Below are positions 1-64,000 of a stretch of DNA of 64,000 bases, in pieces. The stretch lies in the NCBI RefSeq assembly GCF_002117005.1, contig NZ_CP021023.1:2046001-2110000 (forward strand), written 5' to 3'. The number at the start of each line of letters is the position of its first letter. Positions within the stretch are counted from its first letter, which is position 1. The notes under the pieces were generated by a model. That model was given only the letters and a program-made list of their open reading frames with translations, ran no database searches and was not told where the DNA came from. The DNA is from Sedimentisphaera salicampi. GTDB taxonomy: Bacteria > Planctomycetota > Phycisphaerae > Sedimentisphaerales > Sedimentisphaeraceae. The position numbers and the translations under genes are program-made.

Positions 1-992
1 CTCTCTCCTGCCAATGGCGATTGGCTGATAACAAGCCCCTCTGCTACAGTTGAGCTGTGCTCTTCAGTTACAGAGCCTACAGTTAAACCGGCGGAAATTA
101 TAGCCGCCTCCGCCTGAGACTGCTCAAGGCCGGATATCTCCGGCACTGTTACCATCTCCACACCTAAAGAAACAACGAAATCAACAGCAGAACCAACAGC
201 TATGCTCTCACCTGCCAATGGCGATTGGCTTATCACAAGGCCAGCAGCGATGTTGTCGCTGTAGTCTTCTGTTACATCACCAACACTAAGCCCAGCGGCA
301 GCGATTGTATTTTCCGCATCAGTTTGATTAAGGGAGACCAAATCCGGCACCTCTGAAAGCTCAGGCCCTTTTGAAACTGTTAGAGCAACCACTGCACCTT
401 CAGGAAGCACCTCTCCGGCTAAGGGATTCTGGGTGATCACATTGCCTTCGGCAACGGTATCGCTGTACTCTTCTGCAGCAGCGCTGGAAGTTAGCCCTGC
501 ATCAATTATCTGCTGCTCCGCTTCTGTAAGCGGGAGATTCTCAAGATCAGGTACGAGGGTATAGCCGGGCATTACTTCGAGGAAATGCTTTGCAAAAAGA
601 CTGAAATCTAGGGCATCAACTACTCCGTCATCGCTTAGATCAGGGGTGTAAACCAAGAAGGAATCTTCAAGATAAAGCACGCCGCTTTCAGAACTAATAA
701 CTACTGTCCAAAGGCCAACACTTACGCCGCCGGAGACATCAAGCTCCGCTTCTAACTGCTTATCGCCTAATACCGTATAGCTTTCAGCTTTTATCAGCTG
801 AGAACCTTTAAACAGCCACACACCCTGAACAGGATCGGCAGTGAAAGATGTGCCGTCGCAATCAAGCGAAATTATTGCGGCTTCTCCCTTTACGGCATTT
901 GAAGGGCTTACATCAAGGATTGAACCTGCAAAAGAACTGCACGCTATTGAAATACACAGGAAAACGCTCAGTAACACCTTTGGAAATCTCAT
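1..992 (-). CDS. Secreted PASTA-repeat protein with dockerin-like motif (3' end outside window)
   Basis: An open frame runs without a stop from ATG at 992 off the left edge, giving at least 330 residues. The first ~20 residues form a signal peptide (charged start, hydrophobic core, SSFAGS cleavage region). Around residues 112-131 there is a dockerin-like calcium-loop segment (DLSDDGVVDALDFSLF). From about residue 146 three PASTA-type repeats follow, each starting VPDL or VPEI and ending near a P-L-A-G-E motif and a hydrophobic strand. The DNA of repeats 2 and 3 is nearly identical over about 30 bases (near 210-240 and 4-35). PASTA domains are best known from serine/threonine kinases and penicillin-binding proteins, where they bind peptidoglycan; no such domain is visible here. 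A surface or cell-wall role is inferred; the exact function is unknown. Confidence 0.8.
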   Translation of the reverse strand, partial: MRFPKVLLSVFLCISIACSSFAGSILDVSPSNAVKGEAAIISLDCDGTSFTADPVQGVWLFKGSQLIKAESYTVLGDKQLEAELDVSGGVSVGLWTVVISSESGVLYLEDSFLVYTPDLSDDGVVDALDFSLFAKHFLEVMPGYTLVPDLENLPLTEAEQQIIDAGLTSSAAAEEYSDTVAEGNVITQNPLAGEVLPEGAVVALTVSKGPELSEVPDLVSLNQTDAENTIAAAGLSVGDVTEDYSDNIAAGLVISQSPLAGESIAVGSAVDFVVSLGVEMVTVPEISGLEQSQAEAAIISAGLTVGSVTEEHSSTVAEGLVISQSPLAGE

Positions 993-1289
993 TTTAAAAA
1001 CTCCTGATAAATTAAAATCTTCTTCATCTTCAAAATTTACCAGCAAAAAAGTTAATTTCAAGTTAATTTTTAAAAAATCTTTAGCGGGTTCTCCGCAGCA
1101 GGCGGACTGGCTAAGCAAATAAACAGCAAAAAATTCTGCAAAGCATTGCAGCATGATGATTTGCATTTTGCCCAGAAAAATTGTCGCACACCCCCGAAGG
1201 CGTTAATTATTCACCCCTTCAGCGCACAGTGTTTTGAGAGGATTGCACAGGCAGAAACAAGAGGCAGATAAAGCTGATTCGAAACAAAG
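993..1289. other. Intergenic region with a dispersed repeat copy
   Basis: No gene is seen. The first part is AT-rich and serves as the upstream region of the PASTA protein. Positions 1093-1190 carry a copy of the repeat described separately. The short frame over 841-1122 on the plus strand is antisense to the PASTA gene and is not credible. Confidence 0.6.
1093..1190 (+). repeat. Dispersed intergenic repeat, family 1, copy 1
   Basis: About 100 bp running from a CCGCAGCAGGCGGACTGG segment through TCTGCAAAGCATTGCAGCA and TGATTTGCATTTTGCCC to TTGTCGCACA. The same order of blocks occurs at 44428-44526 and 55495-55593, and reverse-complemented at 30111-30214. It includes the short palindrome TGCAAAGCATTGCA. 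No ORF spans it. Confidence 0.8.
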
Positions 1290-2417
1290 CTAACTCAGCA
1301 TAGAGATCATAATTTCAGCTGTTTTGTTTCTGGATTCTATTTCGGTCATCCGGTTTGTCAGGCTGGTAAGTTCTTTGCTTATTGACTTGAGCTTTTCAGG
1401 ATTTTCAAGCAGGTTTCCCGCTGCTTCTGCGATTGGCTCGGCGGATTTGAAATAGGGCATAAACTCTGGAACAAGCTCCTTGCCGGCAATAATGTTTGGC
1501 AGGGAAAGGTGTTTGAGCCGAACTATAAACCTGCCGGCAAGATTCCACACCACCGGACTGGACTGATACATAATCACCATCGGGCAGCCTGCTGCCGCAG
1601 CCTGAAGCGATGCGCTCCCGCTCGCACAGAGGCACAGATCGCTGTCAAGGCAGGTTCGAATTACCGAATCAATCTCATATCTGCATTCAAATCCCTCAAT
1701 TTGCTCCGCCCTGAGCATATCGATTCGTGATTGATTATTCCCCACAGCAGCAAACTCGGCCTCGGGAAATTTCTGCCAGAGCTTCAGGGCTGTCTCCTGC
1801 ATAGGCTTCCAGAGCGTTTCAATCTCTGCCCTGCGTGAACCCGGGAGGAGGCAGATTTTGGCAGATTCGGGGCGGTAGTTTTCGTATGTCTTTATATTTT
1901 CCTTCGGGTGGATATCCAGCTCATCAAAGAGCGGATTGCCCACGAATTCCGCATCCACGCCTCTGGCCTTGAACCACTGCTCTTCGAAGGGGAGTATGCA
2001 GCAGAGCTTATCGCAGCACTTTCTCAGCTTCCTTATCCGCCATGGAGCCCATGCCCAGAGCTGGGGGGCAACGTAAAACATAACGGGAATGCCCAGCTTC
2101 TTAGCAGCCTTGGCAATATGGAAATTGAAGGCGGGCGAATCGCATACAACCACAAGGTCTATTTTGTTTTCACGGAGATACCGCTTTGCATCGCTAATGA
2201 GTTTTTTGTAGCAGCCGAGCTGGCTTAGCACGTTGTATATCATCGCTGCCCGAGATACGGTGTCCTCAAGGATTTCGCAGCCCGCTGAGGCCATCTTCTC
2301 GCCCCCGAAGCCAGCAAATTCAAGCGAGCTGTTTTTGGCATTAGCGGACTGAATGAGCTCTGCGCAGTGTTTCTCTGCGCTTGGCTCCATAGCACTTATA
2401 AATATCTTCCGCTTCAT
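1290..2417 (-). CDS. lpxB: Lipid-A-disaccharide synthase
   Basis: LpxB (glycosyltransferase family 19) joins UDP-2,3-diacylglucosamine to 2,3-diacylglucosamine-1-phosphate to give the lipid A disaccharide at the inner face of the cytoplasmic membrane. Family features are the CDSPAFNFH segment, an LPGSRRAEIE motif, and the C-terminal ASGSASLQAAAAGCPMVIMY donor-binding segment. The start is taken at ATG 2417 because MKRKIFISAMEPS matches the usual LpxB N-terminus; an in-frame ATG at 2438 would add seven residues, but its GAGG lies directly against the codon. Length (375 residues) is normal. The usual GEPSGD motif reads MEPSAE here, an unusual variation. It lies downstream of argG but is separated from it by a terminator-like hairpin. 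With the LptF/G gene at 17 kb it implies an LPS-bearing outer membrane. Confidence 0.93.
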   Translation of the reverse strand: MKRKIFISAMEPSAEKHCAELIQSANAKNSSLEFAGFGGEKMASAGCEILEDTVSRAAMIYNVLSQLGCYKKLISDAKRYLRENKIDLVVVCDSPAFNFHIAKAAKKLGIPVMFYVAPQLWAWAPWRIRKLRKCCDKLCCILPFEEQWFKARGVDAEFVGNPLFDELDIHPKENIKTYENYRPESAKICLLPGSRRAEIETLWKPMQETALKLWQKFPEAEFAAVGNNQSRIDMLRAEQIEGFECRYEIDSVIRTCLDSDLCLCASGSASLQAAAAGCPMVIMYQSSPVVWNLAGRFIVRLKHLSLPNIIAGKELVPEFMPYFKSAEPIAEAAGNLLENPEKLKSISKELTSLTNRMTEIESRNKTAEIMISMLS

Positions 2418-2445
2418 ATTTTCGCCAGAGGCTTTCATCCTCAGA

Positions 2446-2502
2446 AATAAACAAAATCCCCGCTGAAACCTGCAATAACCTCTGCGCAGCTCTCAGCGGG
2501 GG
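2446..2502 (-). terminator. Rho-independent terminator after argG
   Basis: On the minus strand CCCCGCTGA (2493-2501) pairs with TCAGCGGGG (2458-2466), followed by a T-rich tract (ATTTTGTTTATTT). It lies between the end of argG and the start of lpxB. Confidence 0.65.
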
Positions 2503-2512
2503 TTGAGCTGTT

Positions 2513-3775
2513 CTATTTCTTCTTTGCTGCGTTTTTCTTGGTTGTTTTCTTTTTGGCTTTCTTGGCTGCTTTGCGGTTTACAACCCCGTTTACCTTCATC
2601 GGCAGGCCGAAGAGCCTGATGAATCCTGCAGCATCTGTTGAGTCGTATTCAGCGCCCATCTCAAAGCTTGCAAGCTCGTCGCTGTAGAGGCTGTTCGGGC
2701 TCTTTATGCCCACGGGGATTGCGTGCCCCTTGAAGAGCTTAACGCGGACAGTGCCGTTTACTACCCTTTGCGTGCTGTCGAAGAATGCATCGAGGGCCTC
2801 GCGTATCGGGCAGAACCACTGGCCGTTGTAAACTATATCTGCGTATTTCAGGGCAGCCTGCTTCTTGTAGTGGTAGGTCTCGCGTTCCATTGTGAGCGTT
2901 TCGAGGGCCTCATGGGCATTCATAAGGATTGTTCCGCCCGGCGTTTCATAAACGCCTCTAGACTTCATTCCCACGAGCCTGTTCTCTACCAGATCCACCT
3001 GCCCAACGCCGTGAATTCCGCCGATTTCGTTCAGCCTTTCGATCATAGTAACCCCGCTGACTGCCTTGCCGTCGAGCTTGACGGGGATGCCGTTTTCAAA
3101 GCCGATCTCCACATAATCCGGCTTGGCCGGCGCCTTTGATATAGGCCGAGACATCACAAACAGGCTGTTTTGCGGCTCGTTCCACGGATCCTCAAGATCC
3201 GCCCCTTCGTGGCTTATGTGCCAGAGGTTTCTGTCTCTTGAGTAGATCTTTCGCTTGGTCTGGTCTATCGGAATATTGCGTTTCTTTGCGTAATCAATCG
3301 CTGCTTCCCTGCTTGTTAGCGTGAAGTTTGGGTCTTTCCAAGGGGCAACAATATCCAGCGATGGATCCAAAGACATAAACGTAAGCTCGAATCGCACCTG
3401 ATCATTTCCCTTGCCGGTAGCCCCGTGCGCAACCGCGCTGGCTCCGTACTGATGGGCAACTTCAACCTGCCTCTTGGCAATCAGCGGCCTTGCGATGCTC
3501 GTTCCGAGAAGATAGCCATTCTCGTACACCGCTCCGCTTTTGAGCATTGGCCATACGTAGTCTTCAACGAATGTCTTGCGCAAGTCATCAACAACGCAGT
3601 CTTCTGCGCCTGTTTTCATCGCCTTCTGCTTTATGTTTTTCAGCTCGTCCCCTTGGCCAAGCTCTGCGGCATAGCATACCACTTCATAGCCGTAGGTCTC
3701 TTTGAGCCACGGGAGGATTACGCTTGTATCAAGCCCGCCGCTGTATGCGAGCACTACCTTTTTTGCTTTTGCCAT
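2513..3775 (-). CDS. argG: Argininosuccinate synthase
   Basis: ArgG condenses citrulline and aspartate with ATP to argininosuccinate in cytoplasmic arginine biosynthesis. The N-terminal [15 protein letters not shown] is the PP-loop ATP-binding motif of N-type pyrophosphatases, and [15 protein letters not shown] is the family's second signature. The core matches the normal length of about 400 residues, but the protein continues into a Lys/Ala-rich tail (last ~20 residues, e.g. [11 protein letters not shown]) that standard ArgG lacks. An ATG with a plausible upstream region defines the start. No other arg genes are adjacent. A terminator-like hairpin follows. Confidence 0.97.
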
Positions 3776-3896
3776 TTCTCTAAACCCTTTAAGAATACTG
3801 AATTTCTAATAAGACAGCAATTATAACAAATATTCGGAGCAGTTGAATAATAAATTCAAAATGACATTATTGATTGAGATTTGTGGCAAATGCGTG

Positions 3897-4802
3897 TTAT
3901 GGGTTAAAAGAATATGTCTTTCTGATAGATTTCTTTATCAATTCCCTAAGTTTTATGAAATCCTCAGGTAATACATCATCAGGTTTGGAAAGCAATTCTT
4001 TCGCAATATCATTGAGTTTTTGCTTACCTTCAACAGTATTACCTTTTGTATCCTTCACACTAAAGAGATTTGAATGAACAATCGCATTTAGAGTTTTTTT
4101 GCCGTCAATCATATCAAGCCAAGAACCTTCTCCGAATTGTAATTCTAATTTGCCTCCAGTCATTTCAATGAAGGAAGTTTCAAATTTTTCTTTAATTGAT
4201 TTTTCGGAAACTAAATCAGACACTTTTTTGCTTTTTCCTTTAAGCTCTTCTAAACTTAAAAGTTTTTCTACAGCGAAATCTTTATTGACAAATTCTGAAG
4301 GGTCATTAAATATTTCTATCCATTTTTCTTTTATTTGTTCTCTAATATCAACTAATACAGAGTTTGCTATCTCCAAGTAAATTCTTTTCTGCGCTTCGTC
4401 TTTTATCTTATTCTCTAACTCACTTTTGTTTCCATTTAAATATTTAGATTCAAATAAATACTCGGGAATTAAGAAATAATTTTCGATTTGCCTTTTTTTC
4501 CATATGAGCATATTGTGAGCATCTTTTTTAGGAAAATTTTTCCAACATTTTTCGACAAATTCATCTTTATGATGAAAATCTTTATCTATGAGAAAAAAAT
4601 AATAAGGATGGTATTTATGTAATGATTTGGCAACTGCTTTCAGTGAATTGCTAGGTCCTAATGGCTCAATATTTATAATATTACCAAGAAGGTCTCTTAG
4701 GACCTTTACGTCAATAGAATATTCATTGCCTTCCACAAATAAAACATATTGTTCTTTTTGTTTAACCTCTTCACTATTTGAAATTGTGCGGGCTCTAACC
4801 AT
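3897..4802 (-). CDS. DUF4435 TOPRIM-like protein, candidate PARIS effector AriB
   Basis: The 301-residue protein has the DUF4435 pattern: FVEGNEYS near residues 22-29 with Glu24 in the TOPRIM glutamate position, FFLIDKDF near 69-76 with the following acidic pair (Asp73, Asp75), and the IENYFLIPEYLF segment typical of this family. In PARIS anti-phage systems AriB is a TOPRIM-type nuclease held by the AriA ATPase and released on sensing a phage anti-restriction protein, after which it attacks host tRNA. The gene follows the ATPase gene by 21 bp on the same strand, as in PARIS operons. Base composition is clearly AT-rich relative to argG and the genes beyond 7390, suggesting transfer. No strong Shine-Dalgarno is seen; translation may be coupled to the upstream gene. 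DUF4435 also occurs in less-characterised ATPase pairs, so the PARIS assignment is probable rather than proven. Confidence 0.75.
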   Translation of the reverse strand: MVRARTISNSEEVKQKEQYVLFVEGNEYSIDVKVLRDLLGNIINIEPLGPSNSLKAVAKSLHKYHPYYFFLIDKDFHHKDEFVEKCWKNFPKKDAHNMLIWKKRQIENYFLIPEYLFESKYLNGNKSELENKIKDEAQKRIYLEIANSVLVDIREQIKEKWIEIFNDPSEFVNKDFAVEKLLSLEELKGKSKKVSDLVSEKSIKEKFETSFIEMTGGKLELQFGEGSWLDMIDGKKTLNAIVHSNLFSVKDTKGNTVEGKQKLNDIAKELLSKPDDVLPEDFIKLRELIKKSIRKTYSFNP

Positions 4803-4823
4803 TATATTACTTTGTTTGAAATT

Positions 4824-5891
4824 TCAAAGAGTATTATAAAGAATTAAGCATCTATCTTTCCCAACAGAGTCGATAATTGTCTCTGAATGAGTTGCAATTA
4901 TATATTGGTTATTAGGAGCTAGCTCAATAAGGCTGTTAATAAAGTTTCTATGCCATTGGGCGTTCAAATGGAGTTCAGGTTCATCAATGAAAACCACTTT
5001 TTCCCGCTCAATTGTATTTTGCCAAATCAAAAACAAAGTAGATATGATTTCTTTCTGCCCTGAGCTAAGACCGTCAAAAGAGTAAGTTTCTTTCTGTTCA
5101 GAATGTTTAATTCTCACGTCTATTGTATTATCAGGTTCAGGCCTGAGCTTATCAATCATTCCATCAGCGTATTGCTTAACTAAAAAATTCAGTTTATGAA
5201 TAGTATTAGTTTTTGGATTGTTATTACCATTTGTTTCAAACAAATTCGCATTTGACATCATGGATTTTAAAACCGCAATTTTGAATGCACTCATCGGCAT
5301 TTCATATCGATGCCTATATCTCGCTGAAATATATTTGGTTGTTATATTTTCAGTGTCATCAATCATCATCCCAAGTTCTGGGTTTCCTTCTTGAACTTTT
5401 CTGTAGCTGTGAAAGAGCAAATACAAATTCTCAAGCACCGGATTAACAGATATTCCGCAGATGTCTCTAAGTATTCCATAAGTAATTGAATCAGTTTCGT
5501 CTTTCTCAGTTTCCCTCCAAGGCTTACTGTTATTCTCAACCTTTAAAGACCCGTTTCTCTTGATCGTTAAATTTAGTGATATATTTTTGTTTCTGTAGAC
5601 TACAGTTCCTTTTATTTCCAGCTTATCCTCTCCAGCTCTAATGAGTAAATCAGGTATATTAAGCGTTCCTCGCCTATTTATAAGCGGATATTCACCAGTT
5701 TTAACCATTAAAGAATTGAGCAAAAGAGAACAACATTCAATTATAGAAGTTTTGCCAATACCATTTTCACTCCCCAATACCATTATATCAGGGTCAGTTT
5801 CCATTCGGGGTTTAGGGAAATCCAGGTCTAACTCTTTTATACCTTTATAGTTTGATATTGAAATTTTCCTTATTTTAATTGGACCTTTCAA
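4824..5891 (-). CDS. AAA/ABC-type ATPase, candidate PARIS sensor AriA
   Basis: The 355-residue protein has an ABC/SMC-like ATPase fold: ISNYKGIKELDLDF at the N-terminus, Walker A GSENGIGKTS at residues 40-49, an LSSGQKE signature near 273, Walker B VVFIDEPELHLN near 295, and a THSETIID switch after it. This is the arrangement of OLD/RecF-like defence ATPases and of AriA. The start is TTG at 5891, preceded by AAGGGG seven bases upstream. A sigma-70-like promoter lies at 5935-5962. It is followed by the DUF4435 gene, forming a two-gene operon. In PARIS, AriA forms an assembly that senses phage counter-defence proteins and restrains AriB; that role is inferred here from family pairing. The region is AT-rich compared with its neighbours. 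Confidence 0.75.
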   Translation of the reverse strand: MKGPIKIRKISISNYKGIKELDLDFPKPRMETDPDIMVLGSENGIGKTSIIECCSLLLNSLMVKTGEYPLINRRGTLNIPDLLIRAGEDKLEIKGTVVYRNKNISLNLTIKRNGSLKVENNSKPWRETEKDETDSITYGILRDICGISVNPVLENLYLLFHSYRKVQEGNPELGMMIDDTENITTKYISARYRHRYEMPMSAFKIAVLKSMMSNANLFETNGNNNPKTNTIHKLNFLVKQYADGMIDKLRPEPDNTIDVRIKHSEQKETYSFDGLSSGQKEIISTLFLIWQNTIEREKVVFIDEPELHLNAQWHRNFINSLIELAPNNQYIIATHSETIIDSVGKDRCLILYNTL

Positions 5892-5934
5892 GGCTATCCC
5901 CTTTGTTCGAAATTTAAAGAATAGAACAGTTCAT

Positions 5935-5962
5935 ATGATAATATTAAAAAATAAAAAGTCAA
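5935..5962 (-). promoter_or_regulatory. Sigma-70-type promoter for the ATPase/DUF4435 pair
   Basis: On the minus strand TTGACT (5957-5962) and TATCAT (5935-5940) are separated by 16 bp, about 45 bp upstream of the TTG start at 5891. The match is good, but the surrounding sequence is AT-rich, which raises the chance of coincidence. Confidence 0.5.
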
Positions 5963-6106
5963 TATTAGCCCATATTTAATTTTGCTATTTTAGGTTTTTA
6001 TGTGCGCAACTATATTTTTGGGCAAAGCTTTTAAAGCTGATTATTCACTGATGATTTTGCCACGAGCCACGAATCAATAAATGGGTAACTGTCCCTATTA
6101 AAATCC

Positions 6107-6140
6107 CATCCTGTAAATCTTGTTAATCCTGTCTAATTTC
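6107..6140 (+). repeat. Nine-base-periodic ATCCTGTAA block
   Basis: Three consecutive 9-mers related to ATCCTGTAA (ATCCTGTAA, ATCTTGTTA, ATCCTGTCT). The same block appears at 42463-42493 and 42801-42831 and reverse-complemented at 30464-30494. Confidence 0.7.
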
Positions 6141-6359
6141 CCGCATCCCTCTCCGCCTGCGGGGGAGGGGAGATGTTTTTAGCCGCTAAATTCCGCTGAG
6201 ATTTATAAGCCGCTAAGATGCGCTAAGGGGATATTTTTTGACAGGATTCACAGGATAAATATTTAATAAGGAAAAGGCGGAGAGACGCTCTGCTGAAATA
6301 TAAAGAGTTTTCTCGTATAATAATAGACGGAAAAATGCTGCACAGGGGGTATATGCCGA

Positions 6360-7205
6360 TCAATTAGCCGAAAGGTTTAGAGTTAAATCGCAGTGTTTCT
6401 CTAAAAGCTCTAAATCGGGAAGGAATTTTACGGGCAGATCAATTTTACGTCCTTCAATAGATCTGAAGTATTCAATGAAAGATTTAGCAGTGTATATATC
6501 TAAAGAAGGGCTCAAAACAATCCTATATTTTTGGTCTAAGCTTATCAAATGAGAGTCAAAAGCTGCGTCATAAGTTGCTGAAAAACAAAGCCCGTTTGAT
6601 GGGTTTAAGCGATTTGCTTTATCGCTTGACCAGGGGCTAATGTGGCTCGCCCTTAAAACAGCAGGTATCGGCAAACCAGTAATACAACAACGACTGCGAT
6701 AGTTCTTAAGCACCATTTTCCGGAAATAACGTTGATTTACCCTATTTTTTACAGCTCGCAAGTTTTCTTTGCCTTTTTTAACAACATCACAATCAACTAA
6801 GGCATCATAGTTTTCTATTGGCTGGCTTTCAAGCTGCTCAGCTAAGGCTTTTCCATCATTTTCTTCTTGGGTTGCTCGCATCAATTTCAACTCAAATTTA
6901 TGCTCCACCAAGAAACTTAAGAAGCTTTTAATAGCGGCTGAATAAAAACCACCTTTCCAATAACTCGGGCGAGAATCAAACTTAAATACCCCTTCAATTC
7001 CCAGCTTTTGTTGTTCTAATACGTATTTATAAACATCTGCAACTTCGTCTGCGCTGCTTACTTCCCAAATATTACAGTCTCTGAATTTTGTTTCTGAATG
7101 AGCTAATATATCCTGCAGATAATCCAGAGCCTTAATGTAAGACCCAGCCTTATTGCTGCCCTCAGTATTTGTTTCTTGAATATATTTTATGTATTCTGAA
7201 CGCAT
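6360..7205 (-). CDS. HNH endonuclease (HNH_2 type)
   Basis: The 281-residue protein has an uncharacterised N-terminal half and a C-terminal HNH_2-type nuclease domain at about residues 165-235: YRSRCCITGLPIPAVLRASH, followed by HISPWSSD, the NPSNGLCFSATYDAAFD segment and a final HLISLD strand. Proteins of this type are annotated as restriction-like endonucleases; the target is unknown and no methyltransferase is adjacent. It lies on the same strand as the ATPase/DUF4435 pair, 470 bp upstream of it, in the same AT-richer island, so a defence role is plausible. Start at ATG 7205; a TATAAT-like box lies about 40 bp upstream on the minus strand. Confidence 0.8.
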   Translation of the reverse strand: MRSEYIKYIQETNTEGSNKAGSYIKALDYLQDILAHSETKFRDCNIWEVSSADEVADVYKYVLEQQKLGIEGVFKFDSRPSYWKGGFYSAAIKSFLSFLVEHKFELKLMRATQEENDGKALAEQLESQPIENYDALVDCDVVKKGKENLRAVKNRVNQRYFRKMVLKNYRSRCCITGLPIPAVLRASHISPWSSDKANRLNPSNGLCFSATYDAAFDSHLISLDQKYRIVLSPSLDIYTAKSFIEYFRSIEGRKIDLPVKFLPDLELLEKHCDLTLNLSAN

Positions 7206-7305
7206 AAGCCGTCTATTATTGTATCTACTAAAACCAAAAGAGAACTTTCAATATTATATCAAAAAATCACATCATCACAAACGAGAGGTGGTTTGCGGGT
7301 GAGGA

Positions 7306-7335
7306 TTGTTGTAAAATGAGCGATATTTGTATAAT
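7306..7335 (+). promoter_or_regulatory. Possible sigma-70 promoter for the 2Fe-2S reductase gene
   Basis: TTGTTG (7306-7311) and a perfect TATAAT (7330-7335) with an 18-bp spacer, about 50 bp upstream of the ATG at 7390. Confidence 0.45.
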
Positions 7336-7389
7336 ATGCTTATCGCAATACGGGAAACATACAAACGAAAAGGAAACGAGGCGGACAAA

Positions 7390-8385
7390 ATGGATGAATT
7401 CAGGGTAAAGGTAAACAATGGTGAGAAGATAATTCGCTGCCGAGCGGGGGCGAATCTCCGCGAGGTTCTTTTATCTGAGGGCATTGAGCTTGGCGTATGC
7501 GGCGGAAGAGGCGTATGCGGGAAGTGCAGCGTTAAAACAGACGCAAGCGGAGAACTCACCGACGCAGAAAAGAATCAGCAGGCCAAAGGCAGGCTTGAAG
7601 ACGGTCAGCGGCTTGCGTGTCAGGTGGATGTTCAGGGGGATATATCAGTTGAGCTTGAGGGTCATCTCGAAGGCGTTAACACTTTCAAGGCTGTCTGCCG
7701 GGAGATTACCTCCCTCACCTCCGATATCCGGCTATTCCGCTTTGAGGTGGAAGGCGAACCGCTGGACTACCGCCCCGGGCAGTATGTACTGCTCACCGTG
7801 CCTGCTTATGAATGCTCTGAAAGGCCGGTTACAAGAACGTTCTCTATCGCCTCGGACCCTGCGGATAAATCGCAGTTTGAGCTTATAATACGCCAAACCC
7901 CCAACGGGCTCTGCACAAAGTATCTCTTTGAGCACCTGAAGGAGGGGGAAGTGATAGAATTTGAAGGGCCGGAGGGCGATTTCGGGCTAACGCAAAGCAG
8001 CCGGCCTGCTGTGATGATAGCCGGCGGGTCGGGAATGAGCTCAATCCGCAACCTTCTCTTTGAAATGAAAAATGCCGGCGATGAAAGGCCTGCAACATAT
8101 TTCTTCGGGGCTGAAACTGAAGATGATATATATATGCTTGATGAGATGAGGGAATTTGAGAAAACAATCCCAAATTTCAAATTTGTGCCGGTTATTCACC
8201 ACCCCAGCGACAGCTGGCATGGACAGACCGGCCTTGTAACCGATGCCCTGAAGCAAAGATGCAGCAATCTCAGCTCCTGCGAGGCGTTTCTCTGCGGCAG
8301 CCCTGGGATGATAAACGCATCAATCGATGTTCTGAAAAGTCTCGGTGTTAGCGGGCAGAACATCTACTACGATTCCTTCGGCTGA
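7390..8385 (+). CDS. 2Fe-2S ferredoxin/FAD-dependent oxidoreductase, NqrF-like
   Basis: The N-terminal ~90 residues are a plant-type 2Fe-2S ferredoxin domain with the CGGRGVCGKC cluster motif and a later Cys in RLACQ. Then follow a ferredoxin-reductase FAD-binding domain (RPVTRTFSIAS, with the R-x-Y/F-S-type motif) and an NAD-binding domain with AGGSGMSSIRN and a C-terminal FLCGSPGM. This domain order matches NqrF and other NADH:acceptor reductases, but the N-terminal membrane helix of NqrF is absent and no nqrA-E genes are nearby, so it is probably a soluble electron-transfer reductase of unknown partner. ATG 7390 is chosen because GAGGCGG precedes it; an earlier in-frame ATG at 7327 sits on the -10 box. 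The stop at 8385 is close to the next gene's start. Confidence 0.85.
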   Translation: MDEFRVKVNNGEKIIRCRAGANLREVLLSEGIELGVCGGRGVCGKCSVKTDASGELTDAEKNQQAKGRLEDGQRLACQVDVQGDISVELEGHLEGVNTFKAVCREITSLTSDIRLFRFEVEGEPLDYRPGQYVLLTVPAYECSERPVTRTFSIASDPADKSQFELIIRQTPNGLCTKYLFEHLKEGEVIEFEGPEGDFGLTQSSRPAVMIAGGSGMSSIRNLLFEMKNAGDERPATYFFGAETEDDIYMLDEMREFEKTIPNFKFVPVIHHPSDSWHGQTGLVTDALKQRCSNLSSCEAFLCGSPGMINASIDVLKSLGVSGQNIYYDSFG

Positions 8386-8413
8386 CACCAATGCCGGAAA
8401 GGGGCGCGGGCAA

Positions 8414-9352
8414 TTGTGCGATTATAACGAAAAGAACGAAGCTGCTGTGAACGAGTTTATCGAATTCCTACGCTACGAGCGGGGAAGCGCAGAACTTACA
8501 ATCAGCTCCTACCGCAACGATCTGAAAGACTTCAGCAGATTTCTGGGGGAAGAAGACTTCGGCTCTATCTTTGAGGTAAGCCCTGAAATCATTCGTGCCT
8601 ACCTCACCCGCTGCAGCCTTGAAGGGCTCGGCAGGAAATCTGCAGCAAGGCGCGTTTCTTCGCTGAGGGCGTTCTATAAGCATCTCCTGCAGAACGGGAA
8701 GATCAGCGTTAATCCTGTTACAGGGCTTCGAACCCCAAAGCCCGATGGAAAGCTGCCGAATTTTCTCACGGAAAAAGAAATCGACTACCTGCTCAGCGAG
8801 CAGGACTTGAGCACGTGGCTCGGGGCGAGAGACAAGGCGATACTGGAGGTTTTATATGGGGGCGGCCTCAGGATCAGCGAGCTTACCGGCCTTTCAAGGA
8901 GCAGCTTCAGGAGCGGGGGGAGGATTGTGAAGGTGCGGGGGAAGGGCAATCGCGAGAGGCTCTGCCCGCTGGGCGAGAGAGCAGGGAAGGCTGTGGAAGA
9001 TTATCTCAGGCTCGCAGAGAATCACTTCAGAGAGTGCTGCAGAGCCTTTGATGAAGAGGCGGTGTTTTTGAACAGATTCGGCAGACGCCTCAAAGAAGGC
9101 GGGATAAGAAAGATGCTCAAGAAGTATCTGCTGAAGGCCGGACTCAGCAAATCTGCCACCCCTCACACGCTCCGCCACAGCTACGCCACCCATCTGTTAG
9201 ACCACAACGCTGATCTCAGGAGCGTGCAGGAGCTGCTGGGGCATAAATCCATCGCTGCCACTCAGGTTTACACGCACCTAACCACCAAAAGGCTCAAAGA
9301 TGTTTACAAAAAAGCGCACCCGAGAGACTCATTTACCGAACCTGAGCAGTAA
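8414..9352 (+). CDS. Tyrosine recombinase XerC/XerD
   Basis: This is a site-specific tyrosine recombinase of Xer length (about 312 residues) with an N-terminal SAM-like core-binding domain (FIEFLRYERGSAELTISSY) and a catalytic domain with the full set R-K-HxxR-H-Y: GGLRISELTGL, VRGKGNRER, HTLRHSYATHLL, LGHKSIAATQVYTH. Xer proteins resolve chromosome dimers at dif. No flanking att-like repeats or integrase cargo are seen, so a housekeeping role is favoured over an integrase. The start is not certain: TTG at 8414 is preceded by GGAAAGGGG, while the longest frame from ATG 8345 would overlap the reductase gene by 41 bp. Whether it is XerC or XerD cannot be told from this window. Confidence 0.9.
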   Translation: MCDYNEKNEAAVNEFIEFLRYERGSAELTISSYRNDLKDFSRFLGEEDFGSIFEVSPEIIRAYLTRCSLEGLGRKSAARRVSSLRAFYKHLLQNGKISVNPVTGLRTPKPDGKLPNFLTEKEIDYLLSEQDLSTWLGARDKAILEVLYGGGLRISELTGLSRSSFRSGGRIVKVRGKGNRERLCPLGERAGKAVEDYLRLAENHFRECCRAFDEEAVFLNRFGRRLKEGGIRKMLKKYLLKAGLSKSATPHTLRHSYATHLLDHNADLRSVQELLGHKSIAATQVYTHLTTKRLKDVYKKAHPRDSFTEPEQ

Positions 9353-9410
9353 AAATCCGGCTTTGCCCCAAAAAAATCAAAAAAATGCCCTCTCAGCCTC
9401 AAAATAAGCC

Positions 9411-9437
9411 TTTACAAAATAAATTTTTTCGTATAAT
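9411..9437 (+). promoter_or_regulatory. Sigma-70-type promoter of rplU
   Basis: TTTACA (9411-9416) and TATAAT (9432-9437) with a 15-bp spacer, 41 bp before the rplU start. The spacer is short, but the -10 box is perfect and preceded by T-rich DNA. Confidence 0.5.
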
Positions 9438-9478
9438 GCCTCTTTCCTTTATTAACTCAGTAATCAAGGTTTAAAGAT

Positions 9479-9832
9479 ATGTACGCAATAATAGAACAAG
9501 GCGGAAAACAATATAAAGTATCTCAGGGCGATGTGATAAACATCGAACTTACCGACCTCGAAGAAGGTGCGGAAGTTCTTGAGATGGATAAGGTTCTCTT
9601 TGTCAGCGACGGGCAGGAAATCAAGATCGGCAAGCCGTATATCGACGGTGCGAAGGTTACTGCGAAAGTGAAATACTTCGACAAGAAAACCGGCGAAGAG
9701 GCAGAGAAAACTGCTGTATTCAAGGGCAAGAAGGTTTACCCAACCTACTTCCGCAGAAGGAAGCACAGCAGAAAGAGAATTGGACACCGCCAGAAATATC
9801 TTCAGGTGATAGTGGATACTATCGAAGCCTGA
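9479..9832 (+). CDS. rplU: 50S ribosomal protein L21
   Basis: L21 binds 23S rRNA together with L20. The N-terminus MYAIIEQGGKQYKV and the C-terminal FRRRKHSRKRIGHRQKY region are the family signatures; 117 residues is slightly longer than the usual ~103 because of extra residues in the middle (DKKTGEEAEKT). In most bacteria rplU is followed by rpmA (L27) and often obg; here the next gene is folC on the opposite strand, so the usual cluster is broken. Its own promoter and a terminator frame it as a single-gene unit. Confidence 0.97.
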   Translation: MYAIIEQGGKQYKVSQGDVINIELTDLEEGAEVLEMDKVLFVSDGQEIKIGKPYIDGAKVTAKVKYFDKKTGEEAEKTAVFKGKKVYPTYFRRRKHSRKRIGHRQKYLQVIVDTIEA

Positions 9833-9860
9833 TTCAAGCTTAACAACACTGCAATACTTC

Positions 9861-9892
9861 AAGCCGCAGCCTTAAACGGGTGCGGCTTTTTT
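9861..9892 (+). terminator. Rho-independent terminator of rplU
   Basis: AGCCGCA (9862-9868) pairs with TGCGGCT (9881-9887) and is followed by a run of T's, about 30 bp after the rplU stop. Confidence 0.8.
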
Positions 9893-9922
9893 CATTCTGC
9901 AGTAAAGTTTGAAGAAGCGCAT

Positions 9923-9962
9923 AAAAAAGAGCCCTCAGCAGCGAAGCTTTGGGCTCTTTTGG
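9923..9962 (-). terminator. Terminator of folC, probably bidirectional
   Basis: AAAAAAGAGCCC (9923-9934) pairs with GGGCTCTTTT (9951-9960) around a 16-base loop. A and T runs flank both arms, so it can work on either strand between convergent rplU and folC. Confidence 0.75.
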
Positions 9963-9978
9963 TTTCAATTTTCATTCA

Positions 9979-11406
9979 TTACTGGCTCGCATTGGCTCTT
10001 GCGGCTTCCTTGATTCTGTTGAACCGCTTAATTGCATCGCCAACGAGATAAACGCTGCCTGAGATGCATATCACATCGCCTCTTGTAACTGCACTGCCTG
10101 CTATTTTGAGCGCATCGCCGAGAGAGAGGGACGTCTGGCACATTCTGCCGGTAAGTTCGTTGTATTCTTCTGCGAGCTCATCGGGGCTGATTGCCCTCGG
10201 CGAGGAGCTTCTAGTGAAGATCACCTTGTCCGCTCCATATTGGAGCTGGTCTAACATGCCGAGTATATCCTTGTCAGCATTGCAGCCGAAGATAAAGATA
10301 AGCGAATCATATGGTATATGCTGGCCGATTGTGGCGATAAGAGCCCTCAAGCTCGCAGCATTATGAGCAGCATCAACGATAACAGTAGGCTCGTTGAACA
10401 CCACTTCCATACGCCCTGGCATATGAACATTTTCGAGACCCTGAACAATGTTTTCATTTTCGATTTCGCAGCCCTTATTCTTGAGCTGGTCTATTATTGT
10501 AAGTGCGAGGCCGCAGTTTAGAGCCTGATGGTCGCCGGGGAGCGGGACCTTCAAATGCTCAAATTTGCTCGTTTCAGACTGAACGCAAATCCTTGTGTGC
10601 GGGCCGTCCTCCCTGCTGGATTCGAACCTGCTCGAGAAATCTACATTCACGCCGGTAACCCAGAGCGGAGCGTTCTTGGCCTCAGCCTCACTCTTGATCA
10701 CATCAAGAGCCCGCTCGTCCTGATCTATAGTTACCACCGGCACACCTTCTTTAATTATACCGGCCTTCTCTTTGGCAATCTGCTCGATTTTATACCCGAG
10801 CTGACGCTGATGATCTATGCTTATTTGCGTTATAGCGGTAATCAAAGGCTGAACTACGTTTGTGCTGTCGAGTCTTCCGCCGAGCCCTGTTTCCAGTACC
10901 ACGTAATCGGCTTTCTGATTCTTGAAATGCACAAAGGCCATAGCCGTGAGAAGCTCGAAAAATGTGGGCTGGATGTTTTCTTTAGCCAGCTTATCCACTG
11001 CCGGCTTTATCTGACGTACAAGGGCAGTCATCTGCCGTTCGGTAATATGTTTGTTGTTAACCGAGATCCTTTCGTGCATTGAAGTGATGTGGGGTGATGT
11101 GTACAGCCCCACCTTATACCCGCCAGCCTCAAGCATTCTTGCAAGCATAGTGGACGTAGAACCTTTGCCCTTTGAGCCGGCTATGTGGATGAAATTCTGC
11201 CCTTTCTCAGGGTTCTTCATCTCTTTCAGCAGCCTGTACATACGGGTGAGGTCGAAGGTGGTAATATTATATCTCAGCAGACGCTGTTTCTCATAGTCGG
11301 TATGAGAAAAGATATAATCCATCGCCTCTTTATAACCCCTGATAGCTTTGCCGGCGTCTTTTTTTCGGGAAGAGCTGCCCGATTTAGTTTTTGTTGTGCG
11401 TGCCAT
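9979..11406 (-). CDS. folC: Bifunctional folylpolyglutamate synthase/dihydrofolate synthase
   Basis: FolC adds glutamate to dihydropteroate and then to tetrahydrofolate in the cytoplasm, using ATP. It belongs to the Mur ligase superfamily: the P-loop IAGSKGKGSTSTML at about residues 75-88, the HITSMHERI segment, the central FELLTAMAFVHF and VVLETGLGGRLDSTNV motifs, and the IVDAAHNAAS motif near residue 345. The 475 residues include a Lys/Ser-rich N-terminal extension (MARTTKTKSGSSSRKKD) not usual in FolC. Start at ATG 11406. It is a single-gene unit, convergent with rplU. Confidence 0.95.
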   Translation of the reverse strand: MARTTKTKSGSSSRKKDAGKAIRGYKEAMDYIFSHTDYEKQRLLRYNITTFDLTRMYRLLKEMKNPEKGQNFIHIAGSKGKGSTSTMLARMLEAGGYKVGLYTSPHITSMHERISVNNKHITERQMTALVRQIKPAVDKLAKENIQPTFFELLTAMAFVHFKNQKADYVVLETGLGGRLDSTNVVQPLITAITQISIDHQRQLGYKIEQIAKEKAGIIKEGVPVVTIDQDERALDVIKSEAEAKNAPLWVTGVNVDFSSRFESSREDGPHTRICVQSETSKFEHLKVPLPGDHQALNCGLALTIIDQLKNKGCEIENENIVQGLENVHMPGRMEVVFNEPTVIVDAAHNAASLRALIATIGQHIPYDSLIFIFGCNADKDILGMLDQLQYGADKVIFTRSSSPRAISPDELAEEYNELTGRMCQTSLSLGDALKIAGSAVTRGDVICISGSVYLVGDAIKRFNRIKEAARANASQ

Positions 11407-11983
11407 AATCCAATTATTATATCATATAGAAAGAAAAAGTCAAATTTTTGAAGTTAATTCAAACATAAACCTATGATTTGAAACACTTTACATTAAAGAG
11501 CTGTTCAGTAGATACCCAACACAAAGTACTGGTTAATTCTACGCAATTTCCCAATACCTGTTCACACATTGGGCTAACAAAACACATTTACCTCATTAGA
11601 GCGGGCGGTGATTGAGGAGTAAGGCAGGATTAACAGGACAGGCTTACTCCTCAAACTCTGCATAACTTAAAGTTTACTCGAAATATAATCCACTTATTGC
11701 ACGTTTTTTGGCGGCAAGCAGCAAGCAGCGAGAAGACTTCCAGTTTGCCGCCGGCTCTTTGCCTGTGCCTATATACTGCATAATTGTTTTCAAAACAACC
11801 CTAACTTGTCGCAATATGGTGTTTTTTCTTCGCATAAAGGTGTTTAAGTGCAATGGGATTTTGTTATTATTACTTTCTCAATTATTCGCAGCAGCAGCCT
11901 GAAGTGCGGATTTAAGCGGAAATATTCCCTGAAGGGGCAGAAAAGCTGCTTCAGAAAAAACGATTTGATAACTGGAGACGCAA
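11407..11983. other. Intergenic region with a 12-bp perfect inverted repeat
   Basis: No credible gene. A perfect inverted repeat lies at 11612-11654 (separate entry). The stretch near 11700-11900 has only weak, unsupported frames. It probably contains the promoter of the sialidase-like gene, but I see no convincing -35/-10 pair. Confidence 0.5.
11612..11654. repeat. Perfect 12-bp inverted repeat enclosing an AGGATTAACAGGAC core
   Basis: TTGAGGAGTAAG (11612-11623) and CTTACTCCTCAA (11643-11654) are exact reverse complements around a 19-base loop. The loop (GCAGGATTAACAGGACAGG) resembles the CAGGATTAACA block of the dispersed repeats elsewhere in the window. No T-run follows either arm, so it is not a typical terminator. 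Confidence 0.7.
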
Positions 11984-13615
11984 ATGACTGTTCAAAAGCA
12001 AGCATTCGTAATTGCATTATTGGCCATCTTCTGCTCGGTACAGCTTGCAGGAGCGGGAGTTTTAAGGCCGCCGGAAAAGATTATCAAGGCATCAAGCGAG
12101 GATTATCCCTCGCTTAAAACACGGCATTTCCAAGGCATTCCAAGCATCGCAGTGAGCCCTGAGGGAAGAATCTGGGTAACATGGTATGCAGGGCCAACGC
12201 CTGCTGAGGATGAAAATAATTATGCTGTGCTGGCCACCAGCGGCGATGACGGGAACACATGGGAGGAAGTTATGGTGGTTGATCCCGACGGCCCTGGGCA
12301 GCTTCGAGCTTACGATCCGCAAATCTGGACAGACCCCGACGGCAAGGTTTGGTGGTTTTGGGCTCAGGCAAAAGCGTATGGGGAAAGAGCCCAAACATGG
12401 GCAATGACCGCTGAAAACCCGGATGATGAGCAGGCAGATTGGTCTGAGCCGTTTCATATTGCCGGCGGCGTACTGCTCGGCAAGCCAACAGTGCTCAATA
12501 ACGGCGACTGGCTTATGCCTATAAGCGACTGGGCAGGCCGGATCAGCCGCTCACCAAACGCTGCTACTGCCGCTGTTTACATATCAAAAAGCAAATGGGC
12601 AGGGCAGTGTTTCAGGCTTCAAGGCGCTGCGTTAGTGCCTCTTAAAGACCGGAAATTTGATGAGCATATGATAGTTGAGCGGAAAGACGGAAGCCTTTGG
12701 CTGCTGGCTCGAACCAAGTACGGCATAGGCGAGAGCTTTTCGAATGATGATGGAGAAACGTGGAGCGATGTGTCCAAATCAGATATCAAGCATACATCAT
12801 CAAGATTCTTTATTCGCCGGCTCAATTCTGGAAATCTGCTTCTCGTTAAGCACGGCCCGATAAATGAAAAAACAGGACGCGAGCGTCTAATGGCATTCAT
12901 CTCAAAAGATGACGGGGAAACGTGGCAGGGAGGCCTTATGCTTGATGAGAGAAAGAAGGTATCCTATCCGGACGGGCAGCAGAGCCCAGACGGCAAGATT
13001 TACATTACTTACGACCGCGACAGATACGGCGAAAAGGAAATCCTTATGGCCGTGTTCACCGAAAAGGACGCCTTGGCGGGCAAGACCGTATCAGATGATG
13101 TGCGTTTGAAGGTTCTAATCAGCAAGAATCCCTCTCCCCTGCCATTTGAGCCTGCCCTCCCTGAGCCGACTGCCCCATACAAAGCAAATAAATTCGACTT
13201 TGATGATAATTCCAGCGAATCACGCATCAATTTTTCCCGTCCGGCTGAGATTAAACCGCAAGACGGCGGGGATATCGATACCCTCGAAATCGGTGCGAGG
13301 ATTTGGTCTAACCGCAAATATGTATTCTGCGTACTTCCCGAGGAGCTGAAGGGTAAGAAATTCATCAGATCAAAGATAGAAAAGAGCAAGGCCAAGGCTG
13401 AGTCTGATGGATATGTCTATGTGATTGGAAAACAGAAGGCAATTGAAGATGAATTGCTGAAACAGGGCTTTGAGAAAACCAGCATACCCCAGTTTATCCC
13501 CTTTGCCCCTAAAGGCAGTTATCTCCGTTATGATGCCGTTTCAGTATATCAGAAGTACGTGAAAAAGGGTGATATAATCGAATACGGCAAATGGGGGATT
13601 ACCGTGGTTGAGTAA
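11984..13615 (+). CDS. Secreted sialidase/BNR-repeat glycoside hydrolase-like protein
   Basis: The 543-residue protein starts with a signal peptide (about residues 1-24, ending SVQLAGAG). The body is a six-bladed beta-propeller of the sialidase superfamily with three clear Asp boxes: SGDDGNTWEE, SNDDGETWSD and SKDDGETWQG. The MIVERKDGSLWLLART and GKIYITYDRDR segments are typical of the exo-alpha-sialidase-like group common in polysaccharide-degrading planctomycetes. Beyond about residue 400 there is a separate C-terminal region without recognised fold. Substrate cannot be fixed: proteins of this group include sialidases but also other exo-glycosidases and rhamnosidase-like enzymes. ATG 11984 is preceded by GGAG at a good distance. 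It stands alone, divergent from folC. Confidence 0.85.
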   Translation: MTVQKQAFVIALLAIFCSVQLAGAGVLRPPEKIIKASSEDYPSLKTRHFQGIPSIAVSPEGRIWVTWYAGPTPAEDENNYAVLATSGDDGNTWEEVMVVDPDGPGQLRAYDPQIWTDPDGKVWWFWAQAKAYGERAQTWAMTAENPDDEQADWSEPFHIAGGVLLGKPTVLNNGDWLMPISDWAGRISRSPNAATAAVYISKSKWAGQCFRLQGAALVPLKDRKFDEHMIVERKDGSLWLLARTKYGIGESFSNDDGETWSDVSKSDIKHTSSRFFIRRLNSGNLLLVKHGPINEKTGRERLMAFISKDDGETWQGGLMLDERKKVSYPDGQQSPDGKIYITYDRDRYGEKEILMAVFTEKDALAGKTVSDDVRLKVLISKNPSPLPFEPALPEPTAPYKANKFDFDDNSSESRINFSRPAEIKPQDGGDIDTLEIGARIWSNRKYVFCVLPEELKGKKFIRSKIEKSKAKAESDGYVYVIGKQKAIEDELLKQGFEKTSIPQFIPFAPKGSYLRYDAVSVYQKYVKKGDIIEYGKWGITVVE

Positions 13616-13807
13616 GCAGGAGAGCAGAGAAGGCGATAATATTACTTCAGAGATGGCTGAGCCTAACCCCGTACAGCTTGTACTGATGTTGTTCGCCGGC
13701 AGCAGCAAAGCTTCACGGTAAATAAAACATCAACCCCTTCTTGCCCAACACGGGCTTACTCGTTGAAAATTCACATATAATCTGAGTAATCAGTAGATTG
13801 ATTTGGA

Positions 13808-14560
13808 TTAGAGTTTTTCGAAATGTCTCTTGAGGCTCTGCACGGTTTTTGGCATCTTCCCGAGGTGGCAGGTGATATACTTCAGAATAAACTTTTCGAT
13901 ATACCATATCATCTCCCCGTCTTCTGCAAGCTGAATCGGCTCTCTTGCGAGAATCGCCCGCACAGCTGCCGGCTTGAGCGGGAAGCTCTCCCTTGCCTTA
14001 TTTCTGCACTGCGGGCAGTAAATCGCCACTTCCGTTTCGGAGAAAAACGCTTCCTTCCAGCTCTTATCGAATGCTCTCCCGCAGCCGCTGCAAAGCGATA
14101 CGTTCATTGAATTTCCGGTGAGCTCAAGCATATCGAGCTGGAAAAGGATGAGGTTCTTTGCAGCCTCAAGCTCGCTCGCAGAGGACACGGCATTCAGGAA
14201 ACCAGTAAACCTGTCATAAAGATCGGGATTAGGCTGGTTTTCGTTTACGAAATAAGATAGCAGATCAGCCGCGCACAGGGCAAAGTTCAGTCCTGCCCAA
14301 GACCTGCGGATCTTGTGGTATTTTTCGGTTATATCAAAGTCTGTAAGTGTTCCGAGGTTTGATTCGGCATACTTAGCCGGCAGAAACACCGCCTCGCCGG
14401 AAGTAAAGATTTCAATGTTGCCCGCAAGGCCTTTCGATTTTTTAGCCCCTTTGGCAATGAGACGGAGCTTGCCGTTATTCTTTGAAAATAGCGTGAGTAT
14501 GAGCGAGCTTTCTGAATAATCAACCTTGCGAATGCATACAGCAGTATCTTTCACTGGCAT
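13808..14560 (-). CDS. recO: DNA repair protein RecO
   Basis: RecO anneals SSB-coated single strands and helps RecR (and RecF) load RecA at gaps. The 250-residue protein has the N-terminal OB-fold (MPVKDTAVCIRKVDYSESSLI, family pattern), a helical middle, and a zinc-finger-like segment with CSGCG and, 20-odd residues later, CPQC. The length is normal. It starts 5 bp after the stop of the CorC-like gene on the same strand, so the two are likely cotranscribed. Confidence 0.95.
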   Translation of the reverse strand: MPVKDTAVCIRKVDYSESSLILTLFSKNNGKLRLIAKGAKKSKGLAGNIEIFTSGEAVFLPAKYAESNLGTLTDFDITEKYHKIRRSWAGLNFALCAADLLSYFVNENQPNPDLYDRFTGFLNAVSSASELEAAKNLILFQLDMLELTGNSMNVSLCSGCGRAFDKSWKEAFFSETEVAIYCPQCRNKARESFPLKPAAVRAILAREPIQLAEDGEMIWYIEKFILKYITCHLGKMPKTVQSLKRHFEKL

Positions 14561-14565
14561 AACTG

Positions 14566-15855
14566 CTACACCGCCTCAGCCTCGGCCTTTTTCTCGATTC
14601 GAAGCCGCTTGATTTTGCGTTTCTCCGCCGCCAGCACTGTAAACAGCAGGTTGCGGTAGGTGAAGGTTTCTCCGGGCTTGGGGATATAGCCCAGATGCGA
14701 GAAAACAAACCCGCCAACGGTATCATAGTCTTCGTCCTCGGGCAGCTCGATATCAAAATTCTGGTTCAAATCATCCACGTAAATCTGGGCATCCAGCTCC
14801 ACGAGATTCTCGTTTACCGGCTTTATAGAGGCGGGCGCCTTTCGTTCATACTCATCCTCAATCTCACCCACAAGCTCCTCAAGCACATCTTCTATCGTAA
14901 CGATACCCGCTACGCCTCCGTATTCATCGAGCACCACTGCAAGGTGCTGCTTTTTCTTCTGGAATTCGTGCAGAAGTTCGCGGAGGGTTATTGTTTCGGG
15001 CACAAAATACGCCTCACGCACCTTTTCTCTGAGGTTGAAGTCCTCGGTGTTTTTATCGAACTCGCTCAAAAGGTCTTTGGCGTAAACAAGCCCCACGATA
15101 TTATCAATCTTATTCTCATACACGGGAACTCTGGAGTGTCCTGCCCCGCGGATTATCTTCACCACATCCTCAAAATTCGTGCTTACTTCTATCGCCACAA
15201 GATCTGTGCGGGGTGTGATGATTTCGATGGCGTTTGTTTCATCAAGCTCGAGGATATTCTCGATCATCGCCATCTCTTCATTATCCACAACCCCCTCATC
15301 CACGCTCTTCTCAACAACGTCGAGTATCTCATCGTGTTTTTCCTCGATCTGCTCTTCTTCAGTGGAATGCTGAACTCCGGAAAGACGCATAACCACGATA
15401 TCATTAAGCCGAAATATATAAATTACCGGCTTAATAATCTGCGAAAGGAGCAGAACAGGTGCATACATAAGCCTGATTACCCGCTCGGGTACATATACCG
15501 AGAGCGGCCTTGGAATTACTATCGAGAACGTGCAGACGAGCACAAGCGAGATCAGGAATGCGTAAAAGAGCTCCGCCTCAGTTAAGAAATTATTCTCTCC
15601 AACAACAAAGAATCTAACAATGGTAAGCATTGCAGCGGCATTGAACAGCAGCTGAAAAAATCTCGCTGTCATACTCAGCTTTTCTGAATTTTCAGAGACA
15701 TTTCTCGCAAGCTCTTCTGCCTTATCCTTGTTTTTGGAGGTTTCCAGGAGCCTCCTTCTCGAAAAAGACTTGAACGACAGAGAACTGGCTGAAAAAAGAC
15801 ACGAGCCGACCGCCGACACTGCCGTAATGACGGCTAACCATCCAATTTCTTCCAA
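14566..15855 (-). CDS. CNNM/CorC-family membrane protein with CBS domains
   Basis: The 429-residue protein has the HlyC/CorC (UPF0053) layout: an N-terminal CNNM (DUF21) membrane domain with about three to four hydrophobic segments, then two CBS domains from about residue 200 (TPRTDLVAIEVS; HSRVPVYENKIDNIVGLVYAKDLL; HLAVVLDEYGGVAGIVTIEDVLEELVGEI is the second) and a C-terminal CorC_HlyC domain (DYDTVGGFVFSHLGYIPKPGE). The family is linked to magnesium and cobalt efflux/homeostasis; the 'haemolysin' name is historical. First gene of a probable two-gene operon with recO. Confidence 0.93.
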   Translation of the reverse strand: MEEIGWLAVITAVSAVGSCLFSASSLSFKSFSRRRLLETSKNKDKAEELARNVSENSEKLSMTARFFQLLFNAAAMLTIVRFFVVGENNFLTEAELFYAFLISLVLVCTFSIVIPRPLSVYVPERVIRLMYAPVLLLSQIIKPVIYIFRLNDIVVMRLSGVQHSTEEEQIEEKHDEILDVVEKSVDEGVVDNEEMAMIENILELDETNAIEIITPRTDLVAIEVSTNFEDVVKIIRGAGHSRVPVYENKIDNIVGLVYAKDLLSEFDKNTEDFNLREKVREAYFVPETITLRELLHEFQKKKQHLAVVLDEYGGVAGIVTIEDVLEELVGEIEDEYERKAPASIKPVNENLVELDAQIYVDDLNQNFDIELPEDEDYDTVGGFVFSHLGYIPKPGETFTYRNLLFTVLAAEKRKIKRLRIEKKAEAEAV

Positions 15856-15986
15856 ATTGTTTTCCTTTTCATATTAACAGCATTTCCCCTCTCGGGGGCC
15901 GGAAAACAGAAACTACTCATCCCCGTACCGGCGAAGGCAATTATAACCTGCCCTGTAAAATTTTCAAATATGAGGGGAAATTATTC

Positions 15987-17024
15987 TCAGAGGAGCAGTT
16001 TTTTCAGTTCTTTTGCCGCTTTTTCGGGATTATCAGCCATTGTAACCGCAGAAGATACCGCTGCGCAGCGTACTCCCGCCTCCCTGAGCTGCGGTATTGA
16101 GCCGGCTTTTATCCCCCCGATAGCAGTATGATACACCCCGCTTCCCTGCAGATGCAAAACGGCCTCTTTGATATATTTAAGGCCTGAGGGGTTCAGGCCG
16201 GGTTTCGTTTGCGTTTGGGCGAACGGGCCTATGCCCACATAATCCGCTCCCTGCTTGACTGCCTCTTGAAGCTCGGGGATATTGTGCGTGGTGAGCCCGA
16301 GGATCATCGGCCTTGGCGATATATCCCGCAACACCTCAGCGGGCACATCTTTGAGCCCGAGGTGCACGCCGTCTGCCCCGCTGGAAACAGCAATATCCGG
16401 GCGGTCGTTCACAATGCTCACCGCCCCCGCCTCTCTGCACCGGCGGGCGAGTATGCAGGCCAAGCGATAAACAAATCCGTCATCATCGCTTTTCGCCCTG
16501 AGCTGGATGCAGTCTGCCCCGCCTTTCAGGGCAGCCGAGAGCATCTTCTCGAAATCCGGCTCTTCCAAATCATCAAGCAGTACGTAAAGCCGCACATCTG
16601 CAAATTTTTCACGGGCATTCAACGCCCCAGAGATATCCTTCTCGAGCGTGTAAGCCTTGAATCTTGCCTCCTCAAACTCCGCCGCAGATTCCGGGCTGAT
16701 CGTTTGGGCGGTTTCTGATAGAACTCTAAGCGCCTCAGGCAGTCTTTTGGCGGCTGCTGAGAAAACATCTTCCGCGCTCTGCCTTTTCATCTGCCCCTGC
16801 ACTTCAAGCCCCGCACCTGGGTCTTTATCGCTTTCCCTGGCGGCAAGCATCCTGCCGGAATCCAGTTTTGCAGCCGCAGAGGAAATTTTATGCCTGAGGG
16901 CCTTCGCCCTCGCTGCAAGCGGCTTCGACCCGAGCACAAATCTTGCAAATTCCTCCATAACCCTGCACGCCTCACGCGAGCGGTTGAAGTTTGCATCTAT
17001 TATTCTGTAAATACTTGACTGCAT
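15987..17024 (-). CDS. thiE: Thiamine phosphate synthase with N-terminal ThiD2 domain
   Basis: The C-terminal half (about residues 145-345) is ThiE, which joins HMP-pyrophosphate and thiazole phosphate to thiamine phosphate: CIQLRAKS, VNDRPDIAVSSGADGVHLG, GIGPFAQTQTKPG and the AIGGI phosphate-binding loop. The N-terminal ~140 residues (YRIIDANFNRSREACRVMEE) match ThiD2, a small kinase-like domain found fused to ThiE in several phyla including Planctomycetes, thought to make HMP-pyrophosphate from HMP-phosphate. So one protein may do two successive steps. It begins 8 bp after the LptF/G stop on the same strand, an operon-like spacing with no obvious functional link. Confidence 0.93.
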   Translation of the reverse strand: MQSSIYRIIDANFNRSREACRVMEEFARFVLGSKPLAARAKALRHKISSAAAKLDSGRMLAARESDKDPGAGLEVQGQMKRQSAEDVFSAAAKRLPEALRVLSETAQTISPESAAEFEEARFKAYTLEKDISGALNAREKFADVRLYVLLDDLEEPDFEKMLSAALKGGADCIQLRAKSDDDGFVYRLACILARRCREAGAVSIVNDRPDIAVSSGADGVHLGLKDVPAEVLRDISPRPMILGLTTHNIPELQEAVKQGADYVGIGPFAQTQTKPGLNPSGLKYIKEAVLHLQGSGVYHTAIGGIKAGSIPQLREAGVRCAAVSSAVTMADNPEKAAKELKKLLL

Positions 17025-17032
17025 AATTCCCG

Positions 17033-18619
17033 CTACGTTCTATGTATGTTCCTCTGAACAAAGGCCATTATCAAGAGCACAACTCCCAGCCCCGCCCAAA
17101 TTAGAACGATTCCTGAATCGCCCGAGCGGTCTGTATGGGAGATTATGTTTTTAGTGAGGTTCTTGCCCATCATTATAAACACCACAAGCACGGCAAGTGG
17201 TATTATACCGGCCCCGAAAGAGGCCAAAACGTGGCTGTTTCGCATAATCACTCCGAAGGCCGCACCGGTTACCGTGATAAACAAGCAGGCTATCCCGAAT
17301 ACAAGGCGGTAGTTTATCTCAATTGCCACTTCTCCCGCTGTTTCATCTATCCTCTGGTCGAGCTCTTCGGTGAGCATCTTCACTTCTATCGAAGGGTCTT
17401 CAAGACCCGAATTAAGCGCAGCTGCGAGCCTGTCTGAACTGCTGTATATCTCTTGGATTGGTGCCGGGGTCTGCAAGTGCCTGAATGTTCGGGATTCCAC
17501 CCTGTCCGGCGCAGGCTCGCCTGCAGGTACAGCACGGTTCAGCGAGAAATTCCAGTAGTCCTCCGGGCTGCTGCCGGCGGCATAGATTTCAGCAGATTCT
17601 GCCTCCCAGCGGTTTTCTGGCACTTCCGCTCCATCCGAATACTCCAGCACTTCAACCCCTGCTGCGTGCAGTGATAAATCTGAATCCAGCCGGCAGCTCT
17701 CAGCCCTGAAAAGCAGCCTTTCGCTTATACCTGAAAGCTTGAGCCATCTGTTGGTTTGAGCAGAGCCGTCTATTCTTTGCGCAAGAAGCTCGGTGGAAAT
17801 TCTCTCGATAAGCTCATCCGCTTTCTTTCGCACAGGCCCGAAAAGCACAGGCTTTTTCTCAATCTTCCTGAGCATACTGAGCTTTTTGAAACGGATATTA
17901 TCAACTATCAAAGAGCCAACTTTCGTTCTGAGCGGGAGTTTTGCGCAGTAGGAGTAGCCGGATTTATCCGCCTGAAAGAGCTCATAGGCGGTAACGGAGA
18001 TCTGATTGCCGCTGTCAGTTTTGCTGAAGTTCACACGGGCAAGAGAGCTTGTTATCAGCGAGCTGGCAGAGCCCTCATCAATCCGGAGGATGTTCACGCC
18101 TGAGAGAATGTTCTTATCCTCATCCACCTTGTCTGCAATAATGAAGGTTTTGGAGTCTTTACCCTCAATCTCATACATCCCCTTGCGTTTTATGCTCCGG
18201 AATACAATCTGCTTGATATTCGCCTTTACGTTCACCTCAGCCTTGTGGATGTAATGCGGGACTACGTAAAAATTCAGCAGCAGATTCGCCGCCATAACAA
18301 ACAACCCCAGATACACTGCCGGCAGCATTATGGATGTTGTGCTGATTCCGCCCGCACGGCAGGCGGTGTGTTCATTCTGTCCTGCAAAACGACCGTAAGT
18401 AACCGCAGCAGCGAACACCGCCCCTACCGGCAGCACAAAGGCGAGTGTTACAGGGATGAAGTATATGATAAGCCGCACCGCCTGAGCCGGGCTGACCCCA
18501 AACTCCCTTGCAGGCGCAATAAGGCCCCCAAGGCTCAAAATCAGCGTTAGAGCAGCTGTAGCCAGCAGAAAAGATTTTACTAAATCTTTCAGCAAATATC
18601 TGTGTATTATTTTATTCAC
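17033..18619 (-). CDS. LptF/LptG-family LPS export permease
   Basis: The protein has the YjgP/YjgQ layout: two N-terminal membrane segments with a GVSPAQAVRLIIYFIPVTLAFVLPVG stretch, a third near residues 105-125, a long periplasmic part, and three C-terminal membrane segments ending near residue 525. In E. coli LptF and LptG with LptB drive LPS from the inner membrane to the LptC/A bridge. At 528 residues it is about 160 longer than usual; the excess lies in the periplasmic domain between the membrane bundles (residues ~150-420). Whether it corresponds to LptF or LptG cannot be decided. Start ATG 18619. It heads a two-gene unit with thiE. Confidence 0.9.
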   Translation of the reverse strand: MNKIIHRYLLKDLVKSFLLATAALTLILSLGGLIAPAREFGVSPAQAVRLIIYFIPVTLAFVLPVGAVFAAAVTYGRFAGQNEHTACRAGGISTTSIMLPAVYLGLFVMAANLLLNFYVVPHYIHKAEVNVKANIKQIVFRSIKRKGMYEIEGKDSKTFIIADKVDEDKNILSGVNILRIDEGSASSLITSSLARVNFSKTDSGNQISVTAYELFQADKSGYSYCAKLPLRTKVGSLIVDNIRFKKLSMLRKIEKKPVLFGPVRKKADELIERISTELLAQRIDGSAQTNRWLKLSGISERLLFRAESCRLDSDLSLHAAGVEVLEYSDGAEVPENRWEAESAEIYAAGSSPEDYWNFSLNRAVPAGEPAPDRVESRTFRHLQTPAPIQEIYSSSDRLAAALNSGLEDPSIEVKMLTEELDQRIDETAGEVAIEINYRLVFGIACLFITVTGAAFGVIMRNSHVLASFGAGIIPLAVLVVFIMMGKNLTKNIISHTDRSGDSGIVLIWAGLGVVLLIMAFVQRNIHRT

Positions 18620-18815
18620 GAATTTTCCTGTGTCTTCTTGCAGTTGCGGGTTGTATTTTAAGTTTCAGAATATTAACATCAAGAAACATATTTCAAGCTC
18701 TGAATTTTTCCTTCCGGTTGCCCATTTTTCAGACAGGTTTTTTGTTTTTTTGACGCAGCCCTCCGGCAAAAACAGTTCATCATTGAAAAAAATTGGGCTG
18801 AAATGCAGAAAAAGC

Positions 18816-18843
18816 TTGATTTTTTATTTATATGAATTATAAA
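18816..18843 (+). promoter_or_regulatory. Sigma-70-type promoter of rpsU
   Basis: TTGATT (18816-18821) and TATAAA (18838-18843) with a 16-bp spacer, about 70 bp upstream of the rpsU start. The flanking DNA is AT-rich, so the call is moderate. Confidence 0.45.
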
Positions 18844-18913
18844 ACTGTGCTCTCAGTTTATATCTGAAGTTTATTTTTTATTATTTCCGTTAAATCGAAA
18901 GGAAAAGATATAT

Positions 18914-19087
18914 ATGATCAAAGTTAAAGCGAGGGCTGGCGAATCAGTTCAGCAGATGGTGAAGAGATTCAAGAAGATGTGCGAGAAAGAGGGCCTCATC
19001 CGTGATATGAAGCGCCACAGCTACTACGAAAAACCATCTGAGAAGAACCGCCGCCGGAATAAGCGCAAGCCCACCCGCGCACTTTAA
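18914..19087 (+). CDS. rpsU: 30S ribosomal protein S21
   Basis: A 57-residue basic protein starts at ATG 18914 behind GAAAGGAAAAG. It begins MIKVKARAGESVQQMVKRFK and ends in an Arg/Lys-rich tail (RRRNKRKPTRAL), the pattern of bS21, which sits at the anti-Shine-Dalgarno end of 16S rRNA during initiation. The conserved KRHSYYEKPSEK segment supports the call. It has its own promoter and is followed by a hairpin terminator, hence a single-gene unit. Confidence 0.93.
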   Translation: MIKVKARAGESVQQMVKRFKKMCEKEGLIRDMKRHSYYEKPSEKNRRRNKRKPTRAL

Positions 19088-19122
19088 TCAATCTTTTTCG
19101 TATAACGGGTAAGATAGATTTC

Positions 19123-19154
19123 AGAGGATAAGCTGTAAGCTGTCCTCATTTTTC
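19123..19154 (+). terminator. Rho-independent terminator of rpsU
   Basis: GAGGATAAGCT (19124 on) pairs with AGCTGTCCTC (ending about 19147) with a three-base loop and one mismatch, followed by ATTTTTC. It lies 36 bp after the S21 stop. Confidence 0.75.
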
Positions 19155-19173
19155 TTTGCGCATAGGAGCAAAT

Positions 19174-19485
19174 ATGAAAGGCAAAATCATAAAAACCCTG
19201 CTTCTGAGCCTTGCGATGTTTATCGCCGGGTATCTAACAGCAGTTTACAGCCTTGAGAAAGACGGCGCAGCAGAAGGGAAAAACCAAAACCTCTCTGAAA
19301 GCATTGAGAATATCTCATCTACAGTTAAATCTGCGGCCTCCGAGCACGGCGAGCAGGCTCTAAGATTAATGCGCGACAGAATAAACAAAATGCTTGAAGA
19401 GAAAGAAGAGAAAAGTGGACAGGCCGGCGGGGCAGAGAGCCCTGAAGAAGCTCAATCCCCTGAAGCTGGCAGCGAGAATCCCTGA
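19174..19485 (+). CDS. Small single-pass membrane protein, unknown function
   Basis: A 103-residue product from ATG 19174, chosen because AGGAG precedes it; the longer frame begins at 19156. Residues ~5-25 form one hydrophobic helix (IIKTLLLSLAMFIAGYLTAV), followed by a polar, Glu/Lys-rich segment likely to be a coiled coil (residues ~60-85, RLMRDRINKMLEEKEEK) and a low-complexity Gly/Ser/Glu/Pro tail. I do not recognise a family. It lies between rpsU and gltB but is separated from both by non-coding DNA. Confidence 0.6.
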   Translation: MKGKIIKTLLLSLAMFIAGYLTAVYSLEKDGAAEGKNQNLSESIENISSTVKSAASEHGEQALRLMRDRINKMLEEKEEKSGQAGGAESPEEAQSPEAGSENP

Positions 19486-19838
19486 CCACTTCAAAATTGT
19501 AGGTAGCTACAATTTTGTAACCAAGCAGCCCGCACAATCTACGTTTTTGTAATATTCACACCGACTTCAGTCGTTCTATGCGCATAAATTTGGAAAATAT
19601 TTAAAATTATCGCCGCCCTCTATCTCTCGCCTGCGCAGGCTGAACGGATAAATTTAGAGGTCTGAAGCCCTGCCTGAGGACTAAAACCCGGCTTTTAAAG
19701 GCTTAAGGGCAATAAACCTAAGCGCATTCTCCAGCGTATGTTAAATTTGCATGGCACGAGAATTGTATAAGCCGGTGGGATGGTTTGATAAACCATAAAA
19801 ATCCCAATTGCTTTTAACCTTTTTATTCGGGGGACAGA
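19486..19838. other. gltB upstream region
   Basis: No gene. It holds the sigma-54-type promoter at 19752-19767. Just upstream an imperfect inverted segment (GCCTGCGCAGGC at about 19631-19642) may be an activator or structural site, but this is weak. No riboswitch was recognised. Confidence 0.5.
19752..19767 (+). promoter_or_regulatory. Sigma-54 (RpoN) promoter of gltBD
   Basis: TGGCAC (19752-19757), five bases, then TTGTA (19763-19767). This matches the RpoN consensus TGGCAC-N5-TTGC(A/T) except for T in place of C in the -12 element. It lies 72 bp before the gltB ATG. A similar element precedes amtB at the same distance. Confidence 0.7.
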
Positions 19839-22800
19839 ATGAGTAATTTTCCTGAAGACCAGGGCCTTTATTCCGCACGCAACGAGCACGACAACTGCGG
19901 GGTTGGGGCTGTGGCGAATATAGACGGCCGGCGAGAGCATAAGATTGTAGATTATGCCAAAAAGATTCTGCTTAATCTCCATCATCGCGGCGCAGCAGCT
20001 GCGGATGAGGTTACAGGAGACGGGGCTGGCATTCTTATGCAGATTCCCTATGAATTTCTGAAAGATAAAACAGATTTCGAAATCGCAGAAGAATCCAGAT
20101 TCGCAGCAGGGATGGTTTTCCTGCCTAAAGATGAGGCAAGGAGGAATGAATGCTGCGAGATTCTTTCAAAATCCCTTGATTCCTGCGGGATAAAGATAAG
20201 CGGGTGGAGAGACGTGCCTGTATGCAGGGATTCGCTTGCAGAGATCGCTCTTTCAGCAGAGCCTGAAGTTATGCAGGTTTTTCTTGAGGCCGATTACGAG
20301 CCTGAAGAATATGAAAGGAAGCTGTATCTCGCGAGGCGCAGAGCTGAGAACGGCGTGAAGGCAAAATTTCCGGATATAGGCGATGATTTCTATATATGCA
20401 GCCTTTCCTGCAGCACGATCTGCTATAAGGGTATGTTTATGGCTCATCAGCTCTTCAGCTACTACCCGGACCTCAGCGATAAGAACATGAAAACAGCAAT
20501 CGCTGTGGTTCATCAGAGATACAGCACAAACACCTTCCCGAGCTGGCCTCTGGCGCAGCCGTTCCGTTATATGTGCCACAACGGCGAGATAAACACGCTC
20601 CACGGAAACCGGAACAATATGAAGGCGCGTGAGTATGCGATGGAATCGGATTACTACGGCGAAGACATCAAAGACCTTTTCCCCGTACTCGAGGAAGACG
20701 CCAGCGACTCGGCCACCTTCGACAACTGCCTTGAACTGCTCAGCAGAACGGGCAGGTCTCTGCCGCATTCATTAATGATGATGGTGCCTGAGGCATTCGG
20801 GCAGCAGTATCATATGAGTACATACAAACGTGCATTCTACGAATACCACGCCTCAATTATAGAGCCTTGGGACGGCCCGGCAGCAATCCTCTTTACCGAC
20901 GGGAAGGTTCTCGGCGGAACGCTCGACAGAAACGGGCTCCGCCCATGCAGATACGTCGTTACCGAAGAGAACACTGTGATAATGGCAAGCGAGGTTGGGG
21001 TGATTGAATTTGCTCCTGAAAAGATTCGCACCAAGGGCAGGCTTCAGCCCGGAAAGATGTTCCTCGTTGATACCGAAGAGCAGAGAATAATCACAGACAA
21101 CGAAATAAAGAGCAATATCTCAAGGGCGCACCCTTACAGGCGATGGCTTGCAAACAACAGAATTGAACTGCGCGGGCTCTTCAGCGCAAGCTCAGGCATT
21201 GCCGAGGTAAACCCCGAAGACACCTACCAGCAGCTCCGCTGCTTCGGCTATACGAAGGAAGAATTCAAAATGGTAATCGAGCCGATGGCAGTGAACGGGC
21301 AGGAGCCTGTGGGGTCTATGGGCAACGACGCCGCACTTTCGTTCCTCTCGGATATGCCGAAAAGCGTGTTCACATACTTCAAGCAGAGATTCGCACAGGT
21401 TACCAACCCGCCGATAGACCCGCTCCGCGAGGGGCTCGTTATGTCAACGATGCAGTATATTGGGCGAAAGAGGAATCTGCTCAGCGAAGACCCGAAACAC
21501 TGCAGGCAGGTTCGCCTTCCGCACCCTCTGCTCACCAATGATGATATGAAGATGCTGCGAAAGGCAAGCCGAGAGGATTTTGCTGTGTCAACTGTGGAAG
21601 CAGTTTTTGATGCCGAAGCAGAAGACCCGGGCAGAGCCCTCAGCGATGCCATCGATAAGCTTATAAACGATATTGAAAACGCAATCAAGCAGGATGATGC
21701 CTCGATCATTATCATAAGCGATAAAGGGGTGAGCGAGAGGCGCGCCCCGATTCCTGCCCTGCTTGCTGTGAGCGCTGCGCATCACGGAATGCTGAATCGC
21801 AGGCTCCGCGGGCAGGCGGCATTGGTGCTTGAGAGCGGCGAGCCCCGAGAGGTAAATCACTTCTGCCTGCTCAGCGCATACGGCGTGGATGCGGTGAACC
21901 CGTATCTGCTGATTGAAGCTGTGGGGATGTTCAGCAGGACGGGTGAATTCTCTGAAAAGCTCCCGACAGGCCAGCTTTTGGACAACCTTATCAATGCCGT
22001 TAAGAAGGGCATTCTCAAAACAATGAGCAAGATGGGCATATCCACGATAAGAAGCTACAGGTCTGCCCAGCTCTACGAAGCCGTTGGGCTGAACACCGAG
22101 ATGGTGGATAAATACTTCTGCGGAACAGATTCACGCATTGAAGGTGTGGGGCTGGAGCATATAGCTGCTGAGACAATCGAAAAGCACAGAAAGGCCTATA
22201 AGCCCGATCTCTCCCAGCCAGAGATAGACTTCGGCGGAGACTATCACTACCGCCTTCAGGACGAGAAGCACGGCTGGACGCCAAAGGCCATTACAAGGCT
22301 TCAGCATGCAGTGATGGGCAATGATAAAGCAGCTTATGATGATTTTGCGAAGGAAGTAAACGAGAACGACCGCAACCTCTGCACGATTCGCTCGCTCTTT
22401 AAATTTAAGAAAGCCGGGCCGATAGATATATCGAAGGTGGAGCCGGCGGAGAAAATCGCTGCAAGATTCTGCACCGGAGCAATGAGCCACGGGTCTATAA
22501 GCAGAGAAGCCCACGAATGCCTCGCTATAGCTATGAACAGAATTGGCGGGATGAGCAATACCGGCGAGGGAGGCGAAGACCCGAAGAGATACCAACTCGA
22601 TGAAAACGGCGACGATAAGAACTGCCGGATAAAGCAGGTGGCCAGCGGTCGATTCGGCGTTACGATAAACTATCTCGCCCATGCCAAAGAGATACAGATA
22701 AAGATGGCGCAGGGCGCAAAGCCCGGGGAAGGCGGGCACCTCCCGGGAAGGAAGGTAACCGAAGAGATAGCCAAGCTTCGTAACTCAATGCCGGGCGTAT

Positions 22801-24383
22801 CGCTGATCTCGCCGCCGCCGCACCACGATATTTACTCCATCGAAGACCTCGCTCAGCTTATCTACGACCTCAAATGCAGCAACCCGGGGGCGAAGGTCTC
22901 CGTGAAGCTGGTATCTGAAGTGGGCGTGGGCACTGTAGCAGCGGGCGTGGCCAAGGGCAACGCAGATGAGGTGCTGATAAGCGGCGGAGACGGCGGCTCG
23001 GGTGCAACGCCGCTGTCTTCAATCAAATACGCAGGAGCTCCTTGGGAGCTCGGCCTCGCAGAAACCCAGCAGACACTCGTTTTGAACGGGCTTAGAGACC
23101 GCATCAGGGTGCAGACAGATGGGCAGCTTCGAACCGGAAGGGATGTAGTTATAGCTGCAATGCTCGGTGCAGACCAGTACGGCTTCGGAACGAGCGCTCT
23201 TGTGAGCCTTGGATGCCTGATGATGAGGAAGTGCCATCTGGGCACTTGCCCCGCTGGCATCGCAACTCAAGACCCCGAGCTGAGAAAATGCTTTATAGGC
23301 AAGGCGGAGAATCTTGTAAACTATATGATGTTCGTTGCTGAAGAGGTAAGGCAGATTCTCGCAGACCTCGGAGCGAGGAGCCTCTCAGAGGTGATCGGCC
23401 GGTGCGACCTTCTCGAAATGAATGAGGCCATAGAACACTGGAAGGCGAAGGGCGTTGACCTAACGAAGATCTTCTACAAGGCAGAGCCTTTCAACACCGA
23501 TATAAGCCTCACGAAAAGACAGACTGACAAGCTCAAAGGCCACAGCGACTGGGAGCTTATAGAGATGGTGAAGGATTCTATCGAAACCGGAAAGCCCGTG
23601 GTTAAGAGCTATAAAACCGTTACCCAAAACAGGACACTGGGAACTATCCTCAGCAATACTGTTGTGAACAAATGGGGGCAGAACGGGCTGAAAGATAATA
23701 CTTTCACCTTCAATATGACCGGCTCAGGCGGACAGAGCTTCGGGGCCTTCCTCGCAAAGGGAATAACGCTGAGGCTTGAAGGCGATGCAAACGACTATCT
23801 CGGCAAAGGGCTCTCCGGCGGACGAATTATCGTTAAAACGCCTGAAGGCTCGCCGTTTATCCCGCACGAGAATATTATCGTGGGCAATACGCTTCTATAC
23901 GGAGCTACCAGCGGAGAAGTGTTTATCAACGGCGTTGCCGGCGAGAGATTCTGCGTGAGAAACAGCGGAGCATCGGCGGTAGTTGAAGGCGTGGGCGATC
24001 ACGGCTGCGAATATATGACAAACGGAATGGTGGTAGTGCTCGGGAAAACCGGCTGCAACTTCGCTGCGGGTATGAGCGGCGGAATCGCATACGTTTTCGA
24101 TGAAGCCCAGCTCTTCGATACCAGATGCAACCTCGATATGGTGGATATCGAATTTGTGCACCATCAGGAAGACAAGCAGAGGCTCTACGACCTCATCACA
24201 AAACATTACGAAGAAACCGGCTCGGAGAGAGCCGAATGGATCCTGAGCTCCTGGCGTGATATGGTGGGCAGGTTTGTGAAGGTAATGCCTGTGGACTACC
24301 GCAAGGCGCTGGAGAGAATCAGAGAACGGGAAGAAAGACAAAACGATAACGCCCCTGCAACAGAGGAGGTGTATAATGGGTAA
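19839..24383 (+). CDS. gltB: Glutamate synthase large subunit
   Basis: GltB (1514 residues) releases ammonia from glutamine and channels it to 2-oxoglutarate, forming glutamate with electrons from GltD. Domains in order: class II glutamine amidotransferase with nucleophile Cys20 (EHDNCGVG), implying removal of a 19-residue propeptide; central domain; FMN-binding synthase domain (about 790-1190) with the 3Fe-4S motif CLMMRKCHLGTC (C-x5-C-x4-C); and the C-terminal GXGXG beta-helix domain (GSGGQSFGAFLAKGI, GGRIIVKTP). The start follows GGGGGA. It overlaps gltD by 8 bp. A sigma-54-type promoter lies upstream, in keeping with nitrogen control. Confidence 0.98.
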   Translation: MSNFPEDQGLYSARNEHDNCGVGAVANIDGRREHKIVDYAKKILLNLHHRGAAAADEVTGDGAGILMQIPYEFLKDKTDFEIAEESRFAAGMVFLPKDEARRNECCEILSKSLDSCGIKISGWRDVPVCRDSLAEIALSAEPEVMQVFLEADYEPEEYERKLYLARRRAENGVKAKFPDIGDDFYICSLSCSTICYKGMFMAHQLFSYYPDLSDKNMKTAIAVVHQRYSTNTFPSWPLAQPFRYMCHNGEINTLHGNRNNMKAREYAMESDYYGEDIKDLFPVLEEDASDSATFDNCLELLSRTGRSLPHSLMMMVPEAFGQQYHMSTYKRAFYEYHASIIEPWDGPAAILFTDGKVLGGTLDRNGLRPCRYVVTEENTVIMASEVGVIEFAPEKIRTKGRLQPGKMFLVDTEEQRIITDNEIKSNISRAHPYRRWLANNRIELRGLFSASSGIAEVNPEDTYQQLRCFGYTKEEFKMVIEPMAVNGQEPVGSMGNDAALSFLSDMPKSVFTYFKQRFAQVTNPPIDPLREGLVMSTMQYIGRKRNLLSEDPKHCRQVRLPHPLLTNDDMKMLRKASREDFAVSTVEAVFDAEAEDPGRALSDAIDKLINDIENAIKQDDASIIIISDKGVSERRAPIPALLAVSAAHHGMLNRRLRGQAALVLESGEPREVNHFCLLSAYGVDAVNPYLLIEAVGMFSRTGEFSEKLPTGQLLDNLINAVKKGILKTMSKMGISTIRSYRSAQLYEAVGLNTEMVDKYFCGTDSRIEGVGLEHIAAETIEKHRKAYKPDLSQPEIDFGGDYHYRLQDEKHGWTPKAITRLQHAVMGNDKAAYDDFAKEVNENDRNLCTIRSLFKFKKAGPIDISKVEPAEKIAARFCTGAMSHGSISREAHECLAIAMNRIGGMSNTGEGGEDPKRYQLDENGDDKNCRIKQVASGRFGVTINYLAHAKEIQIKMAQGAKPGEGGHLPGRKVTEEIAKLRNSMPGVSLISPPPHHDIYSIEDLAQLIYDLKCSNPGAKVSVKLVSEVGVGTVAAGVAKGNADEVLISGGDGGSGATPLSSIKYAGAPWELGLAETQQTLVLNGLRDRIRVQTDGQLRTGRDVVIAAMLGADQYGFGTSALVSLGCLMMRKCHLGTCPAGIATQDPELRKCFIGKAENLVNYMMFVAEEVRQILADLGARSLSEVIGRCDLLEMNEAIEHWKAKGVDLTKIFYKAEPFNTDISLTKRQTDKLKGHSDWELIEMVKDSIETGKPVVKSYKTVTQNRTLGTILSNTVVNKWGQNGLKDNTFTFNMTGSGGQSFGAFLAKGITLRLEGDANDYLGKGLSGGRIIVKTPEGSPFIPHENIIVGNTLLYGATSGEVFINGVAGERFCVRNSGASAVVEGVGDHGCEYMTNGMVVVLGKTGCNFAAGMSGGIAYVFDEAQLFDTRCNLDMVDIEFVHHQEDKQRLYDLITKHYEETGSERAEWILSSWRDMVGRFVKVMPVDYRKALERIREREERQNDNAPATEEVYNG

Positions 24384-25785
24384 TCCAACTGGATTTATGC
24401 AGTATAAGCGCAAGGAAGAAGGGCACCGTCCTGCTCAAGAGCGCGTGCAAGACTACAATCAGATAATGATTCCGCTTACGCCGGATGAGCTCAAAGACCA
24501 GGCGGCAAGATGTATGGACTGCGGCGTGCCTTTCTGCCACGGCTGCGGCTGCCCGCTGGGCAACAGGATTCCGGAATTCAACGACTATGTTTACAAGGGC
24601 AGCTGGAAAGAGGCCTGCCGCGTGCTGCACAGCACCAACAATTTTCCCGAGTTTACAGGGCTTGTCTGCCCCGCTCCATGCGAGGCGGCCTGCACAATCG
24701 GCCTGAGGGATGAGCCTGTAACGATAAGGCATATTGAATACCAGATTGTTGAACACGGATTCGAAAAGGGCTGGATAAGGCCCCTGCCGCCAAGAGAGAA
24801 AACGGGCAAAAAAGTTGCAGTAATCGGGTCAGGGCCTGCGGGTCTTGCTGCCTCCCAGCAGCTCGCAAGAGCGGGGCATACCGTAACACTTTACGAGAAA
24901 GAGCCCGCTGTAGGCGGACTTCTGAGATACGGGATCCCAAACTTCAAGCTCGAGAAAGGCGTGCTCGACCGCAGGGTAAATCAGCTCCTTGAAGAGGGCG
25001 TGATAATAAAGACCAACGTTGATGCAGGCAGAGACATAACAGCTCAGGAGCTTGAGAAGAAATACGATGCAGTTTGCCTCACGATGGGCGCGTGGGTGCC
25101 TCGTGATTTGAAAGTGCCGGGCAGGGAGCTCAGCGGGGTTCATTTCGCTATGGAGCTGCTGAGCCAGCAGAATAAGATTATCAGCGGCGAGCCTGTAATA
25201 GAGACAATCTCGGCGAAGGATAAAGTGGTCGTTGTGATTGGCGGCGGGGATACCGGAAGCGACTGCGTGGGAACATCAAACCGCCACGGCGCAAAGGAGG
25301 TTCACCAGTTTGAGATTCTGCCAAAGCCGCCCGAATCAAGGCCGACGCATCAGCCATGGCCGTTCTGGCCGCAGATTATGCGAACCTCCACAAGTCAGGA
25401 GGAAGGCTGCTCGCGGAAATGGGCAGTGGCAACGAAGGAAATCCTCGGCGACGGACATAAGGTTACGGGCCTGCGCTGCGCGAACGTGGAATGGAAGAAG
25501 GATGAAAACGGAAAATGGCAGATGGAGGAGAAATCCGAATTCGAGATTAAGGCGGATCTTATCCTGCTTGCCATGGGCTTTCTGCACGTTGAGAATACTG
25601 GCCTCGTGGAACAGCTCGGGCTTGAGCTGGACGAGCGGGGTAATGTAAAAACGGATAATTTCCAGACCAGCAATGAAAATGTTTTCGCCTCAGGCGATGC
25701 AATCACCGGCGCATCGCTGGTGGTTAAGGCGATCAATTCCGGCCGGCTGATGGCAGATGCCGTTCACAGGAAGCTGAGAACCTGA
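24376..25785 (+). CDS. gltD: Glutamate synthase small subunit
   Basis: GltD takes electrons from NADPH via FAD and two 4Fe-4S clusters to GltB. Visible are the N-terminal cysteine motifs (CMDCGVPFCHGCGC and CPAPCEAAC), the FAD site AVIGSGPAGLAAS at about residue 150, and the pyridine nucleotide site VVIGGGDTGSDCVG near 290. The 469-residue length is normal. ATG 24376 overlaps the end of gltB and has GGAGG upstream inside gltB, so translation is coupled. A strong terminator follows. Confidence 0.97.
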   Translation: MGNPTGFMQYKRKEEGHRPAQERVQDYNQIMIPLTPDELKDQAARCMDCGVPFCHGCGCPLGNRIPEFNDYVYKGSWKEACRVLHSTNNFPEFTGLVCPAPCEAACTIGLRDEPVTIRHIEYQIVEHGFEKGWIRPLPPREKTGKKVAVIGSGPAGLAASQQLARAGHTVTLYEKEPAVGGLLRYGIPNFKLEKGVLDRRVNQLLEEGVIIKTNVDAGRDITAQELEKKYDAVCLTMGAWVPRDLKVPGRELSGVHFAMELLSQQNKIISGEPVIETISAKDKVVVVIGGGDTGSDCVGTSNRHGAKEVHQFEILPKPPESRPTHQPWPFWPQIMRTSTSQEEGCSRKWAVATKEILGDGHKVTGLRCANVEWKKDENGKWQMEEKSEFEIKADLILLAMGFLHVENTGLVEQLGLELDERGNVKTDNFQTSNENVFASGDAITGASLVVKAINSGRLMADAVHRKLRT

Positions 25786-25812
25786 GAGCAAATAAGAACA
25801 CTGCAGAAATCA

Positions 25813-25849
25813 AACTCCCCGAAGTCTTCCGGCCTCGGGGAGTTTTTGT
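25813..25849 (+). terminator. Rho-independent terminator of gltBD
   Basis: AACTCCCCGAG-type arms: AACTCCCCGA (25813 on) pairs with TCGGGGAGTT (25835-25844) and is followed by TTTGTTTG. Confidence 0.85.
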
Positions 25850-25919
25850 TTGAAGGGGTGGATAAATTACCCCCTCAAGACTATAATACCCGCTCTTAAA
25901 ATTCTCCGGAGCATCATAA

Positions 25920-26969
25920 ATGAAAACAAAAGACCTTGAATACTATCTGCCAGAAGAACTGATCGCACAAAGACCTGCGGATGCGAGGAGCAGCTCAAGG
26001 CTTCTCGTACTCGATAAGAGAAACGGAACGCTTGATGACAGGCTTTTCAGCGACATTGGGGACTATCTGCGTCCCGAGGACTGCCTTGTGCTCAATGACA
26101 CTAAGGTTCTCTCTGCCCGTTTCTTCGCAAAACGAGAGACCGGCGCCTCGCTTGAGGGCCTTTATCTCGGACAGGCCGGCGAAAACGCATGGCATATAAT
26201 GCTCCGAAATGCGAGGAAAGTGAAGCCCGGGGAGAAGATTCTTCTTCTGGACAGGGATAAAGAGGTGTATATGAAGGCCCTTGCCTGCCACAGAATGGGC
26301 GACGGGAGCTGGTTTATAGAGCCCGAAACCGACCGGCCGGCAGAAGAGGTGCTGGAGAAAATCGGGTATGCGCCACTGCCGCCTTATATATCACGTCCGG
26401 GCGGGGGCGATAATCCGGAGATGGACAGAAAACGCTATCAAACCGTGTTTGCAAAAAAGGAGGGGGCTGTTGCCGCACCTACTGCGGGACTGCACTTCAC
26501 CGAACAGATGCTCAGCTCCCTTGAGGAAAAAGGTATTCAGATGGCAAGGGTTACCCTGCATGTGGGGGCGGGCACGTTCAAGCCCGTAACAGCGAGCGAC
26601 CTTTCCCGGCACGAGATACACAGCGAGAAATATACCGTGAGCGAAGAGGCCGCTGAGAAAATCAACACCGCAAAAGAAAACGGAGGCAGGATAATAGCAG
26701 TGGGCACTACCAGCGTTAGAACGCTGGAAACAGCGGCCGCAGGCGGAAAGCTTGAGGCCTGCTCGGGCGAAACGAGGTTATTCATTGTGCCAGGGGTAAA
26801 ATTTAATATAGTTGATGCGATGATTACAAACTTCCATCTGCCCCGCTCAACCCTGCTTGCCCTTGTGGGGGCGTTTGCCGGGATGGATAAGATTATGACG
26901 GCCTACAAACACGCCGTAGAAAAGAGATACCGCTTCTTTTCCTACGGCGATGCAATGTTTATATACTGA
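25920..26969 (+). CDS. queA: S-adenosylmethionine:tRNA ribosyltransferase-isomerase
   Basis: QueA transfers the ribosyl moiety of SAM to 7-aminomethyl-7-deazaguanine at tRNA wobble position 34, giving epoxyqueuosine. The 349 residues start MKTKDLEYYLPEELIAQRP, the family N-terminus, and include VLNDTKVLSARF, PTAGLHFTEQML, VTLHVGAGTFKPV and the C-terminal TNFHLPRSTLLALVGAF motif. First gene of a probable operon with the ABC-F gene (12 bp apart) and the chromate transporter genes. Confidence 0.97.
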   Translation: MKTKDLEYYLPEELIAQRPADARSSSRLLVLDKRNGTLDDRLFSDIGDYLRPEDCLVLNDTKVLSARFFAKRETGASLEGLYLGQAGENAWHIMLRNARKVKPGEKILLLDRDKEVYMKALACHRMGDGSWFIEPETDRPAEEVLEKIGYAPLPPYISRPGGGDNPEMDRKRYQTVFAKKEGAVAAPTAGLHFTEQMLSSLEEKGIQMARVTLHVGAGTFKPVTASDLSRHEIHSEKYTVSEEAAEKINTAKENGGRIIAVGTTSVRTLETAAAGGKLEACSGETRLFIVPGVKFNIVDAMITNFHLPRSTLLALVGAFAGMDKIMTAYKHAVEKRYRFFSYGDAMFIY

Positions 26970-26981
26970 TTGAGAGCATAA

Positions 26982-28943
26982 ATGCCGCTTCTGCAGCTTA
27001 AAAACATAGAAAAATCATTCGGAACCAACAGGCTCTTTTCCGGCCTCAATATGAAGATATACCGCAAGGAAAAGATCGGCCTTATCGGAAACAACGGGAC
27101 TGGGAAAACAACGCTTTTCAAGATGATCCTCGGGAAGGATACGCCGGATGGAGGCGAGATCCTCAGCAGGAAGGATTATTCGATAGGCTACCTGCCTCAG
27201 GAGCCGTTCTTCGATAAAGAGAAAACGGTAATTGAGGTTATGCAGGAAAACCTCTCGCATATATATGAACTTGAAGAGCAGGTGGAGAAGGCGGCGCAAA
27301 AGCTTGAGAGCAAATCTGGCAGGGAGCTTGAAAAGGCTATGGCCGAATACGAAAGACTGAGCCTGAAATACGAGCTTGCCGGCGGATACGATATTGAAAC
27401 GCGGATTAAGATGATCCTCTCAGGCGTGGGGCTTGGCGAAGAATTTTATGAGAATAAGGTATGCCAGCTAAGCGGTGGGCAGCTCTCAAGGCTCGGGCTT
27501 GCCTCTGTTCTGATAACAGGCAGCGACCTTCTGCTCTTGGATGAACCAACAAACCACCTCGACCTTGCAGCAACAGAATGGCTCGAGAACTTCCTGAAAA
27601 ATTACCCCGGCGCAGCCTTGATCATAAGCCACGACAGATTCCTTCTTGATCGTGTGGCAGTGAAGATTGCAGAGCTTGAGAATATGCAGGCTGCTTTATG
27701 GAAAGGCAACTATTCCCAATTCCTAGAAAGCAAAGAGAACGATAGAATCCGAAAAGAACGCGAGCAGGAAAAACGCCAAAAGATGGTGGATAAGGAAATG
27801 GATTTCATCGCCCGAAACCGCAATGATGTGGGGATGAGGCGCGTAGCGAGGGGCAGAGCCAAACGCCTCGAAAGGCTGCTTGAAGATAATCCGGACTTCC
27901 TCGAAACCCAGCAGAAAGTGCGAACGCTGTCTTTCAGCTTTGAAGACATCAAAAACCTCAGTCATAACGTGCTCAAATGCAGATCGCTGAGCAAGGCATA
28001 CGGCGAGCTGAAGCTCTTCTCTGATCTGAACTTCGACCTCACCCTCGGCCAGCGGCTCGCAATTACAGGCCCAAACGGAACGGGCAAGAGTACGCTCCTG
28101 AAAATTGCACTCGGCAAAATTGCTCAGGACACAGGAAAGATAAAATTCGGCAATAATCTAAGCGTAGGCTATTTAGACCAGCAGGGCGAGGAGCTGCTGC
28201 CGGAATCATCCGTGATTGATGAGATCCTCCGGCTGAGAAAAGACCTCAAGCCGGCGCAGGCGAGAAATGTGCTCGGAGCGTTCCTCTTTTTCGGTGATGA
28301 GGTGTTCAAACAGGTGGAGAATCTCTCCGGAGGCGAGCGAAACAGGCTTATGCTTTGCCGGCTCGTTCTCCAAAGGCCGGATGTGCTTGTGCTCGATGAG
28401 CCCACGAACCATCTGGATATCGCCAGCAAGGAAGCCCTCGAAACCGCCCTGCAGGAATTTGAGGGCACGGTTATCTTTGTAAGCCACGACAGATACTTTA
28501 TCGATAAGATATGCGATCTGCTGATGGTGATGGGGGTGGATGAATGCGGCAAAAAGCAGATGGGCAGATTCGAATTCTTCGGCCCGGGGCAAAAGCTCTA
28601 CACCGAATTCTACGACACCGCTGCAAAGAGGGCACAGGAGGCCCTGAAGAAAAAATACAGCGATGAATCAAACAAATCGCAAACGCCTGTACGCAAAAAC
28701 AAAAGGCACAAGGAAAGAAAAACTGCACCGGAAGAGCTCAAGCCTTTTAATAAATACAGGCCTGAGGATATTGAAGATTTTATTATGAAAAAGGAATCCT
28801 TCATTGAAGAGCTCAAAGAAAAATTCGGCCTTGAAGAATACTACAAAGACCATAAAAAGATGAACGAGCTTCAGGAGCAGGTAAACAGCGCCGAAAACGA
28901 GCTGGAACTGCTTTATAAGGCGTATGAATGGAAATTAGGCTGA
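26982..28943 (+). CDS. ABC-F family ATPase
   Basis: A soluble protein of 653 residues with two ABC cassettes and no membrane segments. Cassette 1: GNNGTGKTT, LSGGQLSRLGLA, LLLLDEPTNHLD. Cassette 2: GPNGTGKST, LSGGERNRLMLC, VLVLDEPTNHLD. Between them lies the arginine- and lysine-rich linker (about residues 240-310) that in ABC-F proteins reaches the ribosomal peptidyl-transferase region, and the C-terminal ~100 residues form a charged coiled coil as in Uup. The likely role is translation or ribosome-rescue related; the exact subgroup cannot be told. Confidence 0.93.
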   Translation: MPLLQLKNIEKSFGTNRLFSGLNMKIYRKEKIGLIGNNGTGKTTLFKMILGKDTPDGGEILSRKDYSIGYLPQEPFFDKEKTVIEVMQENLSHIYELEEQVEKAAQKLESKSGRELEKAMAEYERLSLKYELAGGYDIETRIKMILSGVGLGEEFYENKVCQLSGGQLSRLGLASVLITGSDLLLLDEPTNHLDLAATEWLENFLKNYPGAALIISHDRFLLDRVAVKIAELENMQAALWKGNYSQFLESKENDRIRKEREQEKRQKMVDKEMDFIARNRNDVGMRRVARGRAKRLERLLEDNPDFLETQQKVRTLSFSFEDIKNLSHNVLKCRSLSKAYGELKLFSDLNFDLTLGQRLAITGPNGTGKSTLLKIALGKIAQDTGKIKFGNNLSVGYLDQQGEELLPESSVIDEILRLRKDLKPAQARNVLGAFLFFGDEVFKQVENLSGGERNRLMLCRLVLQRPDVLVLDEPTNHLDIASKEALETALQEFEGTVIFVSHDRYFIDKICDLLMVMGVDECGKKQMGRFEFFGPGQKLYTEFYDTAAKRAQEALKKKYSDESNKSQTPVRKNKRHKERKTAPEELKPFNKYRPEDIEDFIMKKESFIEELKEKFGLEEYYKDHKKMNELQEQVNSAENELELLYKAYEWKLG

Positions 28944-28956
28944 AAGGAAGAGCCGT

Positions 28957-29511
28957 TTGGAAAAGAACATACTCGGCAAACTTCTAATCTCTTTTGCCCG
29001 CGTAGGGCTTTTTACCGTAGGCGGGGGATACGCAATGCTGCCTATGCTCAGCCGCGAGGTGGTGGAAAAACGTGGCTGGGTGAGCGAGGAGGAAATGCTC
29101 GACTACTACGCAATCGGGCAGGCAACCCCGGGCGTTATAGCGATAAATGTGGCAGCGTTTGTGGGATACCGTCAGGCAGGAGTTCTCGGCACAATTTTCG
29201 CGGGGATCGGGGTCGTGGGCCCGTCTGTTGTAATCATCTCGCTGATAGCTGCGTTCCTCTCGGGATTTCAGGATAATATTTACGTGCAGAAAGCGTTTGC
29301 GGGAATCCGTATTGCGGTTGCCGTAATGATAATATTCACGCTGAGTAATATGGGCAGAAGAGCAATAAAGGATTATACCGGATGCCTGCTTGCTGCTGCT
29401 GGATTCGCCGCTGTAACGCTGCAAATTATCTCCCCGGTGCTTTTTGTGGCGGCGGTAATATTCTACGCTATAGCGAGGGAGATACAGAAGGGGAAAAATG
29501 ATATATCTTAA
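28957..29511 (+). CDS. Chromate transporter, first half (short-chain ChrA)
   Basis: A 184-residue membrane protein with the ChrA-domain motifs LFTVGGGYAMLPML, the GWVSEEEMLDYYAIGQATPGVIAIN segment and five to six hydrophobic segments. Short-chain CHR proteins come as adjacent pairs whose two halves together equal one full-length ChrA; they export chromate or take part in sulfate-related anion transport. The start is TTG at 28957 with AAGGAAG upstream. The gene begins 13 bp after the ABC-F stop and overlaps the second half by 14 bp. Confidence 0.9.
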   Translation: MEKNILGKLLISFARVGLFTVGGGYAMLPMLSREVVEKRGWVSEEEMLDYYAIGQATPGVIAINVAAFVGYRQAGVLGTIFAGIGVVGPSVVIISLIAAFLSGFQDNIYVQKAFAGIRIAVAVMIIFTLSNMGRRAIKDYTGCLLAAAGFAAVTLQIISPVLFVAAVIFYAIAREIQKGKNDIS

Positions 29512-30043
29512 GCTCTATGCGATATTTTTCACAACAGGCCTGTTCACCTTCGGGGGCGGACTGGCATCCCTTCCGATTCTTCAGGATTTCCTCGTGGAAG
29601 GAGGCTGGATAAGCCAGCACGAATTCGTTGATATGATTGCAGTATCGCAATCTACCCCCGGCCCGATCGGCATAAATTTAGCCTCATACATCGGCTATAC
29701 CGTGGGCTCGTTTCCGGGAGCAATAATAGCCTCAGTCGGCCTCTTAACCCCCGCATACATAATCAGCATAATCATAATTCGCTCCATCACAAGCTATTCT
29801 GAAAACAGATATGTCGATGCCGTAATGAAGCGAATCAGGCCTGCTGTTATCGGGCTCATCGGGGCGGCGGTATTCTTTATCGCTTCGAATGCCCTCGCCG
29901 GACCAATCGCAGAATCTGGGGATATCCTGAATTTACGCTGCCTGATACTCTTCGCCCTGTTTGCCCTGCTGAGATTCTTCCGCAAACTCCACCCGGCTGT
30001 ATTCATTATCCTCGGAGCGATGGCAGGCATCGCGTTTCTTTGA
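29498..30043 (+). CDS. Chromate transporter, second half (short-chain ChrA)
   Basis: A 181-residue partner of the preceding gene with the equivalent motifs FTFGGGLASLPILQDF, GWISQHEFVDMIAVSQSTPGPIGIN and similar hydrophobic spacing. The two overlap by 14 bp, which implies equimolar, coupled synthesis and a heterodimer. Chromate as the substrate is taken from family naming and not tested; no other metal-resistance gene is in the cluster. Confidence 0.9.
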   Translation: MIYLKLYAIFFTTGLFTFGGGLASLPILQDFLVEGGWISQHEFVDMIAVSQSTPGPIGINLASYIGYTVGSFPGAIIASVGLLTPAYIISIIIIRSITSYSENRYVDAVMKRIRPAVIGLIGAAVFFIASNALAGPIAESGDILNLRCLILFALFALLRFFRKLHPAVFIILGAMAGIAFL

Positions 30044-30110
30044 GCAGCCGACGCTGCGATAGAACCAGTAACTATATCCTGAACCAATCCCATTTCCCTT
30101 GCGTCTAACC

Positions 30111-30214
30111 GTGTGCGACACAATATTTTTGGCAAAATGCAAATCATCATGCTGCAATGCTTTGCAGAATTTATTGCTGTCTATTTACTGAGCCTGTCCG
30201 CCGAAGGCGGACAG
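30111..30214 (-). repeat. Dispersed intergenic repeat, family 1, copy 2 (inverted)
   Basis: Reverse complement of the order seen at 1093-1190: TGTGCGACA, ATTTTTGGCAAAATGCAAAT, TGCTGCAATGCTTTGCAGAA, then TGTCCGCCGAAGGCGGACA. The element starts 70 bp after the chromate transporter stop. Confidence 0.8.
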
Positions 30215-30270
30215 TAAGCGGAGATTACGGAAAGGATGTTAATATATTATATTTAAAAAAACTCTTCGTG

Positions 30271-30447
30271 CCTCTGACTCAGTCCGTAAATGCTGCGGCC
30301 AGTCTGTGATGAACGTCTATTGTCCACTTATTCCGTCCCGCCTGCGGCGGGCCTACATGCGTGGCTCGGTTTAAACATTAGTTTCGTGAAATCGCTGCGT
30401 AATACTAACGACAATCAGAGCCGCACGTGGAGTCCGCCGGAGGCGGA
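30271..30447 (-). repeat. Dispersed intergenic repeat, family 2, copy 1
   Basis: Blocks in order: CCTCTGACTCAGTCCGTAAA, CTGCGGCCAGTCTGTGATGA, GTCCACTTATTCCGTCCCGC, the palindrome CCGCCTGCGGCGG, GTGGCTCGGTTTAAACATTA, ATCGCTGCGTAATACTAACG, CAATCAGAGCCGCACGTGGA, TCCGCCGGAGGCGGA. Nearly identical over about 178 bp to 30832-31008, and reverse-complemented at 42182 on and at 51608-51790. Confidence 0.85.
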
Positions 30448-30831
30448 GAGGAATGTGATAAATTAGACAGGATTAACAAGATTTACAGGATGGGATAAAG
30501 ATTTCATATTAATTTTAAATTGGCTTTCTCCATCAAAAAAACTTATCTTAAATCATTAGTGAAAAATTAGTGCTGATTAGCAACTAAAAATATCTCCCCT
30601 CCGCTTCCTCCGATAACTCTGTGTCAAAAATACAATTTAAACATTGGAGAAGAGTTTGGTATTGCGGTGAAACGTCCTTCCGGCAGAGAGCTTTCCCTCA
30701 TTTATGAAAATGTTTTCTCTGATGTAAAAGAGAGTTAAACCGAGCCTGTCCGCCGAAGGCGGAGAGGAATCGGAGACAGCGGAGAGAGATTGATATATTG
30801 TATTTAAAAATCCTCCGTGCCCCTCTGTGTG

Positions 30832-31008
30832 CCTCTGACTCAGTCCGTAAATGCTGCGGCCAGTCTGTGATGAACGTCTATTGTCCACTTATTCCGTCCC
30901 GCCTGCGGCGGGCCTACATGCGTGGCTCGGTTTAAACATTAGTTTCGTGAAATCGCTGCGTAATACTAACGTCAATCAGAGCCGTGCGTGGAGTCCGCCG
31001 AAGGCGGA
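30832..31008 (-). repeat. Dispersed intergenic repeat, family 2, copy 2
   Basis: Direct repeat of 30271-30447 (offset 561 bp) with only a few differences, for example GACAATCAGAGCC against GTCAATCAGAGCC. The strong identity suggests recent duplication or ongoing homogenisation. Confidence 0.85.
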
Positions 31009-31472
31009 AAGCAAGCGGATAGATTCGTGGCTCGTTGCAAAATTATTAGAGAAAAATTAGTGCTGATTAGCGGCTGCTTCTCATATTTAATAAACCTCTG
31101 TGTAATCTGTGGATTATATATCTTTCCTCTGCGGTGAATGTTTTTTCTACTGAGCCGGCCTGTCGGGCTAAACTGTCGATGTTTAGGGGGAAATTTTCCT
31201 TGACAATCCCGATATTTTCTGTTTATTAGTTTGTTGTTAGCTAATAATTATGACTAACTTTTTTAGATATAAAATTCTTTGTGAGCCAGTGAACAAAAAC
31301 CTGCGGATTCAGCTTTGAGCTGCCGAGTATTATTGCACCACAAGTTTTTGTTGGATTTGGAGAAGAGAGGCCAGTCTGGCTTATGAAAATTATCGGCGCC
31401 GAGCGAAGAAACTTTAAAAGTGTCTTATATTCTCAGTAACTAAAGATTCCGTACATTATGCGGAACAATTGA

Positions 31473-32183
31473 TTGCTTTCAGGTATTCAGAAAGGTTTTG
31501 GTGTTAGAGTGAAGATCATCTCCACAAAGCAGTTGTTTATTACCTTGATACCATCAACACTCGTTCTGCTGGGAGCGATGGCGACAAGCATATTTTTTCA
31601 AGTAAGTATGCCAAGCATGACACGAGACGTTACGGCCATTGCGAATATACACCCTCTTTCAGGCGTTTTATCAAATCTCGGTATGGTTCTCTGGTGCGTA
31701 TCTGCAGCGGTATGCGGTTTTGCAGCGATAATTCTCCGCGGCTTCAAGCCGATAGGCACGTTCTGGTTTCTTCTTTGCTCCTCCCTCTTGTCTGCTTATC
31801 TCCTGGTGGATGATCTTTTTCTAATTCATGAGGTTTTATCGCCTTGTTATTTGGGTTTGTGTGAGGAATTTGTCTTCTCAGCATTAGGGATTGTCTTAAT
31901 TGGTTACATCATTGTTTTCAGGCGTATTATAATGCAAACGCATTTCGGAGCCTTGTTTTTATCGCTGGGATTCCTCGCAGCATCAGCTGTTATCGACGTG
32001 ATTGTTGAGCTATTATTTGGTCATATTGGTCAGTGGATGTTCTTTTTTGAGGACGGGGCAAAGTGGCTTGGAATTGCATTCTGGTGCAGCTATTTCCTGC
32101 ATACCTCTTATCATCTTCTTGTGAACACTTTGGGCATAAATCGAAACGCTGTTCAGGCTGAAGCCCCCAGCTCAAGCGGCTGA
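31473..32183 (+). CDS. Multi-pass membrane protein, unknown function
   Basis: About 225-236 residues with six or seven hydrophobic segments (first at residues ~20-45, LFITLIPSTLVLLGAMATSI). I do not recognise the family. A distinctive acidic/His stretch, LLVDDLFLIHEVL at about residues 110-122, lies at a membrane segment edge. The start is uncertain: TTG at 31473 gives 236 residues, GTG at 31509 gives 224, and neither has a convincing Shine-Dalgarno. It is convergent with glnK. Low codon bias and an unclear start leave some doubt, but the regular hydrophobic pattern supports a real gene. Confidence 0.55.
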   Translation: MLSGIQKGFGVRVKIISTKQLFITLIPSTLVLLGAMATSIFFQVSMPSMTRDVTAIANIHPLSGVLSNLGMVLWCVSAAVCGFAAIILRGFKPIGTFWFLLCSSLLSAYLLVDDLFLIHEVLSPCYLGLCEEFVFSALGIVLIGYIIVFRRIIMQTHFGALFLSLGFLAASAVIDVIVELLFGHIGQWMFFFEDGAKWLGIAFWCSYFLHTSYHLLVNTLGINRNAVQAEAPSSSG

Positions 32184-32281
32184 TGAAAGCCTAACGGCTT
32201 TGCGTGGAGGGGCGGTTTGGCTGGCTGAATGAAAAAAGGCCCGGGTTTGCCGAGCCTTAGCGGAAAGGATTGCAAAATTTC

Positions 32282-32312
32282 GGGCTCCCCCGTCAGAGAG
32301 GAGGAGCCCTTA
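32282..32312 (-). terminator. Terminator-like hairpin after glnK
   Basis: On the minus strand GGGCTCC (32306-32312) pairs with GGAGCCC (32282-32288), followed by GAAATTTTG. It lies just after the glnK stop. Confidence 0.5.
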
Positions 32313-32319
32313 AAAGGCC

Positions 32320-32664
32320 TTACCCAATTGCTTCCGGCCCTTTTTGTCCTGTCCTTATTCTGATACATTCTTCGAGGTGGATTATGAATATCTTTCCGTC
32401 TCCGATCTCGCCGGTGCGGGCTGCTTTGGTGATTGATTCCACCGCCGCCTCGACAAACTCATCGTTGACAGCTATCTCGAGACGCACTTTCTTCAAGAGG
32501 TTCACATCAAATTCAACGCCTCTGTAGTTTTCGTGGTAGCCCATTTGTGCTCCGCAGCCGAGGGAGTTGGTAACGCTCATCTTTGCTATATCCCTCTTTG
32601 AGAGCTCTTCCTTCACCGCCTCGAGAGCGTGAGGCTGTATGTATGCTATTAACAGTTTCATCAT
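32320..32664 (-). CDS. glnK: Nitrogen regulatory protein PII, GlnK-like, with Phe at position 51
   Basis: PII proteins sense ATP/ADP and 2-oxoglutarate, and GlnK blocks AmtB when nitrogen is plentiful. The fold is clear: [21 protein letters not shown]-loop NYRGVEFDV, and the C-terminal [12 protein letters not shown] and [12 protein letters not shown] motifs. Numbering from the second Met (32661) puts Tyr at 46 and Phe at 51, where GlnB and GlnK of proteobacteria have the uridylylated Tyr51 (RGAEY). Gln39 is kept. So control by GlnD uridylylation at Tyr51 is not possible here. AGGAG precedes the two adjacent ATG codons at 32664 and 32661; the TTG start at 32682 overlaps this site and is not used. 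It follows amtB by 21 bp. Confidence 0.93.
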
Positions 32665-32685
32665 TATTTCTCCTTTTATCAAAGC

Positions 32686-34056
32686 TTATGTAGTGCTGAA
32701 GACCTGGAACCCTGCGTAGGCTTCGTTTCCGTGCTCGGTTATGTCGAGCCCTTTGAGCTCTTCATCCCTGCTCACTCTAAGCCCAACAGTGTACTTAATT
32801 GCAGAGAACATCAAAAATCCGATTCCGAATGCCCAGAGGAAGTATGCCGCAGTTCCCACGAGCTGAACGCCGAGCTTTCCTGCTCCGCCGCCGTAGAAGA
32901 GGCCGGTGCTGGTTTCTGCAAGGCCGAGGGCTGCCTCCGCATTGAAAAGCCCGCAGGCTATTGTGCCGAATGCCCCGCACACCCCGTGTACGGATACCGC
33001 ACCAACCGGGTCGTCGATCTTGAGTCTGTCGAAGAAATACACGCTGAACACCACGATCACGCCTGCACATAAGCCGATAGCGATTGCACCGAGCGGGGTT
33101 ACCGTGTAGCAGCCTGCTGTTATGGCTACCAGCCCCGCAAGGGCGCCGTTGAGGCTCATTGAAGCATCGGGCTTGCCGCTGACTATCCAAACTACAGCCA
33201 TTGCTGCTATTGCTCCGGTTGCTGCTGCAAGGTTGGTTGTTACTGCTACCCTGCCGATTTCGCCGTCGCCGAGGGTGGTTGAGCCCGGGTTGAATCCGAA
33301 CCACCCGAACCAGAGGATGAAAACGCCCAGAGCAGCAAGGGTGATGTTGTGGCCCGGGATAGCCTTCGGCTTTCCGTCAGGGCCGTACTTCCCGAGCCTA
33401 GGCCCGAGAACTATTGCCCCTGCAAGGGCAAGCCATCCGCCTACAGAATGCACAACGCTTGAGCCTGCAAAGTCGGTGAAGCCGCTGCCGAGGTTTTCGA
33501 GCCAGCCGCTGCCGTTGGCAAGCCCGCCCCACGCCCAGGAGCCTGAGATCGGGTAGATAAGGCCGCAAATCAGAACGCTGTAGAACATATATGAGCGGAA
33601 CTTAGTTCTGCCTGCCATCGCACCGGATACAATCGTTGCTGCGGTGCCTGCGAATACGGTCTGGAAGATTAGAAACGTCCAGTCCCAGCTTGCAGGATCG
33701 CCTTGAGAGCCTGCTATCATAAAATCGGATGTTCCGAAAAATCCGTTGGTAGTTCCAAACATCAGTCCGAATCCGAGAAGGAAGAATGTGAGGGTGCCGA
33801 TTGAAAAATCCATCAGGTTTTTCATTATGATGTTCACTGAATTTTTCGCTCTGGTGAACCCTGCCTCGACCATCGCAAATCCGGGCTGCATAAAGAATAC
33901 CAGAAAAGCGGCGATGCACGTCCATACAATGTTTAGGTTGTTCTGCAGTTCGGCCTTCAGTTCGACAAGCCCGCCGGCCTCCGCAGCCGGCTCCGCCGCA
34001 GATAACGTACCTGCAAGCAGCAGAACAATTCCAGCAGTTGAAACTTTGTTCTTCAT
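32686..34056 (-). CDS. amtB: Ammonium transporter
   Basis: An Amt/MEP/Rh channel of 456 residues. A signal peptide-like segment (ending about residue 25, TLSAAEPAA) precedes eleven membrane helices. Signatures: GFAMVEAGFTRAKNSVNI, DFAGSSVVHSVGGWLALAGA with the first pore His, and VSVHGVCGAFGTIACG with the second. The C-terminal cytoplasmic tail (SRDEELKGLDITEHGNEAY) is the GlnK-contact region. The gene is followed by glnK and preceded by a sigma-54-type promoter, so both are expected to be induced by nitrogen limitation. AAAGGAGAG precedes the ATG at 34056. Confidence 0.96.
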   Translation of the reverse strand: MKNKVSTAGIVLLLAGTLSAAEPAAEAGGLVELKAELQNNLNIVWTCIAAFLVFFMQPGFAMVEAGFTRAKNSVNIIMKNLMDFSIGTLTFFLLGFGLMFGTTNGFFGTSDFMIAGSQGDPASWDWTFLIFQTVFAGTAATIVSGAMAGRTKFRSYMFYSVLICGLIYPISGSWAWGGLANGSGWLENLGSGFTDFAGSSVVHSVGGWLALAGAIVLGPRLGKYGPDGKPKAIPGHNITLAALGVFILWFGWFGFNPGSTTLGDGEIGRVAVTTNLAAATGAIAAMAVVWIVSGKPDASMSLNGALAGLVAITAGCYTVTPLGAIAIGLCAGVIVVFSVYFFDRLKIDDPVGAVSVHGVCGAFGTIACGLFNAEAALGLAETSTGLFYGGGAGKLGVQLVGTAAYFLWAFGIGFLMFSAIKYTVGLRVSRDEELKGLDITEHGNEAYAGFQVFSTT

Positions 34057-34128
34057 AGAACTCTCCTTTCAAAAAGGGACAAAAATACAAATTGGAAGCG
34101 AGCTTTTTTAACATTTCAAGATGCCTAT

Positions 34129-34144
34129 CACAATTGATATGCCA
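34129..34144 (-). promoter_or_regulatory. Sigma-54 (RpoN) promoter of amtB-glnK
   Basis: On the minus strand TGGCAT (34139-34144), five bases, then TTGTG (34129-34133). It fits TGGCAC-N5-TTGC with two differences and has the same TTGT -12 as the gltB element. The distance to the start codon (72 bp from the -12 end) equals that at gltB, which strengthens both calls. Confidence 0.6.
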
Positions 34145-34213
34145 AAGGGATTTGCAAAAATAAAAAATTTACGTAAAACGCTTTCAAGAAAGACCTTACA
34201 AAAATATATTAAA

Positions 34214-34264
34214 TTTACGCAATTTCAAATTGGCTACAAATTTGTTTTAACAAATTGGCGTAAA
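34214..34264. promoter_or_regulatory. AT-rich inverted repeat upstream of the ATPase/GNAT operon
   Basis: TTTACGCAATTT (34214-34225) pairs with AAATTGGCGTAAA (34252-34264) with one bulged base; a nested CAAATT/AATTTG pair lies inside. It is between amtB and the HTH gene, about 150 bp before ATG 34416. Possible operator or hairpin; nothing else in the 34145-34415 gap is recognised. Confidence 0.4.
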
Positions 34265-34415
34265 TACAAAATTGTAAACGGTTTGGCTCTTGGCAAAATA
34301 GAAAAAATCAAATTTATTAAGCATTCGGGCAACTTTTGCCTTGATGTTAAGCATTTGGTTAATATAATCGGGATTGAGGTCAAAATAAATGTTAATTTTT
34401 CGGAGGAGAGAAAAA

Positions 34416-34805
34416 ATGGATGGAAATCAATTCGATTATCGTCAAGCCCTGCGCGAGGAAGTGGAAGATATGCTCACAGCCGCACGCGGGCTCAAACGCA
34501 AGGACAGAAAGCTCATAGAGCAGTATTTCCTTGAGGGGCAAAGCATCACGAATCTGGCAAAATCAAGGGGCAAATGCCGGCAGACAATCTCGAAACGTAT
34601 TTCCAAGCTGCTCAAAAGGCTCAAAGACTACAACGCCTGCTACCCGCGCAGTACGCTCGGCGGTGCGATAGCAAGGGATTATTTCCTGCGGGGCATGAGC
34701 ATACGGGAGACAGCCAAAGCACGCGGCTGTTCGGAATACAGGGTTAGAAAGCATATCAAGCTCGCAGGAAAGTATAGCAGAAAGAAAGCGGGGGCAGAGC
34801 TGTGA
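34416..34805 (+). CDS. Two-HTH DNA-binding protein, sigma-factor region 4 or small-terminase-like
   Basis: A basic 129-residue protein from ATG 34416, behind GGAGGAGAG; an earlier in-frame ATG at 34389 has no such site. The first half has a sigma-70 region 4-like helix-turn-helix (DRKLIEQYFLEGQSITNLAK, then the RGKCRQTISKRISKLLKRL recognition helix at about residues 45-70); the second half repeats the theme (YFLRGMSIRETAKARGCSEYRVRKHI, residues ~90-115). It may be a regulator of the operon, or a small terminase subunit-like DNA-binding partner for the terminase-like gene downstream. The stop overlaps the GTG start of the next gene. Confidence 0.75.
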   Translation: MDGNQFDYRQALREEVEDMLTAARGLKRKDRKLIEQYFLEGQSITNLAKSRGKCRQTISKRISKLLKRLKDYNACYPRSTLGGAIARDYFLRGMSIRETAKARGCSEYRVRKHIKLAGKYSRKKAGAEL

Positions 34806-35455
34806 AGCGTGAAATGATTCAGATTGATTCGTTTATCCCAAGGAGCTACTGCCTCAGCAGGCGAAGCGAGATAATAATGCGAACCTTCGGGATAAGCGAA
34901 AGCCGCCTGAAAGAGAAGTTTCGCCTGAGGGTTGATTTCAGTTTCTCAGAGGCGGAGATCGTGCTGATTAAAGGTGCGAGCGGGTCGGGGAAGTCAACCC
35001 TGCTTTCAAGCATCAAAAGGGCTCTGCCTGAGCAAAGCTTTGCCGATTTGGATGATCTGCAGTTCAGCAGGAAATGCAGCATTATAGACTGCTTCCCCAC
35101 GTTTACCGACGGAATGAAAAGGCTTGCAGATGCCGGGCTTTCAAGCGCGTGGAATATGATCAAGCCCTTCAGCGCTCTTAGCGTCGGGGAGAAGTTCCGT
35201 TTTCGCCTTGCCCTTGCGATGAGCGGGAAAGAGCAAACGATTATCTGCGATGAGTTCTGCAGCAGCCTCGAGGGCACACAGGCCAAACTGCTCTCGGCGA
35301 GAATCCGCCTCGAAACCCAGCGCACGCGGAAAGCCTTTATCCTATGTACTACGAGGCAGGAGATTGAAAAATTCCTTATTCCTGAGGTTGTGATAACTCT
35401 CAGCAAAACAGGCAGGCCGGAAGTGCAGCGGAGAGGGGGGAAAAATGATTCTTGA
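34802..35455 (+). CDS. ABC-type ATPase, COG2401-like ATPase half
   Basis: A soluble 217-residue single ABC cassette: Walker A GASGSGKST at residues 58-66, signature LSVGEKFR at about 126-133 in place of LSGGQ, and Walker B TIICDEF at 146-152. The usual H-loop His is not evident; the position reads LCTTRQ. No membrane partner is encoded nearby, so it is not a transporter. In COG2401, an ABC-type ATPase is fused to a predicted acetyltransferase; here the GNAT protein is a separate, overlapping gene, which suggests a split form. Start GTG at 34802 overlaps the preceding stop; ATG 34814 is an alternative. The role is not known. Confidence 0.8.
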   Translation: MKREMIQIDSFIPRSYCLSRRSEIIMRTFGISESRLKEKFRLRVDFSFSEAEIVLIKGASGSGKSTLLSSIKRALPEQSFADLDDLQFSRKCSIIDCFPTFTDGMKRLADAGLSSAWNMIKPFSALSVGEKFRFRLALAMSGKEQTIICDEFCSSLEGTQAKLLSARIRLETQRTRKAFILCTTRQEIEKFLIPEVVITLSKTGRPEVQRRGGKNDS

Positions 35456-36167
35456 ACTTCCCGAGCTGATTATCCAGCGCTGCGGTGCAGAGCAATACGA
35501 TGAATTCGAACGCTGGCACTACTGCGCCTCCCGCCCGGGGCTGGTGTGCGAGGCCTTCCTGCTCCGCGGGATTGACGGCGAGAAAGCCGGGATTATCACA
35601 TTCTCATACCCGCCTGCAAACTGCGCAGGGAGGAATGTGGTTTTCGCAAGGCTCTTGAAGCGTTTCCCTCAGGCCGGCGGGCAAAGGCTCAGAGCGGTAA
35701 ACGCTCATTTCCGTATTGTATCGAGGATAGTAATCCTCCCCGAATACCGCGGGCTTGGAATCGGCAGGAAATTTCTCATTAAAACCGTTCAGTTCTGCAG
35801 GGCGGGGTGTGTGGAGGCGCTGAGCGCATCTGGAAGGCTTGGGAATCTGTTTGTCTCAGCGGGCTTCAAGAGGTTCAGGCCTGCCGAGAGCGGGAAAAAG
35901 ATTCGGCTGAAAGGGCTGCTCGCTCAAAACAGGATCCCCCTCGGCCCTGCTTCAAAGGCAGAAAGGCAAAAGAAGCTTGATAAAATTTCTTCGGCAGAAA
36001 GACAGAAGATTCAGAGAGCCGCAGTGAATCTTTTGAAAAGCTACGGCTCACTGCCTAAAAGAGCTGAAGGGCAGATTCTTGAAAAGGCCACGGAGAAGCT
36101 CGAGCTTAAACCCGAATACTGTTTCTTTATCAAAAACCCAAAACTGATGCAGGAGGTGGAAAAATGA
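35445..36167 (+). CDS. GNAT-fold acyltransferase, COG2401-like acetyltransferase half
   Basis: A 240-residue GNAT protein. Visible are an early ERWHYCASRPG segment (residues 22-32), strands LLRGIDGEKAGIITFSYP, and the acetyl-CoA motif A at SRIVILPEYRGLGIGRKFL (R-G-L-G-I-G at 102-107). The HY-x-SRPG and R(I/V)VI-PEYRG-G-G features recall the acetyltransferase half of COG2401. The C-terminal ~90 residues are helical and Lys/Glu-rich, without recognised domain. ATG 35445 has AGAGGGGGG upstream and overlaps the ATPase stop by 11 bp. Substrate unknown: protein, tRNA or DNA bases are all possible, the last because the phage Mu Mom protein has been placed in the GNAT superfamily. Confidence 0.8.
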   Translation: MILELPELIIQRCGAEQYDEFERWHYCASRPGLVCEAFLLRGIDGEKAGIITFSYPPANCAGRNVVFARLLKRFPQAGGQRLRAVNAHFRIVSRIVILPEYRGLGIGRKFLIKTVQFCRAGCVEALSASGRLGNLFVSAGFKRFRPAESGKKIRLKGLLAQNRIPLGPASKAERQKKLDKISSAERQKIQRAAVNLLKSYGSLPKRAEGQILEKATEKLELKPEYCFFIKNPKLMQEVEK

Positions 36168-36538
36168 GCAAGAAGATGGAAAGCTTTATCGCAGAGCTGT
36201 TCGATCCTGCCCTCAGCTTTGAAGAGGTGATCGAGAACAACCAGCTCAGCATAAAAGCCCTCGATAAGCAACTGAAAAATCAAAGCTGCCGCGAAGAGAT
36301 GCAGAGCAGGATTGAAACTGTTAATCTCCTGAGCAAAGCGGTGCTTGCAAAGGCAGGGCTCACAGCTGCCGAAAAGCTCGCCGGCCTTGCCTGCTGCGAC
36401 AAAGAGGAAACAGCAAGAAAGGCCTGCATTGATATTATGCAGCTTAGAAAAGAGCTTGCCCAGAGCAGGCAGGATGCTTCTGCTCCATCGCTGAGCGAGG
36501 AGAAAAAGGCAAAACTGCTTGAAATTCTGGCGGAATAA
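36164..36538 (+). CDS. Small helical protein of the ATPase/GNAT operon
   Basis: A 124-residue, acidic, mostly helical protein with no signal peptide or membrane segment. Hydrophobic spacing suggests three to four helices and a possible coiled coil (LSIKALDKQLKNQSCREEMQ; RIETVNLLSKAVLAKAG). I do not recognise a family. Its ATG overlaps the GNAT stop by 4 bp (ATGA-type coupling) behind GGAGGTGG, so it belongs to the same transcript. It is likely a partner of the ATPase or GNAT protein. Confidence 0.7.
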   Translation: MSKKMESFIAELFDPALSFEEVIENNQLSIKALDKQLKNQSCREEMQSRIETVNLLSKAVLAKAGLTAAEKLAGLACCDKEETARKACIDIMQLRKELAQSRQDASAPSLSEEKKAKLLEILAE

Positions 36539-36618
36539 GCAGGAAATTTAATTCGTTTTCATTATAATTGCCGCTTTTCACAACGGTAAAATGGTTATTA
36601 TCAAAGTGAGTTAGAATT

Positions 36619-37056
36619 ATGAAAATTGCTATAGCATCAGACCACGCAGGTTTTAAGTACAAGGAAAAAATCAAAGAATACCTCAGCGAAAAGGGCTGGG
36701 ATATCAGAGATTTCGGCACATACACCGAAGCCTCTTGCAGCTATCCGGATTTTATAATCCCTGCTGCCCGAGCTGTTTCAGAGGGTATTTGCGAGAGGGG
36801 CATTGTGCTTGGAGGCAGCGGGAACGGCGAGGCGATAGCAGCCAATAAGATAAGCAAGATTCGCTGCGCGCTGTGCTGGAACAACCGAACCGCAAGGCTC
36901 TCCCGCAGGCATAACAACGCAAATATGCTCGCTTTGGGCGAGAGAATGATCTCAATTGAGGCTGCTTATGAGATCGTGGATATTTGGCTGAACACCGAAT
37001 TTGAGGGCGGAAGACATATAAAACGCATTGACGCGATAGAGGATCTGGGCAGCTGA
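36619..37056 (+). CDS. rpiB: Ribose-5-phosphate isomerase B
   Basis: RpiB interconverts ribose-5-phosphate and ribulose-5-phosphate. The 145 residues begin MKIAIASDHAGFKYKEKI, with the conserved Asp-His pair, and contain CSYPDF, LGGSGNGEAIAANK and the RRHNNANMLALG segment. The GGSGNGE loop is like that of the mycobacterial enzyme, in which a Glu replaces the catalytic Cys of E. coli RpiB. It lies between the ATPase/GNAT operon (80 bp gap) and the terminase-like gene (40 bp gap), all on the same strand; a functional link to them is doubtful. Confidence 0.95.
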   Translation: MKIAIASDHAGFKYKEKIKEYLSEKGWDIRDFGTYTEASCSYPDFIIPAARAVSEGICERGIVLGGSGNGEAIAANKISKIRCALCWNNRTARLSRRHNNANMLALGERMISIEAAYEIVDIWLNTEFEGGRHIKRIDAIEDLGS

Positions 37057-37096
37057 CTGCCCTTTGTTAAACACAAAACGTTGAGGAGAAGGAAAA

Positions 37097-38545
37097 ATGC
37101 AAACTCAAAACGAAAATCATTTGAGCTCGGTTCTCTCTGCGCTGAGAACAGAGCCCCCTAAAAACCGCAAACAGCTCAAGGGCTATATCAAAGCATTTCT
37201 CGGGGTGTCTCTGCCGGATAATCGCCTGTCTGGGGCAGCGGCCCCCTTCGACTACCTCTGGTATGCATACTCCACCGAGCTGGAGGGCAGGCCAAACGGT
37301 GATTGCCTTGTATGGGCGAATCGGGGCGGCGGCAAAACGCTCTGCGGGGCTGTGCTCACCGTGCTGGATGCGGTTCTCCGCCCGGGATGCAGCATCAAAA
37401 TCCTCTCCGGCTCGCAGGAACAGGCAAGGCGGATGTATGAATATACTGCACGGTTTATGGAGGAAGGCTTCCACGATATGCTCAGCGGGAAGATCACCAA
37501 AAGCTCGCTAACACTCGAGAATTCCAGCAGTGTCGAGGTGCTCACGCAGTCTTCAAGAAACGTGCGCGGAAGGCATATCCACAAGCTCCGCTGCGATGAA
37601 ATCGAACTTTTCGACCCGGATGTCTATCAGGCCGCCCAGTATATCACAAAATCCGACCAAGGGATCACGGCTGCTATGGAAGCCGCATCCACAATGCACC
37701 AGCCATACGGGATAATGTCTGAGGCAGTGAACACTGCGAACAAATCAGCTCTGCCTGTATTCCGCTGGAATCTTTGGGATGTGATCGAAAAATGCACCGA
37801 CAGAACCTGCTCAAGCTGCCCGCTTCTGGAAGACTGCCGCGGGATCGCCAAAAATGCCCAAGGCTACTACCGCATAGACGACGCCGTCTCGCAGATGCAG
37901 AGGGCAAGCAGAAGCAGCTGGGAGGCAGAGATGCTATGCAAAAAGCCCTCAACAAGCAGGTGCGTTTTCCCGTCGTTCAAGAGGAACGCGAATGTGCGGA
38001 AGATTGATTTCAACGTTTCCAGAAGGCTCTTTCGCTCGATAGATTTCGGCTTCGTGAATCCGTTTGTATGCCTCTGGATAGAGCAGGACAGCGAGGGAAA
38101 CGTGTTTGTGATTCGTGAATACGTGGCAAGGCAGAGAACCGCCGCTGAAAACTGCCGGCAAGTTCGCCGGCTAACCCCCGCTTCTGCGAGCATTGCGGGA
38201 ACATTCTGCGACCCCGCCGGCTCGCAGACATCTCAGATAAGCGGAACAAGCGTGGTTAATGAATTCCGCAAACAGGGAATCAATCTCAGATGGAAGGCGA
38301 GCCGAATCACCCCGGGCCTCGAGGTGATAAGGCAGCATATAAGAAACGCCGCAGGAAAAGCGAGGCTGTTTATAGATCCATCCTGTGTAAACCTGATTGA
38401 GGCGATGGAAAGCTATCATTATCCCGCTAAATGCGCCGGAGATGAACTGCCCGAAAAAGACGGCATCTACGACCATTACATCGACGCTCTTCGCTACTTC
38501 TTCGTGAACATTGAATCAAACGCTGCTCTTTTGGCAAAATATTAA
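37097..38545 (+). CDS. Terminase large subunit-like ATPase/nuclease, orphan
   Basis: A 482-residue protein with the architecture of phage packaging motors. ATPase domain: Walker A NRGGGKT at residues 75-81, Walker B LRCDEIE at about 164-170. Four cysteines follow (C233, C238, C241, C247, spacing C-x4-C-x2-C-x5-C), a probable zinc site. RNase H-like nuclease domain: SIDFGFVNPFVCLWIEQD at about 314-331, GTFCDPAGS, and YDHYIDALRYFF near the end, giving the three acidic positions. GGAGAAGG precedes the ATG. No portal, capsid, tail or lysis genes are nearby, so this is either a remnant of a prophage or GTA, or a domesticated enzyme tied to the ATPase/GNAT module upstream. Confidence 0.85.
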   Translation: MQTQNENHLSSVLSALRTEPPKNRKQLKGYIKAFLGVSLPDNRLSGAAAPFDYLWYAYSTELEGRPNGDCLVWANRGGGKTLCGAVLTVLDAVLRPGCSIKILSGSQEQARRMYEYTARFMEEGFHDMLSGKITKSSLTLENSSSVEVLTQSSRNVRGRHIHKLRCDEIELFDPDVYQAAQYITKSDQGITAAMEAASTMHQPYGIMSEAVNTANKSALPVFRWNLWDVIEKCTDRTCSSCPLLEDCRGIAKNAQGYYRIDDAVSQMQRASRSSWEAEMLCKKPSTSRCVFPSFKRNANVRKIDFNVSRRLFRSIDFGFVNPFVCLWIEQDSEGNVFVIREYVARQRTAAENCRQVRRLTPASASIAGTFCDPAGSQTSQISGTSVVNEFRKQGINLRWKASRITPGLEVIRQHIRNAAGKARLFIDPSCVNLIEAMESYHYPAKCAGDELPEKDGIYDHYIDALRYFFVNIESNAALLAKY

Positions 38546-38681
38546 AATCGATTAGACGTTTCTTTTGCGCAAGATTGCGGTTTTTTTATACAAATATGCG
38601 TTTTAAGTTGCGGATATTTTGCTATGATGAAGGTTTGAATAAGCAAGCTAAACAAATACCATTAAAGGCAGGGAGAATTTG

Positions 38682-40163
38682 ATGAATCGGCGTAACTTTT
38701 TACGGTCTGTATGTATTGGGGCTTCAGCCTCTTTTCTCTCCGGGTGCGGGGGCTCTTTGCTCACTGAAAACAATCGCAAGCCTAATGTCCTGCTGATAAT
38801 AACTGATGATCAAGGGTATGCAGATGTAAGCGCTTATGCCCATTCCTCGCCGGATGTGGCTACCCCTAATATCGATCGATTAGCCCATCAGGGCGTTCGT
38901 TTTACGCAGGCCTATGTTACCGGGCCGGCCTGCAGCCCATCCCGCGCGGGTTTGAATACCGGCCGCTGCCAGCAGAGATGGGGGATGTGGGGATGGTCTA
39001 AGCCGCTTCCTAAAGATGAAAAAACGCTTGCAGAATACCTCAAAAACGCCGGCTATACAACGGGTAAATTCGGCAAAAGCGATTTCGGGCAAAACTATCA
39101 CCGTAAGGACGTTCGTGAATATCCGATGAACCACGGCTTTGACGAGTTTTTAGGGTTTTCCGCGCATGCCCACGATTACTTTCATTTGTCTGAGAAAATC
39201 GAAAAGGCCGCTCCTGACCCAAACGGAGCGAGCGCTTCTTTAGGGCCATTATTCCATAATAACAGCAAAAAATCATTTGAAAAAGGCTATACCACGGAAA
39301 TCTTTACCGATTACGCTATAGACTTCATCAAACGCCAAAGGGAGAAGCCTTTCTTTGCTTGCGTATCTTACAATTCAGTGCATGCTCTCGTGCATCTTGT
39401 ACCCGAGCGTTATTTGGAGCGTTTCGGGGCGAAAAAGGTGCCTCTGTACGACCCTGAAGACGGCCGCTACTATACTTATTACGACCGCTACGGCCACGGC
39501 AAGGCAGATGTTTATGATGAAACCTATCGCCGGTGGTGCCTTGCGAATATGGCATGTATGGATGATAATATCGGCCGACTGCTGGATACCCTTGAAGAGC
39601 TGAATCTCGAAGAAGACACATTCGTTGTGTTTATGCCCGATAACGGCGGCGCACCTGCGCGGGAGACAGGCTCTGTGAATCGGCCGCTAAAGAGTACGAA
39701 ATACAGCCTGTTTGAAGGGGGCATTCGAATTCCGATAATAATGAGATATCCGGGAAAAGCCGCAAAGGGGAAAGTTTGCAGGAATGTGGTATCAACGCTG
39801 GATATCTTACCAACTTTTCTCGCCGCAGCCGGGCATGAGAAGATTCAAGGAAAACCGCTCGACGGCAAGAACCTTCTGCCAATGCTGAAACGGCCCGAAA
39901 AAAATCGCAAACGAAGTCCTCTGTTTTGGCATTTTGGAGACCAGTTTGCTGTTCGCGACGGCGACTGGAAGCTGGTTAAGGCCAGGCTTTTCACTAAAGA
40001 TATTATCAGCGGAAGAAAACAGCCATTGCCTGAGAAGCCGCAGCTTTTTAACCTGAAAAATGACATTGGCGAAACCAATGATTTAGCAGACAAACACCCT
40101 GAAATAGTTCAAAAAATGATGAAGCAGCACCAAAACTGGGTAAAAGAAATACGCTCCAGCTGA
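38682..40163 (+). CDS. Sulfatase (S1 family), Tat/lipoprotein exported
   Basis: A type I sulfatase of 493 residues. The N-terminus MNRRNFLRSV is a Tat motif and LSGC at residues 19-22 a lipobox, so it should be an exported lipoprotein. The active-site motif CSPSR (Cys84 to formylglycine) is preceded by the metal-binding LLIITDDQGY; the VFMPDNGGAP motif near residue 310 is the second metal site. Such enzymes remove sulfate esters from algal or host glycans; the substrate is not predictable from this sequence. ATG 38682 is chosen behind GGGAG; a TTG two codons earlier is less likely. Formylglycine formation needs a maturase not in the window. Confidence 0.93.
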   Translation: MNRRNFLRSVCIGASASFLSGCGGSLLTENNRKPNVLLIITDDQGYADVSAYAHSSPDVATPNIDRLAHQGVRFTQAYVTGPACSPSRAGLNTGRCQQRWGMWGWSKPLPKDEKTLAEYLKNAGYTTGKFGKSDFGQNYHRKDVREYPMNHGFDEFLGFSAHAHDYFHLSEKIEKAAPDPNGASASLGPLFHNNSKKSFEKGYTTEIFTDYAIDFIKRQREKPFFACVSYNSVHALVHLVPERYLERFGAKKVPLYDPEDGRYYTYYDRYGHGKADVYDETYRRWCLANMACMDDNIGRLLDTLEELNLEEDTFVVFMPDNGGAPARETGSVNRPLKSTKYSLFEGGIRIPIIMRYPGKAAKGKVCRNVVSTLDILPTFLAAAGHEKIQGKPLDGKNLLPMLKRPEKNRKRSPLFWHFGDQFAVRDGDWKLVKARLFTKDIISGRKQPLPEKPQLFNLKNDIGETNDLADKHPEIVQKMMKQHQNWVKEIRSS

Positions 40164-40222
40164 GCGGCGGAACAGCCGCTGCTGTGTTTTTTTACCAAGC
40201 CCGGTATTAAGCCCGAATAAGG

Positions 40223-40519
40223 CTAATCAGCGTCGTAAATCAGTACCTTCTCGAACATATCGCTGCATTCATTGAGGAATGTTTTGTGCAGCGGGTCGGA
40301 CTGATATTCGTCGTGTTTGCCGATATCCTCGAACACAACTGTAAGAGCGAAGTCGTAGCTCCTGTCTATTACCGGCCTGTCAGTGCTTGCGGGTGTGCCG
40401 ATATATACCGAATGAGCGGCAGGTATCTGCTTGAGCGTTTCGAGTTTTTCCCTGAAAAGGTACAGCTCGGCCTCGGCGAGGTCTTCTTTGAGCCAGAAAA
40501 ATACTGAGTGTACTAGCAT
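40223..40519 (-). CDS. Dabb (stress-responsive A/B barrel) domain protein
   Basis: A 98-residue single-domain protein: MLVHSVFFWLKEDLAEAELYLF at the start, then LKQIPAAHSVYIGTPASTDRPV and SYDFALTVVFEDIGKHDEY, the pattern of the dimeric alpha/beta-barrel Dabb family. Function in this family is not settled. It starts 17 bp after the carboxypeptidase gene stop on the same strand and may be cotranscribed. Confidence 0.85.
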   Translation of the reverse strand: MLVHSVFFWLKEDLAEAELYLFREKLETLKQIPAAHSVYIGTPASTDRPVIDRSYDFALTVVFEDIGKHDEYQSDPLHKTFLNECSDMFEKVLIYDAD

Positions 40520-40536
40520 TTCTATTCCTTCTGCTT

Positions 40537-41892
40537 CTAAAAAACAGATTTTACAATATCGTTTATTGCTTTTCTCGTATGCCCGTTGGCATTGTTGGTA
40601 ATAATCGAGAATATGAAAGTTCCCGAATCAGTAAAGCAGTATCCTGCCAGCGCCTTTATGCCTGTCATAGTACCGCTCTTTGCGTATATTTTACCTTTGT
40701 ATGAAGGCTGGGTAAAGTATCTTTTTACCGGGCCGGAACCGCTCACCCCTCCAACAGCGAGTGTATCCTTGAATTTCTCGAAATCCTCCCGCTCATACTG
40801 ATGCCTCAAAACCGCCGCAATCACCTCTGCTGTGAGCCGGTTTCCCCGGCTTAGCCCGCTTCCGTCTCTGATTACAACGCCATCCAGCCCTGCCCCGCAG
40901 CCGCTGATGAAATCTTCCGCCTCGCCTGCAAAATGCCCCCACTGATTCCTGCTGTGCCCCTTTTCGGCGGCAAGCGTTTTCGCAATGCACTCTGCTGCAA
41001 GATTCACACTGTCGCTGTTTGCCATTTCTGCGGCCTCGAGCAGGGGAGTTTTATAGCTTTTCAGAAGCCCTGCCTGCGATGTGTCTGCGCTGGATTCAAG
41101 GAGCTTTCCGTTAAGGTTTACCCCGCTCTCTGAGAGCTTCTCAGCCGTAAGGCAGGCGAGAAACAGAGCCGGCCTGTGCACGGGAACTTCCACAGGACGC
41201 GCCTGAAAGCCGCAGTCTCCGTGGATTGTGAAGCTGTTTTTGTTTATTTTGCGGGATATCCATACGGTATTCCGCCTTGAAGAGGTGTAGTCTGCTTTGT
41301 TTTGAACCTTCAGAAAGCTTGTTTCAGGTTCTGAATCCCATAAAACCTTCCCGCCGGCAGGCCAGACATTGAATTCAGCACAGTTGAGCCGATAGCTGAT
41401 TCCGCTTATCTCCGGCTGATAGCTCCTGTTGATCTCAATGGCAGGCCAGTCGGGGTGTTGGAGCTGGTCATCAAAGAACGTGCTGTCTGCAATGATGTTG
41501 CGAATTTGGGTTATCCCCTTTCTCTTAAGCTCTGAGGCAATATCAGCGGGAATATCCTCATCCAAGCCGAGTGCGGGATCTCCACAGCCTTCGATTATTA
41601 AATCGCCGCCGGAATAGAAAACCTTCGTGCTGTAGGTATAGCTGTCTCCCAGCGTTTCAAGGGCTGCGGAAGTGGTGATTAGTTTCATTGTGGAGGCGGG
41701 GATAAGGGAAACCTTCTCGGAGATCTGATATTCGATCTCTCCGCTGCGGGCATCCATCACTACTACGCTCAAATCAACGCCGTCGAGCTTTTCCCTCGCA
41801 GCTACGGCCTGAACCTTCTCTGCAATGCCCGCCTGCAGAGAAGAGGCCAGCAAAAGTATTATAAGCTGAAATACATACTTCAATTCCTGCAT
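40537..41892 (-). CDS. dacB: D-alanyl-D-alanine carboxypeptidase/endopeptidase (PBP4 type, S13)
   Basis: A periplasmic peptidoglycan hydrolase of the S13 family. A signal peptide is at the start (YVFQLIILLLASSLQAG). Active-site motifs: SxxK as ASTMKLITT (about residue 70), SxN as SVN in NSDSVNLAAE, and K-S/T-G as AKSGTMTG near the C-terminus. Presence of a peptidoglycan enzyme fits the view that planctomycetes have a cell wall. ATG 41892 is taken because it begins directly at the signal peptide; the open frame continues upstream to 41943. Its Shine-Dalgarno is poor, and TTG 41883 is an alternative. It is followed by the Dabb gene. Confidence 0.92.
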   Translation of the reverse strand: MQELKYVFQLIILLLASSLQAGIAEKVQAVAAREKLDGVDLSVVVMDARSGEIEYQISEKVSLIPASTMKLITTSAALETLGDSYTYSTKVFYSGGDLIIEGCGDPALGLDEDIPADIASELKRKGITQIRNIIADSTFFDDQLQHPDWPAIEINRSYQPEISGISYRLNCAEFNVWPAGGKVLWDSEPETSFLKVQNKADYTSSRRNTVWISRKINKNSFTIHGDCGFQARPVEVPVHRPALFLACLTAEKLSESGVNLNGKLLESSADTSQAGLLKSYKTPLLEAAEMANSDSVNLAAECIAKTLAAEKGHSRNQWGHFAGEAEDFISGCGAGLDGVVIRDGSGLSRGNRLTAEVIAAVLRHQYEREDFEKFKDTLAVGGVSGSGPVKRYFTQPSYKGKIYAKSGTMTGIKALAGYCFTDSGTFIFSIITNNANGHTRKAINDIVKSVF

Positions 41893-42047
41893 CCTTTCAG
41901 AATCTTCAAAAACGGCAGGCATTTTAGCCGAAACGCTCCCCAATGCAAGATTTCTAAGCCGCTAAGCTCCCCTGAAATGCACTAAGGGGATATTTTTTGA
42001 CAGGATTCACAGCCCCGAACCGCTTTGGCTGCGGGGCAAGGATCTAC

Positions 42048-42181
42048 AGGATTATTTATGTTCAAGGCAATGAGAAGGCAAAAGTTTTTTGGATAATCCC
42101 GTCGCATCGCTGCCCGAATCCACCACGTCCGCTTTGTTTAGACCGCTGATGATTTTGCCACGAGCAATCCACCGCAGGCGG
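42048..42181 (+). repeat. Repeat block shared with 52030-52173
   Basis: GGATTATTTATGTTCAAGGC, AATGAGAAGGCAAAAG, TTTTTTGGATAATCCCGTCG, CATCGCTGCCCGAATCCACC, CGTCCGCTTTGTTTAG, CCACGAGCAATCCACCGCAG are found in the same order and orientation at 52030-52173 with a few differences. Confidence 0.8.
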
Positions 42182-42960
42182 AGTCCACGTGCGGCTCTGA
42201 TTGTCATTAGTATTACGCAGCGACTTCACAAAACGAGATATTTAAACCGAGCCACGCATGTAGGCCTGCCGCAGGCGGGACGGAATAAGTGGACAGCAGT
42301 ACGGAGAGAAAATATACATATTAACCACGGAGGAACACCGAGGGGCACTGAGGGGAGATATTTTTTTTAACCACTAATCAGCACTATTTTTTCTCTAATG
42401 ATTTAATATAAGTTCTTTTGATGGAGAAAGCCAAATTAAAATTAATATGAAATCTTTATCCCATCCTGTAAATCTTGTTAATCCTGTCTAATTTCTTGCC
42501 TTCCTCTCCGCCTCCGGCGGACTCCACGCACGGCTCTGATTGTCGTTAGTATTTCGCAGCGATTTCACAAAACGAGATATTTAAACCGAGCCACGCATGA
42601 AGGCCCGCCGCAGGCGGGACGGAATAAGTGGACAGCAGTACGGAGAGAAAATATACATATTAACCACGGACGAACACCGAGGGGCACAGAGGGGAGATAT
42701 TTTTTTAACCACTAATCAGCACTAATTTTTCTCTAATGATTTAAGATAAGTTCTTTTGATGGAGAAAGCCAATTTAAAATTAATATGAAATCTTTATCTC
42801 ATCCTGTAAATCTTGTTAATCCTGTCTAATTTCTTGCCTTCCTCTCCGCCTTCGGCGGAGTCCACGTGCGGCTCTGATTGACGTTAGTATTACGCAGCGA
42901 CTTTACAAAACTAATGTTTAAGCCGAGCCGCTCGCAACTCGCCGCGAGCCACAAAAAATT
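42182..42960 (+). repeat. Tandem repeat, period 338-339 bp, about 2.3 copies
   Basis: Copies begin at 42182, 42521 and 42859, each with (A/C)(G/C)TCCACG-type start then CGGCTCTGATTGTCGTTAGT. Each full unit has the family-2 core, a CCACGGAGGAACACCGAGGG-type block, CACTAATCAGCACTA, the TTTTGATGGAGAAAGCCAA block, the 9-bp-periodic ATCCTGTAA block, and ends with TCCTCTCCGCC(T/A)... palindrome. Copy 3 is cut after about 100 bp. Copies 1 and 2 are over 90% identical by eye. Confidence 0.85.
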
Positions 42961-43004
42961 GTCGTACACTTTCATTCCCACATATTCAACCATTCATATT
43001 ATGG

Positions 43005-44207
43005 TTAATTCTTATGGTCTATTTCAACTATCACATTCAGCTTCGGATAATTTTTCTCATCCATCAGCCATATCCCATCTTCCTCATTTGCCGCTGAACT
43101 GTCCGCAAAATCCCAGCCGGCATTAGTAAATGTGCTTTGCGTTTTCATCTGAGCTGCCGTTAGTCCAGTTCCGCCGTCGCTTTCCTCCATCCCGCTTGTT
43201 TCCTTATCCCAGAAGCAGTTCGTGATTGTGCCTTCTTGATTTTCCCCGCACAGGCCGCCGAGACCTTCTGAATCATTGCCGCCCGAAACAGAGCCGGTGG
43301 CATAACAGTTCGTGATTGCGCCTTCTTCATTTCCCCCGCACAGACCGCCGAGATATTCAGCCTTATTTCCCGCTTTTACTTTACCGGTGGCATAACAGTT
43401 CGTGATTGCGCCTTCTTCATTTCCACCGAACAGGCCGCCTAAACCTCTTGAATTATCTCCTCCAGAAACATCGCCCGCAGCATAGCAGTTCGTGATTGTG
43501 CCTTTATTCATTCCGCACAGGCCGCCTAAAACAATCGAATTATCTTTTCCAGAAACATCGCCCGCAGCATAGCAGTTCTCGATTGTGCCTTCATTCCATC
43601 CGCACAGGCCGCCGAGATATCTTGAATCATCGCCGCCCGAAACAGAGCCGGTCGCATAGCAGTTCTCGATTGTGCCTTCTAGATTTATTCCGCACAGACC
43701 GCCAAGATAATGGGAATTATCGCCGCCTGAAACAGAGCCCGTGGCATAGCAGTTCGTGATTGTGCCTCTATTCCCTCCGCACAGGCCGCCTACATATTCA
43801 GCATCATCGCAAGCGGTAATCGCAGCATCTTCAACCCCAAGATTTCTAATTTCTCCGCCATCTATTATTCCGCTGAAAAGGCCGAGAAAGTATACTGAAG
43901 AATCGATAGTGAGATTCAAAATCTTATATCCCGCCCCATCAAACGAACCTGAAAATTGCGTACCGTCGAAACCGGTATTGCTGGAATCTGTATCAGGAGC
44001 GATAACAGCGCTGTCGTAGGTTCTGCCGGATAGGTCGATGTTATTCGTCAGAACGTAATGGGCGGAGAGGTCATCATTCACAGCTTCAAGGTGGTCGGGG
44101 GTGGAAATCTGGTATGGGTTATTTGCCGTGCCGTCGCCAGCGGCGAAACCGAATGCAATGCCTGCTGCAGCAAGAGCAGCGATAACCGAAACTCTAAGAA
44201 TACACAT
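43005..44207 (-). CDS. Secreted GLUG-repeat protein, shorter paralogue
   Basis: A 400-residue secreted protein. Signal peptide about residues 1-22 (VSVIAALAAAGIAFGFA). Next a conserved lead segment (NPYQISTPDHLEAVNDDLSAHYVLTNNIDLSG), a GSFDGAGYKILNLTI strand set, then about eight GLUG-type repeats of roughly 25 residues each (GGLCGGN..GTITNCYATGSVSGG). The last ~45 residues (from TFTNAGWDFADSS to EIDHKN) are almost the same as the end of the 2248-residue paralogue, and so are 5' and 3' flanking DNA. GLUG repeats are found in secreted adhesin- and autotransporter-like proteins; a beta-helix surface role is inferred. ATG 44207 follows a GGAGATAAAT sequence. Confidence 0.85.
   Translation of the reverse strand: MCILRVSVIAALAAAGIAFGFAAGDGTANNPYQISTPDHLEAVNDDLSAHYVLTNNIDLSGRTYDSAVIAPDTDSSNTGFDGTQFSGSFDGAGYKILNLTIDSSVYFLGLFSGIIDGGEIRNLGVEDAAITACDDAEYVGGLCGGNRGTITNCYATGSVSGGDNSHYLGGLCGINLEGTIENCYATGSVSGGDDSRYLGGLCGWNEGTIENCYAAGDVSGKDNSIVLGGLCGMNKGTITNCYAAGDVSGGDNSRGLGGLFGGNEEGAITNCYATGKVKAGNKAEYLGGLCGGNEEGAITNCYATGSVSGGNDSEGLGGLCGENQEGTITNCFWDKETSGMEESDGGTGLTAAQMKTQSTFTNAGWDFADSSAANEEDGIWLMDEKNYPKLNVIVEIDHKN
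43200..43800 (-). repeat. GLUG-encoding DNA repeats, shorter gene
   Basis: About eight direct copies of a ~75-bp unit with cores such as CATAGCAGTTCGTGATTGTG and CCGCACAGGCCGCCGAGA, alternating with variable 15-30 bp. They are coding repeats, not a CRISPR array. Confidence 0.8.
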
Positions 44208-44561
44208 ATTTATCTCCAGATAAAAAATTATTAAATTTTAATCTTATCCCAAATAACGCCAGTTACCCTTTCCGGACTGAACTTACCGAATTTGAGGGGA
44301 GAATTCAAGGAAAAAATAAACTTTTAGCCGATTTTTTTGAAAAATTCGTTTTAAACCAGAAGGACGCTGAGATATTTCAGCCGCTAATCTCCGCTGATTT
44401 TTCACTAATGATTTTGCCACGAGCAATCCGCCGCAGGCGGACTGGCTCAGTAAATAGACAGCATTTAATTCTGCAAAGCATTGCAGCATAATGATTTGCA
44501 TTTTGCCCAAAAAAATTGTCGCACACTTTCATTCCCACATATTCAATCATTCATATTATGG
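44208..44561. other. Spacer between GLUG genes with shared flanks and a family-1 repeat
   Basis: The stretch next to the shorter GLUG gene (44208-44340) is nearly identical to 51309-51450 upstream of the longer gene, so the two share a 5' leader. A family-1 repeat copy lies at 44428-44526. The end (44527-44561) matches 42962-43004, the 3' flank of the shorter gene. No separate gene. Confidence 0.7.
44428..44526 (+). repeat. Dispersed intergenic repeat, family 1, copy 3
   Basis: CCGCCGCAGGCGGACTGGCT, then TTCTGCAAAGCATTGCAGCA, TGATTTGCATTTTGCCC and ATTGTCGCACAC in the same order as at 1093-1190. Confidence 0.8.
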
Positions 44562-47500
44562 TTAATTCTTATGGTCTATTTCAACTATTACATTCAGTTT
44601 CGGATAACTTTTCTCATCCATCAGCCATATCCCATCTTCCTCATTTGCCGCTGAACTGTCCGCAAAATCCCAGCCGGCATTCTTGAAAGTGCTCCGCGTC
44701 TTCATCTGGTTTGAAAGCCCTTGCGGAGCATCCCAGTTAGGTTTATTAACAGCGGCTGTCTCGATAGACATTGTTTCAAGCGGAGAAACCTGATGTGTAT
44801 AGCTGAAGCCCTGAGCTTTAGATACGTTGAATTTATATCCAACACCGGGCTCGAGGGTATCGAGAGTTCCGTACCACTGATTTCCGTAGTACTGAGCAAC
44901 CTCACCATTCGGTGCTATAATCTGATCCAAGTCTTGGACATCAAGATGCTGGAAGGCATCCTGCACAGACATGCTCTGCTTCTGGAAGAACGGCAGCCAG
45001 TTCCAGCCCTGATAAAGATTCATAGCTCCATCATGACCTACCTCGCTTCCGGAGACTTCAAACGTACCGCCGTTTGCACTGTAAAGCACATACATTCTTG
45101 TAGGTACAATATTCTGAAGCGTTCCGTACCACTGGCCGTTATAATACTGAGCTGTTTTGCCGTTAGAGGCTGTTATATTATCGAAGTTCTCTACAATCTC
45201 TTCGTAACCTTCCATTACATTGGCAAGGCTCTTGTCTTCAGGCAGAACAGGGAACGAAATCCAGTTATAACCCTGAACTAAGTTGTATGTAAAGCTGTCT
45301 TCAACTTCTTTCATCCAGTTGCTGCTGAACAGGTAGAAATCGCCGTTGTCAACCCACTGATTGCTGTCTATATCGCCGAACTGATCGCCTGCGAACGGCT
45401 CTGCTGCTGTATCGCTGGCCAGTGAGCCTTCAGCGGTGAGGTAGGATTCAAGCAGAATTGCAAGATCCTCAGGGCCTATATAATTATCGCCGTTGAAATC
45501 TGCATCTGCAGGTTCCGGATCCGGCTGGAGAGAATATGCAGCCGTGAGCTCCATATTTTGTGTAACATTCTGCAGCTCGGAAAGTGAGTACCTTGTATCG
45601 CCGTTATACCAGCCTTCAAACCTGTACTGGAAGTCCGGCACGAGCGTAGGAAGCGCTGCCGCCTCGCCTTCATCTACCTGCTGGCTAGCACCAGAGAGTA
45701 TCTTGCCGTATTCACCTGCATAGAAGTTTACTGTGTAAATATCAGGTAGGTCATTATAAACAGCATTTACAGTTAATCCTTCTGTTACGTTATCGAAAGC
45801 TGTGTCCCAGCCAGTGAATATATAGCCCTCATCAGCTTCAACAGTCGGAGCTGTCGCTGAGCCGCCGTAAGCGATTGTCTGCTCGGTGTCGCCTGCGGTT
45901 ATAGTACCGTTAGCACCCGGCATAAAAGTTACGGTATATGTAATCTGCTCATACTGTGCTGCTGTTGTCAGGTCAGACTGTACGTTTGTGAAGTCTGCAT
46001 CCCAGCCGATGATTTCCCAGCCTTCGCTGGCTTCAATTGTCGGCTCAACAGCGTCTTCGCCTTCGTAAACAGTCTGCACTGCATCGCCTGCTGTTATTAT
46101 TCCGTGAGTTCCAGCATCGAATGTTACTGTATATTCTGGAATTTCTGAATATGTGGCTGTTGCAGTTATGTCGCTTGTAACGTTATCAAAAGCTGTATCC
46201 CAGCCGGTATGCTCCCAGCCTCCGTTAGCTTCAACAGTTGGGGCTGTCGCTGAACCGCCGTAAGGAATTTTCTGTACCTCATCACCGGCTGTAATTGTTC
46301 CGTTAGCTCCAGCTGCGAAAGTTACTGTGTAAATCTCTTCGTACTGAGCTGTGACGGTAAGGTTAGACTGCACATCTGTGAAATCTATATCCCAGCCGGT
46401 GAATTCCCAGCCTGCATTTGCAGTAACTGTTGGAGCAACTGCGTCGTCGCCTTCATAAACAGTCTGCACTTCTTCGCCTGCTGTTATGCTGCCATTAGCT
46501 CCCGCATCAAATGTAACTGTGTACTGCGGAATTTCTGAATATGTGGCTGTTACAGTTATGTCGCTTGTAACGTTATCAAAAGCCGTATCCCAGCTGGCAA
46601 ACTCCCAGCCTTCGTTAGCTTCAACAGTTGGGGCTGTCGCTGAACCGCCGTAAGGAATGTTCTGTACCTCATCGCCGGCTGTAATTGTTCCGTTGGCTCC
46701 AGCTGCGAAAGTTACTGTGTAAATCTCTTCTGTATATTCTGCAGTAACTGTAAGGTCGGACTGGACGTTTGTAAAATCTACATCCCAGCCGATGAATTCC
46801 CAGCCTTCGCTGGCTTCAATTGTCGGCTCAACAGCGTCTTCGCCTTCGTAAACAGTCTGCACTGCATCGCCTGCTGTTACGCTTCCGTTGGCTCCCGCAT
46901 CAAATGTAACTGTGTACTGCGGAACTTCTGAGTATGTGGCTGTTACAGTTATGTCGCTTGTAACGTTATCAAAAGCTGTATCCCAGCTGGCAAACTCCCA
47001 GCCTTCGTTAGCTTCAACAGTTGGAGCTGTTGCTGAGCCGCCGTAAGGAATATCCTGTACCTCATCGCCGGCTGTAATTGTTCCGTTAGCTCCGGCTGCG
47101 AAAGTTACTGTGTAAATCTCTTTTGTATATTCTGCGGTAACTGTAAGATTAGACTGCACATCAGTGAAATCTATATCCCATCCTGTGAAATCCCAGCCTG
47201 CATTTGCAGTAACTGTCGGCTCAACAGCATCTTCGCCTTCGTAAACAGTCTGCACTTCATCGCCTGCTGTTATGCTGCCATTAGCTCCCGCATCAAATGT
47301 AACTGTGTACTGCGGAATTTCTGAATATGTGGCTGTTGCAGTTATGTCGCTTGTAACATTATCAAATGCCTTATCCCAGCTGGCAAACTCCCAGCCTTCG
47401 TCTGCTTCAACAGTCGGAGCTGTTGCTGAGCCGCCGTAAGGAATATCCTGTACCTCATCGCCGGCTGTAATTGTTCCGTTAGCTCCAGCTGCGAAAGTTA

Positions 47501-50500
47501 CTGTGTAAATCTCTTTTGTATATTCTGCGGTAACTGTAAGATTAGACTGCACATCAGTGAAATCTATATCCCATCCTGTGAAAACCCAGCCAGCATTTGC
47601 AGTAACTGTCGGCTCAACAGCATCTTCGCCTTCGTAAACAGTCTGCACTTCATCGCCTGAAGAAATCACCCCATTTTCGCCTGCATTGAAAATAACTGTT
47701 AATCTGTGAAACGCCGTAAGCTTTGGGTAATCACTTTCCGGCATAATCCATACATCTTCGCTGCCGTTCGCTTCTTCGCCCGCAAAATCCCAGCCGGAAT
47801 CGGTGAACGTGCTCAGCGTCTGCATCTGAGCTGTCGTAAGCCCCGTTCCGCCGTCGCTGGTACTGATCCCGCTCGCCTCCTTATCCCAGAAGCAGTTCGT
47901 GATTGTGCCTTCAATATTTGCTCCGCACAGGCCGCCGAGAAAATCATCTCCCGAAACAGAGCCGGCCGCGTAGCAGTTCTCGATTGTGCCTCTATTCCCT
48001 CCGCACAGGCCGCCGAGATAATCATACCCCGAGACATCGCCGGTCGCGTAGCAGTTCGTGATTGTGCCGTCACTCCCTCCGCACAGGCCGCCGAGATTGA
48101 TTGAATAATTGCCTCCCGAAACAGAGCCGGCCGCGTAGCAGTTCTCGATTGTGCCTCTACTCCCTCCGCACAGGCCGCCGAGATAATCATACCCCGAAAC
48201 AGAGCCGGCCGCGTAGCAGTTCGTGATTGTGCCGTCACTCCCTCCGCACAGGCCGCCGAGATAATCATACCCCGAAACAGAGCCGGTCGCATAGCAGTTC
48301 TCGATTGTGCCTTCAAGATTCCCTCCGCACAGGCCGCCGAGATACCTTGAATCACCGCCGCCGGTTATATCAGCATTCTCAATTCCGAGGTTGTGAACTT
48401 CTCCATCATCTATTTTGCCAAAAAGGCCGAGATATCGGGGATATTCTTCCGTAACATTTGTAGTATCAACTGTGAGATTCAGAATCTTATACCCCGCCCC
48501 GTCAAATGAGCCGGAAAATGCAGTGCCGCTGAAATCCGAACCGGTGTAATCGGTATCCGGAGCGGAATCGGTGTAATCAGTATCGGGAGCTATAACGGAG
48601 CGGTCGTAAGACCGGCCGGAGAGGTCGATGTCATTCGTCAGAACGTAGTGGGCGGAGAGGTCGTTGTTCACCGCTTCGAGGTGGTCGGGGGTGGAAATCT
48701 GGTATGGGTTGTTTATTGTGCCGCCGCCTTGCTCTTGAACTTGCCATCTTAATTCAGGGTATTCTCCTGCCGTCATAAACCATACCTCATCGCTGCCGTT
48801 CGCTTCTTCGCCGGCAAAATCCCAGCCGGAACCAGTGAACGTGCTCTGCGTCTGCATTTGGGCTGTAGTAAGTCCTGTTCCGCCGTCGCTGGTACTGATA
48901 CCGCTCGCCTCCTTATCCCAAAAGCAGTTCGAGATTGTGCCTTCATAGTTCCTCCCGCACAGGCCGCCGAGATAACCATCTCCCGAAACAGAGCCGGTCG
49001 CATAGCAGTTCCCGATTGTGCCGCCTTCATTCTCTCCACACAGGCCGCCGAGATATCCTGATGTATAGCCTCCCGAAACAGAGCCGGTCGCATAGCAGTT
49101 CGTGATTGTGCCGCTGCTATTCCTTCCGCACAGGCCGCCGAGATAATCATCACCCGAAACAGAGCCGGCCGCATAGCAGTTCGTGATTGTGCCCCTGTTA
49201 TGCCCGCACAGGCCGCCGATATAATCGGCATCATCGCTGCCGGTTATATCGGCATCTTCTATGCCGAGATTGTGAACTTCGCCGTCATCAATTTTTCCAA
49301 AAACTCCGAGCTGGGAATGTAAGCCTATTTCTTCACTCCTAATTTCCAGATTAAATACTTTAAATCCGCTGCCGTCAAAACTGCCGCTGAAGATTGTTAT
49401 CGGGTAATAAATTATGCCCTGCATATCAATATCGTTAGTTAAAACGAAATATTTATCCCAGTCCGGCAAGCGGTTGCTGAGGCAGACCAAATCCTGAGAA
49501 TCAGAGATTTCGAAAGGATTTTCTTGCGTACCTTCACCGCTGTAGGTTCTTGCTGGATAGTCTGTGGTGATAACAGAGCCTCCATCATTTTCCCACGCAA
49601 GGCGGGGATAATCATTACCCTCATCTATTGTCCAGCTCCCATCATTCCAGCCTGCAAATGTCGCGGAAGATTTCATCTGAGCTGTAGTTTTTGGTCTTCC
49701 TCCAGCGCTGGTACTGATCCCGCTTGCCTCTTTATCCCAGAAGGAGTTTTCGATTGTGCCGTAACCATTCACTCCGCACAGGCCGCCGAGATTTCTTGAA
49801 TAATCATCTCCCGAAACAGAGCCGGCCGCATAGCAGTTCGTGATTGTGCCGCCAATATTATATCCGCACAGGCCGCCGGCATCTTCTTTCCCAGATACAG
49901 AACTGATCGCATAGCAGCTCTCTATTGTACCTTCAACATTCACTCCGCACAGGCCGCCAAGAAAATTTGAATAATTGCCTCCCGAAACAGAGCCGGTCGC
50001 ATAGCAGTTCTCGATTGTGCCTTCAAGATTTGCTCCGCACAGGCCGCCGAGAGCTTCTGAATCATCGCCGCCGGTTATATCAGCATTCTCAATTCCGAGA
50101 TTTCGAACTTCCCCGCCATCAATGTTTCCAAAAACTCCGAGCTGGGAATGTAAGCCTATTTCTTCACTGCTAATTTCCAGATTAAATACTTTAAATCCGC
50201 TGCCGTCAAAACTGCCGCTGAAAGTCGTTATAGGATAATAATTTATGCCCTGCATATCAATATCGTTAGTTAAAACGAAATATTTACCCCAGTCCGGCAA
50301 GCGATTGCTGAGGCAGACCAAATCCTGAGAATCAGAGATTTCGAAAGGATTTTCTTGCGTACCTTCACCGCTGTAGGTTCTTGCTGGATAGCCGGTAGCT
50401 ATAATAGAGCCTCCATCATTTTCCCACGCAAGGCGGGGATAATCATTGCCTTCATCTATTGTCCAGCTCCCGTCATTCCAGCCTGCAAATGTTGCGGCAG

Positions 50501-51308
50501 ATTTCATCTGAGCTGTAGTTTTTGGTCTTCCGCCTGCGCTGGTATCCATCCCGCTGATATACTTATCCCAGAAGCAATTCGTGATTGTGCCCTCATTCAG
50601 TCCGCACAGCCCGCTGAGGTCATAAGAACTATTGCCGCCGGAAACAGAGCCGGCCGCGTAGCAGTTCGTTATTATGCCGCCATCATTATATCCGCACAGG
50701 CCGCCGAGGTCATAAGAACTATTGCCGCCCGAAACAGAGCCGGCCGCATAGCAGTTCTCGATTGTGCCTCTATTCCCTCCGCACAGGCCGCCAAGATTGA
50801 TCGAATAATTGCCTCCCGAAACAGAGCCGGTCGCATAGCAGTTCGTTATTGTGCCGTCACTACCTCCGCACAGGCCGCCGAGATATTCTGAATTATTGCT
50901 TCCTGATATTTGAGCATTTTCAATGCCGAGATTCAGCACCTCACCTCCCTCAATTTTTCCGAAAAGGCCGAGATAACAAGGGTAATCTTCTGTTACATTT
51001 GATGTGTCAACGGTTAGATTTAAAAGCTTATAACCCGCTCCATCAAATGTGCCGGAAAAGGGAGTGCCGTTGAAACCAGCATCGCTGTGATCGGTGTCCG
51101 GGGCGATAACGGCGCGGTCGTAGGTTCTGGCCGAGAGGTCGATGTCATTCGTCAGAACGTAGTGGGCGGAGAGGTCGTTGTTCACCGCTTCGAGGTGGTC
51201 GGGGGTGGAAATCTGGTATGGGTTGTTTGTTGTGCCGCCTCCAGAAAAACCGAATGCAATGCCAGCTGCGGCAATAGCAGCGATAACCGAAACTCTAAGG
51301 GTACACAT
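44562..51308 (-). CDS. Giant secreted protein: GLUG modules, bacterial-repeat (InlB-type) domains, dockerin-like motifs
   Basis: A 2248-residue secreted protein. Signal peptide residues 1-21. About residues 22-1190 hold four GLUG modules, two opened by a GTxNNPYQISTPDHLEAVN lead and two by a GTQENPFEISDSQDLVCLSN lead. About 1199-1926 hold eleven InlB-B/Listeria-Bacteroides-type repeats, alternating type A (VTFDAGANGSITAGDEVQTV) and type B (VTFAAGANGTITAGDEVQDI). Then come two dockerin-like calcium motifs (DADFNGDNYIGPEDLAILL; DIDSNQWVDNGDFYLF), two repeats with YNGQWYGTL / YGNQWYGTL, and a last ~45 residues copied from or into the shorter GLUG protein. It is a candidate adhesin or surface scaffold. 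No membrane anchor is evident. Start ATG 51308, with GGAGATAAAT upstream. Confidence 0.85.
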   Translation of the reverse strand: MCTLRVSVIAAIAAAGIAFGFSGGGTTNNPYQISTPDHLEAVNNDLSAHYVLTNDIDLSARTYDRAVIAPDTDHSDAGFNGTPFSGTFDGAGYKLLNLTVDTSNVTEDYPCYLGLFGKIEGGEVLNLGIENAQISGSNNSEYLGGLCGGSDGTITNCYATGSVSGGNYSINLGGLCGGNRGTIENCYAAGSVSGGNSSYDLGGLCGYNDGGIITNCYAAGSVSGGNSSYDLSGLCGLNEGTITNCFWDKYISGMDTSAGGRPKTTAQMKSAATFAGWNDGSWTIDEGNDYPRLAWENDGGSIIATGYPARTYSGEGTQENPFEISDSQDLVCLSNRLPDWGKYFVLTNDIDMQGINYYPITTFSGSFDGSGFKVFNLEISSEEIGLHSQLGVFGNIDGGEVRNLGIENADITGGDDSEALGGLCGANLEGTIENCYATGSVSGGNYSNFLGGLCGVNVEGTIESCYAISSVSGKEDAGGLCGYNIGGTITNCYAAGSVSGDDYSRNLGGLCGVNGYGTIENSFWDKEASGISTSAGGRPKTTAQMKSSATFAGWNDGSWTIDEGNDYPRLAWENDGGSVITTDYPARTYSGEGTQENPFEISDSQDLVCLSNRLPDWDKYFVLTNDIDMQGIIYYPITIFSGSFDGSGFKVFNLEIRSEEIGLHSQLGVFGKIDDGEVHNLGIEDADITGSDDADYIGGLCGHNRGTITNCYAAGSVSGDDYLGGLCGRNSSGTITNCYATGSVSGGYTSGYLGGLCGENEGGTIGNCYATGSVSGDGYLGGLCGRNYEGTISNCFWDKEASGISTSDGGTGLTTAQMQTQSTFTGSGWDFAGEEANGSDEVWFMTAGEYPELRWQVQEQGGGTINNPYQISTPDHLEAVNNDLSAHYVLTNDIDLSGRSYDRSVIAPDTDYTDSAPDTDYTGSDFSGTAFSGSFDGAGYKILNLTVDTTNVTEEYPRYLGLFGKIDDGEVHNLGIENADITGGGDSRYLGGLCGGNLEGTIENCYATGSVSGYDYLGGLCGGSDGTITNCYAAGSVSGYDYLGGLCGGSRGTIENCYAAGSVSGGNYSINLGGLCGGSDGTITNCYATGDVSGYDYLGGLCGGNRGTIENCYAAGSVSGDDFLGGLCGANIEGTITNCFWDKEASGISTSDGGTGLTTAQMQTLSTFTDSGWDFAGEEANGSEDVWIMPESDYPKLTAFHRLTVIFNAGENGVISSGDEVQTVYEGEDAVEPTVTANAGWVFTGWDIDFTDVQSNLTVTAEYTKEIYTVTFAAGANGTITAGDEVQDIPYGGSATAPTVEADEGWEFASWDKAFDNVTSDITATATYSEIPQYTVTFDAGANGSITAGDEVQTVYEGEDAVEPTVTANAGWDFTGWDIDFTDVQSNLTVTAEYTKEIYTVTFAAGANGTITAGDEVQDIPYGGSATAPTVEANEGWEFASWDTAFDNVTSDITVTATYSEVPQYTVTFDAGANGSVTAGDAVQTVYEGEDAVEPTIEASEGWEFIGWDVDFTNVQSDLTVTAEYTEEIYTVTFAAGANGTITAGDEVQNIPYGGSATAPTVEANEGWEFASWDTAFDNVTSDITVTATYSEIPQYTVTFDAGANGSITAGEEVQTVYEGDDAVAPTVTANAGWEFTGWDIDFTDVQSNLTVTAQYEEIYTVTFAAGANGTITAGDEVQKIPYGGSATAPTVEANGGWEHTGWDTAFDNVTSDITATATYSEIPEYTVTFDAGTHGIITAGDAVQTVYEGEDAVEPTIEASEGWEIIGWDADFTNVQSDLTTAAQYEQITYTVTFMPGANGTITAGDTEQTIAYGGSATAPTVEADEGYIFTGWDTAFDNVTEGLTVNAVYNDLPDIYTVNFYAGEYGKILSGASQQVDEGEAAALPTLVPDFQYRFEGWYNGDTRYSLSELQNVTQNMELTAAYSLQPDPEPADADFNGDNYIGPEDLAILLESYLTAEGSLASDTAAEPFAGDQFGDIDSNQWVDNGDFYLFSSNWMKEVEDSFTYNLVQGYNWISFPVLPEDKSLANVMEGYEEIVENFDNITASNGKTAQYYNGQWYGTLQNIVPTRMYVLYSANGGTFEVSGSEVGHDGAMNLYQGWNWLPFFQKQSMSVQDAFQHLDVQDLDQIIAPNGEVAQYYGNQWYGTLDTLEPGVGYKFNVSKAQGFSYTHQVSPLETMSIETAAVNKPNWDAPQGLSNQMKTRSTFKNAGWDFADSSAANEEDGIWLMDEKSYPKLNVIVEIDHKN
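45525..47710 (-). repeat. Tandem coding repeats, period about 393 bp (A/B pairs)
   Basis: The pair of type A plus type B repeats (about 131 residues) recurs; GTTACTGTGTAAATCTCTT occurs near 46320, 46710, 47103 and 47498, a spacing of about 393 bp. The ends are more diverged, as expected from internal expansion. Confidence 0.85.
47880..51060 (-). repeat. GLUG-encoding DNA repeats, giant gene
   Basis: Dozens of ~75-bp units with the cores GTAGCAGTTCGTGATTGTG and CCGCACAGGCCGCCGAGA; the block around 49,300-49,780 repeats around 50,140-50,560 almost exactly. Confidence 0.8.
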
Positions 51309-51521
51309 ATTTATCTCCAGATAAAAAATTAATAAATTTTAATCTTATCCCAAATAACGCCAGTTACCCTTTCTGGACTGAACTTACCGAATTTGAGGGG
51401 AGAATTCAAGGAAAAAATAAAATTTTAGCCGATTTTTTTGAAAAATTCGTATTAAACCACGAAGGACGCTGAGATTTTTAACCACTAATCCCCGCTGATT
51501 TTTCACTAATGATTTTGCCAC

Positions 51522-51560
51522 GAGCCACTCAGCCACTCAGCCACTCAGCCACTCTGCCAC
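51522..51560 (+). repeat. Short tandem repeat CAGCCACTC
   Basis: Four consecutive 9-bp CAGCCACTC-like units (the first reads GAGCCACTC, and a degenerate TGCCAC follows), next to a doubled GAGCTAC. It extends the repeat word CGAGCCAC of the dispersed elements. Confidence 0.85.
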
Positions 51561-51607
51561 GAGCTACGAGCTACGAATCTATCCGCTTGCTTTCCGCCTT
51601 CGGCGGA

Positions 51608-51790
51608 CAGGCTCTTCGCCTCCGGCGGACTCCACGCACGGCTCTGATTGTCGTTAGTATTTCGCAGCGATTTCACAAAACGAGATATTTAAACCGAGCC
51701 ACGCATGTAGGCCCGCCGCAGGCGGGGCGAAATAAGTGGACAGCAGACGTTCATCACAGACTGGCCGCAGCATTTACGGACTGAGTTAGA
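51608..51790 (+). repeat. Dispersed intergenic repeat, family 2, copy 3 (inverted to 30 kb copies)
   Basis: CTCTTCGCCTCCGGCGGACT through CGGCTCTGATTGTCGTTAGT, ATTTAAACCGAGCCACGCAT, CCCGCCGCAGGCGGG, AATAAGTGGACAGCAG, CATCACAGACTGGCCGCAGC to TACGGACTGAGTTAGAGGCA; the reverse complement of 30271-30447. Confidence 0.85.
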
Positions 51791-52029
51791 GGCACACATA
51801 GGTTATTAAATAAATATATCATTCTCTCCCTCCGCTGTCTCCGCTTCCTCTCCGCCTCCGGCGGACAGGCTCGGTTTAACTCTCTTTTACATCAGAGAAA
51901 ACATTTTCATAAATGAGGGAAAGCTCTCTGCCGGCAGGAACGCTTCAACGCAATAAATCATCTTGCTCTGATGCGATGGATGTGTTTTTACACAGATGTA
52001 TCGGAGGAAACGGAGGGAAAAATAATTTT

Positions 52030-52290
52030 GGCAGGATTATTTATGTTCAAGGCAATGAGAAGGCAAAAGGCAAGAGTTTTTTGGATAATCCCGTCGCATC
52101 GCTACCCGAATCCACCACGTCCGCTTTGTTTAGCCCGCTGATTATTTTGCCACGAGCAATCCACCGCAGGCGGAGTCCACGCACGGCTCTGATTGACGTT
52201 AGTATTACGCAGCGACTTCACGAAACTAATGTTTAAGCCGAGCCGCTCGCAACTCGCCGCGAGCCACAAAAAATTGCCGTACACGAATAT
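52030..52290 (+). repeat. Repeat block shared with 42048-42181 plus a partial family-2 unit
   Basis: Same sequence order as 42048 on, then TCCACGCACGGCTCTGATTG, ATTACGCAGCGACTTCACGA, TAATGTTTAAGCCGAGCCGC and TCGCAACTCGCCGCGAGCCA, the last also at 42918-42955. Confidence 0.8.
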
Positions 52291-52357
52291 AATCTGCATA
52301 AAAAGCGCAGCTCCGAGCCTGTGCAGAATTATAGAAAGCGGTTCCCCTTTTCTAATC

Positions 52358-53983
52358 CTACGGATTCTTGCGGGGTTGGCCTGTGGAATCCATTCTGCCT
52401 GCCATCTGGGAATCCCAAGCCTCATACAGCTCTCTCAGCTGCTTTGCGAGCTTAGGGTGTTCATCTATGAGGTTCGTTGTTTCGCCTATATCTTCTTCAA
52501 GATTGAAAAGCTGAGGGCTGTTTGGGTATTTATACGGCTTATCCGCTTCAACCACGTCTCCGTTTTCCTTGATTCGGAAATCCTTATGCTTCCAGCCCAC
52601 GTTGTTTGTGAGCTTCCATTTGCCCTTCCTGATAACCCACGAGTTTCGGCTCTGTGCCCAAGCGAGCCACTCATGCTGCTTTTTGCGTTTGTCCTTGAGA
52701 ACAGGCAGCAGGCTCATACCGTCGAGGTTATCGGGCGTTTGCAGGCCTGCGAGGCTGGTGATTGTGGGGAAGATATCCATCGTGGAAACGATCGCCTCTT
52801 CGTTCACTTTCCCCTCGGGAAGCCTCCCTGGCATACTCACTATCATCGGCACTCTCAGCCCGCCTTCAGCGAACATATACTTGAATCCGCTCAGCGGATC
52901 ATTAATCGAGTATGTATTGATTGTCCCGCCGTTGTCTGATACGAATACCACGAGCGTATTTTCCCGCTGTCCTGTCTTCTCGAGGGTATCGAGTATTCTC
53001 GAAACGCTTTCATCCAGAGCGAGCAGGTTTGCGAGGTAGCATCTTCTGCCTTCCGGGTCCACCTTGCCCATATGCCCCCATCTCTTGTGGAACTTCTGAT
53101 GCCGCTCTTCGTTGGGTTCCCAGTATGGATAATCCCAGTCGTCGGCATTTCGATCCCAAGGAACGTATCTCGCCCCAACTCTCTTCGCCCATTTCTCATC
53201 TACAACGTAAGTGGGCTGGTGCACTGCGTTGTGGGCAACGTGCAGGTAGAAGGGTTTATCGCCTTTCTCCCGTTCGATAAATTCGCAAGCACGGTCGGTG
53301 AAGATTTCGGTGGTGAAACCGTCTTCGAAGGATATCTTCTCAGCCTCTTCCTGCTTTGTCCCCTGCCCTTCTGCCCAGAGCAGCGGGCCAACAACCTGAC
53401 ATCCGAAATTGCCCTTGAAGCCCTCTCTGGCCTTGTATGCCTCAACGTCCTTCTGGCTGAGGCGGATATAGTCCCACGTGTGGAACATAAAACCAAGGAA
53501 CTCATCAAAGCCGTGGAGGGTGGGAAATTCCTTCGGGCCGCCGTTATGGTGGGTTTTGCCGTATTTGGCGGTGATGAAGCCCGATTTGCTGAGGTGTTCG
53601 GGGATTGTGAGCTCTCTGGTTGGAAGGCCGCCGTCGCCGTACCAGTAGTTGCCCCAGCGCTGCTGATAGCGGCCTGTGATCAGGCCGGTCCGGCTCGGGC
53701 TGCAGATAGGGGACGTACCGTAGGCGTTTTTGAAGTAAGTGCCTGTTTTGGCGAGCCTGTCGAAACCCGGAGTGCCGTATTTCTTCACATCTTCCGGAGC
53801 ATCCGGCAGAAAAGACATATCCGCATAGCCGAGGTCGTCTGCTATGATAACCACTACATTCGGCTTCTTCTTCTGGCTGGAAGTTGTGCTAAAAGAGTTT
53901 GCGCAGGAGCTTAAAGCTCCCATACCGCCGATGGAAACACCCGCAACAGCGGCACATTTGAGAAAATCTCGTCTGCTTTTCAT
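52358..53983 (-). CDS. Sulfatase (S1 family), Tat/lipoprotein exported
   Basis: A 541-residue type I sulfatase. MKSRRDFLKC is a Tat motif; LSSC at residues 24-27 is a lipobox. VVVIIADDLGYADM is the first metal site, CSPSR (Cys94) the formylglycine motif, and VVFVSDNGGT near residue 325 the second metal site. It resembles sulfatase 1 (38682) in the active site but has different middle loops, so the substrates probably differ. It is a single gene between two repeat-rich stretches; ATG 53983. Confidence 0.93.
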   Translation of the reverse strand: MKSRRDFLKCAAVAGVSIGGMGALSSCANSFSTTSSQKKKPNVVVIIADDLGYADMSFLPDAPEDVKKYGTPGFDRLAKTGTYFKNAYGTSPICSPSRTGLITGRYQQRWGNYWYGDGGLPTRELTIPEHLSKSGFITAKYGKTHHNGGPKEFPTLHGFDEFLGFMFHTWDYIRLSQKDVEAYKAREGFKGNFGCQVVGPLLWAEGQGTKQEEAEKISFEDGFTTEIFTDRACEFIEREKGDKPFYLHVAHNAVHQPTYVVDEKWAKRVGARYVPWDRNADDWDYPYWEPNEERHQKFHKRWGHMGKVDPEGRRCYLANLLALDESVSRILDTLEKTGQRENTLVVFVSDNGGTINTYSINDPLSGFKYMFAEGGLRVPMIVSMPGRLPEGKVNEEAIVSTMDIFPTITSLAGLQTPDNLDGMSLLPVLKDKRKKQHEWLAWAQSRNSWVIRKGKWKLTNNVGWKHKDFRIKENGDVVEADKPYKYPNSPQLFNLEEDIGETTNLIDEHPKLAKQLRELYEAWDSQMAGRMDSTGQPRKNP

Positions 53984-54176
53984 TTGTTAATCCCTAATTC
54001 AGTTTTGAAGTTTTCTGTAAGTATATGTCAGCAAGAACCGTTTTTTTCATAAAAATTCACAAAAGCAAAGACAATTTCGAATTATCATAAAGTCAAGCAG
54101 AAGTGTTGCGATATTGTGGTAAGCCATTATAATCAATGCAGTAGTTAAATATTTACAATATTTGTCTGGAGTAGAG

Positions 54177-54923
54177 ATGCATTTAGCAAGTTGGCGAATA
54201 ATCCTATGCGATATTAATGGGTTGGGAGCTTTTTTATTATTAATAATGATTGCTGGACTCGTGTATTTTTTCAAAGTATTTTCTAAGAAACGCAAAAAGA
54301 ATTTGGAAATTAATAATAGAGCCTCAAGCTCAAATAAACCTGCAGAGAATGAGTTATTTAAGTATCCTGATGACGGTGAAAATATTGTAAGAATTAATCA
54401 AAATTACAATTTTGACCCAAACAGCTGGGATATTTGCGAAGAATGGGCAACAAAGGTATCAGGTGTATCATATAGGCAGGAAATAGTTGAAGACTTTATT
54501 TTTGGTAATTATAGGAAGTTAGAAGCAGTTCATCAGCCTATGAAAAATTATGAACATGCGATAGCTATTTATGGGACTTGGAAAGGGGAAGAAGGTGAAT
54601 TTCAGCGAAAACAACTTGGTTTTATTCCAGACGAAGAGGCGCAAGATATCTATTCATTTGCGAAGAAATTTGAAAAATTCATGTTTGATGCAAAACTTTC
54701 CATGTTGTTTTTGCCTTCAAATGATACTTACTGTGGGCTTGCATTAAAAATAGCACTCTTGGAACCAAAATGGCCAAGATTTCAGATTGTTGGTTTTGGA
54801 AAAAAATCAGGGAGGAAAAGGAAAAAAGTTTATAGGGCGAAATCTTTTGAAGACGCTATTATGATGGCCAAAAAAGATGACATAATTGTAGAGATAAATT
54901 CAAGTTACGAGATTAAGTTATAG
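54177..54923 (+). CDS. Membrane-anchored HIRAN-domain protein
   Basis: A 248-residue product from ATG 54177, behind GGAGTAGAG; the longer frame starts with TTG 54162. An N-terminal helix (about residues 10-32, INGLGAFLLLIMIAGLVYFF) precedes a charged linker and a HIRAN-type domain (about 90-165: KVSGVSYRQEIVEDF, EHAIAIYG, KQLGFIPDEEAQDIYSFAKK). HIRAN domains bind DNA ends or modified DNA in SWI2/SNF2-type enzymes such as HLTF; stand-alone and membrane-tethered forms are common in bacteria, with unknown roles. The C-terminal ~80 residues are basic and unrecognised. The gene is AT-rich compared with its neighbours. Confidence 0.7.
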   Translation: MHLASWRIILCDINGLGAFLLLIMIAGLVYFFKVFSKKRKKNLEINNRASSSNKPAENELFKYPDDGENIVRINQNYNFDPNSWDICEEWATKVSGVSYRQEIVEDFIFGNYRKLEAVHQPMKNYEHAIAIYGTWKGEEGEFQRKQLGFIPDEEAQDIYSFAKKFEKFMFDAKLSMLFLPSNDTYCGLALKIALLEPKWPRFQIVGFGKKSGRKRKKVYRAKSFEDAIMMAKKDDIIVEINSSYEIKL

Positions 54924-55227
54924 TTTTAAGCATAGGAAGTTCCTACAGCGGCTATTCTTCCAGCTTTTCATTGTAGTGCGGCTTTTCTCGATCTTAATGC
55001 TCTCAACGTCTTTCATCTCATATCTGCAAAGAATATCAGCTTCATTTTGTTGGATTTCCATTAAATTTCCATTAAAGAGAAAGTTTTGTAAAAATTTTGC
55101 TGATTATATAACATCACCTCAATCAAATAAAGCTTTTTTACCCTTCTGGTTTCTATTTGTGTGCGACAATATTTTTTGGCAAAGCTTTTTAAAGCCGAAT
55201 CTATCCGCTTGTTCCCCGGCTTCGGCG

Positions 55228-55366
55228 GACAGGCTCTCCGCCAAGAACGGGCCTACACGTGCGGCTCTGTTTAAATATTCGCCTCGTAAAATCGCTGCGG
55301 AATACTAATGACAATCAGAGCTACGCTTAAAGGCCCGCCGCAGGCGGGACGAAATAAGTGGACAAA
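55228..55366 (-). repeat. Rearranged family-2 repeat unit
   Basis: ACGTGCGGCTCTGTTTAAAT, TAAAATCGCTGCGGAATACT, ATGACAATCAGAGCTACG, CCCGCCGCAGGCGGGACGAA and ATAAGTGGAC in a mixed order compared with the other units: an inverted middle flanked by pieces in the other sense. Confidence 0.65.
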
Positions 55367-55494
55367 AGGCAATGAGAAGGCAATAGGCATAAGTTTTTTT
55401 TCGCAGAATTTTCACGCTGCACAGGCGGGCGCTCGCGCAGGTTCGCCCCTGCTCGCCAACGAGACCCGCAGACAAAAAATCCTTTGCGAGTTTT

Positions 55495-55593
55495 CCGCCG
55501 CAGGCGGACTGGCTCAGCATATATGTAACAATAAATTCTGCAAAACATTGCAGCATTATGATTTGCATTTCGCCCAAAAAATTTTCTCACACC
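55495..55593 (+). repeat. Dispersed intergenic repeat, family 1, copy 4
   Basis: CCGCCGCAGGCGGACTGGCT, AATTCTGCAAAACATTGCAG, ATTATGATTTGCATTTCGCC and TTCTCACACC, as at 44428-44526 but more diverged. Confidence 0.75.
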
Positions 55594-55721
55594 AAGGCAT
55601 AAGCTTGATTCTTTTTTGATTGTCAGAGAGTTATTTGTAATTATACTTAATATAAAGCTTTTATAATATCGGGTCGGTAACGGCGCTGTGAATAATAAAA
55701 TCAGTTTTTAGAGGTGATTCG

Positions 55722-57143
55722 ATGGGAAAATTAAACAGAAGAACATTTTTGAAGAGTATCGGAGCTGCTGCTGCGGGCTATGCTGCGGGCGGCTGTACTA
55801 CAGGCGGTATGACAGCAGCATCAAAAAACGCCTCCGCTCCCAACATTATCTATGTGCTGGTTGACGATCTGGGCTACGGAGATCTGAGCTGCTACGGGCA
55901 GAAGCACTTCAACACGCCCAACATCGACAAGCTCGCCTCGCAGGGAATGAAATTCACGAACCACTATTCCGGCTCCACAGTCTGCGCTCCATCAAGATGC
56001 ACTCTGATGACCGGCCTTCATACTGGACACTGCTTTATCCGCGGCAATTTCGAGATGCAGCCGGAAGGCCAGCTCGCTATGCCCAAAAACACCGAAACAG
56101 TTGCAAAACTGCTCAAGCGCGCAGGCTACAAAACAGGCCTTATTGGCAAATGGGGTCTTGGCTGGCCAAAGTCTTCAGGCGACCCGCTCAATCAGGGCTT
56201 CGACTATTTCTACGGCTACAACTGCCAGCGACACGCCCACACGTACTATCCTGAGTACCTCTGGAGAAACAATCAGAAGGAAATAATTGAAGGCAACCTT
56301 CAGGGCAAAACCAACGTTTACAGCCACGACCTTCTCGCAGATGATGCGCTGAAGTTTGTGGAAGATAATAAATCCAATCCGTTCTTCCTCTATCTAGCGC
56401 TTACAATTCCTCATGCCTCAATGGCAGTGCCGAAGGATTCGCTTGAGCCTTTTATCGGCAAATTCGGCGAGGAAAAGCCTTATAAGAGCGAAGGGGGCTA
56501 CCGCAACCAGCCTCATCCGAAGGCTGCGTTTGCGGGAATGGTAACGCGTATGGATAAGGATATCGGAAGGCTCACCAGCAAACTTGAAGAACTGGGGATT
56601 GCCGATAATACAGTAGTAATCTTTACAAGCGATAACGGCCCGCATTCAGAGGGCGGGCATGTGCCTGCGTATTTCAATAGCTCAGGCGGACTTCGCGGCA
56701 TCAAGCGAGACCTCTACGAAGGCGGTATCAGAGTTCCGTTTATCGCAAAATGGCCGAAAGTTGTGCCAGCAGGCACAGAAAGCCCCCATATAAGTGCGTT
56801 CTGGGATTTCCTTCCCACGGCAGCTCAAATCGCAGGCCAGCCGATTGCAGTTCGTACAGACGGGATAAGTATGCTCCCTGCCTTGAAAGGCCAAAAGCAG
56901 CCTGCACACAAATACCTCTACTGGGAATTCCGCCCAAGAGGAACTCAGGCGATAAGGATGAGAAACTGGAAGGCAATTAAGTTTATTAAAGATGGCCGAA
57001 CGGAGCTTTACAACCTCGATAAAGACCCTACAGAATCGAACGATTTATCGAAAACCTATCCTGACGTAACAGCGAGGATGGAGCAGATTATGCTCAAGGC
57101 TCATGAGCCTTCGGATGAATTCCCGCTTCCTTTTGATCTCTAA
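55722..57143 (+). CDS. Arylsulfatase-type sulfatase, Tat/lipoprotein exported
   Basis: A 473-residue type I sulfatase. NRRTFLKSIG near the start is a Tat motif and AAGGC (Cys25) may be a lipobox. First metal site VLVDDLGYGDLSCYG; formylglycine motif CAPSR (Cys88) in GSTVCAPSRCTLMTG; second site VIFTSDNGPH at about 302; IPHASMAVP in the middle. The CAPSR form and the TGxHTGH(C) context are like arylsulfatase A-type enzymes. A good Shine-Dalgarno (AGAGGTG) precedes ATG 55722. A strong terminator follows. Confidence 0.95.
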   Translation: MGKLNRRTFLKSIGAAAAGYAAGGCTTGGMTAASKNASAPNIIYVLVDDLGYGDLSCYGQKHFNTPNIDKLASQGMKFTNHYSGSTVCAPSRCTLMTGLHTGHCFIRGNFEMQPEGQLAMPKNTETVAKLLKRAGYKTGLIGKWGLGWPKSSGDPLNQGFDYFYGYNCQRHAHTYYPEYLWRNNQKEIIEGNLQGKTNVYSHDLLADDALKFVEDNKSNPFFLYLALTIPHASMAVPKDSLEPFIGKFGEEKPYKSEGGYRNQPHPKAAFAGMVTRMDKDIGRLTSKLEELGIADNTVVIFTSDNGPHSEGGHVPAYFNSSGGLRGIKRDLYEGGIRVPFIAKWPKVVPAGTESPHISAFWDFLPTAAQIAGQPIAVRTDGISMLPALKGQKQPAHKYLYWEFRPRGTQAIRMRNWKAIKFIKDGRTELYNLDKDPTESNDLSKTYPDVTARMEQIMLKAHEPSDEFPLPFDL

Positions 57144-57150
57144 AAAATCA

Positions 57151-57186
57151 AAAAAGCCCGGGCGGCAAAAGCTTCCGGGCTTTTTC
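57151..57186 (+). terminator. Rho-independent terminator after the sulfatase gene
   Basis: AAAAAGCCCGG (57151-57161) pairs with CCGGGCTTTTT (57175-57185) around a 13-base loop; the T-run extends the stem. Confidence 0.88.
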
Positions 57187-57237
57187 AGAATTACAGTTAG
57201 ATAGTGCAGGGATTTGTATTCACCCTGAGGGATAAAA

Positions 57238-58053
57238 ATGGATCATTCACTAACCAGCATACTTACAGCATTTTCGCTGACCCTTTTCGCAGGCCTTGCA
57301 ACCTCAGTTGGCTCCGCTATAGCCTTCTTTTCCCGAAGAACCAACCCTGTGATGCTTTGCGTATCTCTTGGCTTTTCTGCGGGCGTGATGATTTATGTTT
57401 CGTTCGTTGAGATATTCCAGAAGGCAAACGAATCTCTGCTCGTGTCTTTCTCGGAAAAGTATGCGGCAATAATAACAGCAGCCGCATTCTTTGCGGGCAT
57501 AGGGCTTACAGCCCTTATTGATGCGCTCGTCCCCTCGGAGGAAAATCCGCACGAAGCTCAGGGGCTTGAAGACCTCGCGGCCAGCATCGATTTAAACAGA
57601 ACAAGTCTTCTTCGCATGGGTCTTTTCTCTGCCCTTGCTATAGGCATTCATAATTTCCCCGAAGGCTTTGCCACATTCACCGCTTCGCTGCAGGACCCCT
57701 CTCTTGGTTTGGCGATTGCAATAGCTATCGCTATCCACAATATACCTGAAGGAATTGCCGTGAGCGTACCGGTATATTACGCAACGGGCAGCCGGAAGAA
57801 GGCCTTCTGGCTTTCAACGTTTTCAGGATTCTCAGAGCCGCTGGGGGCGATTATCGGATATGTAATCCTGCGACAGTTTATGAACGAAACGGTATTCGGC
57901 ATAACCTTCGCAATGGTAGCTGGAATTATGATATACATCTCCCTCGATGAGCTCCTGCCCACAGCGGAGAAATACGGCAAGCACCACTTCGCAATCGGCG
58001 GACTTATCAGCGGAATGGGTGTTATGGCAGGCTCTCTTCTGCTGTTTATGTAG
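57238..58053 (+). CDS. zupT: Zinc transporter ZupT (ZIP family)
   Basis: A ZIP-family divalent metal importer (271 residues, eight membrane segments). The two metal-binding helices show HNFPEG at about residue 140 and HNIPEG at about 166, as in E. coli ZupT; the LGFSAGVMIYVSF motif and the last FAMVAGIMIYISLDELLP segment also agree. Located in the inner membrane. It stands alone; converges with pepD, 8 bp apart. The start at ATG 57238 lies close to GAGGG. Confidence 0.95.
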   Translation: MDHSLTSILTAFSLTLFAGLATSVGSAIAFFSRRTNPVMLCVSLGFSAGVMIYVSFVEIFQKANESLLVSFSEKYAAIITAAAFFAGIGLTALIDALVPSEENPHEAQGLEDLAASIDLNRTSLLRMGLFSALAIGIHNFPEGFATFTASLQDPSLGLAIAIAIAIHNIPEGIAVSVPVYYATGSRKKAFWLSTFSGFSEPLGAIIGYVILRQFMNETVFGITFAMVAGIMIYISLDELLPTAEKYGKHHFAIGGLISGMGVMAGSLLLFM

Positions 58054-58061
58054 CACAGGGA

Positions 58062-59504
58062 TTAGAGGCCGACGGGGCTTTCGATTTTTTGCAGAATAGC
58101 ATTAAGCACCTCGAAGCATTCGCCGATTGAACTGATCTTCACCTTTTCCTGAGGGCTGTGAATGTCTTTCAGCTCCGGCCCCATTGATATAAGCTGAATC
58201 CCCGGGTATTTGCGCGATATAATCCCGCACTCCAGTCCTGCGTGTATGATTTCCATCTCAGCAGGCCGGCCGGCAACTTTCTCAAAAGCATCTTCAGCCT
58301 TCCCGAGCAGATCGCTGCTGCCGGCAGGTTCCCAGCCAGGGTATCTACCGCGGAAAGTGCATTCAAAGCCGAGTCGGCGGCAGGTGTTTTCTATTGTGTT
58401 ATTGAGCATATCGAGCCGCTTTGTGTTTGAGCTCCGCTGGGAGAGCGTGAGCGAGAAGCCGCTTGGGGAAAAACTGCAAATCCCCGCATTGCATGAAGAC
58501 TCCACCACCTTCGGCATATCTGTGCGGTATGATACAGGGCCGCCTGGAAGTGAGGTGAGCAGCTTGGCGATTTTTCCCGTCTGCCCTGATGAGATGCACT
58601 TTTCCGGAAGCTCGGCCTCAAGCACCTTTATCTCAATATTCGGATCTGCAGACTGGAAGTTGTGCCTGATTCTGTCCCGCTCAGTTTCAATAACGCATTC
58701 GAGGGTGTCTCGGTCTTCTACGGCAAGCGTAAACTCTGCATCTCTTGCGATTGCATTGCTTGCTGCACCTCCGCTGAAGCTGGCAAGCATACTGCCAAGC
58801 CCGCCCGAGCAGGCCTCCAGGAGTTCTCCCGCAAGCACCACGGCGTTTGCTCTGCCGAGATGAATATCAACTCCCGAATGACCGCCTTTGAGCCCGCTAA
58901 CTGTTACTTTCGCCGCTTCAAAGCCATCAGGTATATCCTTCAGCTCCGGCTTAGCTGTAATCTCTGCCCGCTCTCCGCCTGCGCAGCCGATAATGAAATC
59001 GCTCTCGTCGCTGTCCAAGTTGATCAGATACTCGGCACTGAGCATATTTTCATCGAGCCTCTGAGCTCCTGTCATACCGCGTTCCTCGTCAACGGTGATC
59101 AGCAATTCGAGGTTGGGCTTGTTTTCAAACTCCGCAAGCCCGGCAAACAGCGATATCGCCATTCCGAGCCCATCGTCTGCACCGAGTGTGGTTCCGTTTG
59201 CCCTAAGCCAGCCGCCGTCTTCGAGAACCTCAATCGGGTCTTGGGAGAAATCGTGGCTCTTTTCAGGTGTTTTCTCGCAGACCATATCGCAGTGAGTCTG
59301 GAGACAGACGGTTTTCGAAGCCCCCTCGCTATTAACACGAATCAGGATATTCCCCGCATTATCCTGCTGGCAGTCCCAGCCCTGCTTTCGGGCAAAGCCC
59401 TTGAGCCATTCGAGAATCTTCTCTTCATGCCCGGATGGGCGGGGATGCTTGGATATTTCGCGGAAAATCTTTACTATTCGTTCCTGAGCTCTATCGGATT
59501 TCAT
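58062..59504 (-). CDS. pepD: Aminoacyl-histidine dipeptidase (PepD, M20)
   Basis: PepD hydrolyses Xaa-His dipeptides and some other dipeptides. M20 metal ligands: LQTHCDMVCEK (first His and Asp), LGADDGLGMAI (bridging Asp), TVDEERGMTGA (catalytic Glu and ligand), NLDSDE segment (Asp), and HAGLECGII near the C-terminus (His). GLKGGHSGVDIHLGRANA lies in the dimerisation domain. The 480-residue length is normal. Start ATG 59504. A single-gene unit. Confidence 0.96.
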   Translation of the reverse strand: MKSDRAQERIVKIFREISKHPRPSGHEEKILEWLKGFARKQGWDCQQDNAGNILIRVNSEGASKTVCLQTHCDMVCEKTPEKSHDFSQDPIEVLEDGGWLRANGTTLGADDGLGMAISLFAGLAEFENKPNLELLITVDEERGMTGAQRLDENMLSAEYLINLDSDESDFIIGCAGGERAEITAKPELKDIPDGFEAAKVTVSGLKGGHSGVDIHLGRANAVVLAGELLEACSGGLGSMLASFSGGAASNAIARDAEFTLAVEDRDTLECVIETERDRIRHNFQSADPNIEIKVLEAELPEKCISSGQTGKIAKLLTSLPGGPVSYRTDMPKVVESSCNAGICSFSPSGFSLTLSQRSSNTKRLDMLNNTIENTCRRLGFECTFRGRYPGWEPAGSSDLLGKAEDAFEKVAGRPAEMEIIHAGLECGIISRKYPGIQLISMGPELKDIHSPQEKVKISSIGECFEVLNAILQKIESPVGL

Positions 59505-59708
59505 AGCTAAACCTGCAATTTAATTCAATCTTTTTCAAAACCGCTGAAGCCAAACTAAAAAATATCACGAAATATCTGATTTTCAAGAAGTTTATAAGAG
59601 ATCAATCTTGTGATTTTGTGAAACAATTCTTTTTTTTCTTGACTTACGCAAAACCATACCCTAAAAACAGAAACTTAAAATCAGTTAATATATTTTTATG
59701 GAGTTAAT

Positions 59709-61943
59709 ATGAAAACTATTATTGGTTCAGGATTGATGATGCTTTTCTGCCTGTCTTTATTTCTTCCGCAGGAAAGTTTTTCGCAAGAGCAAATTTTGAG
59801 ATCTGATTTGGTTGACAAGATTGAAGGTATGTGGCTCGGTCAGATTGTGGCCAATATGGCCGGCCGATCAACTGAAGGACACTACAGCGGAAGTGCAGAA
59901 AATCCTGCTGAAAGTGTGGATTGGGTTCTAAAAGGCCCTGATGAGTATTGGCCGGGAGATGACGACACAGATATCGAATATATTGCTATGGATACGCTTG
60001 AGCAATACGGCTCGAATCCTACCGGCCAGCAGCTTGCTTCGCAGTGGCTTGATCATATAAATTCAAGCGGATCAGGCATTTACATTTCAAACCGCCAAGC
60101 TTGGTATTTGATGAAAGATGGATACATTCCTCCAGAAACAGGCAGCCGGCACAGAAATATGCACTGGTTTTCCATCGATTCTCAGATTACTACTGAGATA
60201 ATTGGAGCGGTTTACCCTGGGCTCACCCAAGGAGCAGTGGACACGGTTCACAAATTTGCAGATATCTCAAACGCCGGCTTCCCTGTACATGCCGCTCAGT
60301 TTTACGGGGCTATGTATTCAATGGCATATTTCGAATCTGACATTCAAACTTTAGTTGAGAATGCTTTAAATATTCTTCCTTCTACAAGCAGAAGCTATGA
60401 GGTTGTTTCAGATGTATTAGGCTGGTACGAAGCAGATATCGCAAACGGCACTCCAGATTGGAGGCAAACCCGAAGCCTGCTTTATGATTATTACGGCAAC
60501 GGAGAATTTGCCAAAGGCAGATATTACCATTGGATAGAATCTACGGTTAATCTCGGGGCAACGGTGCTTTGCCTTTTGTATGGTGATGGAGATTATAAAA
60601 CCACTGCTCAAATAGGTATCTTAGCCGGCTGGGACTGCGACTGCAACCCAGCTACAGCCGGCGGAATAATCGGCATTATAAAAGGCCGAAGCGGCCTCCC
60701 GCAAGACCTCTTCGGCGAAGATGTATGCAGCAATACATACAGAAACATATACAGACCCAACCTGAATTCATACGAATCAGTGAACAGCATTGCTAACAGA
60801 GCTGCCGATATAGCCGAAACCAACATACTCGCCAATGGCGGCGCTAAGCAGGTGAATGGAGAGCAGATAACTTACCAAGTCATCACCCAGCAGGCTTCAG
60901 CTTTGCCCGCAAATCCTTCTCCGGAATCGCCCAGAGGGCTTGTTGGAGAGGCTTTGGCAAACGGGATTGATGTAACAGTTAATGCGGCCAAAAAACACAC
61001 GAATACCTCTAATGACAGATACAACATATATTCACTGATTGACGGAGTTTATGATAATTCTCATAACGGGCACCGCCCTTATTGGAGCTTAGGGCTCAGC
61101 GGCGAGCAGGACTGGTATGAGCTTGAATTTGCTGAGCCTGTACTGCTTGATTCAGTAAGTTTTTATGAAGGGGATGTTGTATGGAACGGGGTCAATACCT
61201 ATGTGGCGGATAATCCTCTGAGGGGAGGCTTTTTCAAAGATATCAAAGTGGAAATCTTTAAGAACGGCGAATATATAGAGCCCTCTAATATCACCCAGTC
61301 TGAGCCCCTTGAAAAGCTGAAAATGTATCAAAATATAGAATTTGATTTTGATCCGGTTGTGTGCAGCAAAGCGAGGATTTCAGGAACCGCGGGCGGGAGT
61401 TATCCTTACACAACTATACTTGAACTTGAGGCATACGGGAGTATTCAGCCCTCTGTTTATGTGGAACATTGCTCGCTTGAGGATTTAACTCAGAATTCAA
61501 TGATTGATAATATATCTCTGCAATTCAGCGAGGAGCTCGCTTCAGACTCCAGCCCGCAGATAGCAATCCGAAGAACGAGCGATTCTTCAGTTATCCCATC
61601 TTCCGTAATAATTGAAGAAGATTTTATGGGGCTTAGCATAATCCCCGATTCCTCACTGCCCGATGGAAATTTTGTATTAGAAATCAACTGCGATTCCGTT
61701 ACTGATGCAGAAGGGGGCAGTCTTATTGATGATGATATGCACTCAAATGACGGCTATTACCGCATTTATTTCCATTCGCTCTTTGGAGACCTTAACGGCG
61801 ACGGGAAAATAGACCAGTCAGACTATTCGGCTTTTTCAAGTGTATGGAAAACTGATTATCCAAGCGCTGATTTCAACAAGGATTCAATTACTGATCAGTT
61901 TGACCTTATAGAATTTGCGGATAATTGGCTTGAGCAGATTTAA
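59709..61943 (+). CDS. Secreted ADP-ribosylglycohydrolase-like protein with dockerin-like C-terminus
   Basis: A 744-residue exported protein with a signal peptide (about 1-25, MLFCLSLFLPQESFSQ). Residues ~30-370 resemble the ADP_ribosyl_GH (ARH/DraG) fold: KIEGMWLGQIVANMAG, the metal site GDDDTDIEY at about 83-91, and WDCDCNPATAGGIIGII near 308-323, which match the two conserved Asp clusters. Residues ~417-585 form a discoidin/F5-8-type carbohydrate-binding-like region, ~590-690 an Ig-like region (ISLQFSEELASDSSPQI), and ~695-744 two dockerin-like loops (GDLNGDGKIDQSDYSAF; ADFNKDSITDQFDLIEF). Cytoplasmic ARH enzymes remove ADP-ribose; an extracellular form in this setting probably acts on glycans or is a divergent hydrolase. 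ATG 59709 follows GGAG. Confidence 0.8.
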   Translation: MKTIIGSGLMMLFCLSLFLPQESFSQEQILRSDLVDKIEGMWLGQIVANMAGRSTEGHYSGSAENPAESVDWVLKGPDEYWPGDDDTDIEYIAMDTLEQYGSNPTGQQLASQWLDHINSSGSGIYISNRQAWYLMKDGYIPPETGSRHRNMHWFSIDSQITTEIIGAVYPGLTQGAVDTVHKFADISNAGFPVHAAQFYGAMYSMAYFESDIQTLVENALNILPSTSRSYEVVSDVLGWYEADIANGTPDWRQTRSLLYDYYGNGEFAKGRYYHWIESTVNLGATVLCLLYGDGDYKTTAQIGILAGWDCDCNPATAGGIIGIIKGRSGLPQDLFGEDVCSNTYRNIYRPNLNSYESVNSIANRAADIAETNILANGGAKQVNGEQITYQVITQQASALPANPSPESPRGLVGEALANGIDVTVNAAKKHTNTSNDRYNIYSLIDGVYDNSHNGHRPYWSLGLSGEQDWYELEFAEPVLLDSVSFYEGDVVWNGVNTYVADNPLRGGFFKDIKVEIFKNGEYIEPSNITQSEPLEKLKMYQNIEFDFDPVVCSKARISGTAGGSYPYTTILELEAYGSIQPSVYVEHCSLEDLTQNSMIDNISLQFSEELASDSSPQIAIRRTSDSSVIPSSVIIEEDFMGLSIIPDSSLPDGNFVLEINCDSVTDAEGGSLIDDDMHSNDGYYRIYFHSLFGDLNGDGKIDQSDYSAFSSVWKTDYPSADFNKDSITDQFDLIEFADNWLEQI

Positions 61944-62161
61944 ACGGCTTTGCAAGCTTAAGGCTGCTAACTCAAATCTCATAATTCTCTAACGCAGTTT
62001 TGTGAGCAGGGTAATAATGCGCTCATTAAAGTTTTTATCTTTAAACTTGGAAATTTCCCACAATTTTGCTTGCCAAGAAAAAAGATTTTAGTAACATCCC
62101 ACTACTGTCAAGAAATGCCTTGCTTTTAAACTAAAGTTTTACTATACATGGAGGCAACATT

Positions 62162-64000
62162 GTGGCTAAAGTAAGCGACATAAAAAACGTTGTACTCCTC
62201 GGTCATGGAAGTTCGGGAAAAACTACGCTTGTGGAGGCGGCCCTTCACAAGACCGGTCAGATAAACCGGCACGGAACGATCGAGGAAAAGAATACCGTCT
62301 GTGATTACGACGACGAAGAAAAAGAAATTCAGCATTCAATCCAGTCATCAATAGCTCATACCGCCTATAAAGGCAAGCAAATCAATTTTATCGATTCTCC
62401 CGGTTATCCGGGTTTCTTAGGCGGAGCCCTTTCCTCACTTTCAGCAGCAGAAACAGCACTCATCGTAGTAAATGCCAGCAACGGCATAGAAGTAAACACC
62501 AGAAGAATGTACAAGGCAGCAGATCAGGCAGGCCTTTGCAAGATTATCGTAGTAAACAAGCTCGACCACGATGATGCCGAGTATGCAGAGCTCGTTGAGC
62601 AGATTCAGCAGACCTTCGGAACAGAATGCAGATGCGCAAACCTCCCGACATTAGACCATAAATCAGTTATAGACTGCGTGTCTAATGATCAGGGCGAGTC
62701 CTTCATCACCGCAGAAGACGCTCACACTCAGCTTGTAGAGAGCATAATCGAATGCGATGATGATCTGATGGAGGCATACCTCGGAGGCGAAGAGATAAGC
62801 AAGCAGAAGGTAGAAGAGGTTTTTGTGAAGGCGATGCTTGAAGGCAGCGTTGTTCCTATTGTTTTCACAAGCGCAAAAACCGAAGCGGGCATTGAAGAGC
62901 TTCTCGAAGTGATATATGAAAGTGCCCCTTCCCCCGAGCAGGCCAAGCCGGCATTGCTCACCGACGGCGAGAACAAAACAGAGCTCAAGGCGGATCCGGA
63001 AGGCCCGCTTGCAGGTCTCGTTTTCAAGGTTGGTACAGACCCGAAAACTCATATGAAATATTCATTCATCCGCCTTTTCAGCGGGACAATCAAATCCGAC
63101 ACCCAGATGCGCCGCAACGATGAGAAGAAGGTCCTGCGTCCCGGGCATATTCTCAGGCCTCAGGGAGCTGAAACAGACGAAATCGAAAGCGCTTCGGCGG
63201 GTGATATTATATGTCTTGCGAAAATTGATGACCTGAAATACGGTGATCTTATTCATGATGGTAAGGTAAGCGGAAGCTTTGAACTTACAGAGCTCCCGCT
63301 GCCTATGTTTGCTCTCGCATTGGAGCCTGCGTCTAAAGGGGATGAGACAAAAATCGGCGCAGCTCTGGAAAGGCTTTGTGAAGGGGATCCCTGTTTCGCG
63401 GCAGGGCACGACCCCAACACAAAGGAACTTGTAATCAAAGGTTTGGGAGAGATGCATCTGAAAGTTATGCTCTCCAAAATGGAAAAGGTTTACAAGGTCC
63501 ATGTTAATACGAAGCCGCCAAAAATCCCTTACAAAGAAACTATCACAGCTAAAGCGGAAGGCCATTACAGGCACAAGAAACAGTCCGGCGGAGCTGGTCA
63601 GTTCGGCGAGGTCTATCTCAGGGTGGAGCCCGGCGAACGTGATCAGGACCCCTCGCTTTCTTACAGCTGGGATATTTTTGGCGGTTCCATCCCTTCACAA
63701 TTTGAAACGCCTGTAGTTAAAGGCATTGAAGATGTAATGGAAACAGGCGTGATTGCCGGATTCCCGATGCAGGATATAAAGGTGAGCATCTATGACGGCA
63801 AGCACCACCCGGTAGATTCAAAGGAAGTGGCTTTTAGAGCTGCGGGCAAGGGCGCGTTTATCGATGCCGTGCAGAAGGCAAAGCCCTGTCTGCTTGAGCC
63901 CGTTGTGGATATGGAGATTACCGTACCCACCGAATTCATAGGCGATATCACAGGCGATATTTCAGGAAAGAGAGGCCGCGTGCAGGGGCAGGAGATCCTA
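62162..64000 (+). CDS. Elongation factor G-like GTPase (3' end outside window)
   Basis: At least 613 residues in frame from GTG 62162, with GGAGG seven bases upstream; no stop before the window end. P-loop GHGSSGKTT, G3 DSPGYPGF, G4 NKLDH, then the domain II-III segments (LAGLVFKVGTDPKTHMKYSF, MHLKVMLSKM) and domain IV (KQSGGAGQFGEV, GSIPSQF). The G3 motif has Tyr where canonical EF-G has the GTPase His (DTPGH), as in EF-G-like FusA2 paralogues. So it is probably not the main translocation factor. The ORF is plus-strand and lies alone. Confidence 0.9.
   Translation, partial: MAKVSDIKNVVLLGHGSSGKTTLVEAALHKTGQINRHGTIEEKNTVCDYDDEEKEIQHSIQSSIAHTAYKGKQINFIDSPGYPGFLGGALSSLSAAETALIVVNASNGIEVNTRRMYKAADQAGLCKIIVVNKLDHDDAEYAELVEQIQQTFGTECRCANLPTLDHKSVIDCVSNDQGESFITAEDAHTQLVESIIECDDDLMEAYLGGEEISKQKVEEVFVKAMLEGSVVPIVFTSAKTEAGIEELLEVIYESAPSPEQAKPALLTDGENKTELKADPEGPLAGLVFKVGTDPKTHMKYSFIRLFSGTIKSDTQMRRNDEKKVLRPGHILRPQGAETDEIESASAGDIICLAKIDDLKYGDLIHDGKVSGSFELTELPLPMFALALEPASKGDETKIGAALERLCEGDPCFAAGHDPNTKELVIKGLGEMHLKVMLSKMEKVYKVHVNTKPPKIPYKETITAKAEGHYRHKKQSGGAGQFGEVYLRVEPGERDQDPSLSYSWDIFGGSIPSQFETPVVKGIEDVMETGVIAGFPMQDIKVSIYDGKHHPVDSKEVAFRAAGKGAFIDAVQKAKPCLLEPVVDMEITVPTEFIGDITGDISGKRGRVQGQEIL

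Follow-up and report, generated by a model that had tools for sequence, protein, structure and literature searches.

The gene for a terminase large subunit (TerL) in the 64,000-nucleotide stretch of the Sedimentisphaera salicampi chromosome analyzed here (the window) probably encodes the motor that packs DNA in an element of the Phycisphaerae resembling a gene transfer agent (GTA), i.e., a domesticated phage that is vertically inherited and whose genes are partly scattered over the chromosome. Several features of GTAs are present: TerL, portal, and capsid are phage-derived, they are inherited vertically, they lie at separate loci, and they are under purifying selection; it is this pattern of vertical inheritance, dispersal, and constraint that points to a GTA. 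We infer, beyond these observations, that the element forms particles, packages and modifies host DNA, and delivers it.

The product of the gene is a real, intact, full-length terminase large subunit of 482 aa, with an ATG start and a good Shine-Dalgarno sequence. It matches Pfam Terminase_6C (E 9e-6) and the PHROG TerL profile (E 3.6e-19), a profile search of solved structures agrees with this identity, and its AlphaFold2 model (mean pLDDT 89.8) has the large terminase of phage D6E as its best Foldseek match (E 1.8e-19). The ATPase domain carries Walker A (N75-RGGGKT81), Walker B (D167-E168), and S198-T199; the nuclease domain, of RNase H fold, carries the acidic residues D316, D372, and D463; and a Cys4 site is formed by C233, C238, C241, and C247. 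The initial annotation, made from the letters of the window, had described both active centers as intact and the Cys4 site as present, and this is confirmed: K80, T81, D167, E168, S198, T199, D316, D372, and D463 do not vary among 62 chromosomal homologs, none of which has lost a catalytic residue, and the four cysteines are conserved in 61 or more of the 62. Catalytic decay of TerL is ruled out by this invariance. The Cys4 site also occurs in 35 of 39 phage TerL relatives and is thus ancestral, not a host innovation.

TerL had further been described as isolated, which does not hold, as genes for TerS-like, ABC, GNAT, and HTH proteins lie directly upstream (Table 1). The order of the cassette, HTH/antiterminator–ABC ATPase–GNAT–TerS–(rpiB)–TerL with TerL last, is that of phage packaging modules, and its first four genes overlap: ABC with HTH by 4 bp, GNAT with ABC by 11 bp, and TerS with GNAT by 4 bp (ATGA). 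The HTH protein (Sigma70_r4, E 7.7e-8; Phage_antitermQ, E 3.2e-7) is a probable activator or antiterminator of the element, and its gene likely starts at 34416, after GGAGGAG. The ABC ATPase matches phrog_11143 (E 6.3e-23) and is 32% identical to the ABC protein of phage nickie. The modeled GNAT protein (pLDDT 89.4) has the GNAT fold, with H25, Y26, R63, N86, R94, R102, and E124 invariant; Mom was considered as an identity for it, and since the fold search returned generic GNATs only, no Mom membership is claimed. The next product is classed as TerS-like through its family: the window protein alone has no significant family match, including to the HTH family, whereas 15 of 27 family members match the terminase small subunit profile phrog_2538 (best E 1.6e-10) and 6 of 27 match HTH_Tnp_1_2. 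rpiB, a cellular gene, is interposed between TerS and TerL but does not belong to the element; it is found at the same place in several relatives (L045, L059, L062, L063, and L101).

Table 1. Genes of the packaging cassette, with coordinates in the window.
Product	Coordinates	Strand	Assignment and basis
HTH protein	34389..34805	+	sigma-70 region-4-like HTH and phage antitermination-Q-like HTH
ABC-type ATPase	34802..35455	+	phage "ABC transporter" family of packaging modules; COG2401-like half
GNAT-fold acyltransferase	35445..36167	+	COG2401/MK0520-like half; phrog_886, E 4e-10
TerS-like protein, 124 aa	36164..36538	+	family-level match to PHROG small terminase
rpiB, ribose-5-phosphate isomerase B	36619..37056	+	LacAB_rpiB, E 1.4e-57
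TerL	37097..38545	+	ATPase and RNase H-like nuclease with inserted Cys4 site; Pfam, PHROG, AF2/Foldseek, tree

The cassette recurs across the class in the order HTH-ABC-GNAT-(ParB)-(TerS)-TerL. HTH, ABC, and GNAT genes are each present in 34 of 37 long loci, and 131 of 134 cassette genes lie on the same strand as TerL; TerS was not found in many loci of families f10 and f13 among the 37 compared. ABC and GNAT form one fused protein in some relatives (L029, L071, L091, L098, and the loci of family f46). Between GNAT and TerS, many relatives have a ParB-domain gene (ParB_N, E 1.6e-8) that the window cassette does not have. A divergent XRE regulator lies upstream in 19 of the 37 loci, and a representative one (Peptidase_S24, E 2.4e-17; phrog_4, 2.2e-30) resembles phage repressors. 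The ABC gene (L024:873-1551) and the HTH gene (L013:2028-2474) are each divided into two ORFs in single MAGs, through sequence error or decay.

The statement that structural phage genes are missing is incorrect for the chromosome as a whole: genes for portal, scaffold, major capsid, and connector proteins are found at 2.770–2.775 Mb, outside the window and 688 kb from the TerL cassette. The SPP1-type portal family PF05133 has one match in the genome (2773284–2774507) and is present in 58 of 120 genomes of the class. The order of the head locus (L310) is portal (461 aa; SPP1_portal, E 4.3e-17), scaffold-like protein (133 aa), major capsid protein (382 aa; SU10_MCP, E 1.5e-85; phrog_1328, 5.4e-78), and connector-like protein (218 aa), followed by a holin-like protein (87 aa) and a lipoprotein (193 aa); genes of the first four kinds each occur in 16–19 of 19 portal loci. 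For several portals a "stop" within the frame had been reported; in the case that was checked (L322), this proved to be the terminal stop codon. The HK97-type portal PF04860, the HK97-type capsid PF05065, and the SSU5 portal phrog_145 were not found in the genome, and occur in 5–6, 14, and 1 of 58 genomes of the order, respectively. These negatives, which had suggested a motor without a capsid, arose because the wrong protein families were searched, and the suggestion is overturned by the PF05133 match.

In the sister species (G060), amtB-glnK separates the cassette from the head cluster about 6 kb upstream of it, and the distance between TerL and capsid is 11 kb. The head cluster of the window genome has been relocated to a distance of 688 kb, and IS110 copies lie near its new site. 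In a locus of family f15 (L318), ABC, GNAT, TerL, portal, scaffold, major capsid, connector, and tail-like genes follow one another on one strand, uninterrupted by replication genes. Structural phage genes do therefore occur at an orthologous position, contiguous with TerL, and a prophage at that position was what the initial annotation had named as speaking against a cellular role; on the basis of the TerL tree (see below), this contiguity is read as an inherited element and not as a recent prophage. Neither the contiguous run of L318 nor the window cassette contains replication or integration genes. A plasmid- or phage-like replication module, comprising a primase/RecA-like replication protein, an HTH replication-initiator-like protein, and a double HTH_17 protein (L311:7785-11008, G000), lies about 8–11 kb from the head cluster of the window genome. 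One further genome (G104) has, beside the capsid gene of the element, three distant SU10-type capsid genes, which are probably those of prophages of a related type.

The window cassette taken by itself, with TerS, TerL, and regulators and no capsid, has the content of a PICI-like phage satellite that redirects the packaging of a helper. Since the genome itself encodes portal and capsid, the locus has no integrase, and the cassette is vertically inherited, a satellite is extremely improbable. The absence of an integrase, noted initially, stands for the locus itself, but a tyrosine recombinase gene (Phage_integrase, E 1.8e-41) lies 28 kb away in the window, at 8345–9352; it is probably a housekeeping XerC/D, and its frame is overlapped by an ARAGORN tRNA-Gly call (8712–8805). 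Two other regions of the window were noted in passing. Positions 3897–7205 are an AT-rich (30–33% GC) putative defense island that encodes an AAA_15 ATPase resembling PtuA/AriA (E 2e-28), a 301-aa protein with no family, and an HNH_2 nuclease (PADLOC HNH, E 3e-48). Positions 43005–51308 encode two related repeat-rich proteins of 400 and 2248 aa, of the GGLCG...ITNCYATGSVSGG (GLUG-like) type, with near-identical C-terminal tails, a probable recent partial duplication.

The TerL family is present in 157 of 297 sampled genomes of the class, almost always in single copy, and family profiles detect capsid in 131 and portal in 130. Both TerL and capsid occur in 127 genomes, capsid only in 4, TerL only in 30, and neither in 136 (Fisher p 1.7e-48, a value that ignores the shared ancestry of the genomes); because PF05133 hits, taken independently of TerL, served as seeds of the portal and capsid profiles, the profiles do not themselves produce this co-occurrence. 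TerL and capsid are at most 100 kb apart in 38 of 47 genomes with both on one contig, and the distance in genomes other than that of the window ranges from 2 kb to 1.1 Mb. Tree distances of TerL and capsid are correlated (r 0.88, Mantel p 0.0001, 32 genomes), and both trees follow the host families. The portal or capsid gene is split in G031, G063, G156, G001, and G184, with the pieces 2–68 kb apart or inverted, which indicates that the element is decaying in places. Outside the class, in families f46, f87, and f89 of the same phylum (loci L125–L136, genomes G315–G475), a single homologous capsid gene (E about 1e-140) occurs together with a distant TerL, which is adjoined by a fused ABC-GNAT gene in seven f46 loci; in G409 and G475, too, TerL and capsid lie apart. 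The system is thus older or wider than the Phycisphaerae, and these families either form another GTA-like group or point to an earlier origin.

This co-occurrence bears on whether TerS-TerL and ABC-GNAT could have been domesticated independently of a capsid, as a translocase/nuclease plus DNA-modification system, e.g., in defense. The ABC-GNAT pair is predicted to acyl-modify DNA bases (PMC7824862, citing Iyer et al.), restriction motors have a similar translocase-nuclease architecture, and 30 genomes have TerL with no capsid detected. However, several of these TerL-only genomes have a prophage-type TerL (families f12, f16, and f26) or are fragmented, TerL is present in 127 of the 131 capsid-bearing genomes and has co-evolved with the capsid, and PADLOC gave no defense-family match for TerL, TerS, or GNAT; domestication of this kind is accordingly quite unlikely.

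Chromosomal TerLs group into one clade (support 0.89–0.99) of a 118-sequence tree, with phage contigs outside, and the branches of this clade follow the GTDB families f1, f4, f5, f10, f13, f20, f22, and f25; neighboring genes are orthologous within TerL subclades. The exceptions, L088, L092, and L093, are nested among viral contigs and are true prophages, so the tree separates prophage from inherited TerLs. Between the window species and its sister, dN/dS is 0.09 for TerL (0.05–0.15 for other close pairs), 0.10–0.16 for the four genes upstream of it, and 0.08–0.11 for the head genes, including portal, major capsid, and connector. That the loci are remnants of repeated infection by related phages would be in keeping with the existence of such phages and with the three prophage-type TerLs, for which a prophage origin is accepted; for the main clade, which follows host families in single copy under purifying selection, with orthologous neighbors and, in the window genome, no HK97-type portal or capsid, the prophage-remnant reading is rejected and repeated infection is very improbable. 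Of the proposal that TerL is selected for a cellular role, one part survives: the gene is kept as a host gene and not as part of a decaying prophage, as judged from dN/dS, invariant residues, and class-wide inheritance. The capsid-free, lone motor that was envisaged does not, since portal and capsid co-occur and co-evolve with TerL.

The phage ancestry of the element is apparent from gene order. In phages SSU5 (Salmonella) and nickie (Pseudomonas), ParB, ABC, a hypothetical protein, GNAT, a second hypothetical protein, a DNA-binding protein, and TerL are followed by portal and capsid; among IMG/VR contigs, L150 has ParB-ABC-TerS-TerL, and L240 and L241 have ParB-ABC-GNAT-TerL-capsid. As part of the GTA reading, the ancestor would have been a phage of the type ParB-ABC-GNAT-TerS-TerL-portal-capsid, domesticated in an ancestor of the class. 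Another IMG/VR "viral" contig, L396 (IMGVR_UViG_3300031673_016560), has portal, scaffold, capsid, connector, and tail genes about 60% identical to the host capsid and may be a misfiled host GTA locus, a warning that "viral" contigs in databases may be loci of this kind.

A tail-like module, whose genes have no database match, lies 3′ of the head genes in f5, f15, f16, f20, f22, and parts of f3 and f4. A profile of one of its genes, A10, built from only four sequences of a protein class that diverges fast, found no match in the window genome, its sister (G060), G018, or G008, or among the genomes listed for f10 or f13. In these genomes and families, either the tail lies elsewhere and goes unrecognized or the particles are tailless, which makes the tail the weak point of the GTA reading. 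For the window lineage, head and motor genes and a holin-like gene were detected, and no tail module; among lysis genes, only the small holin-like protein was found. There is a modest chance that the element has lost its tail in whole families, including that of the window, and that motor, portal, and shell are selected together with the predicted base-modifying ABC-GNAT pair as a cell-owned DNA-packing compartment, or as a GTA that labels its packaged DNA, and not as an ordinary tailed GTA. Somewhat less likely still is, in the window lineage, f10, and f13, a tailless DNA-packaging capsid with a role other than transfer, which would sequester, dispose of, or archive DNA inside the cell that makes it, or be released on lysis for use by naturally competent neighbors. 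The missing A10 in the genomes and families named above, purifying selection on capsid, portal, and TerL between the window species and its sister, and the holin-like and lipoprotein genes directly after the head genes are consistent with such a capsid; the fast divergence of tail proteins and the small A10 profile leave room for an unrecognized or relocated tail locus. To our knowledge, such a capsid has no precedent.

As a GTA-like element, the system would work as follows. The HTH/Q-like protein would switch the element on; in several other families, a divergent XRE-S24 protein, a putative CI/LexA-like repressor, adjoins the HTH gene. Portal, scaffold, and SU10-type capsid protein would assemble a prohead, and TerS and TerL, a predicted headful-type terminase, would cleave the DNA of the cell and translocate it through the portal. 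Acylation of DNA bases, before packaging or while it proceeds, is the probable task of ABC and GNAT, together with ParB in relatives that have it. Where a lineage has a tail module, its particles would finally deliver the DNA to other cells.

GTAs are proven in few lineages only, and their prevalence outside the Alphaproteobacteria is an open question (PMC11841831). The 5.39 million open papers searched yielded no GTA report for Planctomycetes, Planctomycetota, or Phycisphaerae, the co-mentions that were opened being incidental, and a genomic survey of the class does not mention phage, terminase, or capsid. If the present reading is right, a GTA-like system derived from an unrelated phage exists in about half of the sampled genomes of the class, and GTA domestication would be a recurrent bacterial strategy; the ABC-GNAT pair, with its predicted chemistry, would also gain a home in which its function can be tested. 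The class has cultured isolates, e.g., Sedimentisphaera, Phycisphaera, and Anaerohalosphaera (PMC11266412), so that this reading is open to experiment.

Like the GTAs of Rhodobacter and Caulobacter (RcGTA and CcGTA), the element has phage-derived head and packaging genes that are inherited vertically across a class, are under purifying selection, and occupy several loci up to hundreds of kb apart, with no replication genes in the gene runs examined here. These GTAs have a dedicated activator, and that of CcGTA, GafZ, contains an HTH of sigma-like type and functions in antitermination (PMC11150451); the predicted role of the HTH protein of the window cassette fits this parallel. The element differs from them in its unrelated ancestor, with an SU10-type capsid and an SPP1-type portal and not the HK97-type families searched; in its ABC-GNAT(-ParB) genes, a TerS that only in part has an HTH, and lineages with no detectable tail; and in its host, Planctomycetota and not Alphaproteobacteria; its particles are putative. 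With SSU5/nickie-type phages and phage-plasmids it shares the arrangement ParB-ABC-GNAT-(DNA-binding protein)-TerL, with ABC, GNAT, and TerL homologous in sequence, whereas those are full phages with their own replication and with portal (phrog_145) and capsid (phrog_212) of other families. COG2401-type ABC-GNAT proteins (MK0520), for which DNA-base acylation is a prediction in the literature (PMC7824862, citing Iyer et al.), likewise have the ABC ATPase and GNAT as neighbors or as one fused protein; here, the pair is fixed beside a terminase in bacterial chromosomes. The large terminase of phage D6E (PDB 5OEA) has the same ATPase and RNase H nuclease fold as the window TerL over about 445 columns (TM 0.60–0.64), with 14% identity, and the window TerL differs from it by the Cys4 site inserted in the linker, at residues 233–247.
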